A stretch of 64,000 nucleotides of DNA, from the NCBI GenBank assembly GCA_021904315.1, contig CM038919.1:2976001-3040000 (forward strand), read 5' to 3'. The notes under the pieces were generated by a model. The model saw only the letters and a program-made list of their open reading frames with translations. It ran no database searches and had not been told where the DNA came from. Source of the stretch: Sphagnum magellanicum. Taxonomy: Eukaryota > Streptophyta > Sphagnopsida > Sphagnales > Sphagnaceae. The first letter of the stretch is position 1. Every line of letters begins with the position of its first letter. The translations under genes were made by a program, and so were the position numbers. Positions 1 to 64,000 of the stretch are shown one piece after another.

Positions 1-1279
1 CAACATGGAAGAAGAACGCACCTTGTTGACGAGGGGGGAGGAGACTACTACACCACAAGCTATTAGGGCATCGAATTCTAGTGTCCCAGGAGTACATGTA
101 CATTAAGAAAACACACAATTTTCCACTGATCAGCTTATGGAATGCCAACTTCAAATGCATGAAGTGGCGCAAAAGCTTGTGAGTACACCATTGTTTAGTT
201 TTCAAGATTTGAAGCTAAGCACCAAGGACATAATTGCAATCTTAGAGGATACCTTGAACATTACATCAGGTCCTTTACCAATCCCTGATCCACATGCTAC
301 AAAGGTCCCATCCAACACCTTGGAGAGACAATCGATTGGCTCACATGTTGCAAATGGCGTTCGTAATTTGGTCACTAGTTCTAGCATGGCTAAACTAGTA
401 GGCTTTCCTACATCTGATTCTACATTCACACATCAGAAGGGAGTTCAAAACACCTCACTTGTGGATTTGTTACTCAACAAAGGTGTTGTGGATAGCCATT
501 CTCTCCACAAAGTCTCTCGCTCATTTCCAAAGGTGGTGCCTAGTGAGAGAACTTCCATCGCCACCGAAGTTGCCATTGTCAACAATACTGGGTCAGCAAT
601 CCAAGTGGGAGGACATACACCTAGAGTAGTCCTTCTTGACACAGGTGCCCAACCAGTGATTCTTGGAGTTAAATTCGCCAAGAAGATGGGCATGCTTGAC
701 TCCAAACTACGGAAATCTATGTGGCAAATTCGCACCGCTAGTGGGAGCGTAGAGGAAGTACTTGGGGAAAGCTCGGATTTGATTACACTTAAGTTCAATG
801 AAGGTACAGATCAGGAGCTTTGCTTATAGGTCAGATGTTTAGTCACTAATGCCACAAGTTATGATGTGCTCATTGGGCAAGAGGCCCTGTTTCCACCAAG
901 TTTCACAATTGACAACTGGTTTGAACATGCATACTACCGAGTGGATTGAGAGACTGATGGCCACCACCTGGGATACATACCCCTTGATTTACATGGGAAC
1001 CATAGTCTTATGGCTCACCATTGTATGCTCAAGGAAGCACACACCATTTCCTACATCCAACAAGCTAGGCACGAATGGATAGAGGGAGATGAGGAAGAGA
1101 TAGTTTACGCTCAAGCTACTGAAAGCTTGAGGGTGGTTCCTACTGACATTCAACATGGACCAGAGGTTTTACAAAGGTTCAAAGTAGCCCACAAGCCTTT
1201 GGTCAAAGCTTTGTCTAGTTTTGAGAGCATGGAGAGCCATGGCGAACCAATTAAGCCATTACTTCGTCAGCTAATCACA

Positions 1280-1805
1280 TGGACACCACCTAAACAAGGG
1301 ATTACATTACTAGAGCTCTTTGGTGGTATTAGTACAGGTCTCGAAGCTCTACTACAGTCAGGGATGGTGGTTTGGAGGTATTTCTACGTAGACATTGATC
1401 CTATTGCAAGGCAAGTGGCGGCATCAAGAATGAGAGAGTTCACAACAAGATTTCCGCAATAATTTGCAACCACCGCATGGAAGGCTAGTTTCACATTTTT
1501 GCCCTCTGACATACAACTAATTCAAAAGAAGCATATGGAATTACTTGGCCCTGTCGACCTCATCATTTCAGGTTGGGAGTGTCAAGGATTTTCAGCGGCT
1601 GGATTTGGAGAAGGCTTGAGTGACACAAGATCTGGTCTTTTCACGGACATGGTACGATTGATCACCTGGGCTCAATCCATTTCTCCTACACTTGGTTATG
1701 TAATTGAGAACACTCCTTCTCCGCTTAATCAAAGGGAGAAAGTCCAGGAGCATTGCACACTAGTCAAGCATTACCTTGGAGAGCCGCTCTTACTTCATGC
1801 GACAT
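1280..1805 (+). mobile_element. C5-cytosine DNA methyltransferase-like domain inside the gypsy element
   Basis: This part of the fossil element resembles a cytosine-5 DNA methyltransferase. A motif-I-like SAM-binding stretch (LELFGGISTG) is followed by an acidic YVDIDP segment of the motif II type. A motif-IV-like region around CQGFSAAG and a motif-VI-like VIENT follow. It lies between protease and reverse transcriptase, an unusual place for an extra domain. Methyltransferase capture by retrotransposons has been reported in charophyte algae and dinoflagellates (de Mendoza and colleagues). Whether this copy belongs to that lineage needs a tree. It is an old part of a broken element and is not claimed to be active. 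Confidence 0.8.
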
Positions 1806-4800
1806 AATGCGGTTCCTATGCGCACTAGCTACACAATTGGTGGACCAACTTGGCACCATTCTCAATTCTGTAGCTAGCTCTGAAATACACTATCAGAAAC
1901 CCCAACCTGCAGGTTTTTCACATATTGGATGATCAAAGTTCTTGCCAACCAGTTACAAGGCAAGAAAAACCTCCTTGGTTTCCTGCGAACACAATAGGAA
2001 AACCAAGAGGTGCTTGGCCCACCTTTGTCTCCTTCCTAGGAGCACACGCCTTTCAAGGAGATGGGCTAGGCCTGGTGTATCCTCATGCTTGAGCCACTTG
2101 GGATGAACCAAGCCCAGAAGAAAGAGAAAGGGCTATGGGGTTCCAAGCTGGCACTACTAGTCACACTAAGGTGACTAGATTGGAGCATAATGCTCTACTA
2201 GGGAGAGGCATGGACCTGAACTCCTTTACATGGTTGTTGGTAACTTGTGTATTCTTTCAAATGTACATAACACCAACACTGGTTCAATCAACTTGCAATT
2301 CTAGTGATGCAACCACATGGCACCCCGACCAAGTACATTTGCCTATTTTCAACACTCTACATTTCACTCTCAATGTTGGGGGGGAGGAGGTACCATGTAA
2401 TTTGACTCAAGTTGTGTCTAATACACCTGGAGGTGCATTAGTTTCTGGAGAAATAATCACAACCTTCTACGAATCTACACAGTTGGATAGTGGAGAACCC
2501 AATACACCAGGTTCTTCAAACACACTTTCCAACTCCATTCCAAGTGTTTCCAACTACCCTTTCATTATGGGGAACCAGCTCACCAAGAAAGAAAGAGACC
2601 AAGTCACAAACTTGCTAATTAAGTATGAGAATGTGTTTGCATTCTCAATGAAAGACTTAGGTAGGTGTAAGACCATGCAATTTTCTATAAACCTTACAAA
2701 TGAGACACCCGTCTATCGAAGGAGGCATAGGTTGAGCAAACATGAATGGGAATTGGTAGATGAAAGATGCAAAGAGCTCCATGAGGCCGGTCTCATTCAG
2801 CCATCAAGTTTTGATTTCGCAGCCGCTACAGTAATGCTAGCAAAGAAAGATTCAGCTGGATTATGGACTGAGAAAAGGATGTGCGGGGATTATAGGCCTT
2901 TGAACCTAATTACACCGCAGGATAGGTACCCCATGCCCATCCCTGAATAATTGTTTGATAGCATTGGAGATTCAAACATCTTCACAATTGTGGATCTGAG
3001 GCAAGGTTTCAACCAGATTGTGTTCGCTGAGAAGGATCACAAGAAAACAGCATTCCATGGAAGCAACAAGTTATGGGAATGGCTTGTGATGCCTTTTGGA
3101 TTGAAGAATGCACCTGTCTTCTTTCAACGAGTCATGGACCAGGTTCTCGAAGGGGCAGATTTCCTGAAATGTTACATAGATGACGTCCTAGTGCATAGCA
3201 AGGGACTCCTGCAACATTTGGCTCATCTTGAGGAATTATTCAAGAGGCTCCACGAAGTCAATATGAAAATCCATCCTAAAAAGTGTGAGTTTGCTGTCAC
3301 CTCAGTAATCTACCTTGGACATAGAATTTTGCCAAATGGTACCATGGCTCATTGGGCCAAAGTAGTAGCCATTTTGGAGATGCCCAATCCTACTGATGTT
3401 CACATGTTGAGGAGCTTCATCGGACTATGCAATTATTACAGAATTTATGTCCAAGATTTTAGTACTATTGCTCATCCTCTCTATGCATTGTTAAAAAAGG
3501 ATGTTGCTTGGACATGGAGTGATGAAGCTCAGGAAGCTTTCAACACACTCAAGGAAAAGCTTTCAGAGTTCCCCATTCTAAGAAGACCTAATTTCAACAA
3601 GGTTTTCATTCTACACACTGACTGGAGTGCTCTTGGTATTGGAGCTATTCTTGGCCAACTTGATGACGAAGGCAAGGAATGTGTTATCGCCTATGCATCT
3701 CGAAGCAACAACAAGGCTGAGAGCAACTACTCCTCATATGAGGGGGAGTGCCTTGCTGTTGTATGGGCCGTCATACATTTCAGGCCTTATCTTTATGGCA
3801 CCAATTTCACTTTATATACCGACCACCAGCCTATCAAGTGGTTAATGACCAATGATAAGCTTACTGGTAAGTTAGCTCATTGGGCGCTTATACTTCAAGA
3901 GTATGAGTTTAAGGTTATTCACCGACCTGGTATTACACATTAGAATGCGGATACCATGTCACGAAGACCCCTCACTACCTTTGAAGATTTTTCAGAACCC
4001 AGGCAAGATTTTGACCAGATTCCAATAGTACCTATATCTGAGGCATCTAGTTATCTTGCATTACTGCAATGCAACTTGGTTGAGCAGCCCATTCTTGATA
4101 TATGGGAGGACTTGGACACTCTGAGGTTTCTTCAACATGGGGAATACCCTCCCCAAGTTACGTCAAGTCAGCGAGATCGCATACAACAGCAGTCCAAACG
4201 CTATTCATGGAGGGACAATCACCTTGTCCGATGCTTACCACAAGGCGACAGAGTGGTTCCACCACCACATGAATGGCATGGTCTTATTCAAAAGGTACAC
4301 TCGGAGCTTGGACACTTTGGAATTAAGCGTACTTATAGCCTTCTTGCTCCTCGTTACCATTGGAGAGGTATGTATGTTCAAGTCCGAGACATCATTGCTA
4401 GGTGTGAACAATGTGATAGAGTGAGAACTTCTTTCTCCTCTCGACAACTCACGCTTTCTCCACTCCCTATTCAGGGCATGTTCTATCATTGGTCATGTGA
4501 TTTAGCTAGAGAGTTACCACAAACTTCTAGGGGTAATGTTTACATCATGATTATGATTGAGCATTTTTCAAAGTGGGTTGAGCTTGTTGCGCTACTAGAC
4601 AAGTCATCACACAGCACCAGTCATGCTTTCTTACAACATGTTCTAAGTAGATTTGGGGCTTGTGCTCAGTGCCTTACTGATCAAGGATCAGAATTCAGGG
4701 GAGAATTCCAAGACCTACTTGACCATGCTCTCATTGACCATCGTCGGACTTCAAGAGATCATCCCCAAGCTGATGGCCTTGCAGAAAGGATGGTTCAAAC

Positions 4801-5384
4801 GTGCAAGAAAGGACTTCGGAAGATTTGCCTCACTAAGAACAAAGAGGATTGGGACCTGGCCCTCCCTTACATTGCCATGGGTTACAGGATGTCCAAACAC
4901 GCCTCTTTATCTCATTTCTTTCCTTACTTTTTACTTTTTGGGAGACACCCCATTCCACCCTCTTCCATTATTGCTCAAATGGACCAAGTTGTGGACTTGG
5001 ATTCCCCAGCCACTTGGGCTAGGGTCATGCAGAAAGGGTTGCTCTATTCAGGAGGGTTATGCCCATGGCCATGGAAAACTTGTCCATTGCACAACATTGA
5101 GACACCTTACGGTATGCACACACACGAGGTGGCAGTTACAAACCTAAGGTGAGACAATTTGATGTTGGTGATTTTGTGTATCTTCAGCGACAACCCAATG
5201 ATATTTTAGACACTTCTTCCGGTCGCACTATTTTGAGGATTAAGGCAATTAGGCCTTCAGGTGTGTTAGAGTTACAAGGAGCTGACGGACGCATAATTCG
5301 TGATCATTCCAAAAATTGTGCGCCCTGCCACTTGCCGAACTTGGATCCTACCATCATCATGTCGACTTGGATTCCTCCACTTGA

Positions 5385-5535
5385 TTATCCATGTCAAGTA
5401 TGTCAGAGGACGGACAATGCTGATCAGATGCTACTTTGTGACAACTGTAATGGTGGATACCATCTCTTCTGCCTCAAGCCGGAGCTCACTCAAGTTCCCG
5501 TCGGCAATTGGTACTGTTCATCATGTTCTCCTACA
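5385..5535 (+). mobile_element. PHD finger at the 3' end of the gypsy coding region
   Basis: The C-terminal region of the fossil element holds a well-formed PHD zinc finger. The C4HC3 pattern runs CQVC, then MLLCDNC, then GYHLFCL, and ends WYCSSC. PHD fingers commonly bind histone H3 tails. Many Ty3/gypsy chromoviruses instead carry a chromodomain after the integrase, which is thought to guide integration. I infer that this PHD finger could play a similar targeting role. It directly follows a small post-integrase region (about 5,150-5,380). Confidence 0.85.
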
Positions 5536-5769
5536 GCACCTTGATTCCTACTCAGACCATGCCACGCTTTTCCCGCCCCAGGTCTGGGGGGGGATACATG
5601 AGAATTTCATCTCAACCTCCGTTGTGCATTGTGTATATACGTGTGTGCATGCATCTCTTTGATTAGTTTCTACCTTTAATTGGTTTTAGGCTGTTTGTTT
5701 AGTAAAGTTTCCTGCGGATTCACACCTTTATGACACTGTATGTCACGACACTACACGTCACGACAACTA

Positions 5770-6880
5770 TAATTTCAAATTCAATGGCATTTGTAGAAAC
5801 ATCAAAACCACATGAAATACCTTATGTTCCTTAGAACAAACTTATATTTGTAGAAGAAAATTTCCACGGTATTAGTAAAAAAATATTGGAAATATGTTAT
5901 ACTTAAATCTTGGACAATTACTTTAAATAATTTATAATCTCAAGAAATACTTATGGCATAAATTGAAACTAGAGAAATTACCTAAATGTTTTTAAATAAT
6001 TTTTAAAAAGTCAATAATATTTCCATCTATACTAAATATAAACACAACTATAATTGTTATAGATAACTACATGGTAATTTTAGGTACAAATTGGAAAAAT
6101 AATGATAAATGATATATTATTAAATGGAATGTCATGTGTTAACATTATTTGGTAATCATTGAGAACCAAGTTAAGTTACCCAAACCAAAACTTGCACCAT
6201 ACAACCTTAGAATGGCATATTAAACTATGACCAAACCAATGGGATTAATTTCAAATATTCAAAGTACGTACATGGCATTCTTTATATGTACCTACGTTTA
6301 TTGTACTACAAAACATCTAGTAGACTTTAGTTATTTTATGTTGTTGGGTAGACCATGGTCAAGGGATGCCAAGGTAGCACATGATTGGGGGCAATAATAT
6401 GATCACTATACATGGCAATGGAGCAATTAGAACTATAATTGTAATTGAACGTCTATGCAATAATGTGAAAAGGCCTAAAATATTGTTGTGTTGTATTTTT
6501 CAAAACAACATAACATATGAAGAAGATGTTATGTTTACTACTAAATTAAGTTGTTTTCCATATGTATTATTGGCTTACATGTAGGAACAAATTTTGCATA
6601 TATAGTCAATACAATTGTGGAAGTACTTACCATCAAAATAATATATTTAAATACAACACCAAAATTATAGAAAACCACTAAATGATAGCAAAAATATGAT
6701 TCAAGATGAACATGTAATTGTTTAAAAAAATAAAATGTATTTAAAAACATATTATCACCATAGGTTAAAGAATGCACAAATTTATGAAACACCCACCAAG
6801 GTGAAAGTACATGAATTGCATACTGCAACCTAGACATTAAATAAGGACAAACAATTGATGAATTGAACTAGGAAATTGAA
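5770..6880. other. AT-rich stretch with no recognised gene
   Basis: I see only short open frames without family resemblance and AT-rich sequence. The beginning may contain the rest of the 3' LTR of the upstream gypsy element, but no second LTR copy is available to test this. Confidence 0.5.
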
Positions 6881-7460
6881 GATAGTCTACGATACATCAA
6901 AGTGAATGCACACCTTGATGATAATAAAACAAATGCATTAGAACAATTATTGAGAACATACATGGACATATTTGCTTGGACTTATAAGGACTTTAAAGGA
7001 ATTCCACTCAAATTCACCCCAAACGAAATTGAATTGGATACTTCCATTCCATTAGCGTGTCATGTTGAATACATGGTGAACCTTAACTATGTTATAATGA
7101 TTGAACATGATATTGACAAGTTAGTAACAATTGGGTTTATCAAACTTGTAAAAGAAGCCATGTGGTTGTCACTTATCATTGTTATACCAAAAACTAATGG
7201 AAAATACAAAATTTGTGTAAAATTTTAAAAGTTGAATGTAACCACAAAAAGGACCCATACCCATTTCTTTTCATTGATGACTATTGAACATAGTTGCAGG
7301 ACATGATGCTTACTAATTTTTAGATGGATATTCTGATTATCATTAAATATCCATAACATTGGAAGACAAATACAAAACAACCTTTATAACATATTAGGGA
7401 ACATTTATTAAAAGACCTTTGTGTAAAAACTATTGTTGAATGATTATTGCATTTATGAAG
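6880..7460 (+). mobile_element. Heavily decayed Ty3/gypsy reverse transcriptase fragment (fossil)
   Basis: The sequence resembles the start of a plant gypsy reverse transcriptase. It has a DIFAWTYKDFKGI segment, an IELDTSIP segment, DKLVTIGFI, and a TNGKYKICV segment that resembles the family's usual KNGKIRICVDF. Weaker resemblance continues to about 7,460. It is a different subfamily from the methyltransferase-bearing element upstream and is much more decayed, with several breaks. No LTRs are seen, and it looks very old. Confidence 0.75.
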
Positions 7461-8254
7461 AACCTTTGGTTCCAATTCTTTAAAAAAATTATAATGAATT
7501 TAGTTCCAATTTCGATATAGATTTTATAAAGTTTTGGTGTGATTTTTGAAAAAAATTAATTAAAATTTTAGTTCTAATTCTAAAAATAAAACCAGGTTAT
7601 GGTTTTGGGTAACATGGTCGAAATGTGATGATTAAATATTGGTCATGAACCCTAATATTTCTACATCATTTTTTTTCCAATTTCTTTTTCCAAAAGTTCC
7701 AATTCAGAAATCAAGCTTGCTTTCAATTTAGCTTCGAGTAATCAAAACCAAAACATGTGATTCTAGTTGTCCAAACCATGTAACCACCCAACATCAAGGT
7801 AAAAACCTCTAAGAAAAATCATAGTGTATTTAAAGGAATGCTTACCAAAAATAAAAACTTTTAGGGCATTTTAGAAAACAAAATGTTCATGTACTTGTGG
7901 GCATTTCATTTTTAATAATTAAACCCCTAATATCTAGTGGGTACCTTTCATGTTGGAATGTTTCTAAAAACATTGTCAATTTTTATGTCATGTAATATTG
8001 TCAACTATAGGTAGTATCAGAATCATGATTGTTTCGACTCCACATCATGAAGCCCTTATTTCAATAATGCTCGTAGATTTAAGCATCACCTTAGTACCTA
8101 CACTAAAAGCATGTGAAAAAACTATGTAATACAAGCATTGGGAATTGAATCATTAAATGGACAAAATATTAAACGAACATCATTTCGGAGACATAATTTT
8201 TCTTATGTTGAACGAGCACCATGTGATGATTTCATTCCCTTTATTATTGAAACA
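7460..8254. other. AT-rich stretch, nothing recognised
   Basis: No coding resemblance, RNA gene or clear repeat was seen between the gypsy fragment and the candidate Helitron end. Confidence 0.4.
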
Positions 8255-9075
8255 CTAGTGGGTACCCGTCACCTTCGGACATTGTGAAGTCCCCCAAAAG
8301 TGAGTGGGGGGGGCGGGGGGGGGGGGGGGGTGAGCAAAAAAAAATAAAATTATCAAATATATTTGGTTGGTTTTGAGTGTGTAGTCAAAGATATAGAAGC
8401 ATGATTATAGTTGTTTACTTCATTTCCGGCTTTATAGCCAATTTTGGCACAATCTTCTTGAGGAAGGTCGCCACATTGTTCTATGGAAGATCCCCACTGT
8501 GGCTACAAACAAAAAATCTTAGAAAAATAAAATAAAAAAAAACACTGCTAGGGACGACCTGGGGTCGGTCGCTCCTGGCAATTACCTCCTTACTATGAGA
8601 TAAATTGCCACATGATTGTCTCCTCCATTCCATGGATGGATGACGGGACCCCCACCCCCAATAGAAAAAAGAAAAAATTTCTTCCTTTCCCCCTCTCCAC
8701 AAAACCCAAAAAAAGGAAAAAATTGGCTGCATTGATTGCATACCGAGCCTTCCTTAATGCCTACCTGAAATTTTTATTATGGGCCAATACCCCTTCATAA
8801 TAGGATGGATAACGATTGTGCTATAAATAAGGCAGAATGGGCAATTCCCTGAAACAATGGAGTTTTGCAATTTAAGAAGGGCGTGCGCCCTCCCCCTCTT
8901 TCCCTTGGATGGATGGAGGGAGGGACGGATGATGGAATGGACGACGAGATGACAGACACTGTGAAGTCCCCCAGTTTCATTAAATCATATTTATTTCAAA
9001 AAAACATTCGGTTTTAAACAACTGCACGTCGTGAACGTAGCTTCTCGCGAAGCCATTTAGGAGATGCATGCAGCT

Positions 9076-10852
9076 TCAAAGGAGGGCTTCTTCGTACATA
9101 ACATTGTGCATAAGGGCATTCTGGCCATGCACAGTGTCTGGTAGCAGAACTTTGATGTTCGTTGGTGCCTTGGCGCGTGAAAAGGCAACGTAAAGTTAGC
9201 CATGCGAAAAAATGTCATCTCCGAGATGAAGGCCAACATGAGAGAGGGTCTGCCCTTGAGACTTGTTAATAGTCATGGCATAAGCCAGCCGCAAAGGAAA
9301 TTGCTTCCTTGCAAATGTAAATGGCAAACCGCTGTTATCGGAAATGAATTTAATGCGCGAGATAAAGGCCACATTACCGGCCCCTTTTCCTGTGATGATC
9401 TCAACCTCAACGACTCGCATCGTGAAGCGTCGAACAATCAGGCGCGTCCCATTACATAGCGCAGCCAATGGGTCAAGATTGCGTGGCAAAATCACTGGTG
9501 CGCCAATATTGAACAACAGTTTATGTGAAGGCATGCCACTAACTTCCAAAGTGTTGAAAAACTCGGAAGGGTATGTGTTCGCCACTTCCATATCCTCTGC
9601 AAAATCTGCACTAAGGAAGTTGACTTGTGCGCCTGGAAGGTAGTTTAAAACCATCGCGTTTATTAACAAAACCTCCTTGTTGCGAGGAGCCAAAATCGCA
9701 CGCTCATGCAAATATTCGTTTGTGGCCTGGCCCTCGTGTAGTCGAGGGTAGATGGCCACAACCATGGCTTGTGTGTCTGCAGGAGGGAGTACCATCATGT
9801 CTGGACATTTGATGTAGTCCTCATCGATGGTTTCTAGTTCGTTATTGCCAAGACAAAGAAGCTAGTTTGCAAAAGTGCGATTCCCAAGATCAGGGTGAAC
9901 AACAACAACATCACTGGCTCGCATATTTTTCAAAAGACGAAATACCTCAACAGATTCCCATAGGTAGGAGTTTTTGATTGATGCAGAAACAATGTCTGCA
10001 TGGGATCCCCGAGGGATGACTGGAAGGACTTGGCGAAAGTCCCCTGACATGACGAGAAACAATGCCACCAAAGGGTTCGTTCCTGTCTGTAAGGTCACGC
10101 AGAGTTCGATCCACCGTTTCAAAAGCGAGTTTATTAGTCATAGGTGCTTCATCCCAAAGGATGAGCTTTGTTTGACGGATTAGCACCGCTAAATCATCCT
10201 GCTTACGGATATAGCAGAAGGATGTACAGTCGAGCGCGATCGGGATCTTCAAGTATGAATGGGTCGTTCGCCCTCCTGAAAGCAGAAGCACAGCAATGCT
10301 TGGAGAAGCGACAGCAAGTGTAATATCACCACGCGAACGCACAACGTTCAAAATCAAGTTTTCGATGTAGGTCTTACCCGTTCCACCAGGGCCATCGATA
10401 AAGATGACTTTAGCGTGATGGGTAGCATATGCATCGATTATGCCATTGTAGGCTGCACGTTGCCCATCATTGAGGCTCTCAATGGCCATAACCACCTCGG
10501 CTTGCAAGACCTCGACATTGTAGTCACGCTCCACCTCAAGCAGGCGATTGGTCTCTAACCGATCAAAGGCAATAGATGGGGTAGGAAGGCCAAAATCCTC
10601 GAGACTTTTGCTAAATTTGGCAAGCGCATCCCGTAAGGAATGCAGTGCCCAATTCTCAATTTGCTCAATGGATGGTTCCACTATACCGCGACGTTGCAAT
10701 GCTACCTTGTAATCATCACAAATGTGCTCCTTGTACTTGTCCCATAGCATGCACGGCTCACTTGGAACGCCAAAGGCCAAGATGGTCACAAACAAAAACC
10801 GTGACTGCGCACTGTTCGCATGCCAACTGCTTCTTCTAAGCAGGCATTCCAC
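9076..10852 (-). pseudogene. Helitron Pif1-like helicase region
   Basis: Helicase motifs run in order on the minus strand: the lead-in LNDGQRAAYN, Walker A GPGGTGKT, motif II LILWDEAPM, MSGDFRQVLPV, and the C-terminal AYAMTINKSQGQTL and LYVAFSRA. This is the superfamily 1B helicase that unwinds DNA during rolling-circle transposition. A one-base frameshift lies near 10,050 between the GGI and LVMSGD segments. Stops lie near 9,861 (TAG) and at the HG/LYVAFSR junction near 9,196 (TAA). The protein ends at the TGA at 9,076-9,078. A minus-strand AATAAA about 90 bases further on could serve as a polyadenylation signal. Confidence 0.85.
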
Positions 10853-12840
10853 TCGTCATCCGAGTCATACAAACCAAGTGCAATGCATGCTGATTTGAAT
10901 GTGTCATGGACAACACCATTAATTGTGCGAAGAGCTTCAAAAGAAACAACACCTTTGACCTTCGTTAATAATGTACACAAGAAATAACGTTCGCTAGTGG
11001 AAGGACTGACGAAATAAAAGCGCCTGACACAACACCCTCTCTGCCGGATGGTCCATTTTTTCGTCCCATTGGTCCATGTAAACACGGAGGGAAAATCCAT
11101 GTACGTGACTTCTCTAGCCAAGGGGTAATCAATATTAGCTTGGAAGTATTTGATGAGCGTTGTTTTTTGATTTTGCTCGCTATTAACAATTTCAAAAATA
11201 CTGGCATTATCATTATACACGACCGTATACATTCCAAGCTCATGCACGGCAAGGCGTGTGACAGATAGTGTCCCGTCATGCATTCTAAAAGAGAAAAGAC
11301 GCCGTGATGCCTCGGAAGCAAAGACATAACGTCTTTCAAGGTATGCTTTAATTTCATCGTGGTTTTGCCACTCACCATTGGCAACGACCACCTGCGCGTT
11401 ATTATCCTGGCTAGGCATATTTGCTCGCCTTTTGACAACGGTAGTAGCATGATCAGGTCCCTTGTACACATATTTGTACAGGTACTTGATGGCAAATATG
11501 GACGAATATATCTCCATGTTGATGTACGCGTGGTACTTGGTTGCCAGGTGAAGGTTATACGGGACAATCCATTGGTTATGCACCACGCGTTGCGTCTTTG
11601 GATCTACAAAAATGCGAGTTTGACAGCGCTGATACTCGGGGTACCCGTCAACATCACAACGCGTTTCTTCGCTAAAGGAACGCAGGTACCTTTTCTTGCA
11701 CTTTCCTTGCTCCATGCATTGTGCATTGAAAAAATTTGGACCACATGGCCCATGCACCATGCACGAAGTGACCGTCTCATATGCCTTAGGATGGCATATC
11801 GGGTTCGGAATCTCGGCCAATACCATCGAATCGTAGTCCTCAGCGGTGCGCAATTTCGACACTTCATCTAAAATGAGCAAAATGTGCGCGTGGGGCAAGC
11901 CTCTTTTTTGAAACTCGATTTCCCAAATTTTAGCAATCACATTGCCAAGAACACCGTCTTTAATGTCCTTCAAAAGGGCGTTAAGTTTGAAATTAAAAAC
12001 GCGAGTTACTAAGTCAGGGCGATCCTTAGTAGTTTGCCCCGGGAGAAGTGCATCTGTAATCTCTTTCCATTTAGGATTACAGGTTAATGTGACAAAAAGG
12101 CTTGGCTTACCAAATTTGCGGACCCTGGCCATGGCATCCTGGTACAGTTGGCCCACGGCGCGCTCACCGCCCTGGAATGACGACGGAAGAATCATCTTTT
12201 GCCCGATGTCGTCCCCAAAAACGTCACCAGCATTCAATGCATCTTGAAGACCATTGTACAGGTTGCAACGTAGTTGTCGTTGGTTCTCGCGAATAAACTT
12301 CCAGCGGTTTTGTTCAGTACATGCATATGCGTCAATAATGAATTGTTGTAAAAGCCTTCCGGCTCGCAGAATCCATTCCTCGTTGATGCGATGTTGTAGT
12401 ATGTATGCGTAAAACTGAAGCATGGTGACACGTGCGGAACCACGTTTACCACCTACTGCATTCTCGTCATCTTGGATGAACCTAAAGCCATCCCATTGAA
12501 ATCCATTCAATGGGATGTCGTCATGCCATCCGTTGCGTCCATCTGGGAAGAGAAGGACATAGTGCAGTGGCGAGTATGCATTGTGTAGGGGAAAGATGCG
12601 CTGAAAATAGCCATTAGTCGAATGAATGACAATGTCACGTGCGTTTACTTCATCCACATCGCCCCCAACCATTAATGCGCCAACTTCGTCAGCAGTTGGC
12701 GCATTGTAACGTCACAAATCAATGCGACGATCATTCAGCAAACGAAGACTTAACTCAACAGCCCCGCCTTGGAGTCGTTCCATGGCCGTTTGGTAGATGT
12801 TGGCGTAGGGGTTACATTCATGCAGCATCGTTTGCAACGA
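10786..12840 (-). pseudogene. Helitron Rep (HUH nuclease) region
   Basis: The region begins with SLQTMLHECNPYANIYQTA, a family-typical lead-in, and continues through PTADEVGALMVGG into a frame open from about 12,718 to 10,786. Motifs of the Helitron-like Rep domain are clear: FVTLTCNPKW, the HUH metal-binding GLPHAHILL, and the catalytic-tyrosine region YLYKYVYKGPDH with two tyrosines. One TGA stop lies near 12,719. At about 10,830 a single-base frameshift moves the continuation (FLFVTILAFGVPSEP) into another frame, where the helicase follows. The family nicks donor DNA and transfers strands in rolling-circle transposition. Confidence 0.85.
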
Positions 12841-13533
12841 CTACATAATGTCCCTATTCAGGCTGCCAAAATTGCCCATCCGGCCATCAAGTTCGGCATG
12901 TGGATCGTTAATGTATAATTGGGCGAATTTTGGCGCCTTGCCAGGTTGAGGAAATAGACTCCCCATCCTATGGTAAAGCTCACCGCGAAGACGGTAAGTA
13001 TAGTTGCCAGGTTGGGTAACACTAATATCCAGGTTGGCCCCCACAGACGTGAAGGCCAACGCATTGTTGTAAGAGCGAATGTGCTGACGAAAGTCTTTTG
13101 CATCTGTTTCGTTACTTGTAAGGAGCCACTTGAGCGGTTCTGGTGGGGGTGCCAACGGGGGCAGCGTCACTTTACCTTGTGCGCAACACGGTGTAAACTA
13201 CGGATTAGCACACGAACTTGATGCAACACGCTCCTCCAAAAAGTGTAAGGCGCTGCACTTGCCACACATTGTGGTCATTTCACTTAAAATGTGGCAAAGA
13301 CCATGATGGTTGCCGTCAAATTCACGGCGCGCCAAAAGGATCACTTGGTTCCCACCTTGGTTTGCGCGATCTAGTTCACGTTGGGCGCTACGTGCCCTTT
13401 GACCTTCCCATCGGCTAGCATCCGCTACACGCTGCTCCTTAGATCGAGCAGCGTGCCTCTCTCAGGCAAGACGGTTTCGGCGGAGGCGCGGGCCTTCCAA
13501 AGGGGACTCTTCTTCCTCTTCATTCATTGGTTC
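12841..13533 (-). pseudogene. Helitron RepHel N-terminal region, interrupted
   Basis: Translation from the ATG at 13,533 gives an acidic start, a basic Arg-rich segment, then CGKCSALHFLEER and a downstream CC pair. This resembles the putative zinc-binding N-terminus of plant Helitron proteins. It continues into the conserved YNNALAFTS, YRLRGELYHRMGSLFP and FAQLYIND segments. Stops interrupt it near 13,467, 13,200 and 12,843 (TGA, TAG, TAG). The frame is otherwise kept and is the same frame as the Rep region that follows. Confidence 0.75.
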
Positions 13534-13570
13534 AATTATAAAGCATCAGAAGTTTCTTCTGAAAATCTAT

Positions 13571-14207
13571 AACACCTTCTGCATCCAAAAGCACCATTTC
13601 CAATAGGATGATAGTACCTAAGCAAAAAAGATGATCTGCTGTAGACTCTTGGCTTAATCAAAAAGCCTAAAGAGAAAATCCTATCTAGAAAAAGGATCCT
13701 CATAATTTCAGGAGGCTTTTAATCTTAGAGAGTCTCATTTAGCTTTGTCTTCCATGTCTAGATGGCTCAGCTCACTTCACAACCCCTTGGCAATAGCTTT
13801 GGCACAAATCAAACAAGTGTTGAAGACAAACCTTGGTCTTTGGTGCACGATGAGCCATGAAGGCAACTGTTGCATTGCCAGCATTGTTCTCCTCAATGAA
13901 TCTTATAGTAGAGTTCACAATCAGCAAGAATAGGATCCCCAGAAAATCCTCCCAATCTGGTGGTTGGCCCTAGATATGTATTTCGCACAAAACTATAATC
14001 AAAGCCAAAAATGAAAAAGACAGGAGAAAACACAAACAAAACAAACAAAACAAAACCAATGATAACATCAAAGCAGGAACCAAATAAAAAAGATAGTTCA
14101 CCATACTTGTCCATTAGCCAACAGCATAGCCATTAGTGCGGCAACTTCCATAACCCATGACATGGGTTCCACATGAAACCCAGAAACTTGAGGAACTTGT
14201 TTTCCTA
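13571..14207. other. Non-coding stretch beyond the Helitron N-terminus
   Basis: No recognisable gene is present. The Helitron 5' end should fall in or near this stretch, but I could not pick out a TC terminus with confidence. Short open frames here show no family resemblance. Confidence 0.35.
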
Positions 14208-14841
14208 CATAAAAACATTAAGAAGAGTCACAAAAATCTCAGCATAGAAGCTTGATCCAGAATGTGTCTTAGAAAAAATTCCCAAAGAATCAAAGCAGGA
14301 AGGGAAAAAGATAGCAAATTTGCAGAAGAAAAATAAAAGAGTAAAGATGTCACTCTAACTACACTCATGGGAAGTTGGTGTATAACCAACAATTGATGTC
14401 CCTCAACTTTAATGGTTCTGCAATTGGGTTAGTGGAGATATTATGATTCTACCATTCTGAAATAAAACTGACCAAGGCAAAGATTTTGAAGATTCTAAGA
14501 ATCTTTTCAAACAAAACCCACTGTTTAAGGATGGCATCATAGCACAAACCGTTTGGGGATTGTCTGTTACCCCCAAAATTTCTTGAAATTATGTAATGCA
14601 GTGGTGAAATTACTGCATAAAAACATTAGGAAGAGTCACAAAAATCTCAGCATAGAAGCTTGATTTAGAATGTGTCTTAGAAAAAATTCCCAAAGAATCA
14701 AAGCAGGAAGGGAAAAAGATAGCAAATCTGCAGAAGAAAAATAAAAGAATAAAGATGTCATTTTAATTACACTCATGGGAAGTTGGAGTACAACCAACAA
14801 TTGATGTCCCTCAACTTCAATGGTTCTGCAATTGGGTTAGT
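14208..14841. repeat. Direct duplication, about 226 bp, two copies 407 bp apart
   Basis: Copy 1 spans about 14,208-14,433 and copy 2 about 14,615-14,841. Both run from a CATAAAAACATTA start to an AATTGGGTTAGT end. They differ at scattered single bases, roughly one in fifteen to twenty by eye. Neither copy codes for anything I recognise. The high similarity points to a fairly recent segmental duplication or two insertions of one element. Confidence 0.85.
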
Positions 14842-17065
14842 TAAGGAACTTGGGGAATGGGCCAACCATCCCATGACCATAGTTTTTTGTTTCAATTTTG
14901 TGATATAAATATTTTGGTGAATTTTTCCAAAAATAGAAAAATAATCAAATTACATCACAAAATCGAAGTTTTCCAAAAAGAAATCCCAATTTTTTTGTCA
15001 AAAATGATAGGCGTTGTCCTAAAAAAATATGGCCTAAATCCTTGACCCAACCAACCATTCTTCCATCAAGGAAAGGTTGACCCAAGTTGCTTAAGGAGAG
15101 CTATCATCTTCTTTCTCTTGCCATGGATGAAAGCTATTTAAAAAAAGATGGATGTAAAAATATTTGAACCTTGATTGTTCCACATATTGAAGAAGATTTC
15201 AACCACTTCGTATGATGTCACAATCTAAAAAGAAAACTCATTTTAGTTAATATAACAAGAAATTTTCATAATTCATGTATAGTAAAATTTTGTTTTCTTG
15301 TTGGGCATCAATGTCACACATGTACTTTTGTGTTGGAGATCAACTTAAATTTAATTCATTATTTATGTTTAGTGTTTTCCTTCCTTCATTATCCCAAAGT
15401 GTGGGCAAAAGATTAATTTGTTTTACAATGAATTTTCAATAGGTTATAATAATCTAGAGGAAAATTGCGATTTTAAAGTGCAAAATCTCATCTTTTTGCA
15501 AAATCATGCGTAAAAGGATATTACACAAAACCTCCCACACTATCCTAGAATAAGATATTATGTTTGGAGAGGTTCCCAAATAACAAAATGATTTTTGATT
15601 GAAGTTGTTACATTCAACATATATGTATTATTACCCTTTTAACCCACCATTGCCCCCCCAAAAATATCTATTACCTTGGACATTTTGGATGCAATCCTTG
15701 AAGTATAAATTATATATACCATTCATTTTTTGTGATGGGCAAATCAAAGATGTGCATGAGAAAAGGAAAAAATTGAAATTTGGGGGTCCCCACAACTAAT
15801 TGTTATGAGTCACCATATACTTCGGTTTCATACCTGGGCACCCACGGATGATTAAATCAAGGATAGCAATCATCCACAAAAAGGATTTAATCATTTAAGA
15901 AAAAAAAAGGAACCATGTGATGGAACCATCACAAACGTTTTTGGAAGAAAGGACAACCCCAACATAAAAGCATAAATATGTTTCCCTCCCCCAAAATAGA
16001 AGCAGACTTTGTCATGCTTCCTTGGGGCACCCCTTTCACAACTTATATATATAGAATTTGAACCACAGCGAAAAGAATATGGGATTAAAAGGAGGCGCTA
16101 TTGGGAACATATCAGGGAATAATTTAAGAACAAATTAGGAATAAACAAAGAATAAAAATCCCCCCCCCTCCACCCAAGCGCAGGTGCAGACGCAATTTTT
16201 TTAATGTAAAAATGTCAGAAATAGCCATAGGATGAGGCCACCACCGAAATATGTTTGGAATATGGGGGCCTCCCATAACATAGAAGTCGAAACATGATTC
16301 CTTCCCAAAATAAAAACATGTTTTGTGATGTTTCATTTTGACCCTTCCCCCCTCTTTTGTACAATTTATATACATTGAAGTTGATCGAAGCAAACAACGT
16401 AGCGATACAAAATGAAGGGTTATTGATAATGCCTTACGAAATACATGGGGAACGTAGAGACACCTGACCCCCTCCAGAAAGAAACTATACCAAACTAATC
16501 CTTCCGATGGGCCACATAAATAATTTACTTCCAAAATGGTGGGTCATCGATTCCAGCCCAAACAAACACCCCCATTATAAACCGAAGGTAATTATCCATC
16601 ATCGTACTAATTAAGAAGGGGTGCAGTCATAGTTTTTTCCTCCAAAAGGAATCACATGGATGAGCCGAAGAATATTTCTAGAACTTCGGGCAGTCCCCAA
16701 CATAAAAGATTAGGCCATAACCAATTATTTTTAGAACATTGGGGCATTCCCCAACATAGAAGCCCAAAATAAAAATCAAGTTCTTTGAAAGGACCCCAGT
16801 GGTCGGTCATATTTTGCGCAAGAAAAGTATGGATCAATCATCAATACGTCCACATGTCGTTTGATATGCGAACATAATATGTGATAATAGGCATAGCAGT
16901 TGAAGAAACCCACACTATTTATGGGCAAGCAAACTTTTGATATCTACTTTCATGTTCTCTCATCATCATTAGCAATTCACTGCCAAATTTTGAAGGAGGC
17001 CAAAATAAAGCTTCATAAAAAGTGCGACTTGACTCCGACTGAACAGAGAAAAGAACAAAAAAAAG
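14842..17065. other. AT-rich intergenic DNA with diverged repeats
   Basis: No gene is recognised. A loosely conserved motif of the form CCCCAACATAGAAG or CCCCAACATAAAAG recurs near 15,957, 16,267 (variant), 16,697 and 16,750, each next to AAATAAAAAC-like or AAAATAGAAG-like runs. This suggests diverged copies of one small repeat. Confidence 0.4.
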
Positions 17066-17067
17066 AA

Positions 17068-17405
17068 AGAGCTTAGGAAAGTCCAAGAGTCCTACCGTCC
17101 TCAATATGCACATCCAATAACTCTCGAGTAGCTTCCTTTAGATTGCTTCGCATCGACAACAAAATTGGAATTGATCCCACGTTCTTGAAGTAGCTCAGCT
17201 CCCATGTAAACTGTGAACTGAAGTTCAGCGCCATGTTGGTAAGCAGAGGTCTGAGGAGTTAGTTATGTCAGGACAAATGTTGCAGAGGTAATTGCCGTAC
17301 GTCAAGTCCAAGTCGGGATCAGGCAACCCCGTGCCCAAGAAGTTGTAGAGACGGTCTAGGAAGAATTGGCACTCAACAACACCTAAGGTGTGTGCTCCTA
17401 AAAAG
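17068..17405 (-). pseudogene. Class III (secretory) peroxidase fragment
   Basis: The minus strand reads GAHTLGVVEC, then FFLDRLYNFLGTGLPDPDLD and LTYGNYLCNICP. This is the proximal-histidine region of class III plant peroxidases (family pattern GAHTIG...C...RLYNF.GTG.PDP), with the haem-ligand His retained. An AG acceptor-like site (TTTTTAG) immediately precedes it on the minus strand, matching an exon start. The reading frame stops after SSDLCLPTWR. The homologous continuation (ALNFSSQ, ELSYFKNV, ATRELL) is in a second frame, so a frameshift lies near 17,240. The distal-His exons are absent from the neighbourhood. I read this as a broken single-exon remnant. Confidence 0.8.
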
Positions 17406-17565
17406 GAATAACATATACTATCTCTAGGTGCAACTGATCCTCATACTCCAAAAACTCTTCAAGATCGGCAAGCTCTTCAAAGTCTTCCGCAAATTGGACT
17501 TGCTCACCATCAGAACCGGTAAACTTCGAACTCATCCAAACTTTCCGAAAATAAGCCATTCTTGG

Positions 17566-17739
17566 TTTATTTCCTTCCCATTCTTGGTGGGTAGAAAACT
17601 GCACTGTCCGACTCAGCAGAGGGATGGTGTGCAGCTCCTGGTTTATTTCCTTCCCATTATCCTTTAATATATGTTTTATTTCCTTCCCATTCTTGGTGGG
17701 CAGAAAGTTGGAGTGTCCGACTCAGCAGAGGGATGGTGT
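17566..17739. repeat. Direct duplication, about 65 bp, plus a partial third copy
   Basis: Copies at about 17,566-17,630 and 17,675-17,739 share the TTTATTTCCTTCCCATTCTT start and a GTCCGACTCAGCAGAGGGAT end with few differences. A short partial copy (GTTTATTTCCTTCCCATT) lies between them at 17,641-17,658. No coding role is apparent. Confidence 0.8.
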
Positions 17740-17842
17740 TACTGCTCCTACCTGTACAACTACTACAATTACTCTCGAACCTTGTGCAGTAAATGTATTA
17801 AAATTTCCCTTCTTTGTGGATAGCATTGAAAGAGGGGATAGG

Positions 17843-17897
17843 GAGTGGAAGCAGGCCCAAAGATAGGGTGACTTTCTGGATAACTCTAGTACAGAGA
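17843..17897. repeat. End fragment of inverted-repeat element family C
   Basis: The stretch containing GGCCCAAAGATAGGGTGA and TAACTCTAGT matches, in reverse orientation, the left end of the roughly 400-bp element found at 34,850 and 45,503. Only this end is present. Confidence 0.5.
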
Positions 17898-19827
17898 AAA
17901 CAAAAGGGGGACTAAAATTGGTTTTGTCACCTAAAGCTGTCACTGCACTTCGACCCCTAAAGGACGACCACCCAAGGATATTATAGAAGTAGATATGGGT
18001 GTTTTCATTTTTGTTTTGATTCATTCTTGACTACTTGTGCATAGACCACCATCACCCATTGAATCAAAGATTTTAAAAAATCCCCTCAATGTTGTTTTTC
18101 ACTATCAACAACGTGTGTCCATAGCCTTATAACGTGTGCAAGCCATAATAATTCTTCAATGGGTTGTTACACTTGGTCGAGGTTCTTCATTTATTCCACA
18201 CATCATAGCTAATGCACTTCTGTCATTAACTGATTTTTGTGGTAGATGACAATTTTTTCATCTTAGGTTTTCTTTGTTATTGTTGATAATCATTTAATAG
18301 CCATGAGTCCTATTCACACAGGGTTTTTTCCGTATTTTTTGTTGATTGTTTGTTTTTGTTTTTTTTTGGGTTGTGTCTACTTGTGCTTTCATTTGCCTTG
18401 TACTTTTGATGGATGGGTTTTCGTCTTGGATTTTTATATATAAGGTTTGTTTGTTTTTTTTTTTTTTTGAATTCAACTTTTAAGTTTTGGTGGCTCCTTG
18501 ATCCAATTCTCTATATTCACATAATAAGCATTTTCAAATAGTTGTTTCAAATGCACACCAAATTAAACATGGGCATACCACCACCCCCTTGGATTTTTTT
18601 TTTTTTTTAATTTAAGTTCTACCATTCCTTCAAATGACCATTGTGTACCTACCAATGTTGGGTGAATATCATTTTTTTGAAATATCCACCTTTTTTTATC
18701 CATCAAATAAGGATATTACAATTTTTACTTAAAAAAAAAATTTAGATATCTTGGTTGGATATCAAATTTTCACATTTTTCAATTCGATTTGGATGTCAAT
18801 GTTCCCATATATATGCTATTTATTTATTAGTCAAATATTTTCAATCCAAATATAAAATTAAAAAAATTCGCCTACCAATTATGTTGGGTGCTAGTCTCTT
18901 TTTGGGCTGAAAAATCTTCAAAAAGCAACATCTTTTTAAAAAAAGGGAATATTTTGTCACAAATATTCTTTTACAAGAAATATTCGAAAATAATCATAAA
19001 TTAAATTTAAAAAATTATATAGACACAATAATAACTATTACTAACTACAACTTTAAAGAGACCTCCGAAAATGTGTCCCTAAAATAATCTAAAATTGTTT
19101 GAAAATTCTTGCCACCCTAGTTGCATCAAAAAAATGAAAAAAAAAAAAAAACATAGATAAATACTATTAACCTTGATATCTGGTGCCCCAGATATCATTC
19201 CCAATTATATCCGTCAAAGGTCAGTTTTGATATCCAAGGCGGATATCCAGAAAGTCCAGATATCCGCCCAACAGGGGTAGTGACTAGTGATTTGGTCTAT
19301 GGGAAGGGGTTATTAAAATATTCATTCATCCCTTTTCAATACTAGGCATCCATTCATTTCCTTCATTAGGGTTAACCGTCAAATACATGAATCATTTCTC
19401 ATCCTTTGGATGCAACTTTTCATCTTAGATGAGTTAGGATTATGACCCTCAAATCAAGGGAGGCCTTGGGGGACCATGCTTTCCCTACACACTATTTTCC
19501 TTGAGAAGAAAAATAAGTAGCCTTTTTTGCATATTATTTAATAATATAGTTATAATAATGGCGCCACACATTTTTATTTAAAAATTGAAAAAGAAGAAGA
19601 AACCCCATCTCCCTTTTTTGCATATTATTTAAAAATATTGTTATAATAATGACACCACACATTTAATTAAAAATAAAAAAGTCTCAAAAACATGTTTGGG
19701 GGATTATTTGGGAATCTCATTTTGCCAATCACCATTTAATTATATAATAATAAGAAAAGAAATATTTTGTCATTCTTCATTGTTAGTATGTTGTAGGTGG
19801 GTCCTAACTTGTTTTTTTGTCAACAAG

Positions 19828-19905
19828 GTGGGTCCATAGCAAAACCCTAAACCCTAATACCCTTTTGGTGAACCAAAAGTTATTGGATTTTTGCTATGGA
19901 CCCAC
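19828..19905. repeat. Perfect 17-bp inverted repeat with an inner hairpin
   Basis: GTGGGTCCATAGCAAAA at 19,828-19,844 is exactly repeated in reverse complement at 19,889-19,905. The 44-base loop contains a second hairpin, CTTTTGGT-GA-ACCAAAAG, at 19,862-19,879, and a CCCTAAACCCTAA motif. The whole can fold as a nested stem-loop. It may be a short foldback element; a small-RNA precursor is possible but not supported by anything else. Confidence 0.75.
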
Positions 19906-20329
19906 TAGCCATTTTATATTTGATTTATATTTTATATATTTTTGGCTAAACATTTCAAATCAAATATATAAATCTAATGATTTTTTTAACCTTTTTTTTG
20001 GGGTCCCACACTTATGGTTATTCCAAACTTCTCCTAATTATCACTTCATTTTCAAATTTTTTTTTTTTAAATTTCACTTTTTGGCAAAAAAAATTTGCTA
20101 GTAAAATAAAGTTTAGGGCTTTAGCATTTAGCAACAATTTCAAATTAAAAAATAAAATTGCCAAATTTTACGCCAGGTTCTAGTAAGTAGAGATAGGTGG
20201 TATCAAAATGCTTAAATGTTTCATATTTTGTTTATAAATGTGGTTAAATTGTCTGATGCATGATGGTCACCAAGGGGGTTTAAATTTTTTTTATAAAAAA
20301 AAAAATTTAGATTTTAAAAAAGTTTTGAG

Positions 20330-20515
20330 ATATGGCCAAACTAGCCATTTGTCCACAAAGAAGATTTAGCCAAATCTGGCTATAGACAAGATGTGAAAGT
20401 AAAATAGTCTTAAGAAATCCTTCTATATTTTGGCTACCTGCTGGAACCTGTTGTAGGAGGAATCCGGCGATTTAACTTTTCTGAAAAAAAATCATATCTG
20501 GCGAATTTAGGGGGC
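20330..20515. repeat. Dispersed repeat with palindromic TAGCCA...TGGCTA core
   Basis: The stretch around TTTAGCCAAATCTGGCTATA, followed about 75 bases later by TTTTGGCTACCTGCTGGAAC, is similar in order to 63,825-64,000 at the window end (TTTAGCCAAATTTGGCTACA, then TTTTGGCTACATGCTAGAAC). These are two diverged copies of one dispersed repeat. Confidence 0.6.
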
Positions 20516-20639
20516 ATTAATGCTTTGGACCCCATCCTGCCCGACTTTTTCAGATGGAAATTTTTTCCTGCCCGGTAATTCTCTGGACCAATTCCAAAAA
20601 AGATTTCAAATTAAGATCTTCTTCTGCCCGGGATTCTCG

Positions 20640-23100
20640 CGGTACGAGAAACGTGACACACAGCCCAGGTGACGAATGACCCGCCGCTAGTAGCTACTTA
20701 CGTAATCGAGATCCCCAAAAACTGTCGGTCGACTGCGGCGCGGCCGTTTAGGTACCGACTCTTAATTATTTCCCTCGATCGTCACCTCGAATGTTCCCCC
20801 TCTCGATCGTCACCTCGAATATTCCCCTCGATCATCACCTCGGAAACATCGTCGTCTCGTTTCGTGTCTCCAATTCTCGTAGAAGCCGCGGGAAGTTAGG
20901 TAGGTAAGTAGGCAGATAGGTAAGAACATAGGCACTCCAGACCCTTTTTGTAGGCCAAGTCGGTTCCTACCGACCCATCGTTTCCCCGGCCACCCGCCCG
21001 GCCCCGCCTTGTTTTCTCCGTCGTCTCTCTCGCGCGCCGCTGCCGCACCTACGCACGCACTTCCCCGTTGCCGACGCCGACGACTTGTTGCGCAGAGAGA
21101 GAGAGAGAGAGAAAGAGAAGAGTCGTCTTTCGGCGCCTTTTCAGTCTCAATTCTCTCAAATTCAAGTGTATTGAGCATCTCTAAATGCTCATCTTCACGA
21201 TGTAGTTCTTTTGTATTGAAAAATTTGGCTAGTTTTCTTCTCAATTGAAGAAGTTTTGGGAAAGATTGCGGAAGAGAGGGAGGGAGGGAGGGAGGCAGGG
21301 AGGGAGGGAATCATGCGACTTGAAGAAGAACAAGAAGAAGACGATGTTGTGGAAAGAATTCTCAGAATGCTCTACAGAAGCTGTTGATTTAAGAGTAATT
21401 TTTTGTTTGAATGTTTTTTTCCAGGAAGTGTTGTAGAGATGTAGTGAGGGGAACTTGTCGGAGGAGGAAGAGGAGGATTTCGGAAGTCGTCTTCTCTTAC
21501 GGAAGTCTAGTGGTAGAAGAAGCTGTAGTACGGTCTTGGAGAAGAAGCAGAAGAAGAAGAAGAAGAAGAGCAGCTTCTTTGCTTGGTTGTTCCCTCCTGT
21601 TTGTTTGGGGAGTTTCATCAGGCCTGCGAGATCGTCTCTCAGGTACGTGATTCTAGAAGGAAGGAATTGCGTGAAGAAGATCATTCTCGACGCCGATTGC
21701 TGTGGTAGGATGTGCTGCAGCAGTAGAGATGCTGTTGTTGGTCTAGAGCTTGATCTTGTTTTGTTTGTGTACTGCCGCAGCAACGGACAGATACTTAGAG
21801 TGTTTCTTTGTGGAATTGTCATGACGTTTAAGCTTCCGGATTGCACTTATCCCTGCTCTGTAAAAGTCTCTGATAAGGAAGCCCGAGAGACTCACTTGCC
21901 ATAGCCTAGAAATTTATAGCTTTTATGGTCAGCTCATATTCCATGCGAGATGTGCAAATTGCTTGAGTCTCTGGCACAGAGAGAGAGAGAGAAGAAGAAG
22001 AAGAAGAAGAAGAAGAAGAAGAGTAATTGCAGTGGAAAAATTTATGAGGTTCCAAATCGGAGCTTTAGAAATTGAACACAGGACTCGTGAAGTGGAAAAT
22101 TCTGCACTCGTAGCCATCATCATCAGTGTTGGATCCCGGTTTTGAGGGCAAAACAGTTTGTGGTGATGATGAGCATTGGTGTTCCATCTGCAGCTTGTAC
22201 ATTGATGATGTCAGTAGTGATGCAATGAGCTGCAAGAAGGTGGTGAGAAAAATAAAATCATCAGGCTGAATTTTTTTTGTTGCAGAACAAAAGAGAAGGA
22301 GGAGACAAAGAAGAAGAAGAAGAAGAATATCTGGCTTCAACAACTGTATGGCAATCTTCTCAGCGCCATTGGCAGTGGAGACTGTGGAAGTTGTCAGATA
22401 TGATGCTTGCAAATAAGTAAGTGTTGAGCTTTAGATCAGAAACCCAAAGTCTTGATGACTCAAATTGAGTTGTTTGTGAATGGTTTATGCATATGCAGCA
22501 ATGGCTGTTTTTGCAATTGAAGACTGTGCTTTCTCTTAGAAAATTCTAGTGTAGTGTGTGCGTGCAGAATCTCATGCATCTGTGTGGGCCATCCACAGAA
22601 TGAAATCCTGTTGGTTTTTTTGATCGAAGTTGTTACATTATGAAAATTTAAGGGGGGTTCATAATGCAAGTCTTTTGATAGAAGAGCACCTGATCAAACA
22701 GCTTGAATTGTCAAGACATGCAGGTTGATGATAATATTCATCATGTGCAGATGATAGAATGCCAGTCTTTGGCATCAAACCATCAACCCTAAATTTCTGG
22801 TTTGAAGCTGCAGCAGCTCTGGCACAGCAGTGAAGATTACATCTGGTGATCAGATGCTCATTGCTAGTTCCCAGTGACATACATGATGATGATGATCATG
22901 ACTGTGGCAAAGAACTGTGTGCAGCTTCTTAATTGCCGACACAACGTTTCAAGAAAACAAACTCTGAGAAACACAAAAGGAGTTCTTCAGATGGTGGACT
23001 GTTGATTGAGTGCTAAACAGTTTTCTTCTGTGTTATGTGCAGCAGATGGTTGGTTGTTTGATCTAGTGAAAAGGACAGACCACAGGGGAAGCAGTGAACA
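20640..23100 (+). promoter_or_regulatory. GC- and GA-rich upstream and leader region of the RNF213-like gene
   Basis: Base composition changes sharply near 20,640 from AT-rich to GC-rich with many CpGs. Three imperfect tandem units starting CTCGATCGTCACCTCGAA occur at 20,774, 20,802 and 20,827. Pyrimidine-rich then GA-rich runs follow: (GA)n near 21,094-21,112, GGGA repeats near 21,280-21,308, and AAG repeats near 21,546-21,572 and 21,989-22,022. GA/CT-rich tracts are common in plant core promoters and 5' leaders. No family-like coding sequence was found. The first coding exon has an in-frame TGA six bases before its ATG, so this region probably supplies promoter, 5' UTR and one or more leader introns. 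The start of transcription is not visible. Confidence 0.55.
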
Positions 23101-26100
23101 ATGGGTCCTCCTGATATGATGACAGAGTTAACAGATATGAATGTAGAGGAGGTCAAAGGATGGGATGATGATGGTGATGCATTGTCACAACAGCCACCAA
23201 GCTCTACTCCTTCATCTTCCTTTGAGGGTAATGAGGAGGCCTCTCCTCCTTCATCTTCCTTTGAGGGTAATGAGGAGGCCTCTCCGATGGACCTTGCAAA
23301 AGCTGATTTCTTCAGATTCTGTGTTCTTACTCCGAAATCAATGACTGCTTGCTCGGCCCAAATCAAGCATCAGGTTCTTGGACCCGATTATGAAGAAATT
23401 CTTGCTATTTTTTGCATCTTGATATCCTTCACTGACAGCACCACTTGTATAGGTGGATCTCAAGAATCTGAAGCGTCTGTCTGGTCTTGCTAAACTGATC
23501 AACATGAACCTTCTTCTGTTTTTTGCAGACCCAAGCAACAATGTGCATCACTCTTGAGCATTGTAGTCTTGAGGAATTCAACCTTCCATTCCAAAGCTGG
23601 ATGTTCCAGACTCAGGTCCAAATGGAGCCGCGGTCTGGCCATAAGATCAAAGCGGACATCTTATACCAATTCACCACAGGCGATGGCAATAAATTGATAG
23701 GGTTTGTGACTACCATCTTTAATGGTATAACTGGCAAGAACTCTTCGAAGCCAAAGCACGAGAAAAGAGGCGGCATTCCTGTCCGGCAAGCAACGTTACA
23801 GTTGGACATTGTTGACCACCGAGGTGAATTGGTGGAGGGAATTCAAGATGTGCAGACATGGATGGCTCTGTTGACCAAGATGATTTTTTTTTCTGACTCA
23901 TCAAATGTTGATGCTTGTCTTGAGGAGTATCAGCATCATCATCATCACCAGCAAATGATGATGATTGCAAACAGAATAAAGGAATCAGATGTGGATCAAT
24001 TTGTGAGTTGGGCTTACAAGCTGCGGGATTGGTTACGTCAAGGCTATGCTGAAATGTCGCAGGAAGAGAACATGAACACAGCAATGCAGGGGAAGATGTG
24101 CATATTTTGTCTTGCTTTGACTGATCTCCTCAAGGCTTTTGAGATGGTTTACTGTCGGAGGGATAGGCTTGCAGATGTCTACCTTGTGCTCCTTTCATCC
24201 CTATGCGAGTATGAGGTGGAATTAGGTGCAAGCACTCCAAGCCCTTCATTTGTTGAGAAGACTCTGGCAGATGGGGTCAAGAACCTTGTGAATTGTATCT
24301 CATCTTTCTCCTTTGCATGGATCAAATGGTTAAGTGTGCTCAGGAAGTTTGAACCAACATGGCAGTTTTGTAATAGATGGAATACCATTCAGTTTGACAT
24401 TGAGACCATCTTTGAATGTCAACCAGTTGAAGATGAGTACGGGAAGGCTGTCACGCACCTTATACACAGCAGCAGCAGTGTAGAAATGTCAAACAAAAGG
24501 GTGAGGAGCCAAATCTCAAGAGTGTCTCTTGGGGCAGCCCCAACACTACCTGCCTTTTTGGTGGCTGCACGAGCGTTGGATGGGTGGATGAATAATGCAG
24601 CTGATTGGGACCCAACAAAGGAGAATGTGCAAGAAGAAGTTAGATTGTCCCAAAAAACAGCAATGGAAATGTGGTTCAATCAGCTATACAAGGGACCTAA
24701 TGGGTTGAAGAAAGCAAACAGATTGTTGAAGCATTTTGAGTTGGCTTTGTCTGTTCAATTTCAGGTCACGAAGCCCTCGGTTGCATATTTGCCACCTTTT
24801 CTGGCAACCAGGTTCCGTGAGAGTTTCATGCAGATCCTTTTGGACATTGCTTTGTCCAGACCAGAACTTCTGAAGAAATATTCTTCATATGCTGCTGGTG
24901 ATGTAAAATCTCTCTTTCAAGGTGCCATCAAACTGATTTGTGAATGTCCATACACGTTCACAATCCCACTCTTGCCGAATGAGGTCCGTTTGCTCTCAAC
25001 CCTGGCAGGGGCTGAAAGTGACGAGTTCCACCGGCTTGGGAAACTTGCACTAGTTAAAATGGCAGCAACTTTTGTGGAACTGGATCCAGGAGGCCAAAAA
25101 ACCATCGAGCAGCTCAGAAACAATGTCCTGAGGCCATGGATCCTGAAAGCCATAAACCGTGTGAAAGGATCATCACAATCTCAGAGCAGCCAAGTTTCTG
25201 CAATGGATTCCCTCAAGACCGTGGATGGATTGTTTGACTTGGGTCTCGATCCCTCGTGCCTATTGGCACATTCTTTGTCTTCTTTGGTGGTTTCGGTGAG
25301 CCAACAAAAGTCACCTAGCATGCGGCTCTTTCTCATGGATGCAGAGAAAATTGGCCAGTTACATTTACCTCTTCAAGTTCATTATCAGCAAGCTGTGGTG
25401 ACCATGATTTCTGCACAACTGCGATATGCAGAAGCACTGTCTGATGTTTATCGAATTGGTCATGAGGCTTTGGAGGGAATCTGTACACAAACTCCTCAAG
25501 GAACCTTGATCATCCAAAAGAAGTAAGTGCTCTTCTGAGTGTTGTTCTTACATTGCATTTTTTTATGATCCCATTTGGGATCAACACTTGTGGGTGTTAA
25601 GGAAGATGGCAAAATTAGACCCTTGTCTTGCACCTCTTCTAATGAAAGTTTCACTCCAATATATCTTCATGTGATCATCTTGTTGGCAGGATGCAGGAGG
25701 ACCTATGTGTAGCACTCCTGGATGCAGTTGACACAACCCATCAAATCATTCTGGATGATGCACTAGACAATGAAGCAATCAGGACGATCTCAAAGTCTGA
25801 TTTTGCAATGAGCTTGATGAAGATTGGAGACTGTCCTCCCCGAATCCAAAAGCACCGGATTTTCTCAAAAGTGAGTGAGGCATGTATGTCATTGGGGTCA
25901 TCTTTGGTCGAGGGGACCATAAGCATGCGAACCCTTAACCTGATCTCACAAATGGATAATGGTGCCACATGGCATGTGATCTTTACATCACGTGGCTTCC
26001 ATAACTTTGCTGCTGCCCTTGATGCAGCCCTCCAAGATCTTGAGGTCTATAAAAGGAGGCTCAGAGCATGTGATATTCTGGTCACAATATTTTGCTCCTT

Positions 26101-29100
26101 TTTGAGCGAGCGAGGTTTGTTGATCCAAGATTTTGAAAATTGGTGCAAGTGGCTTGCTGAAAGGAAAGAGAACTGGGGTGACTTTGCTTTGTCTAAAGTG
26201 AAATTATCAGATCATTGGCCTGATGTTGCTCATGCATCAGTCTTTGACAACTTGGATGCGATTCTTGTCTTACACCAGTCCAGGATATTCATGAATCTCT
26301 TGGAGGAGAGTGTACAAGATCTCTTGAATGTTGATGAGATATGTTGTCTCCCATCGTCAATGAGTTCACATCATCCTCACCTTGTTGAACTTGGAGAAGA
26401 GTCTTCTTCTTCTTCTTCTAGCTTATTATATCCAGGAAGCATTCACATGGTTGACGCATCACTAATTCCACGTTGCATGAAGACTTACAAACAGGAGCTG
26501 ATGCCATATGTTGGGCGAAAAGGTCTTGACAAAGTGAACATGGATAGAGTCTGTTCTTTGTGGCATGGAGTGGGACCAAGCCAAGTTGAGACTGAATTTG
26601 AGTTGGCTAGAAATCAACTTGATGTCACTGACACAAAGGGTTCCTGGCTGATGAATCTGATTCGTGGGAAAGAGCTTGACATGGTTGAGCTGATTCAAGC
26701 CTGGGTTGCCATCAAAGCCAAAGGTGAGCTAGCCAAAGCTTTGCCTAGAGTGGCTGGGATCTTCGGCTTTGAAGAAACTTGTGAGGGATATTTGAACAAA
26801 GTCGAGAAATTGATCAAGGAATGTGAAGGCGGATGTACATTGAAGGATTTCAACGAGCTTCACAAGCAAGAGGGGAAGGCAATTTTGGCCTTTGTCTCAG
26901 AGTATGAAGAGTTTGTATTGATGCGACTGGCTGAATCCGAGCCCCTTGTGATGTTCTTGAGGGAAAACTTGGATGAGGATCTGAGGCATTTGATTGATGC
27001 TATCGAGGAACACTCGGATCATGATTTTCTTCAAGAAGCAATGATTTCAGATCTTATTGACCTCCATAGTATGTACATCAGAATTTTGGGGATTTGGGAA
27101 ATCTTGGGGTTTAGGGTTTTGCTAGAAGTGAATTAAGTATTGCAATCTCTGGTTTTTGGTTAAATTGTCAATTAGACTATTTTACAATCATTGATTGTTT
27201 TTATGATTGTCTTGTAAACCTATGAGGATTTCTTCTTTTGGGGATTAGGGGTTTTGTCATTGCATCCAAATTTGTCAATCTAGACTGTCTTACAATCAGT
27301 GATTGTTTTATGATTGCCTTGTATATTATAGGATTTCTTTCTATTGGGGATTTAGGATTTTTAGGGTTTTTGTGAAAATCTTGCATCCAGATTTGGCAAA
27401 AGAAAATATGAAATGTAATTGGTTGGTTTTTGGTGAAATCTTGGATCCAAATTTTGCCAAAAGAGAGAATTTATACAACTGTTCATTTCTTTCTAACACT
27501 CTTAAACCCTCTTGGTCCCATAGTGGTTGTGCCAGGGTACTGGACTTAATGATTGATCTGGAATTTTTTTGTTTGGGGTTTGTTTCAGGGCTCTTCCGGC
27601 CTCTTTTAAAGTCAGAGACACCTTCATTCGAGCAACTACGAAAATTGATCACCAAGGAGGTAAACAATTCAGAAGCTGGTGCAAGTGAATTAGCGGTGAA
27701 GCTTCTGACTTGCAATGAGAATGTGAATATATTGAGGCAGATTCTCTCCACTGTTGCAAACCGTGGACTTAAGATGCGGGATCACATCAAACGGATACTA
27801 GACGGTGGGAAATATCATTTCACGGTCTATGATATGGCATGCCACCTCAGATTGAGCATCGGCTCTCACACCACCGCAGCCCAAAAGTCTGACAGTGACA
27901 GGGCACTGAAAGAAGAAAAGGGTGTTTATGTACTCGCAGATTTGCAAGATTTCCGGAGTCGTGCCCGGTTGGTTATGAGCTCTCATGTGATGCAAGCTAG
28001 GAGACTTGATATCCACTCATCTGGTACATTTTTTTTGGCTGCTTGTTACCAGTTTTTGTAATTTGAACAGTAGGGTCTGCTCGGTGGCTGAAGATTATGT
28101 CATTTTCTTGACCACATTATATGACATAATCTTCCGGTGATGATCATACACTCATAATAATAGTGACCAAAATGTGTCTTCTGAACATGAAAATTAGCTG
28201 AATCTACCAATCTATTCCATAACGTCATGGAATGGCCTCACCCTTGCTCATTACGTTGGGTGTGTCACCAGAATGGATGTCTGAAAGTAACAGCAAGTGT
28301 GAGATAATAAGCATTTTCTATTGGCAGACTTCTTCATTGACTGCTTTGAACTGGGTGATGTAGGTATGTCTGCAGCAGATGCAGACTCGGAAGAGGCAAC
28401 AAAAAAGTTCATTGATCAAGTCAACATTGTTGAACACCTGGTCACTTCCATTTCAGAACTTCATACCTCAGGTCACTTTCAGTTCGCGGAATATAGTAAT
28501 GTGGTCTCGGGCTTAGAGAACTTGCAAGCACTGGAAAGAGATGTTGAATGTGAGCTTCAGGATTGGTATGGTGCAGTAAAACAAGCCCGTGCAAAGCACC
28601 CATGCCTCAACTACTTCCGCTCCATGGAGCTGAGATTATTTCTTGAGGTGTTAAGGCGCAGTCCGACTGAGGCAATAATGGAACCTAAAGAGAGGACATG
28701 CTTAGAGTTGCTTGAGTGGGCTGGAATAAAGGATGGTAATCTTGCTCTTCGTAGAGCTCAAGCTATTGCCAAAACTATGCTACAGAAGCTCATTTTTCCT
28801 GATGGGAGGCACTATCACCAAGAGGTGAACAAATCTTATCTTTTGGGTTGTTTGGATGTGATTGCATTCTCACTCGAGAGTGCTTTTGTTAGGAGAACAG
28901 TGACAAATACAGTAAATCCCTCTGAGGTTGTTATGACAGAGCGAGGATTTGATGAGTTGGTTGAGTTCAGCAGGAAGACTCAAAAACGCAGCAGTGGTAG
29001 TGGTTTGATTATTCTGGCTTTGGTGGAAGATCCACAAAGTGAACTAGATGCAGTTGTAGAGTTATTTCATAGACGAGGGATTAGTCTTCGTGACATACCG

Positions 29101-29565
29101 AGAAATGTTTTACTATGTTCCATGACAACCACCTGGGAAGAAATTCATCTCTTACTGCTGCGCTGCTTCAAAGAAGATGAATCCCAAGATTCAAACTCTG
29201 GCTTCTTCTGCATTGCCTATGTGGAAAATCTCAGCTTTGATTGCCAGAGTCAGTTTCAAAGCACTCTTCAAGAGATGATCCAGGAACAAGAAGGCAACCA
29301 ACCACAGAATAATATTGTCATTCCCAACGACATTGGGGATCAGAAGAATGTGAAATTTTGTGAGAAACTGGCGTTGGTGTGCTGTTCTAAGGGCCATCCA
29401 CTTCTGGCCCTTTCACGTCATTTGCATGTCCGAGTTTGCCATATGGGTGGGGCCCACATCAACAACATCCAAAATCAGCTACCAGCAGAGTGCGGCAATA
29501 TGCGGGTTGTCACTTCCAATCTCCCTGGCCTGGGGAAGACTATGTTCATCCACAAAACTTCTCCA
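23101..29565 (+). other. RNF213-like protein, N-terminal arm (exons 1-5, residues 1-1773)
   Basis: Exon 1 encodes an acidic Ser/Pro-rich leader (residues 1-60) with a 13-residue unit PSSSFEGNEEASP repeated twice in tandem. The rest is mostly helical and corresponds in position to the N-terminal arm and linker of RNF213. The HPCLNYF segment in exon 5 recalls an equivalent LNYF segment in animal RNF213. Exon 5 ends with TSNLPGLGKT, which may be a degenerate P-loop of an inactive AAA unit. Apart from these points this part is poorly conserved, and its assignment rests on splice continuity with the AAA core. Confidence 0.65.
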
Positions 29566-32500
29566 GTATGCAATTCATTAGCACCCAACCGCATCCTTTC
29601 ACATCCCATACAAATTGATACTAACTTTTATCATTATTATTGTTATGTTTTCATAATTATAATAATAGTAATGAGAACATAATAGTAATAATATTAATGA
29701 TACAAATTGTCTTAAGTTGGTTAGCTAATCAAGGTTTGCTGTCCAACACTTTGGCATGGATGGCTAAAGTAAAAGTCAATTGTGTGCAATGTTCCCATAA
29801 TGTACCCTTTCTGAGTTTGGATAGCAGTGTTCCACACCCTTAAAGACTTTTTTCCCTTTTTGTATCGTTGCCTCATTAGGGAGGTAACATAATATGACCT
29901 TAAACCCTAATTGCCGAGTTTTAGTGTTTAGGGTTTAGGTACCTGGGTTTAGGGTTTTCTATTGTTGTCTCTGATAAACCTAATTACCTAGGTGCTAATT
30001 GGCTAATTACATCAGTGCTAGCAAAACTGGTCCCTTGAATCATGTTTATGTTCCATTAATTGGTTGATGATCACTAGTTGGGATTGGAACCATGTGAGTG
30101 ATTTAATCTTCCTTTTTGCAGGAGCTGGTTAAGACATTGTGCATACAGGGGAGTGTTTCAAGGAACACATTGATTTTGAGACTAAAACAACTGAATTTAC
30201 AGCCTGACAGCATCTTACATCTCAACATCTCGACTGTCCAAAGTTCTGAGGTGCTCAATATGCTGCTATTTGAGCTTCTGATTCTTGGGTCTCTAAAGTC
30301 AGACACTGTTGGGATTTTTCATTTGAAGACAAATCATGTATTTGTCGAGCTTGCAAATACACTCCTTGATGAGCTTGCATTGAGCCTCCTGGTTTGTCGC
30401 TGGTTCAAGAATGATATCATGATGTGGGATTTGGGAATGCTCGAAGTGAGTGATGATACCAACAGCAACACCCAAGTTGTGTGTATTTACCTCCAACAGC
30501 TGGATTCAAGGCAGCTCGAAATAAGGGATTTGATCTTTGAAGGACCCAGTCGCAATGTGAAAGCTCTTACCTCAAGCCAATGTCAAGTGCTTTTGAAGAA
30601 GCACTTTACTGATCACATGAAGGACCCAGATTCAATGACGTTTGCAATCCTTGACATGTTCATCAAGTTCTTCTCACTTCAACTGAGGAACTTAACCAAT
30701 AATGTTTTCTTCAACACCGAAAACTTGAAGTACATGAATGCAATGCCAAATATCCGATCATATCTTGTGTGCACACTGTTGGAGGTTTCCCGGGATCTCT
30801 CTTTGCGGTCTGTAAAGCCTTGGCTTCATGAGGAGCAAAAGTCAAATGGTAGGAGGAACACAGACTTGACTATTGCTGCTCGCTTTGATGGGATGCTACG
30901 GTGGTCTGATAGCAACCATGTTATGGTTTTTTTCCAAAGAGATGGACCACCTTCCATCCTCTATCGGGATGTGGACCTCGTACCAAGTTCCATGATACAA
31001 CTTTTTGCTAGCCAAAGGTTGAGATCAGAGAAGTGCGTAATGCCCAATTATTCAATGATGTCATCTGAGGAGTTATGGGCAAGTCTGTGGCCAATATTAC
31101 AGCGAGCGGCACCAACATACAAACCTGGATATGTTCTCACTCCTGACAATTTCTTGAAGATGGCACTCATTGCTCTTCGTGCTGAGGCTGGTGTTCCTGT
31201 CATAATCATGGGCGAAACTGGGTGTGGCAAAACAAGCTTGCTCAAAAATTTGGCTTTGTATTGTGGCGTTGAATTCTTCTGTGTCACCCTCCATGCAGGA
31301 ACATCAGAGAATGAAATCAGGATGTTTGTGGCAAAGGTGGAGGCTGTAGCTGCGAGGGGTCCCAAAAAGGTCAGTTTTTCATCCTCATTTGATTTGTGTG
31401 GAAAATTCACCTATCATGTAAATTGTCTGCATGGCTGAGAGGATCGTGCCTGACTGAATTTCCAGGTCTGGGCGTTCCTTGATGAGATTAATGCATGTGA
31501 CCATCTTGGACTTCTTGATGGGCTCATATGTCACCGATCAATGGACGGGGTACCACTTCATCATGAGCTTGTGCTTCTGGCTGCATGTAATCCATACCGT
31601 CTGCATGACAAGGAAAGCAATCGCATTGGTTTCTCTGCCCAAGAGCTTCTGAATCCCAGCAACACACAGCACTTCAATCTGGCGTATCGTGTGCACCCAC
31701 TACCTGAGGCGATGCTCGATTATGTGTGGGATTTTGGGTTGCTTTCTCAGGATGATGAGAAAGCATACATCTTGGCCATGGTGCAAGAAATCAAGGAGCC
31801 ACCAGTCCATCTGGGAGCCTTTACAGACCTATTGGTCCAATCGCAAGACTTCTTAAGACAATGCCATGGGGAAGCGAGTGTGAGCTTGCGGGATGTAAGT
31901 CGGTGTATCTCATTATATTGTTGGTTTTTGGAGAACCTTAAGTTGCGGCCTTTGTCAACCCAAAAAATTGTTGCCATTAGAGCAACAATCTTGGCATTTT
32001 CACACTGTTATCATTCCCGTCTAGCAACAGAGCATGAGCGACAACAATACAGAGATTTGTTTGCTGCTGTTGTTCGGATTAGCAATCCCCATATATACAA
32101 GTGAGAATTAAGCATACCCTAAGCTTCTATTGCACAGATTTGAACCTATGGGTGGTAACCATCAAAGAATTGCCAAAAGAAACACCCCAGTGCTCCTTGT
32201 ATACCCTATTGTTGCTTTTTGTCATTTGTCATTTTTTTTTCTCTTTTGGAACTTGTAGCAGGTATCCTCACTATTGCACTCTTCACTAGCAAATTTCCCT
32301 TGTATTGAGCAGATTTTATATGACCTTTAACCTTTGAAATTGTTCATTGTTTCTCATCTGTTTTTTTTTTTTTTGTGTGGATAAACTGATTCTCCAGGAA
32401 TTTTGACGGCACCCAATATGAGAAAATGCTTCGGGATGAACAAATGGACTTACTGAACCGCATGGAAATTCCAGCTGGAATTGCCAAGAACAAAGCTTTG

Positions 32501-35500
32501 CTGGAGAATGTGTTTGTGACATTAGTTTGCATGTTGAACCTCATCCCTGTCTTTGTGGTTGGAAAACCTGGCTCCGGGAAAACCCTGGCCCTGCAGCTCA
32601 TTTACAGGTAATGGTACTCAGCACTACCCATTTATTTCTTTGGATTCAGCAGTTTAGGGTTTCTGATGTACAAGAGTTTTTTTTTTTTTTTGGTTTTCAA
32701 AGTTTATTTCTTTGGATTCAAGGGTTGAGGGTTTCTGATGTACAAAAGGGTTTTTTTAATTTGCAAAGTTTTCAGCAAAGTATTTTTATTACTCCTGTAT
32801 GGGTGGGTGACAAGAGACAACAATGGTAGATTTCATGTCTCCATTACTACTAGATCTTTAATTCAGCTTGATTGATCGAAGTGTCTAATTCAACCAATTT
32901 TTTTTAATGGCTGCAGTAACTTAAGAGGCTTGGAATCACGAGATGTTTATTTACAAAAGTTACCACGAATGTACATGCTCTCATACCAGGGCTCCCAGAG
33001 CTCAACATCCGAAGGCATTCTCAAGGTACAAAAAAATCTGAACTTAATTCCATCATACCTCCCGCATGTGTTGCTGTCATGGGTTTGTTCTCTTGTGGTT
33101 GGTTGGTTGGTTTGATGATGCTCCCAAGAAACATACTTGCTTCTTAAATCTCCAATGATTGCCCCCAAACTTCATGAAACAAAGAGATTTAATCAAAAAA
33201 TAGATTGATTTTTGTCTAACAAATGACATCAGTTAATTTTCTGTAAGTACCAGGTAAGCTCAGAAGTTTGATTATGTTTATCTTAAGCTAGTTTGTAAAG
33301 GTTTTCAGGAATTTTGGGTTGTTCTAAGTATGCCTTATCTGTTTGAGCTTCTATAAATTTTCTCCTCAATGGGCACAAAACATTTATATATATCAGTCAC
33401 TAGGGGGTTGGGATTGTTGTTGGGTGGTTGATCTAGTGAGCTAATGACAGCCAGGAGAAAATTGGTGTGTGTTGTTAGGTGTTTGAGAAAGCATATCGCT
33501 GTAAAAGGGACAATCAAGATCGGGATGTTTTGGTTGTGGTGGTGCTTGATGAAGTTGGGCTTGCTGAAGTATCCAGCCACAATCCCCTCAAGGTGCAATT
33601 TTATGCAAAGATAAAATCACCCACACCTCTTTCTTGTATTGATAGGAGGAAGACTTTGTGTAATACATGGAAATTATGTAAAATGGCATTATTTTGCAAT
33701 CAAAACATTATGGTCTGCTGAAGTGGCAGAAGATTATGTCATTTTCTTGACCATGTTATATGACATAAGCTTCTAGTGATGATGATCATACACATATACT
33801 AATGACCAAGCCCTCTGTTGAACATGAATTAATATTATTGTTATTTTTTGAATTGTTCAATCTGCCACCCCAGACCTTAATGTCATGGAATGGTTTTGCC
33901 CTTGACCATTATGATGGGTGTGTTGCTTTAGCTCGGCACCCTAACAGGCTTGCTTGGCACCTTATCCAACATAATGGGAAAGGGCAAAACCATTCCATAG
34001 TATGCAATTTCCCCTAGAACCTGGCTTCACAAAGAAAGACGTTTCACCAAACTTTTATTGACAATCACAGGTCTTGCATGCGCTTCTGGAACCGGATGGC
34101 ACACAACAAGTGGCAGTGGTGGGGATAAGTAACTGGTCACTTGATGCAGCTAAAATGAACCGGGCAATCCATCTGTCACAGCCAGACCCATCGGAGGATG
34201 ACCTGTTTTTGACAAGTCGTGCCATACTTGAAAGCTATGGGAACAACAACAGCAGCTCAGGCAGTGGTGGCAGCCATCAGAGCAGCACTGTCTTGCACAA
34301 GGAGCAGGAGCTACAGAGTCTTGCAAGGGCTTATTATAACTACAATTGTGTTCAATCACAACCCAACTTCCATGGTCTTCGTGACTTTTACTCCTTGATC
34401 AAGGCCCTGCGGATCACAAGACACAACAACAACAATGCTCCATTGCGGCAACGGTTGTCACAGGGATTGGGGATGGCTGTGTGGCGGAATTTTGGTGGCT
34501 CGCCCAATGACATTGACACATTTTCTCAAATTTTGAAGGAAAACCTGGGGCACGAGTCACTGTTGCAAAAGCCCCCATCAGTTGTCGACCTTGTCAAAGA
34601 GAATTTCCATGACAAAGATGCCCGGCATTTGATGCTCATTACAACAGTATGTCCTCTCTTATTACCTCTACTGTCATGGAGGAAATAACCCAATGTTCTT
34701 TAACCAGTGTTATCGGGCAGTCCTTTGATTTTTGCTATAACCTCTGGTTTCAGGATTTTTAAAAAAAAATCAAAATCTGCAAGTCTGAATTGGATTTGAG
34801 GTCAAAGAACCAACCCCAAATTCTGGCTTTTTAAAGAAAAATCCAGAATAATAGAGTTATCCTTAAAGTAACCCTGTCTTCACCCTGTCTTTGGGCCTCC
34901 TTTCACCCCCTATCCCTGTGTTCAGTGGTATCCGCAAAGTAAAGACATTTTAATAAATCTCAGTATGAAATGCTGCAACTCAGCATTTAATGCACAAGGC
35001 TTGAGACTAATTATCATAGTTGTACAGTTAGGAGCAGTGAAAATATATGTAGCGGCAGTGGAGGCACTCAGGAAAAAGGAAAGACGGGATGAAACTCAAT
35101 TTTACCACCAAAATTGATGGTTTTCTGAGTTTCATCCCCCGTTGAATGCTAATGTACTTTTTTGCAGGTTTTTTTTGAATCCCACCCTGTATATGACCAA
35201 AGTCAGGGTTCTGGTGCTGTGTTTTTCTTACTTTACAGATATGACTCTAATATAACCACTAGTTCTGGGTTTTTGAAATTTTTCTTAGAACCAGCAGTTC
35301 AGGGTAAGTTCTTTGACTGGTTCTTTGATTTTCTTGAGAACCATGATATATTCCAGTTCAAAATTGGTTCTTTGAACTGCCCCAACACTGGAAATAACTT
35401 GCACTCTTGGCATATGGATTTTCACATCAATAAATTTGCTGTTGCCATTGATTGACACAGAAAAACTGAGCTTCCCATATGTGTTTGCTATATATCCAAC

Positions 35501-38500
35501 AACAGCAACTGTGTAACTAGTTCCCTAATCATCACAAACAAAACTCTCGTATTCCATGCTTTTGCAAAATATCCCAATTTAGCTAACTGGCTTGGGTGGT
35601 GGGGAATTTTTGTTCAACCCTTTTTAACAGGGTGACTCTGCAATCGGTATCTTGGAACACATGTCAGAGTTCCAAGAGAATGTTGTTGTTATTCATGGAA
35701 GCAAGTACAAGGATGACCATTCTGATGACTATTCTTATTTGATGCTGAGCAACATCATCCTGCACATGGAGGCTGGCAGGTAAATTAAATTCTGTAGCTT
35801 CTGGAAATGGAGATACTAGTGCTCTGAATGACCCAAAGATTATAGTAACAAACACCCCCTTGTGTAAAATCCAGTATTTCCATAAAAGCTGCATTATTGG
35901 AAAGGAAGAGACTATGACCATGAAAGGTCACATCTTGGGTGTAAGAACCTTTGATTTCTTGAATGTTTTGCTCCAGTGTTGGGCAGGCATTTGATTTTTG
36001 CTAGTAACTACTGGTTCTGGTTTTAAACCTTTGTGTCCTGAAGGTGCATATTACTGTGGGGAGTGGAACAACTTTGGTCATCGCTATATGACATGTTGAA
36101 TCAGCATTACACAACAGTGGCAGGCCGACGGAACTGTCGCATAGCTATGGGTGCTTACAGCAACCCGATGTGCTTTGTCCATGACAACTTCCGGTGCATT
36201 GTTGTGGTGGACTTTTGCCAGATTCCACGCCTTGACCCCCCTTTCCTGAACCGTTTCGAGAAACAAGTGTTGACGTATGAGAGCATTCTGACTGAGCTCC
36301 AAAAGAAGGCTGTCAAGACTCTCGAGTCATGGGTGGAGAAAATGGCATGCCTTTCCCCCATTGATGATGCTGAGCCTGGTCAGAGTACCACCACCCCATT
36401 CCGCAAGTGTGATTTATTTGCAGGCTACCATGACGACACTTTACCATCACTTGTGTTGCACCATATGAGCACTCAAGAAGTTGAATCTTCTGCTTCTTCT
36501 GTACCTATGTGGCTTCTTGATAGGTATCTTCTTTGACTTCAAAACCCAACTTTCACAGGAAATCAGATATGCTTAGGCTAACTAAATTGATGGACTTTTA
36601 AACCTCCGGGAACAAGTAGTATTTCTTCTGCCAACAGTATCCACAATAGAACTCAGAACTAGTACATAAGTGAATCTCGTTAATTGGACAAGTCGCACAA
36701 GTCCTGCTATAAATAGTTTCATAGGGTACTACAAACCAGTGTTGGGTGGGTATTTGATTTTGTTAATAGCCGACAGTTTTTTAAAGAAAAGGTGAGAATC
36801 AGAGAACCACCACTGCTGGTTCAGGTTTTTTGAAAAGAAATTAGAATCAGAGTTTCAGTTATTTCAAAAGCCTCATTATAGAACTGGTAAAGAACCACCA
36901 GCGGTTTTATAGGCAGCTATCTGTTATTGTTGTTTTTTCAAATTTTTGGAGAACTGTGGTTATTTATTAGAACACAAAATTCTTTGACTGCAGTTATGAA
37001 CCCTAAGAACTGCCCCGATAATTGCCAGGGGTCTGTTCCTGGTTTCTGATAACCACCCTGTTAACACTGGTGCAAACCAGCTCTGACAATTAAACTTGAG
37101 CAAGTTTGATATCAAGTGTTTCTCCTGGTTAAATAGATTGGACAGTCTCATGGTCCTCCAGTGAAGAAATGCAGCAAATCCATAAGCTGATGGGACTGTC
37201 TATTGTATTTAAGTACCAATGAAGTTCACTAGTCTTGAAATAGTTTTGGTGGTGATGGGTTTATGTGGGGAAAAAGGTGTAAGGAGGATTTATTGCGCAC
37301 AGCCTATGTGGATGGCATGGTGCGAGCGTCTCAATCACAACAGTGCCAGCGAGAAGTTGCAGACCTCAGGAAATGGACCCAGGTCTTCTTTGGCCAATGG
37401 CATGATAAACTGTGCCTTCACGACTTCCTTGATGCTCATGTAAGACAGTCATTATTTATCAATTTGCCTACTTTACTTCTGTACAAAGTAACTGATCCAT
37501 ATTATGTCTTTTGCTGGCCATTTGGAAATCACAGCCAGAGATGGGTTCAGACCAATGTTGGTCTGGTATTGACTTTTGAACATACCAGCCTGCTTGGTCC
37601 TGGTATAGTGGTGTTGTTGGTTATGTTGCCTCATCTCATACTAGACTGGTAGGGGTCCTTGCTACCAATGTTTGTACTGTTGTTGATAACAAGTGCAACC
37701 CTATATACTAGACCAACACTGGTTGTTCAGACCTAGGAGCTGATTTTTCTTGTGTCAACCACTTGAGATGAACAGCCCCACTTGCGCCTATTTTGAATTG
37801 AACCCTTAATGTTGCTTGGTTTTTGTTTCATCAGCTGCAGAATGATGATACTTTGGAGAAAGATTTGAAGGTGGTCATTACAACTCGATCGAATATCCAC
37901 ACACCTGTCAAATACTTTCTGCATGGCCTCCAAAACGTCAATAATGTAAAGCCTTTTTTTTTGACACAAAGCAATCCAACACGTCCTAATTATTCCAGAG
38001 ATAATTAATTGTCCAATGGTTTTTTTTGAAGAGTCTTTTTTTCTTAGCTTGTTATATATGCTGAAGATTGTTTCCCAATTACAGAGGCAAAATTCTACAA
38101 TTTGAAGTTGAATACCTGGATTCTAGTGTGAAGTTTAAAAATCATGTCTGGTTGGTTCTTGTGCATTATTACTTATTAGGTGCAAATTGAGAAGTTGGGT
38201 GAGTTCTCTTCGGAAAGACAACTTCAGCTCCAGATTCAGCAATTCTGGTTTGGAGTGTCAAATTTACTTATTCTTCAGGCGGATGCACTGTTGGACAAAG
38301 AGCACATACCACTTGCAAAGTTTTGGGTTGACAAGATCAACACAGAGTCAACACTGGCTGCTCAGACTAGTAGTTCTATTATGGGGTCAGGTTCTTTTAT
38401 GAAGAAGAAGAAGAAGAAGAAGAATGTTGTGCTCATCATTCACACTCACCGTGATGTTGTTCAAAGTTGGTCCGGATTCACATTTCTGAGTGGTTGGCAG

Positions 38501-41500
38501 CAATTGACATTGGACCAGCTTCAACGGGAAGAGACTGATTTAAGGTATAAATCAATTGCTTACCAAGGGATGTTAGGGTTGATTTGCTCAAAATGATTTT
38601 TTTTCCCCCCAAAGTCAACCCAAAATCAGCTCAAAGAAGCATGTTTTCACAAGATTTATTCACCATGTACCCAATAAGTCCATGCATTTGAGCTCATGAT
38701 AATTCTAAGTTTATAGATTAGAAGATGGAGAAAAGGTTCAGTTAAGAATAGTTCAAATCTAACCATGTCTGTTGGGATGCACCCACCTGTGTTTTTTTTT
38801 CTTGCAGAGTGTTTTTGGATCATACGATTGTGGAACTAGTAGAGTTGGAGAGGATTCCGCTTTTTGAAATGATGGTCAAAGTGCTCACATGGAGTTTTCT
38901 ATGCATAAAGTACCCATGTGGACTAAATGCAGCAAAATATAGCCAAGAAGCGGTGCAACGAATTTGTGCAGACAAACAACTGTGGGGATGCTTTAAGCAG
39001 TGTGCTGTTACATGGCTTACTGAGAACTCAAATCCTTCATGGCAAGCTTTGGTTGCATGCAATCGAGGCCGATTATCGCTCTCATCAAGCCTCCAAGATG
39101 CCTTCTTGCACTACATTGAGGAAGAGCTCCGAGAGCCAATTGCAAGGTTGGTTTATATGTTGGAGAAAGCGTCTGCACTTGCATCTTATTTCACATTGGA
39201 TGAGGAAAGGCAACATTTGTGTCAAAAGGCTCTTGAAAGCTCGGCCTGTATTTTTAAGCTTGAGAATGTGCCGGCTCCGAGGCACCCAGAAGGTTACCAT
39301 ATCAAAGCTCCACTTCGCCTTTCACTTCCGTTTTCATCTATCTTTGCCCAGCACATTGATGATGGTTTTCAGGAACTTTACTCTATGGAGATCTCAAATG
39401 GTCTGAAAGCTGTGGAGATGATGGCAGCAGTATCAGACACAAGAGTGGGTACGGGAATCAGAACATCCCAGCCCAGTGAAGAGATCTTCTGTATGCAGCA
39501 TTTGGACAAAAAGAAAAAGATTGTGGAAGAAGAAGATCATATGACTGCAAGAGGGAGCAGGATTGCCAACATCCAAACCAGGATTCGCACTGACATATCT
39601 AGTGCACTTCGGGCTTCATTGGGCTCGATTGTTGATTACATTGAGTCAAATATTGAAGAGTATATTGTGGATTTCTCAAAGATTTATGCAGTGTACAAAT
39701 CTGATGAGCGAAAGGAGAGTGAAGCAAGGCCATTTGAGTGGGTGTTGAGGGGGAATTTGTGTGTGACAACCTTGTCAGCCGCTGACTTGCACTTGCTCCT
39801 ATGGGAAGAGGGTGAGAAGATATCAGCACAGGCTCTGTTAGCTGAATCATGTTTATCGGAATTTGATCTCAAAGCAGAATTGCAATGTTTGAAAGACAGA
39901 AAGTTCCCGATAATGACAACAGCCGAGTTTGATGCACATCTGGTATCATGTTGTTGTTTGACAATTCTGCCAACAAGAGAAACCGTCAGTGACAACCTCA
40001 GGTTTGGTGCATGGTTTCGAGACTTGAATCTCCTCATCAAACTTGCATCACCTCTCGGACGTTCTACACATTGGACAACTTTAGTTATGCTTGAAGTTCT
40101 TCGAGATATGGCATGTTTGGTCATGCCTCCAGTTTCTTGGAGCAATGTGATTCTTGTGGACCTTGCACAGTGGTTCCAGAATCGCAGGTATGTGGTGGGC
40201 ACATACTACTTCAGCCCGGGAGAACTCCTTGAGGCAGTTTTGGGCTTCATCCCAGAGGTGAACACATTGGCAGAAGAAGAAGAAGAAGAAGGGGTCACTA
40301 GTAGTCGAGAATGTTGGTTTCGGTTTCTGGCATTGTTTTTGGAGAAGATCCTGGACTCTGATGACTTGACTGCCAAAGACATAAATACAATTTCCACTTT
40401 TCTGTTCCAGCTCAGCAATCCGACATGTGCGATGAAAGGTGTGATGTTAAAGCTCCTTCACATGACCCAATTACATATGTCACAACAACCCATCCGTAAT
40501 GCTCATTGTCCACCATGTATGCATGTCTTTTTTGACCAAAAAGACACAGACTTTTGGATCATCAACAAGACAACATCATTTGAGAGTGAAGACCATAAAA
40601 TCTTTGTGCTTCTTTGTGACTCGGTATCCAATATGATTCAACCTTCAGTCTCAAGAATAGTTCGACAAGGCTCTTACACGGCAGAATGGGCATATAAGGA
40701 CTTCGAGCGGTACTTGCTTCTAGCTATAGAGGAGCTCAAGAGTGCTGATTGTCCTTTGTCACTTCGCACTGTTGGCTCATTAGCACTTCTCCGGAGTACA
40801 TTGCATGTGATTGCAGATGAGCTGATCACTGTCCATAAAGAAGCTGTGCATTCTTCACGCCAAATTCAGGTACCTCAAGTTGTTGTCACTTTGGCCAAGG
40901 GACTTCACAGCAGCTCACCAAAAGTTGCGGCTCTCAAGCAGTACTTGTTTAAAGTGCTGCATACATGTCATGGTCTTACTGTGCAAGAAATCAACATTTT
41001 AGTCAACAATTGCAAAGGCAAAGGCAATAGAGGTGGACTGGATTGGTACACATCAATCCTGGACTGGGATCTCATGCAATTAGGGGCTGACAATCCCCTT
41101 GGCTTTGACCCTTTTTGGTCCTCATCTCAAGAATTTCAGAAGGCAGGAGAAAGGATTTGGTCCCTAGCAAGAAGTGCCCAGAAGGAAAGCAAGGCAGCAA
41201 GAAGATCAATTGAAAATGCTACAGAGGGTGAGCAGAATGCTTTTACAGCTACAGTTGCATCTAGAATCTTCCTTGTTCAAGCTGCTCGTAAGCTCACCTC
41301 ACGAGAACAAGACATAGCCATGTCACTCAACAATATGAATCTGCTGCGCATGTGGCATCCAAAATGGAGAAAGGCGATCTTGTGTTTTGCTGATCTGAGA
41401 TCAAGCTCCAGCACAACAAATACCATCACACAGCAGCAGATGGGTCTTCGCCCAAGCATGCCACCACAGGAGTTGTGGTTTAAATCACTCTCTGCTCATG

Positions 41501-44500
41501 TTCTTTTGGTCGTGACATCTTTACCAAACACCTCTCCATTACAGGTATTTCGAGAGAGTCTTTCTCCATTACTACTGATAGACCATCCAGTGGCAAAGAT
41601 TGTGTTTTTTATAAAAACCATGTATGGTATTGTGATCATGGGTTGTTCCCATCTACTGACGGTTAGCTTGTCAATTTTCTCCAATGAATTACTTGGCAAT
41701 CCAGCAATCTGGAAGTGACTTTTTTAGGTCTACAGAATAAACCAGTGTTGGTTTGGTATCGACTTTTGAACATACCAGCTGGTCCTGGTATTGGGTACTT
41801 TTTAAGATTTTCATAACCAGTCTCAGGTCATGCCAATCTGGTCAGTTCTTTGACACCAGGACCAATATCGGTCTTTATACCAGGGTTCTAGCATGGTACC
41901 TGCCCAACTCTGGTGGAAACCTGAAGAAGGGTCATTTATCATATTGAAAACATAACAATGTCATTTCATGATCTTCTACCTCATTTCAGTTTCTCCCATA
42001 TACTGAGATTACAGTATGTGTCTGTGGTGTTGCAGGGTTATCTCTCCCATGATCCTGTGCACTTGAACAGTGCATTCGTTTTGGCTGCCCCTGACAGCTC
42101 TTTAGCTGCGTTTCGCACAATTGTTGAAGGAGGTCGAAAGCTTCTTGAGTACCAATGCCCATGCGGTTTCAAGTACTTTATTGGAGAATGTGGGAAACCA
42201 ATGCAATCAGGGACATGCCCTAATTGTCATCACATGATCGGTGGCCAAAATCATACTGCTGCTGATGGAAATGTGATTACACCCAACACACAAATTCAAA
42301 GTGGTAAGTATATATGCAAGTTATGGTCCAAAGATTGAAGGTGGTTATCACATTGCTACATGCAAAATCTTTGATTTCATGTTAAAATTGCATTTTCCCA
42401 AAAACTGTGTAGTTCCAGTTGTGTTGCAGACAATTGCTGACTTTGTATGTACAGTTTAGGGTTTCTTGTTAATAATTGATCTCATTGCCCCCCCCAAACC
42501 TCAATCTGCTGGAATTTTTATGTTGTAATTCTTTTCATATGTTGCCACAGGTTATATCATTGACAATGTTGCTCGTTCGGACACCTTCTACACAGTCCGC
42601 CACCTTGACCATAAATCCTTTCGAGCACTTCGTGTTGTGATGCATTATTGTCTATTGGTTGGACTATATCTTGGGAACAGTAGTGGGGAGAGTCTAGCAA
42701 GGTCAATGGGTCTCTCTGCCAACAAGTCAGAAGTTATTGAGGAGCTCAAGAAGATCATCCAGGAAGACTTGGAGAAATTGGACCACCTTCTTTCATCAAA
42801 TCGTGAGGTGACAGTCAAGTACATGCATTCATTGATTTCCTCATTGCGGTTGATGAAAAATTCCAATATATTGACAACCACATTGGCACGCGACCATTGG
42901 GAGGTGGAATTTCTCCGACTTTTTGATATGGTTAATTTCGAAAGTGCCCATCTTGCAGCAGCCATATATCTACAGGAGCAACAGGCAACTGATCGCTTTG
43001 CGGAGGTGCTTGAGGAGCGGGGGCAGCCATTATTTCCAGCAGCAATTGAGGCACTTTTGAGAATAACCATCCAACCATCCCTTGAAAATTTCAAAGTGGT
43101 TTATATGCAGGACTCGCAAAAAGTTCAAGCACAACCCTTGATACGTGTCTTTTTCAATCATGAAAAGACTCTAGGCGATTTACAGTGTCTCATGGTGTTG
43201 TTGCGTTTCTCCAATGCTGTTCATGAAAAACTCTCTTTCAGAATCACACGGCCTGATGCCACATCAAAAACAATGAGAAACTTTCTGGGAGATAACAGGT
43301 ACAACTTTTCACCAAATTGTGATTACTGTAAACCCTAAACCCTATTGCTGCAACTGAAACAAATCTTGTTACATGAAATAAAGCAAACACTGTGATGGCC
43401 AGTTTCATTCAAGTTCTCTGTTATCCTTGGTTGTTAAGTTCTGAGAATTTGCCTGGCAAGCTAAGTAAATGGGTATGTATGTGTCCATGCAGGGAGCTAG
43501 AGAGACTATTTCACAACTTTGCAGAGGCATGGAACAGCATTTGTGGGAAAGTTAAAGGATATGGGTGCCGGGAATTTCAAATCCCAGTCATGGATATTGA
43601 AACTTCCCTTGCACTCTGCCTTGTGGAGCCTCGTGACCAAGGCATCTACATCACTGCCATTCTTGACTACCTTGCCAACCTTCAAAATTCTTTCATCGAA
43701 GATGTGCTTGCATTGGGGACAGGGGCAAACCCAGAAACTCCAGACTCTGAATCAACCACCAGAGAATTTGCTCGTCCACCGACTGTTCATCTCCAGAGCT
43801 GCAAGGTTGGTGAAGGTCCTTTTTTTCCTTTTTCTTTTAAAGATTATATATATAATAAATATTTTTAAAATTATTTTATTTTATTTTATTTTATTTTATT
43901 GCTTTTTCTTATTCAAAGTTTTGGAAATGTATAGACCGGTGTTGGGTGGTTATCAGAAACAATAAACGGACCCCCGGTGGCTATCAGAGCAGTTCTTGGG
44001 GTTGATGACCATGGTTCTCCAGAAGAAAATCAAAGAACCAGTTCTCATTCATAGATGAGGTTCTCAAAAAAATTGGAAAAAATCAAATAACTGCCCAGTT
44101 TATTACCAGTTGTTTCATGAAAACTGCTGGTTCTTTGAGGTTTTTGAAATAACTGGAACTGGCAGTTCTCTAATTCTGAAATGTTAAAAACGGGAACTGA
44201 TGGTTATTAACAAAATCAACTACCGGCACAACACAGGTATAAGCACATCACATTTGTCTGTCTGTAGTCCTACTCATAAACAGTGATTGATGGGTTCATC
44301 TCTTGCTTGCAGGTTGGAGAGGTGATACACTATGATCGGAAATGGGTGGAAGATATGGTGTGCAACGTAGCTATGGCAGATCTCCGTTACTCTCATGGCC
44401 TTGAAGCCCACTATGACACTGTCACAATTAACCAACAATTTTCCCTTCATCTCGTGCAAGGAAAAGCTCACCTTGAAGCTGTATGTTTTCACTCTCCAGA

Positions 44501-46759
44501 TGCTCATTTACATTTGAAACATGTTATTGACAAAATCCACCATTGTGGGTGGGAGGCATGATCACCTATTCCTTAGAAAACATGTAGAGTTTTCTTGAGC
44601 AATTCATGTGACATGGAATGGTCAAGCCCTGTGCTGGGTAAGGTGCCAAGTGAGCTTGTTAGGGTGAGCCTGGCAACACACCCAACATAATGGGCACAGG
44701 CGAGACCATTCCATGATGTTAAGGTCTGGAAGGAAGATTCTACATTTTTAGAAAACAAAAATGTTCAACAGAGATTTTGGTCACTATTACAAGCATATGA
44801 CCATCACCAGCAGATTATACCATATAATGGGTTCAAGAAAATGACATAATCTGCCACTCCATACCTTCTTAATGTGTGCAGTTCCCTTATATTTAGACAT
44901 TGATAGAAATGTTGCCTAATTTTGTTAGAATTTTGGTGCTGACAGAATTGGCTGGAATTCCCATACAAGCATGAAGCATTCCACCATCATGCAACGATTC
45001 TCTCTGATGTGACGGCAGCCATTCATCAGGAACCATTAAGACCTGAGACTTTGAAAACCATTCGAGATGAGATTGACATTGGAGGTGCTGGGGTGGGTCA
45101 CTTTCTTGGCATTCTTGATCTTTGTCTTGGGTTTCTTCGTCGAACAGGCGGCAAACCTTCAGAGTCCCTGGGGAGCTATTGCGAACGCTGGCTGGGTAAA
45201 AAGGAGGCAATTTTAATCACCGAAAAATCTGTCTTTGACAAGATTCAGCTTTGTCATATCGTAAGCCTATATGAAGGACTGGAGGACCATGCAAGCACCT
45301 GTGCCAGCAGCATTGTCAGCCCTCGTTACAGGTGATATGATCTTTTTCTTATGATAGTTTTTTCCAAACATAATAAACCTTGGTTGTGTTGCAAAAGGTT
45401 ATTTCAGATTTTCCTCTTGGAATTAGGAAAAAGACCCATGATTCAAACATCTAGATAGAATGCAAAAGTAATCTATATTTTTTTTAAAAAAAATTGCACT
45501 TATAATAGAGTATTCTGTAAAGTAACCCTGTCTTCACCCTGTCTTTGGGCCTCCTTTCACCCCCTGTCCCCTCTTTCAGTGGTATCTGCAAAGTAAAGAT
45601 ATTTTATTAAATCTCAGTATGAAATGCTGAAACTCAGCATTTAATGCACGAGGTCCAAGACTAATCATACAGTTAGCAGAAGTGAAAAGATATGTAGCAG
45701 ACGAGGAGGCACTCAGGAAAAAGGAAAGACAGAATGAAACTCACTTTAGCACAAAAATTGATGGTTTTTTGAGTTTCATCCCTTGTTGAATGCTAATGTA
45801 CTTTTTAGCAGATTTTTTTTGAATCTCACCCTGTGTATGACCAAACTCAGGGTTCCAGTGCTGTGTTTTTCTTACTTTACAGATATAACTCCAATAGATT
45901 CAATCAAATTAGTATTTAAATCAGAAAATTTCTGGAGTCCTTGAGCTTTTCTACAGTTTTGAGTATAAGTGTAGAATTAAATTGCTATTTATCTGGTCTG
46001 GATTCTGCAGTCCTAGCAAGTCTAGAAATTTTGATTTACTTTGTCTGGTGCCATTATTTATTGTTGGATTTATTGTAACAAAATTATTTCTCTTGTTGGT
46101 CTTTGTTTTGGTCCAGGAGTCCTTTGTCACAGAACTTGGTGCGGGAAGTTTGTGAGGCGATCAAATCAGATGATGGATGGACAGACAAGGCTGAAACAGA
46201 TGAAAAGTTGCCTGCATCAATCTTTCAAAATGTGCTACAAAGATTTATGTTCCGCTACCTGGGTGCTGAACATTTGAGGCCTAATGTGGCACTTGAACTT
46301 TACCTCACAGATCCAAGGTTGGTACGGTGGCCTAACAACATGGTGGATGAAAGCCTGTTGGATGATGTGTTTCCGAAAAACTTGCTACTTGAACATTCAT
46401 ATGCGACATATATGCTTCTTTCTCAGGTACTTTTGTCTCTCTTTTTTGTGTGCCAAAATTTTTAGGGTTTTTTTCTACTTGCCAGGAAAGCTATTTTAGG
46501 TAATCATGATTAGCAGATGTCTGTTGGTTGCCTAACAATGGCTTGAACCAACCATTGTTAGTCAAATCTTCCAACTTGCTCTTCACTTTGTTAAGACAGA
46601 AAAAAAAAAAAAAAAAAACTGAGTTTAGGGTCTAATCCCGAGGATCTGAAATTTTCAATTGACTCCTGTTTTGGGAAACAGATGTGTGTGGGAGCAGATT
46701 GGAAGAGGGTTGGTCTTGCGGAGGGTTGGCTAGTTGCTGAACATCGCACAACTAATTGA
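23101..46759 (+). CDS. RNF213/mysterin-like giant AAA+ ATPase with RZ-type ubiquitin-ligase zinc finger
   Basis: Inferred coding exons: 23101-23373, 23529-25522, 25690-27068, 27589-28023, 28328-29565, 30122-31369, 31466-32100, 32398-32607, 32917-33025, 33479-33592, 34071-34646, 35631-35779, 36044-36523, 37277-37439, 37835-37945, 38180-38544, 38808-41544, 42036-42303, 42551-43298, 43493-43805, 44313-44480, 44946-45331, 46117-46426, 46682-46759. All have GT-AG borders, phases agree throughout, and the sum is 14,487 nt (4,828 aa; human RNF213 is about 5,200). It has Walker A GETGCGKT and GKPGSGKT, Walker B FLDEIN and VLDEVG, the ISNW...AKMNR sensor segment typical of RNF213, and an RZ finger. 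In animals RNF213 is a cytosolic giant ubiquitin ligase with a dynein-like core. The ATG is chosen because a TGA lies in frame just upstream. Least certain are exon 14's acceptor, exon 24 and any extra leader exon. The plant function is unknown. Confidence 0.85.
28080..28292. repeat. Composite inverted-repeat element A, copy 1 (intron 4, partial)
   Basis: The left module (GGCTGAAGATTATGTCATTT onward) is followed by the right module starting CATGGAATGGCCTCACCC. The far end of the right module is missing. It lies wholly inside the intron before exon 5, ending about 35 bases upstream of the acceptor. Confidence 0.7.
30122..34646 (+). other. RNF213-like protein, catalytic AAA+ modules (exons 6-11, residues 1774-2737)
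   Basis: Two ATPase modules follow one another. The first has Walker A GETGCGKT at residues 2137-2144 and Walker B VWAFLDEIN with D2195/E2196. The second has Walker A GKPGSGKT at 2456-2463, Walker B VVVVLDEVG with D2531/E2532, and the sensor/arginine segment GISNWSLDAAKMNR at about 2563-2576. These match the two active AAA units of RNF213 (AAA3 and AAA4), whose ATP binding controls the ligase. All expected residues are present, so ATPase activity is likely. Confidence 0.9.
33718..34010. repeat. Composite inverted-repeat element A, copy 2 (intron 10, most complete)
   Basis: The left module runs from GTGGCAGAAGATTATGTC to AATCTGCCACCCCAGACC (about 33,722-33,886). The right module starts with ATGGAATGGTTTTGCCC and ends with its reverse complement GGGCAAAACCATTCCAT (about 33,890-33,999). 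Each module has its own terminal inverted repeats and neither codes for protein, which is typical of non-autonomous DNA elements. Confidence 0.85.
34850..35252. repeat. Inverted-repeat element C, about 400 bp (intron 11)
   Basis: It starts AATAGAGTTATCCTTAAAGT and ends CTTTACAGATATGACTCTAA. The reverse complement of the end (TTAGAGTCATATCTGTAAAG) resembles the start, so the termini are imperfect inverted repeats. The interior is non-coding. Confidence 0.8.
36735..37071. repeat. Inverted-repeat element B, long form (intron 13)
   Basis: The element starts ACCAGTGTTGGGTGGGTATT and ends CACCCTGTTAACACTGGT, giving imperfect terminal inverted repeats. The interior is non-coding, with repeated AGAACCA and GGTTCT motifs. 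It fills much of the intron between exons 13 and 14. Confidence 0.75.
37551..37724. repeat. Inverted-repeat element B, 174-bp form (intron 14)
   Basis: It starts ACCAATGTTGGTCTGGTATT and ends CCAACACTGGT. Its first half closely matches the copy at 41,741, with a shared CGACTTTTGAACATACCAGC-like stretch. Confidence 0.8.
38808..41544 (+). other. RNF213-like protein, E3-shell helical region (exon 17, residues 3160-4072)
   Basis: This 2.7-kb exon is the longest in the gene. It aligns by position with the region after the AAA ring of RNF213, where the animal protein carries its RING finger. Reading the whole exon I find no RING pattern (C-x2-C ... C-x-H ... C-x2-C ... C-x2-C). The only paired cysteines are CPPC near residue 3725 and a CCC run near 3543. 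The segment LPFSSIFAQHIDDGF recalls the RNF213 MPFSWLLKDLLDSFW segment that precedes the RING. Confidence 0.65.
41741..41914. repeat. Inverted-repeat element B, 174-bp form (intron 17)
   Basis: It starts ACCAGTGTTGGTTTGGTATC and ends TGCCCAACTCTGGT. It has the same length as the copy at 37,551. It lies in the intron just after exon 17. Confidence 0.8.
42036..42303 (+). other. RNF213-like protein, RZ-type zinc finger (exon 18)
   Basis: The exon encodes YQCPCGFKYFIGECGKPM followed by CPNCHHMIGGQNH, the RZ finger found in RNF213 and ZNFX1. Cysteines sit at residues 4113, 4115, 4124, 4133 and 4136, with His 4145. Spacing agrees with the animal finger as I recall it (C-x3-H-x15-C-x2-C, plus a central Cys). 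The histidine in the usual CPNGH start is replaced by Phe 4117, while an extra Cys 4115 could supply the ligand. In RNF213 this finger is needed for non-canonical ubiquitin transfer, including to bacterial lipopolysaccharide. Confidence 0.88.
43935..44238. repeat. Inverted-repeat element B, long form (intron 20)
   Basis: It starts ACCGGTGTTGGGTGGTTATC and ends GGCACAACACAGGT, with an interior rich in AGAACCA and GGTTCT like the copy in intron 13. Shorter pieces of the same family begin at about 34,703 (intron 11) and 35,973 (intron 12), and one ends near 48,733 in the 3' flank. Confidence 0.7.
44605..44880. repeat. Composite inverted-repeat element A, copy 3 (intron 21, reverse orientation)
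   Basis: Here the GGAATGG module comes first (about 44,613-44,715, ending ACCATTCCATGA) and the other module follows, ending AATCTGCCACTCCATACC. The order is inverted relative to copies 1 and 2, as expected if the two modules move as one unit. Confidence 0.8.
45503..45896. repeat. Inverted-repeat element C, about 394 bp (intron 22)
   Basis: It is nearly the same as 34,850-35,252 along its whole length, with scattered differences and small indels. It has the same orientation. Shared landmarks include CCCTGTCTTTGGGCCTCCTT and ATGAAATGCTG. Confidence 0.85.
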
Positions 46760-49083
46760 TTTTTATCCAAGTGAGAAGAACACGCATTTTGCAGTTATCA
46801 TTGTACAGATGATATGTTGTTTCTAGGAGTCATAAAATTAGCAAAACATTACTCAAATTTGTTGAAGAGTACTAAAACCCTAAACCCTGAAACTGTTTTG
46901 TACTCGTTTGGTTGTTTGCTTAGTTTGTGTGACTCATGTCCATATTACTCCTTCTTTCACCTATGTAAACCTAGTCTATATATATGCCACAAACATTGTT
47001 GAAATTTTGGTACCAAACTGTAAAATGGCCTATAGTTATGACCTTGGAAAGAAACAGAGACATTGAAATGGTGCCACAAAAAAATGGCCCCAAACAAAGT
47101 GTGTCAAATTGAAGCATTGGGTTTTGGGACCAACTGCTTCTATTTTTTCTGCACATCTCAAGTAGTCTTTTTTTTGTTTTCTTGAATTGTAATATTGCAG
47201 TGCTTTCGGTTGAGAGCATTATTGTGAACTAAAGGTTTCAGTTTTGTCTTGGGAATATCCTCATATCATCAACTATGGTATCAAGTGTTTTGATCTAATC
47301 CATCTTGTCCTCATGTTCCTTTTTCTTACTAAAGATTTGTTCCTCTCTTGAGGGTTTGGTGACATGACTAAAATTCAATTGACACATTAAAGACTGAATA
47401 TTATTACTTATTTTCACATGGAAGTCTTACATACATGGAAGTCTTATATGGGTATTATTCCTTGCTGAAAAGCTCGCACACCCCACTAATGATAAAATTG
47501 ATAGAACTTGGAGATAAAAGAAACACTTGATAAATGAAGTCTACAAATGTCTAAACCAATATATCCTATTCAAGTTCTCCACAAACATGATGTGACTCAA
47601 AACACAACCATCCGTGATCATACTAACTGTTCATCAACTAATATCTTGCCAAATTCAATAAAAACCAATGGCCAGAATCATCACATGGAAAACAAAAGGG
47701 AAGGCCAAAAGAAAGGTCAAAAGATGCACAACTTGCAAGAACTAAAGAAGGGGGAGAGCTAGTCCCTCTTGTGGTAGGAAGCCCATAGCCTCTCTAATGT
47801 CATCTGCATGCAAATCGTGAAATCTAATAATAATAAGAGGTCTAGAACAAGCATCTCCTGCCAATGCAATCTTCCTCTCTATAGCAGAGGCAAAAGCATG
47901 TTGAAGAGCAATATTAACACACTGCCTGAAAAATTCAATGCAAAAAGACAAAGATAAATAACCTCTTAATCATCTATCGTGGAAAAGACGAGCACAATCA
48001 CATGTAAATTCTTGATTTAGCATGTTCATGTGCACATAAACAACCTCTAAATTCTAAAATCCAATCTCAAAGACTATCACTAATATAATACCAAATGATG
48101 GGTAGCCACTATTATTTTAGCCTCGTAATGTATTTTAGCCAGTATTTACTTCTGATTGTCCCTTGGTATTGTCTGCGCTTTTCCAAAGAACAATTGACCA
48201 AAGGTATCATGAGTATAAGGGGAAGGCTCCCATGGCAGGGCATTATGCCTTAGGAACCAAGCGTAGAGCCTGAGCTCCAAGGTATAATGCCTCCATTACA
48301 GAGCCTTCCTTGGTGTAAGAACTGAGTGCCAACTTCATAGAGTTGGGATCAATTGGAATCAAGGAACTGCATTGAAAATGTGAGTTTGATAAGAATGACC
48401 AGCCATGCAAAATGCAAGGGTTTCTATATCAAGGTTGGGTGATGGTGACAAAACTGTTTTGCTCACAAAATCACAAAAGATTTGAAAATGTTTCTGTCAG
48501 TAATTAATCGTAGGATCAAAACACATCGGGAAGAGATCAGTTTGACATATTTTTACAACTAGCACAAAATCACAAATGAAAACATCCCTTTCTTAAGCAA
48601 ATTTGATCAAGACATTGACTGTTTCCAAAAACAACAGCAAACAAGAATGAAACCAATTCTCACATTTTGTGATAAAGAATTGAAACTGTTGATTCTCACC
48701 AAAAAAAAAGTTAGAACCACCCAACACTGGTACTAAACCATCCACAAAACATGTGTCTACCCTAAGCATGTTTAGTTAGTTGGTGGCATGTTTTGTTAAT
48801 TGATCAAACCACATCACTCTCAATAGCACTTCCCTGCAAGACAGCTTAACCCCTAAACACCACATAAGCCTAGACATGGGGTCTCCAAGTCCTTAGCTAA
48901 ATATAAGCATTTACAAGGCCTCAGGCAAGAAGGTGAAGATACACCAATGTAGGTGATGGTTCACTTTGGCCTTCTATACATAAGTAGATCAGGGGGGCAG
49001 TAGCAGTGGGAGGGTTTTTGCTCAGTAGGAGTTCAAGCTTTTGCTTCATTTATGTGTGAGTAAAAACCCTTGATTATGTACAC
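46760..49083. other. 3' flank of the RNF213-like gene, no firm gene
   Basis: The stretch probably holds the 3' UTR at its start, but no clear polyadenylation signal was fixed. A 69-codon minus-strand open frame at 47,742-47,951 has protein-like composition (FRQCVNIALQHAFASAIERK, RPLIIIRFHDLHADDIREA) but I do not recognise it. Near 48,640-48,733 lies a piece of element B. Otherwise nothing is seen. Confidence 0.45.
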
Positions 49084-49345
49084 TACGGAATGGTCAAGCT
49101 CTTGCCCATTATATCAGGTAAGGTGTGAGCAAGCCCATCGGGAGCTAGGTGAGACACCCAATATAATGGGCAAAAGGTGAGTTCATTCCATGACATTAAT
49201 GTCTAGGGTGGCAGATCATGCCATTTTCTTGATCACATTACATGACATAATCTTCCAATGATAATCACATTAGTGATGAAAATGTGTATATTGAACATGA
49301 ATTTCGTGTTAAATCATTGATTTTGCCACTCCAGACCTTAATGAG
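49084..49345. repeat. Composite inverted-repeat element A, copy 4 (3' flank, reverse orientation)
   Basis: The GGAATGG module spans about 49,086-49,190 and is followed at once by the second module, which starts TCTAGGGTGGCAGATCATG and ends TTGCCACTCCAGACCTTAAT. The module order is the same as in copy 3. Confidence 0.8.
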
Positions 49346-49872
49346 CTGATCAGAAGAATTATGTTCAGAACCTTACGCATCTCTGATGGAGTGTAGTTGC
49401 CATTATGATGGTCAAAATTTGGTATGCAGGTAAGGTGATAACTGATGCTAGTGAAGCCATTGTATCAACTAACCTAGCTCAATGTTTTCTTCAAGGTCAT
49501 TATCAACTTCAGTAATGGGAAATAAGGGGGACGACTACTTTCAACCAAGTGTCTATCACTTAGAGATCTCAGAAATGGGTGTCTTTCCATTTTGACAGAT
49601 CTCGCCACAAAGGACAAACATGCTTTGCTTGGGTTCTTAGTATCTAGGATCTTTGTCATGGGTTGCATGGGGGGTTTAGGGTTTAAGGTTTTATTTACTG
49701 TGGCATTGCAAAAAACATAGGTTCTACTGTCATTAGGCTACAAAATTGTTCATACAAGATGGTTGACACTAAGAATTCAGACAACCAAATTCTTGAAAGA
49801 ACAGGGTACTATGAAACAATATAAAGTACCCAGTATAGACCAATCTTTAGGTGTGAAGTCGATGGTGCATGA

Positions 49873-50077
49873 GACCCAGCCCATGTCTATGGCAATCTCA
49901 TCTACATCACCAAGAACAATTCAGTTAAAATCCAGGAAAAGAAGCCGGAATTCAATGCAGGTTGCCAATGTACTCACAGATGAGACTCTGCCCACATCTA
50001 TGGCAATCTGATCTACAGAACCCGCAACAATTCAGTTAAAATCAAGTAAAGAGGTCCTGCAAATGGTTGCCAGTGTA
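49873..50077. repeat. Tandem duplication, about 100-110 bp unit
   Basis: Two adjacent units share TCTATGGCAATCT, ACAATTCAGTTAAAATC and a GTTGCCA(A/G)TGTA end (about 49,873-49,972 and 49,984-50,077). They lie just downstream of the PSA3 stop codon on its 3' side, and may fall in its 3' UTR or beyond. Confidence 0.75.
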
Positions 50078-50222
50078 GTGCATACTAACAGGTGGGCTGT
50101 TCTGCAAACACTAACATGTTTACCTGTAACTATGAACACAGACAGATGTGATACATTGAATGTGATTGAGTTGCAAGCACTAACGTCATAACTTAGAGTC
50201 AAGCACACAAGCACAAATGTCT

Positions 50223-51769
50223 TCATTGAGTTGAGCTGCTTGCCATGTCCTGAACAACCTCTTCTTCACTACTCAAATCCTGAGTTGGCTGTAGTGAGTT
50301 AGATGCATCGTCTTGAGTGTCAGGTAGACGGGATTCTACAATCCTCTCAACTTCTAAAGCATCAGCAGATGGAAAGACAGTGGTCAATATGGATGTAAGC
50401 AAGGGGACATCATCCTCAGCTATAAAATTGGCACCAATGCAGCACTTGCAAATAGCATCAAGGGCCTTTTCTGCACGCACTTCCATAGGAATGTCAATGG
50501 CTGGAGCATTTGATTTGGCCCGTTTCTGTCACACCACATACATAAAGAGGCAAAATTAACATCATCATTATCATCGGGAGGATTTCAATTAAAAGTCAGG
50601 AAACTTTCCAAGGAAAACAACAACAGGGAGAATATAATTCAGAGAGTGCAAATGCAAATGACAGGAACAACACTTGCCTTGGCGGCTTCATCCATGAGCA
50701 ACTCTAGATTTTCAATCTCATATTGGATATCATAAGACACACGAAGGCGTGATGCTCCCATGAGCAAGTCATCAGACTTGAGCAGGCCAGCTCCCAATGC
50801 TGCTGCCCAGCACCAAACTAAAACATACTGTGCCTTTGCTGCCTGGAAATAAATACCCCCCGCATTTCCAAAACCAAAGATTGAATTCCATCAAGTTAAA
50901 TTTTTAAAAAACTACTCTTGATTTTGTTGCAGAAAAAATCCTTGGCAATTTGGCATTTTGCAGGAATAGAGAGAGCTTGCAGACTGAACTGTGCAAAATC
51001 CTGAAAATCAGCTTGCAATTGAGGTTTTCTCCTTAATATCAAAGACTTCACCTATCATGACCTAATTGATGCCATACCAACTAGTATCATTTTCAGCTTG
51101 CATACTCCTTCTCCGGTTCATTCCTAGATTCAGCTTCCAAACACAATAGAAAAAGCTTGCACACAAACTGCGAATGTAACCATGCGATGATGAACCAGTT
51201 CTTCTGATTAAACCCTAAAAGAAACCAAGGGGAGGGACACACACGCAGGCAGCTACCGTTCCATGGCGCTCGGTGAAGCTATAAAAGGCGCGGGAAGCAT
51301 CCGGAGAGCAATTCTTCTCGACTTTCCGACAGAACTCGACAAACTGAATCCTGTCATTGCCGACACCTCCCTCGTCACTCAAGATGCGCGATACCAATCC
51401 CACTATCGGCAACGAGCCTCGAATCCTATTGAAGAAATCACCCACAGGGTTCACGTTCCTCTCAAGGTAAGCTGTTATGACAGGACCTCCATTGAGCAAC
51501 TTTTGCTGCCGTTGCGGGGTTTGTAGCCTCCTCCTCCCTTGCAGTTCACGTGCAGCCAGCACACGAGCTTCCGAAACCAGGCTATGACGAACAACACCCC
51601 CACGGAAAGAAACCCTAAAATCAGAACAAGAAGACGACGAAGAAGAAGAAGAAGAATAAGAAGAAGACGGCGATGCACATGAGCAACTACTGCACATGGG
51701 AGCTTGAGAGGAGCAGGAGAAGGAAGAGGCGATGGGAGTGATGGGGTTCACGGCCGCGAGCGAATCCAT
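50223..51769 (-). CDS. PSA3: Photosystem I assembly factor PSA3-like, chloroplast precursor
   Basis: Three exons on the minus strand, 51769-51257, 50842-50678 and 50525-50223, join in phase 0 to give 326 aa. Residues 1-60 are Ser-rich and basic with few acidic residues, fitting a chloroplast transit peptide. The mature part contains NPVGDFFNRIRGSLPIVGLV, then SRILSDEGGVG and SRAFYSFTERHGT. Exon 2 gives KAQYVLVWCWAAALGAGLLK. Exon 3 gives IPMEVRAEKALDAI and VFPSADALEVERIV. From memory this matches Arabidopsis At3g55250/maize PSA3, a stromal factor that works with PYG7 in photosystem I assembly. It is somewhat longer than the Arabidopsis protein (about 277 aa), chiefly at the N-terminus. Intron 2 starts with GC, not GT. 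A TATATATAC box lies about 130 bases upstream of the ATG. Confidence 0.85.
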
Positions 51770-51897
51770 TGCTAACTACGTCCTTGCGAGGATCGAGTGC
51801 GTACGCGGGCGCTCGCGGGTTGTGTCCGAAAACCCTCGAGCTCGTCTTCTCTGCGCACGGCTCGTATTCTACTTCACTATGGACTACAGACCTCGCG

Positions 51898-51912
51898 CCT
51901 GTATATATACGA
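51898..51912 (-). promoter_or_regulatory. Candidate TATA box of the PSA3-like gene
   Basis: CGTATATATACAG on the minus strand lies about 130 bases before the PSA3 start codon, a usual spacing for a plant TATA box with a 5' UTR near 100 bases. The motif is nearly palindromic, so direction is set only by the gene it precedes. Confidence 0.45.
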
Positions 51913-52084
51913 ACCATATACTATGATTATAATACGTATAGATGAAAGTTGGATACAGACGGTATGTATGGGTTTTCGCTGCTGTCATATACGAGTACAT
52001 ACGTCTTCATACGGATAAGGTTACAGACCATGCTCCAGAATATATTGATTAATTTTACCTCGCATTTTAGCAACAGCCAGATGG

Positions 52085-52158
52085 CCTATTAGCTCAGCTG
52101 GTTAGAGCGTCGTGCTAATAACGCGAAGGTCACAGGTTCGAGACCTGTATAGGCCATC
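52085..52158 (+). tRNA. tRNA-Ile (anticodon AAT)
   Basis: A 74-base cloverleaf fits fully. The acceptor stem GGCCTAT pairs with ATAGGCC and A is the discriminator base. The T stem is ACAGG/CCTGT with loop TTCGAGA. The anticodon stem TCGTG/CGCGA, with one G-T pair, carries the loop CTAATAA with anticodon AAT. The internal B box GGTTCGAGACC and an A-box-like TTAGCTCAGCTGG are present. A T-run shortly downstream (TTTT near 52,164) can end RNA polymerase III transcription. There is no intron and no encoded CCA. Confidence 0.97.
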
Positions 52159-52159
52159 T

Positions 52160-52325
52160 ACTTTTATGCTCTCTTTTCTTTGTATGTGTCTTAAGCTCTT
52201 ATGTATAAAATTTAAATATTTGTAATGATTCTTTTGGATTTATGAGTTTCTTTTTTCGGTTTGGGGAGGGGGGGGGGTGGGTACAAAAGTCCTTGAGTGT
52301 TTTTTTTAATAAATTTTATCGGGAT

Positions 52326-52356
<31 letters not shown>

Positions 52357-52895
52357 TCTATTTATTGGGTGAAGAAGAACGTGTATCTATGAAGCAAGGT
52401 AGTTTGTTTGTTTTGTTTTGTTTTGTACTTATGAGATCCATTGAACCAGGATGCTTCAGATCGTTCTTGGTCTCTTTGGAAAGCTCTTGAGGAGGAGGGG
52501 TGCATTGGCTTGGTTCCATGAGATGTTTGGACTTGCTGTGCAAAAGTTCTTGAATATTGAATGATTTCTTCACTGAAAAGTAAAGTAAAGTAAATTAAAT
52601 TAAAGCATAGCTGAAAATTTCGGAGGAATTGGAATGTGCCTTTGATGTTGTTGTTGGAAAGATCTTGATGAGCAGGATTTAATGAAATTTATTTGGTAAG
52701 ATTTGGATTCAGAATGTGGGAGATATTGATTTTAAAGTGATTTCTGACACTGAAAATTCAAATAAATTCCAAAAAACCAGGTTTTGGAAGGAAAAAATCA
52801 GTTGAGGACATGGTAACACTTGAAGGCTTACCATTCAATTCAAGCATGATCAAGACCATCCTCAGATCAGTAAAATCCATGCACAACTGAAGAGA
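52160..52895. other. Non-coding stretch with a TTTA microsatellite
   Basis: It holds a (TTTA)n microsatellite at about 52,324-52,366 and a G-run near 52,266-52,276. No gene was recognised. Confidence 0.6.
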
Positions 52896-53345
52896 TTGTC
52901 AGGACAGATCCATGAGGAAGGATGTCTAATAGAGATCACATTTGTGTTGCATAGTGTGGAGGAGGAGAAGGAGGAGGAGGAAGAACAACAACAACAAGAA
53001 AAGGTGTCTAATTTGTGTCACTGTAGTGAGAAACTGGCGATTGCAATTGATGGGCTTGTCTGCACACACACTCCTGGTACTTCACATTCTCAAGAATCTG
53101 TGGGGTATGTGGAGACTGTCATACAGCCACACAAAGTTCACCTGTTGGACCATGGGAATGACTTATCTTCACTCATAATCAAATCAATCACCAGGCAGAG
53201 TGTTGGAAATTATTCCTCACCTGGTGGGTATGGGAGGTTTTGAGGAGTACTTCTAAATCTTTCAGATTCCTTGTGTGTCGTCGGTGGTTTTGCTCTTGTG
53301 GGAGGGAGGGGAAGATGATGCAATGTCGTGCTTGTGAGAGTTGGG
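52896..53345 (+). other. Possible decayed coding fragment with a zinc-finger-like patch, unrecognised
   Basis: A 115-codon open frame (52,896-53,243) contains a low-complexity Glu/Gln run followed by unrecognised sequence. Immediately after, in another frame, RRWFCSCGREGKMMQCRACE (about 53,276-53,335) looks like the first half of a PHD-type finger (C-x-C, then C-x2-C). The later His/Cys pairs do not follow. I cannot name a family. It could be a remnant or chance. Confidence 0.2.
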
Positions 53346-53555
53346 GTTGGCTATTTTGGAGAGTTGGCTTCCGTCTTCACATCTGGAAAGTAAAGCAGCA
53401 CTTGCATGCAATTGTGGCATGAGAATTCCTGTTGTCAATCCTAGGCAATGTCCAATACAAAAAACACTACATGAGAATCAATTCTCATGCACATTTGTAA
53501 TCCTTGAGTCAATGATCAACTGCAACAATGCTGTGTGCCAATTGAAAGACAGAGA

Positions 53556-53722
53556 GGAATAGAGATCCCTACAGATCTCTCGATTCAGACCATACAGGGG
53601 ATTAGAAATCTCTGCAGATCTCTGAATTGAGACCATGATTGAAGACACACAGGATTAAAAATCTCTGACCCATCTCTGAATTGAGACCATGATTGAAGAC
53701 ACACAGGAATAGAAATCTCTAA
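53556..53722. repeat. Tandem repeat, 53-54 bp unit
   Basis: Unit starts of the form GGAATAGAAATCTCT or GGATTAGAAATCTCT occur at 53,556, 53,599, 53,652 and 53,706. The two middle units share TCTGAATTGAGACCATGATT. The first unit is shorter and the last is partial. Confidence 0.8.
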
Positions 53723-56007
<2,285 letters not shown>

Positions 56008-56214
56008 AAATTGACCCATGGACTTATTAAAATTTTCATACTTAAAAAATTTCCATATCACATTTGGCAACGTGTTGATGGATGTCAAAATTTTGTGAAT
56101 TTGAAAATGGAATGTCGTTGGAAATGTCCTTGCATTTTGAGAGCAATTTATGTTCATCCCACTTCTAAACGCACAATAAGTATTGGAAATTTTAATAAGT
56201 CCATGGATCAATTT
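56008..56214. repeat. Small foldback element with about 28-bp terminal inverted repeats
   Basis: AAATTGACCCATGGACTTAT at the left end (56,008 onward) is matched in reverse complement at 56,187-56,214, extending over about 28 bases with one mismatch. A related direct copy (CCATGGACTTATGAAAATT) lies just outside at about 55,962-55,985. There is no coding content. Confidence 0.75.
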
Positions 56215-57600
56215 GAAACAATGGGACATAGAGGATGAAACCTTGGGATCAAAAAGACCGAGAAAGATACCCTAAAGAAAAGGGAACATCAAAAAAATTT
56301 ATTGGCCACCACCAAAAGGAAAGTGATATCTTCACCCCCATGTGATGATCTAAGGCTATCCTTTCTAAGGTCAATGAATGTTGAGGCTCACAAAGTTAGG
56401 TTGATAGTTTATGAGTGGATGGAAACTGAATGTAACACTTACTCAAGATCTTATGTTGTCTTTGAACATCTTGGGACTTGTTCCAATTTTCTTTTGTTTT
56501 ATGGAGGGAACATATTTTTTCCTTTGTTGTTTGGGGGGGGTTTCATTTTGAAAAATGGAATGTATGTCAGACCCCAGTTTGTCTTATCTTGCCAATCACA
56601 TCTTCTTCAACACCAAATGATGCATTTTGATAATACCTATATTTGTTAACTTTCATTTGCAATTTGAAAGGCGTCCTTCAAAGAAAACTCAATACATGAA
56701 AGGCAACTTATTTCATGGTGCAACCCATCATCGCATGACATCTCTCAAATTTGAACATGAACTAGAATTTTGTTGTCATCATCTAGGCCGATCATTATAG
56801 TGATCAATAAAAAATTAGTGATCATCAATCATTTCTTATTTATTTTGCTCTTTTAAGGCTCTAAAATATGGACTTGGTGAAGCAACACCAACATTGTTGC
56901 CATGGTAAAAATCCCAAGATCCATTTAAAATTATTTCTAAATATTACAAATATCCCATGTGTAGCATAAGTAAGTCGGGGTCTTTGAGTTCAAATTTAAC
57001 AAATTTTGGCCTTAATTTGATCACTAAGAGCATCTCCACCAATGCACAGCTTTTAGAGCCCTGGAACAGTCTAATAAACATAGTCAAAACGTATTTCTGC
57101 TCTCTGTTTCTGATTGGGTAGATGGTTTGATTGCACCAAGTGGGTTGCTTTTTATTTTTGAGAACTTGCATGCATTAGAGCATCATCACTAGGATTCAGT
57201 GAGCTTCAGCAGCATTGCCAAGAGCTTCTCGACATGGTTATTTTTTTATAATACTGGCAGAATTAGCAAAACTATCTGGAGCCATGGGAGAAGGCATTTT
57301 GCTCTTGGGGTGCTTGCTATCAAGCTTTGCTCACCTAACAACTAACTACTTTGTCAATGATAATCTACAACAAAAGTAGCAACAAAAGTAGCTAGTGAAA
57401 CCAATGTGAAACTGGTTTAATAAGGTAAAACTTCCAAAAGTTGGATCGAATGCGATATAGTGTCCCTGGGACATTCGCCCTGACACTTACTGTAACTACC
57501 AAGTGTCAATCTTACAGCATGCCCTACGGCAACCCTCTATTAGTGTTTAGCACATCCAGTGTGCATTGTTTAGTCTCTCCCAGAAAAAACATGAACTGTA
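56215..57600. other. Non-coding stretch, nothing firm
   Basis: A 115-codon open frame at 56,302-56,649 is unrecognised. Near 57,027 the stretch AGAGCATCTCCACCAATGCA resembles a terminal motif frequent in small plant transposons, and a related AGAGCATCATCACTAGG occurs near 57,178; no complete element was delimited. Confidence 0.35.
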
Positions 57601-57622
57601 CGACGTAAGAGACTATTTAGTT

Positions 57623-57776
57623 CTCACCACCTGAGCCAATCATTGTAGTTGTCCAATGAGAAACAGTCATCTATCACCACCTAAGCCAATCATTGTAATT
57701 GGCCAATGAGAAACAGTCATCTATCACCACCTGAGCCAATCATTGTAGTTAGCCAATGAGAAACAGTCGTCTATCT
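57623..57776. repeat. 50-bp tandem repeat, three units, two CCAAT motifs in each
   Basis: Units begin at CACCACCT, positions 57,625, 57,675 and 57,725, an exact 50-base period. Each holds GAGCCAATCATTGTA (AAGCCAAT in unit 2) and a second CCAATGAGAAACAGTC. Differences between units are few. A (GA)n tract follows at about 57,794-57,833. CCAAT arrays with GA tracts can act as promoter elements, but no gene start was found beside it. Confidence 0.85.
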
Positions 57777-57790
57777 GCTGAAAAGAAGTT

Positions 57791-57839
<49 letters not shown>

Positions 57840-59469
57840 TTTAGCAACTGAGGACGAGGCAGCTCTCTACCATTTGGCACTTTTGCCTCTAAAACCCCAA
57901 CCCCCCCCCCCCTCACAGATTTTAAGCTTAACATTGGCCACTCAATCTGGCTACCTATACTGTACCTAGGCTGGTTAGGCACTAATTAATTATTTTTGAA
58001 ATTATCAAACTTTTTTGAAAAATACTTAACTGTGCCTTGCCAAAAATCTAAAAGAAATTCTCGAGAACGCTAGCTTCATTAGTTTAGCATAGTGCCTAAT
58101 TGTAAAATATTATTATTTAAAAAAGTTTTGTAGGCTAAAGGTTAGGTTTTAGGCAAGTTACCTTAGAACAAGTATATCTAGATGGTATTTTTATATCTTG
58201 TTATGGGTGGTATGTGACGGTTATTTATCGGTTTCTGATTATTTAAGTAGTGAAATTATTAGATTTAATGATTCTAAGAGGTAAGGAAGTGGTATTGTAA
58301 GTGAGATTATTCAAGAAAAATTTAAGATGAAAGCAAGAAAGTAGGAAAGGACATGATTTGGAATGGTGGATGGAAATTTATCAAAGGGGATTCTTTTTAT
58401 CTTATTATTTAATGTATGGTTTGGAAGAAAAGTTGGAGAAGAAGATAAAAAAGTTTTTAAAGAAGTTATAACATAAGAAAAACATTGTGATATATGTGTA
58501 AATTTGGAAAAAAAACAATTTGAATAGTTATCATGGTATGATTTTTTTTTTTTCATTTTTTTTCATGAAGTATAGTAGAAAATAACTTTTTTTTTCTTTT
58601 TGGAAATAGAGTTGCAAGAAGGTAAACTACCCATTGTTGGTGTAAAACCAAAATTGCAACAAGGTAAATGACCTTCTATAACAAAGGAAAAAATTGTTGT
58701 AGCATTGCAAGGCAATAGGTGATAGTTGACACACAATTGATAGAATAGTGTGGTGATGGTCACACACACAAGAAAGGTTTTCCCCTCCTTTATGCAAATT
58801 TTGAGGTATTCTTCAAGTGGTACTTCCTCTTTGGAATTTCCACAAGAAATAAACTATTGCCTTATTTTTTGGACCAATTTTGTTGTTAGGACTCATTGTC
58901 TCAAGTTATTAAACTTAATTATTTATTCTTTGATTTTTGAATTTTTCTTAGCAAGTTACTTATTTCATTGGACATTAAAACTTACTAGACCTTAGAAGCC
59001 AATATTAACATTATACAACACACCTTGTTTGCACCCTTTTCATTTGGTGTGCATGTTTTCAATTCTTTCAAAGTATCATGTAACCCATCCTTGAGATGTT
59101 TCACCTAAATGTAGAATTTAAGAATTGCAATTTGTGATTTTGGTACACAAATTTCTAAACCTAACTAGGGATAAGTTATCTCACGTTTTGTCTACCTTGG
59201 CTATGGTGATTGTATGAGTTAGCCCATGCAATTTGAATGTATAAAGTCCACTATGCACTTTGGGACTTACTATTTTTGAGGTGCATTTGTGGGAGTATTA
59301 TGGGTCACCAACTCACATTCATTATCTTGTGTCATGAATATTGGGTCAATATTAAAACCCTCCATGCCTATGAAAAACAATCAAATCCAATAAATACCTT
59401 TCAAGTAAAAGAAGCCTATTTTAAACCTCTCACATAAAAGAAATTTATTATAAAGTTTTTAAAAAAATT

Positions 59470-59650
59470 CATAGAATGGTTGAAAAAATAGGTAATGGTT
59501 GCAAATCCAGAAAGTGGTTGTAAATCCAAAAAATGGCATAAAATATAAAGAATGGATAAATAATCCAAATAGTGGTTGTAAATCTACAAAATGAGTGTAA
59601 ATCCAAAGAATGGATGAAATATCCAAAAAGGGGTTATAAATATAGAAAAA
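59470..59650. repeat. Degenerate tandem repeat, about 18-21 bp unit
   Basis: Loose units of the form GTGGTTGTAAATCCAAAAA or AATGGATAAATAATCCAAA recur about eight times. Unit length varies and the copies are strongly diverged. Confidence 0.65.
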
Positions 59651-60939
59651 ACTACACATGTCATGAAAAGTAATAAAAGAGGGGGGTTTAGATATTTATA
59701 ATTGTTGTGTGTAATTTCAACTATGGCAATGCTGATTGTGTGTGTTTTCCAAATGCTTGTGAATTTTGTTAAGAAAAATGTTGAATTTTGCATTTTTTTA
59801 AAAGTGTGTTCATGATGAGCTTATAAATGTATACATTCTTACTAAATGTTGTAAATGTCCATTGAAAACTAATCAAATTTATCATTTCTACATCCAATTT
59901 GAGATAAAAACAAGGAAATGCAAGTGTAAATCAAAGAATTTTACCAACTATTTTCTATTGTAGATAGAAGAGAAACAAAATGAAGTTCCTTTTGGAATGC
60001 AATGTCTTTGATGAAGATGATAGTGAGATAATAGATTGATTATAATTATATCTTTCATTATTTGTAAATATCATGAAAGATACCAAACAAATTTCATTGA
60101 CAAGATTTTTGAAGCTCATCAAATGACATTTCAAAAAGTTTCAAGACCAATTCTTGCAACAACTACCTCTTCACCATTAATTTGCACACACAAAGGGTTT
60201 AGGAAGAAAGTAAGGGCCATATGCAAATTAATTGTTGAGGACAAATAACCTCTAATTGAAATGGCAAAAAAACAACATTAGAGTTTGTTTGTAGCCTTAC
60301 ATTACTTGAAATTTATTCATAAGTACCTATCCCTAATCAAGTTTTTCATTGTAATACTTTTGAAATCCATGTAATTGGGGTTGATGGTGAAGGTTTGAAA
60401 ATGCTCTTGATTTCAATCACGTTTTGTAAAATACTTAGGACTAATTCAAACATCTTTAACAAACTCAATGATAGCTCTTTGTATCCTTGTTCATTTCTAA
60501 AGGGCATTTGAAGCCAATGTATTTTCCCCCATGTTCGAAAACATTACCAATTTATTCCTTCAATTCAAAATGATGGACCTTTTGCATTTATATTAGATTT
60601 GGTGAAAGACTTGTGTGAATTGTTTATGAAAATGAAAGATGTTGGCAAACTTTAAATGCTAGGATGTTTTAACCAATCATTTTGGGTTTTGTTATTGCTC
60701 GTGCATTCAAGCTAATGGGCAAGTTTAAGGTGACATTACAAAAGACATGACAATTTTTTAAAAGTCAATTAAATTGAAATTATTGATGAACCACCACAAC
60801 ATGTGGAAAATTTTCATGAATTTTGGAATTTCTTGAAAAAATTATGACATAAATGTCACAAATATTAAACAATAAAAGAATTTTCTTAATTCAAAAATAT
60901 TCATGAAGAATAGGTTTGAACTTTTTTAATTTCTAAAAA

Positions 60940-61115
60940 GAATCACAAAGAATATGTTTGGAAATTTTTTGAAGTTTATTGAGAGATCCACAAGGAACTT
61001 GCTCGGAAGTTTTTAGAAGCTTCCAAAAAGATCCAAAAGAAACATGCTTGAATTTTTTTTGGAATTTTTAGGAAGATTCACAAGGAATATGCTTTGAAAT
61101 TTAAAAAAAAAGATA
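60940..61115. repeat. 45-bp tandem repeat, four units
   Basis: Unit starts GAATCACAAAG, GATCCACAAGG, GATCCAAAAGA and GATTCACAAGG fall at 60,940, 60,985, 61,030 and 61,075, an exact 45-base spacing. Each unit continues with a TGCTTGGAA-like stretch and a run of T. The period is a multiple of three, but stops interrupt the plus frames, so coding is not supported now. Confidence 0.85.
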
Positions 61116-63526
61116 TTTGAAGAAAGTATTAATTTTTTTTAAGATATAAAATTAATGAAAATATTTAGAAAAATAGTTGATGGAAGTTTTTCGAGAACAT
61201 GTTTGGTGAAAGATTTTAGAAGGTTATATAGTAAAAATTTACAAAAAAATTAATTGACAAAACTTTATAAAAGGTTAGTTGATAGAACTTTTAAAAAAGT
61301 TGATGATTTTTTAGAAGGTTTCATTGGATAATATAAGTAAAAGTTTGTAAAACATCACATTTCAATCTCGCTAACATGATTTGTGACATGTATATTTCTA
61401 ATCTATCTTATATTTAACTTGTATTACGTTTTGTTCAAACAATAAATTTTTTAATTTTTCTTGTTCATTGTTGAATTCCTTGTTTATCAAGTCCATATAA
61501 ATTTGTTTAAATTGTATTTTTATCTTTTGTTTGACATCGAGTTGTTAAGTTGGTCAAAGCATATAATATTCTTATAAATCTTGCCATCAACATTGATCAG
61601 ATTGATAATAAACTTCATAACACATGGATTGTTTTTGTAAAATCTTTTTAGTTGTCAGGTTTAATCATTGTAGGAGAGAAAATTTATCATAAGACTATAA
61701 CTATGTGTTTCTTACATGCGTAGAATGTACATATAAAAATCAATATTCATGTCAAGTGAAGTAATATTAGTTTTTTTATTAATACAAATATGTTGTAATA
61801 TGTTGTAAAATTGTGATTTCTTTTCTTATATATGTGTTTCTTGTCCATGTATTCCTATCATATCAATGACTAGAGAACACACTTGGGAAAGGAAAGGTTC
61901 AAAGGACATCAAACTATTGAGATGGGAAACAAGCATAAAATCATGTGTTGTGCATCATCAACTACTTACTATAAATTATTTCCATTATAGATCATTTTCA
62001 TGGCTAAAACAAATTTATGTTTACCAAAAACCTTAGTTGCCAAATTTTGTTTGAATTACAGGTTTCAATTTACAACGATTGAAAATCATTAGTGAAATTT
62101 GAAGAGGAGCCAAAAAAAATATGACTTATTGATTGTTGGTTTATCCATAAATTAAAGGCCTTCTTTTCACAGATGAAGGAAGAATATCCATACATTTGTA
62201 TTTTATTTATTCCAACAAATTGTACATCAAAGCTCCAACCTATAGATATATATATATTCATTCTTCAATGCCTTTGAAATGTGATTTCACAACATAGTTT
62301 AAGTAACGGTTTACAACAACAATTCATCACTAGATTGCAAACAATGTTTCAACTTGATGTTAGAATAGAAATCCATAGTGAAAAAAGTTAATGTACTCGA
62401 TTTTTGAATACTCAAAAAGTTGTAGAATCTTAAAAGGAAAACGATTGTGAAAGGGTGGGGCAAGTGTGGGTTGTTGAATGCATTTGAGAAACCAATTCAA
62501 GGAGAGGCTTTGGAATCAAATGCATATATATTCCTTTACTTTCTAAGAGGCATATTCATGAAGAAAAAGGTGTTGTCCAAGTATGATCCACGAGGAAACT
62601 TTTCTAAGTGCTTTATGTGTAAATCCATCTTACACATGCTTTACATGTGAATCCATCTCACACATGCCCATAATTTGGTTAAATTTAGCCCATGGTTGAG
62701 AGCTTTACCAAGTGAAAAGTTGGTTAAAGCCTATAGTCAAGTGAAAAGACATACTTCAAATTTTTTCCCTTCCTTTCTCATGATATTTGATGGGTGCCCA
62801 TTGAGTATCATGGGATAAAATTAATTTATTAAAAAAAAAAACCAAACAAGAGTTACATTTTTGTAAACACCCCACAAACAATGGAGGAAAAAATATGTTG
62901 GGTAACACACCCAGGTACCAGGTTACCATGGTTAGAAGCAACCATTAGAAAATAGTGAAACCATGGTTAGGTGCTGGTTCACCCTAGGTGCTAAAATTCA
63001 TCTAAATTGCTTCTATTTATTGTTTACAATTTTACGTCCATTTGGGACTAGAGAGTCCATTAGACAAAAGGTAGATCATGGAGGACAAATTGTCCTGTGG
63101 TACTGGCAGCATGCCACAAACTTGACCAGGGCAACCGTGTTCGTAATCTGCATGAGTCCAGCAAGAGTTTTCGTGTGGGTGAGGAATAGGGTCAAACTAA
63201 AGTCGAACAGAAGCATTCCTTAACTTTTTGTGTATTTGAAAAGACAAGGAGCAAGTGCTTTCATCCTCTACCTTCCCCAAGTCGTAGCCTCGACAAAGCT
63301 TCTAAATATCATTAATATTTCGTGTTTCAAACCAAATCAAAGCCTCCGAATCCAAAATCTATTAGTTCTTGGGTTTAATTTTGCCACTAAGAGGCCTTGC
63401 TCAAGAAGGTAAAGGTGCTTATGTACTTATAGCTTGTGGGTGCTGGTTCACCCAACGCCTCTACTCTTAACCATTTCATACCCAGATTTAATAAAATTTC
63501 CTTACTTTGCGAAAACCTCACTCAGA

Positions 63527-63592
63527 GGGGGTGAAAAGAGGCCCAAAGACAGGGTGAAGACAGGATGACTTTAAGGAAAACTCTATTAAGCG
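63527..63592. repeat. End fragment of inverted-repeat element C (reverse orientation)
   Basis: The stretch GAGGCCCAAAGACAGGGTGA followed by AAACTCTATTAAG is the reverse complement of the left end of the elements at 34,850 and 45,503. The rest of the element is absent. Confidence 0.65.
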
Positions 63593-63824
63593 ACTTGCGA
63601 TGTTCAAAAGCCTAATAGTAAAAAATCTGGCTAAAAGAACATTGAAAAAGTGAAGGCAAACAACAAAGTACAAAATAATAATAATAGTAATAATAAAATA
63701 AATTGAAAAGAGTGCAAAATAAGCAAAAAAATACAAACAGATTTTTTTAAAAATGATTATGAAATGAAAAACAAAAAGAACCCTGCGACTCATAATTTTC
63801 ATTTATCGATCATCATCGGTAAAG

Positions 63825-64000
63825 GAAGTTTAGCCAAATTTGGCTACAAAGAGAAATATGAAATTGAAAAAAAGAAGTTTAAGCATCTTTCACAGTTTTG
63901 GCTACATGCTAGAACCCAATACAGAAAAATCTGGCAATTTTCTAAGATTTTTTTAGTTTTAAAAAATAATTTGGCAACCAGAAAAACACATATTTTTAGC
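63825..64000. repeat. Dispersed repeat with palindromic TAGCCAAATTTGGCTA core, cut by window end
   Basis: A perfect 16-base palindrome TAGCCAAATTTGGCTA lies near 63,830. It is followed by TTTTGGCTACATGCTAGAAC and ATCTGGCAATTT, in the same order as the copy at 20,330-20,515. The right end lies outside the window. Confidence 0.6.

Follow-up and report, generated by a model that had tools for sequence, protein, structure and literature searches.

RNF213 (mysterin) is tied to moyamoya disease, and in vertebrate cells it coats invading microbes. Like midasin (Rea1), RNF213-type proteins carry six AAA units in one chain. RNF213 combines a RING with an RZ finger, a pairing for which no explanation is known in the field. 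The protein is described, in the available part of a cryo-EM paper, as conserved across all vertebrates (PMC7311170). According to published work, the RZ finger of the mouse protein contains a catalytic Cys4462 and His4483 and the zinc ligands Cys4451, His4455, Cys4471 and Cys4474, and each zinc-ligand mutant is dead; the human mutant H4509A, which corresponds to mouse His4455, is also dead (PMC11549300, available part). The mammalian RING is reported to be dispensable for auto- and LPS ubiquitylation and, according to PMC11549300, for bacterial ubiquitylation, with a partial loss on the Toxoplasma vacuole.

In the present study we examined a stretch of 64,000 nucleotides from the moss Sphagnum magellanicum (hereafter, the window), together with the genome to which it belongs (438,994,042 bases in 31 contigs). 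We assign the gene described below to the RNF213 family as a true plant representative, and consider our overall reading of it, a single giant chain composed of an N-terminal arm, an AAA ring and an E3 module that would work through the RZ finger in the way proposed below, to be probable (about 0.7). No report of a plant RNF213 was found in the literature searched (titles and openings of abstracts of freely accessible papers), and automatic annotations of such moss proteins may exist. What is new here is an RNF213 family member that has no detectable RING and an altered RZ zinc site.

On the plus strand, starting at position 23101, a run of long open exons was joined by a spliced-frame search into one frame. 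The real strand scored 1380.5, versus 88.9 for the reverse strand of this stretch and 126-147 for three base shuffles, a contrast that is partly circular because the finder was trained on the RNF213-type gene itself. Two other contigs, designated C2 and C11, carry further copies (C13 being the contig of the window). When retrained on the C11 paralog, the finder proposed 28 exons in the window and recovered 13 of the 23 exons of our model identically; in the other 10 the boundaries are shifted or, in one case, the exon is split, and four exons were additional. The final spliced model, corrected using the C2 and C11 paralogs, extends from 23101 to 46465 (+) and comprises 23 exons and 4,790 codons (Table 1). 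The earlier note had given a protein of 4,828 residues encoded by 24 exons, with the stop at 46759; its single reading frame stands, whereas its counts have been replaced and the stop at 46465 is now preferred.

The 5' start and the 3' end are the least certain parts of the gene, the latter being the weakest part of the model. The top-scoring end of the finder is at 47227, with 46759 scoring 3.5 units below it; the C11-trained finder selects 46759, and at the C2 locus, too, the finder spliced past the stop that corresponds to 46465. The stop at 46465 is preferred because the C11 model ends in the same exon and C2 shares this in-frame stop, and an end at 46759 is possible. The ATG at 23101 has a counterpart at the same position in C2, where the finder took a later ATG.

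Table 1. Exons and associated features of the RNF213-type gene (window coordinates, unless C2 is named)
Feature	Position	Strand	Description
Duplicated block, whole gene inside	20639..48835 (~28 kb) = C2 26283717-26313185		
Exon 1	23101..23373	+	start codon 23101
Exon 2	23529..25522	+	N-terminal region, no recognisable domain
Exon 3	25690..27068	+	no recognisable domain
Exon 4	27589..28023	+	
Exon 5	28328..29565	+	AAA1 region (label by position); AAA2 P-loop SNLPGLGKT at end, within 29506-29565
Exon 6	30122..31369	+	AAA2 and AAA3 start; Walker A GETGCGKT 31211-31234
Exon 7	31466..32100	+	AAA3 Walker B AFLDEIN 31472-31492; AACNPYR 31580-31600, which we take to be the AAA3 sensor
Exon 8	32398..32607	+	AAA4 Walker A GKPGSGKT 32561-32584
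Exon 9	32917..33025	+	AAA4
Exon 10	33479..33592	+	AAA4 Walker B VVLDEVGLAE 33539-33568
Exon 11	34071..34646	+	ISNWSLDAAKMNR 34125-34163
Exon 12	35631..35779	+	past AAA4; putative AAA5
Exon 13	36044..36523	+	LNRFEK 36246-36263; putative AAA5
Exon 14	37277..37439	+	weak acceptor AAG in C13 and C2; intron position matches C11
Exon 15	37835..37870	+	short, uncertain; left intron has no C11 partner
Exon 16	38180..38544	+	right intron has no C11 partner
Exon 17	38808..41544	+	place of RNF213 E3 back/core; no RING pattern
Exon 18	42036..42303	+	RZ finger 42156-42254
RZ catalytic codons (exon 18)	Cys 42189-42191, His 42252-42254	+	alignment to mouse
Exon 19	42551..43298	+	after RZ finger; E3 shell by position
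Exon 20	43493..43805	+	
Exon 21	44313..44480	+	
Exon 22	44946..45331	+	CTD start
Exon 23	46117..46465	+	CTD end; preferred stop 46463-46465

A MITE-like short repeat occurs in both orientations in the introns and downstream of the gene (28084-28147, 33723-33786, 44785-44852 and 49205-49268), and a dispersed repeat is present in introns 11 (34828-35252) and 22 (45482-45896), with an inverted copy near the end of the window (63526-63588). The window also contains pieces of a Ty3/gypsy-like LTR element (107-5541, +). At 1463-1804 they include a DNA methylase domain of the C5 cytosine type (PF00145, E 1.3e-9), and at 5101-5541 a PHD finger (PF00628, E 3.1e-13). Gypsy elements bearing a methylase are known from the charophyte Klebsormidium (PMC5890265, available part); the terms Sphagnum, Physcomitrella and PHD are absent from the main text of that paper. 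On the minus strand there is a Helitron-type helicase-like domain (PF14214, E 2.4e-56, 10786-12708), and more long frames of that strand occur at 9196-10855 and 12841-13197. A tRNA-Ile (AAT) gene is located at 52082-52158 (+).

The family assignment was assessed by comparing parts of the protein with the PDB. A query of the C-terminal 2,679 residues, taken from an early model that included two short stretches dropped later and missed most of exon 21, retrieved 25 sequences at E<=10, of which RNF213 occupied ranks 1 to 9 (E 5.9e-134 to 8.5e-130); the best midasin match (3.5e-8) was to a P-loop stretch alone, and dynein was absent from these matches. The matches to RNF213 form two stretches: the first begins at AAA3 (residues 2432-3349 of the human chain, 8S24), and the second extends between the RZ finger and the CTD. 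The latter part, used alone, again gave RNF213 as ranks 1 to 9, here of 14, with no midasin match. A single alignment to RNF213, weak in places, covers this segment, which includes the E3 shell; the CTD profile found RNF213 in nine of its 10 matches (E 3e-4 to 9.6e-4), covering the first ~100 CTD residues, and the last 114 residues of the RZ-to-CTD query, among which the E2 contact would lie by position, gave no alignment to RNF213. Towards the N-terminus, all nine matches of the exon 5 profile are RNF213 (E 4.6e-4 to 2.5e-3). The AAA1-AAA2 region aligns collinearly with human RNF213, P-loop on P-loop, in four of four matches with a marginal E of 0.085-0.1. The claim of the earlier note that the gene belongs to the RNF213 family is thus upheld, the AAA core being nearest to RNF213 and the RZ finger and the start of the CTD matching as well.

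Like mammalian RNF213 (e.g., PDB 8S24, 6TAX and 7OIK), the moss protein displays a comparable length and order of parts, the catalytic residues of AAA3 and AAA4, the AAA2 P-loop (in a marginal alignment), the RZ Cys/His pair, three of the four RZ zinc ligands and the start of the CTD. Unlike the mammalian protein, it yielded no RING pattern, has Phe or Tyr in place of the zinc ligand His4455 and a Cys two positions upstream of that site, and contains two exons that could not be aligned, namely exon 2 and exon 17, the latter in the place of the E3 back and core. RNF213 was found with neither the exon 2 profile nor the exon 17 profile in the PDB, and a Pfam scan of exons 2 and 3 revealed no domain, CBM20 included. 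All 15 PDB matches of the exon 17 profile are TALE-repeat proteins, with a best E of 0.0031. ZNFX1, which combines an RZ finger with an RNA helicase, is similar to the moss protein in the RZ finger, but the matched core of the latter is an AAA ring of the RNF213 type. Among prokaryotic and viral sequences, 54 and 5 pattern matches to the AAA4 core were obtained, respectively, none of which was confirmed.

Three RNF213-type copies occur in the genome, on contigs of 20.0, 23.2 and 36.3 Mb. Genome-wide searches with the AAA4 core (at least 12 exon matches) and with the Pfam RZ model (at least three matches) gave matches that all lie within these three loci, both counts being lower bounds. The C2 copy belongs to the duplicated block of Table 1, pieces of which are 95.7, 96.5 and 96.9% identical between C13 and C2, the terminal 1.7 kb being 87.5% identical. 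On C2 the block is flanked by an exact direct repeat of 25 bases (26283640-26283664, ~50 bases to its left, and 26313202-26313226, ~15 bases to its right), which is absent from the window; this suggests that C2 is the inserted copy. When the C13 exons were mapped onto C2, all 22 introns proved to be GT-AG, with no stop before the end. The C11 copy is an old paralog, 44.9% identical to C13 over 4,443 aligned codons, and shares with it 18 of the 22 intron positions and phases, within three columns; these figures and the dN/dS values below derive from a 4,770-codon model that preceded the addition of 20 codons to exon 5. The C11 model was built with coding statistics from C13, without homology, and its first short exons are doubtful. 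All three copies are apparently intact.

Examination of the AAA core shows that the Walker A Lys and Walker B Glu of both AAA3 and AAA4 are retained in the three copies, an observation on residues and not on activity. The mouse and human numbering of these residues follows PMC12075652 (available part), and that of human K2426, E2488 and K2775 was verified against the RNF213 chain of the PDB match. The AAA2 P-loop, SNLPG(L/M)GKT, aligns with that of human AAA2 at an E of just 0.085-0.1. We therefore propose, from these motifs, that AAA3 and AAA4 would act as ATPases and that AAA2 may retain a nucleotide site, within a dynein-like AAA ring. The features that the earlier note described are present: two AAA+ modules, recognisable here by the motifs of AAA3 and AAA4, an RZ finger and the ISNW...AKMNR segment.

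The RZ finger is recognised by Pfam PF20173 with E=4e-18 and 65.2 bits, compared with a cut-off of 27 bits. Its catalytic Cys and His, placed by spacing in an alignment to mouse, are conserved in all three copies, as are the three zinc cysteines. The position of mouse His4455 is occupied by Phe in C13 and C2 and by Tyr in C11, such that none of the copies conforms to the mammalian C-x-x-x-H ... C-x-x-C zinc pattern; each, however, possesses a Cys at mouse position 4453, two residues ahead of the lost His. We infer from this spacing a ligand swap, whereby zinc would be held by C-x-C and C-x-x-C, replacing the mammalian C-x-x-x-H and C-x-x-C. With Phe or Tyr at the place of an essential zinc-ligand His, the activity would therefore depend on the nearby Cys taking over. 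An AF2 model of the RZ exon (mean pLDDT 50.2) comprises one helix and two hairpins; none of its 120 fold matches at E<=10 (50 listed) reached E<=0.001, and the zinc-site proposal consequently stands without backing from the model. The His4455 change is taken as a ligand variant rather than as grounds for exclusion from RNF213.

A general pattern and a looser half pattern, applied without a positive control, detected no RING when all six frames of each of the three loci were scanned, introns as well as exons. The exon 17 cysteines common to the three copies are too scattered for a RING, and an AF2 model of this exon (three sequences, mean pLDDT 38.8) was not used. Because the RING is dispensable in mammals, its absence is likewise treated as a variant and not as exclusion from the family.

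Most likely, by analogy with the mouse enzyme, the protein would function as an ATP-gated RZ-cysteine E3 that operates without a RING. ATP bound at AAA3 and AAA4 would activate the E3 module, and an E2 would dock at the CTD and pass its ubiquitin to the RZ Cys, both steps being modelled on the mouse enzyme. The RZ Cys would then hand the ubiquitin to a substrate, aided by the RZ His. In the absence of a RING, the RZ finger would represent the sole recognisable catalytic centre of the E3 module.

It is also conceivable, although we consider it unlikely, that the protein belongs to the family but has lost all or most of its E3 activity, the AAA ring being functional and the RZ finger a structural or binding remnant. 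H4509A abolishes the human activity (PMC11549300, available part) and all four zinc ligands are required in the mouse, and the pattern of selection could be read in the same manner. Of the coding changes between C13 and C2, 161 are synonymous and 205 nonsynonymous (dN 0.0186, dS 0.0538, ratio 0.35), indicative of purifying selection (Fisher p=9e-22). By part, where some values rest on few changes, dN/dS is lowest in AAA4 (0.07), the most constrained part, followed by the next part (0.15), the N-terminal region (0.26) and the stalk part and CTD (0.37-0.38), and is highest in exon 17 (0.58), AAA3 (0.62), AAA1-2 (0.72) and the RZ exon (0.75), the last four values being not far below 1. Between C13 and C11, for which dS is saturated and dN is 0.51, AAA4 is 71.5% identical versus 39.3% for the RZ exon. 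Low constraint, however, is not peculiar to the E3 part, since AAA3 of the ring is also at 0.62. Moreover, although much of the RZ exon has changed, both old paralogs retain the catalytic pair and the three remaining zinc ligands, the Cys two residues ahead of the lost His is invariant in the three copies, and the Pfam score lies well above its cut-off. We thus retain the reading of an RZ-cysteine ligase as the preferred one.

The family is studied in vertebrates, and our limited literature search produced no plant report; hence, a contaminant, or an animal gene transferred recently into a plant assembly, could be imagined. A search for the light-harvesting family gave 48 matches on 17 of the 31 contigs, C2, C11 and C13 included, from which the genome is that of a green plant, as the earlier note had claimed. 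All three contigs bearing the gene are megabases in length and contain such matches, 55% of the residues aligned between C13 and C11 are not the same, and the copies depart from the animal protein in their zinc site and in having no detectable RING. An animal origin of this kind is accordingly very unlikely.

We find it similarly improbable that the locus is a pseudogene, or two neighbouring genes taken as one, even though exon 15 and both gene ends are uncertain. In C13 and C2 the 23 exons contain no stop before the end, and the six exons that differ in length between them do so by multiples of three; exon lengths were used as the in-frame evidence because gaps in the protein alignment are whole codons by construction. 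As for separate genes, which the earlier note had named as a possible refutation, they are unlikely because 18 of the 22 introns match those of a paralog of 44.9% identity and purifying selection acts on the frame as joined (dN/dS 0.35). Finally, a midasin- or dynein-type AAA giant, the other refutation it had named, can practically be discounted: the exon 6 profile alone ranks midasin (2.5e-13) ahead of RNF213 (4.6e-11), but this exon covers just the first part of AAA3, whereas the C-terminal 2,679 residues place RNF213 first (6e-134 vs 3.5e-8), and midasin, while matching in P-loop stretches, is far weaker overall and leaves the RZ-to-CTD part unmatched.

We would tentatively suggest, as a possibility still on the doubtful side, that RNF213 is no animal invention. 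The original protein may have been a RING-free, ATP-gated RZ-cysteine ligase that predated the split between plants and animals; the RING of the animal proteins would have come later, and mosses would have kept a version with a C-x-C zinc site, in a small gene family that is still duplicating. A plant lineage in which the ATPase residues persist together with the catalytic pair of the RZ finger, with no detectable RING, constitutes a natural test of the RZ finger as the core enzyme, and its altered zinc site predicts a ligand swap amenable to mutational analysis. A role of the plant protein in immunity is possible but conjectural. Mosses are generally amenable to gene knock-out, and a role of RNF213 outside animal immunity is therefore open to testing.
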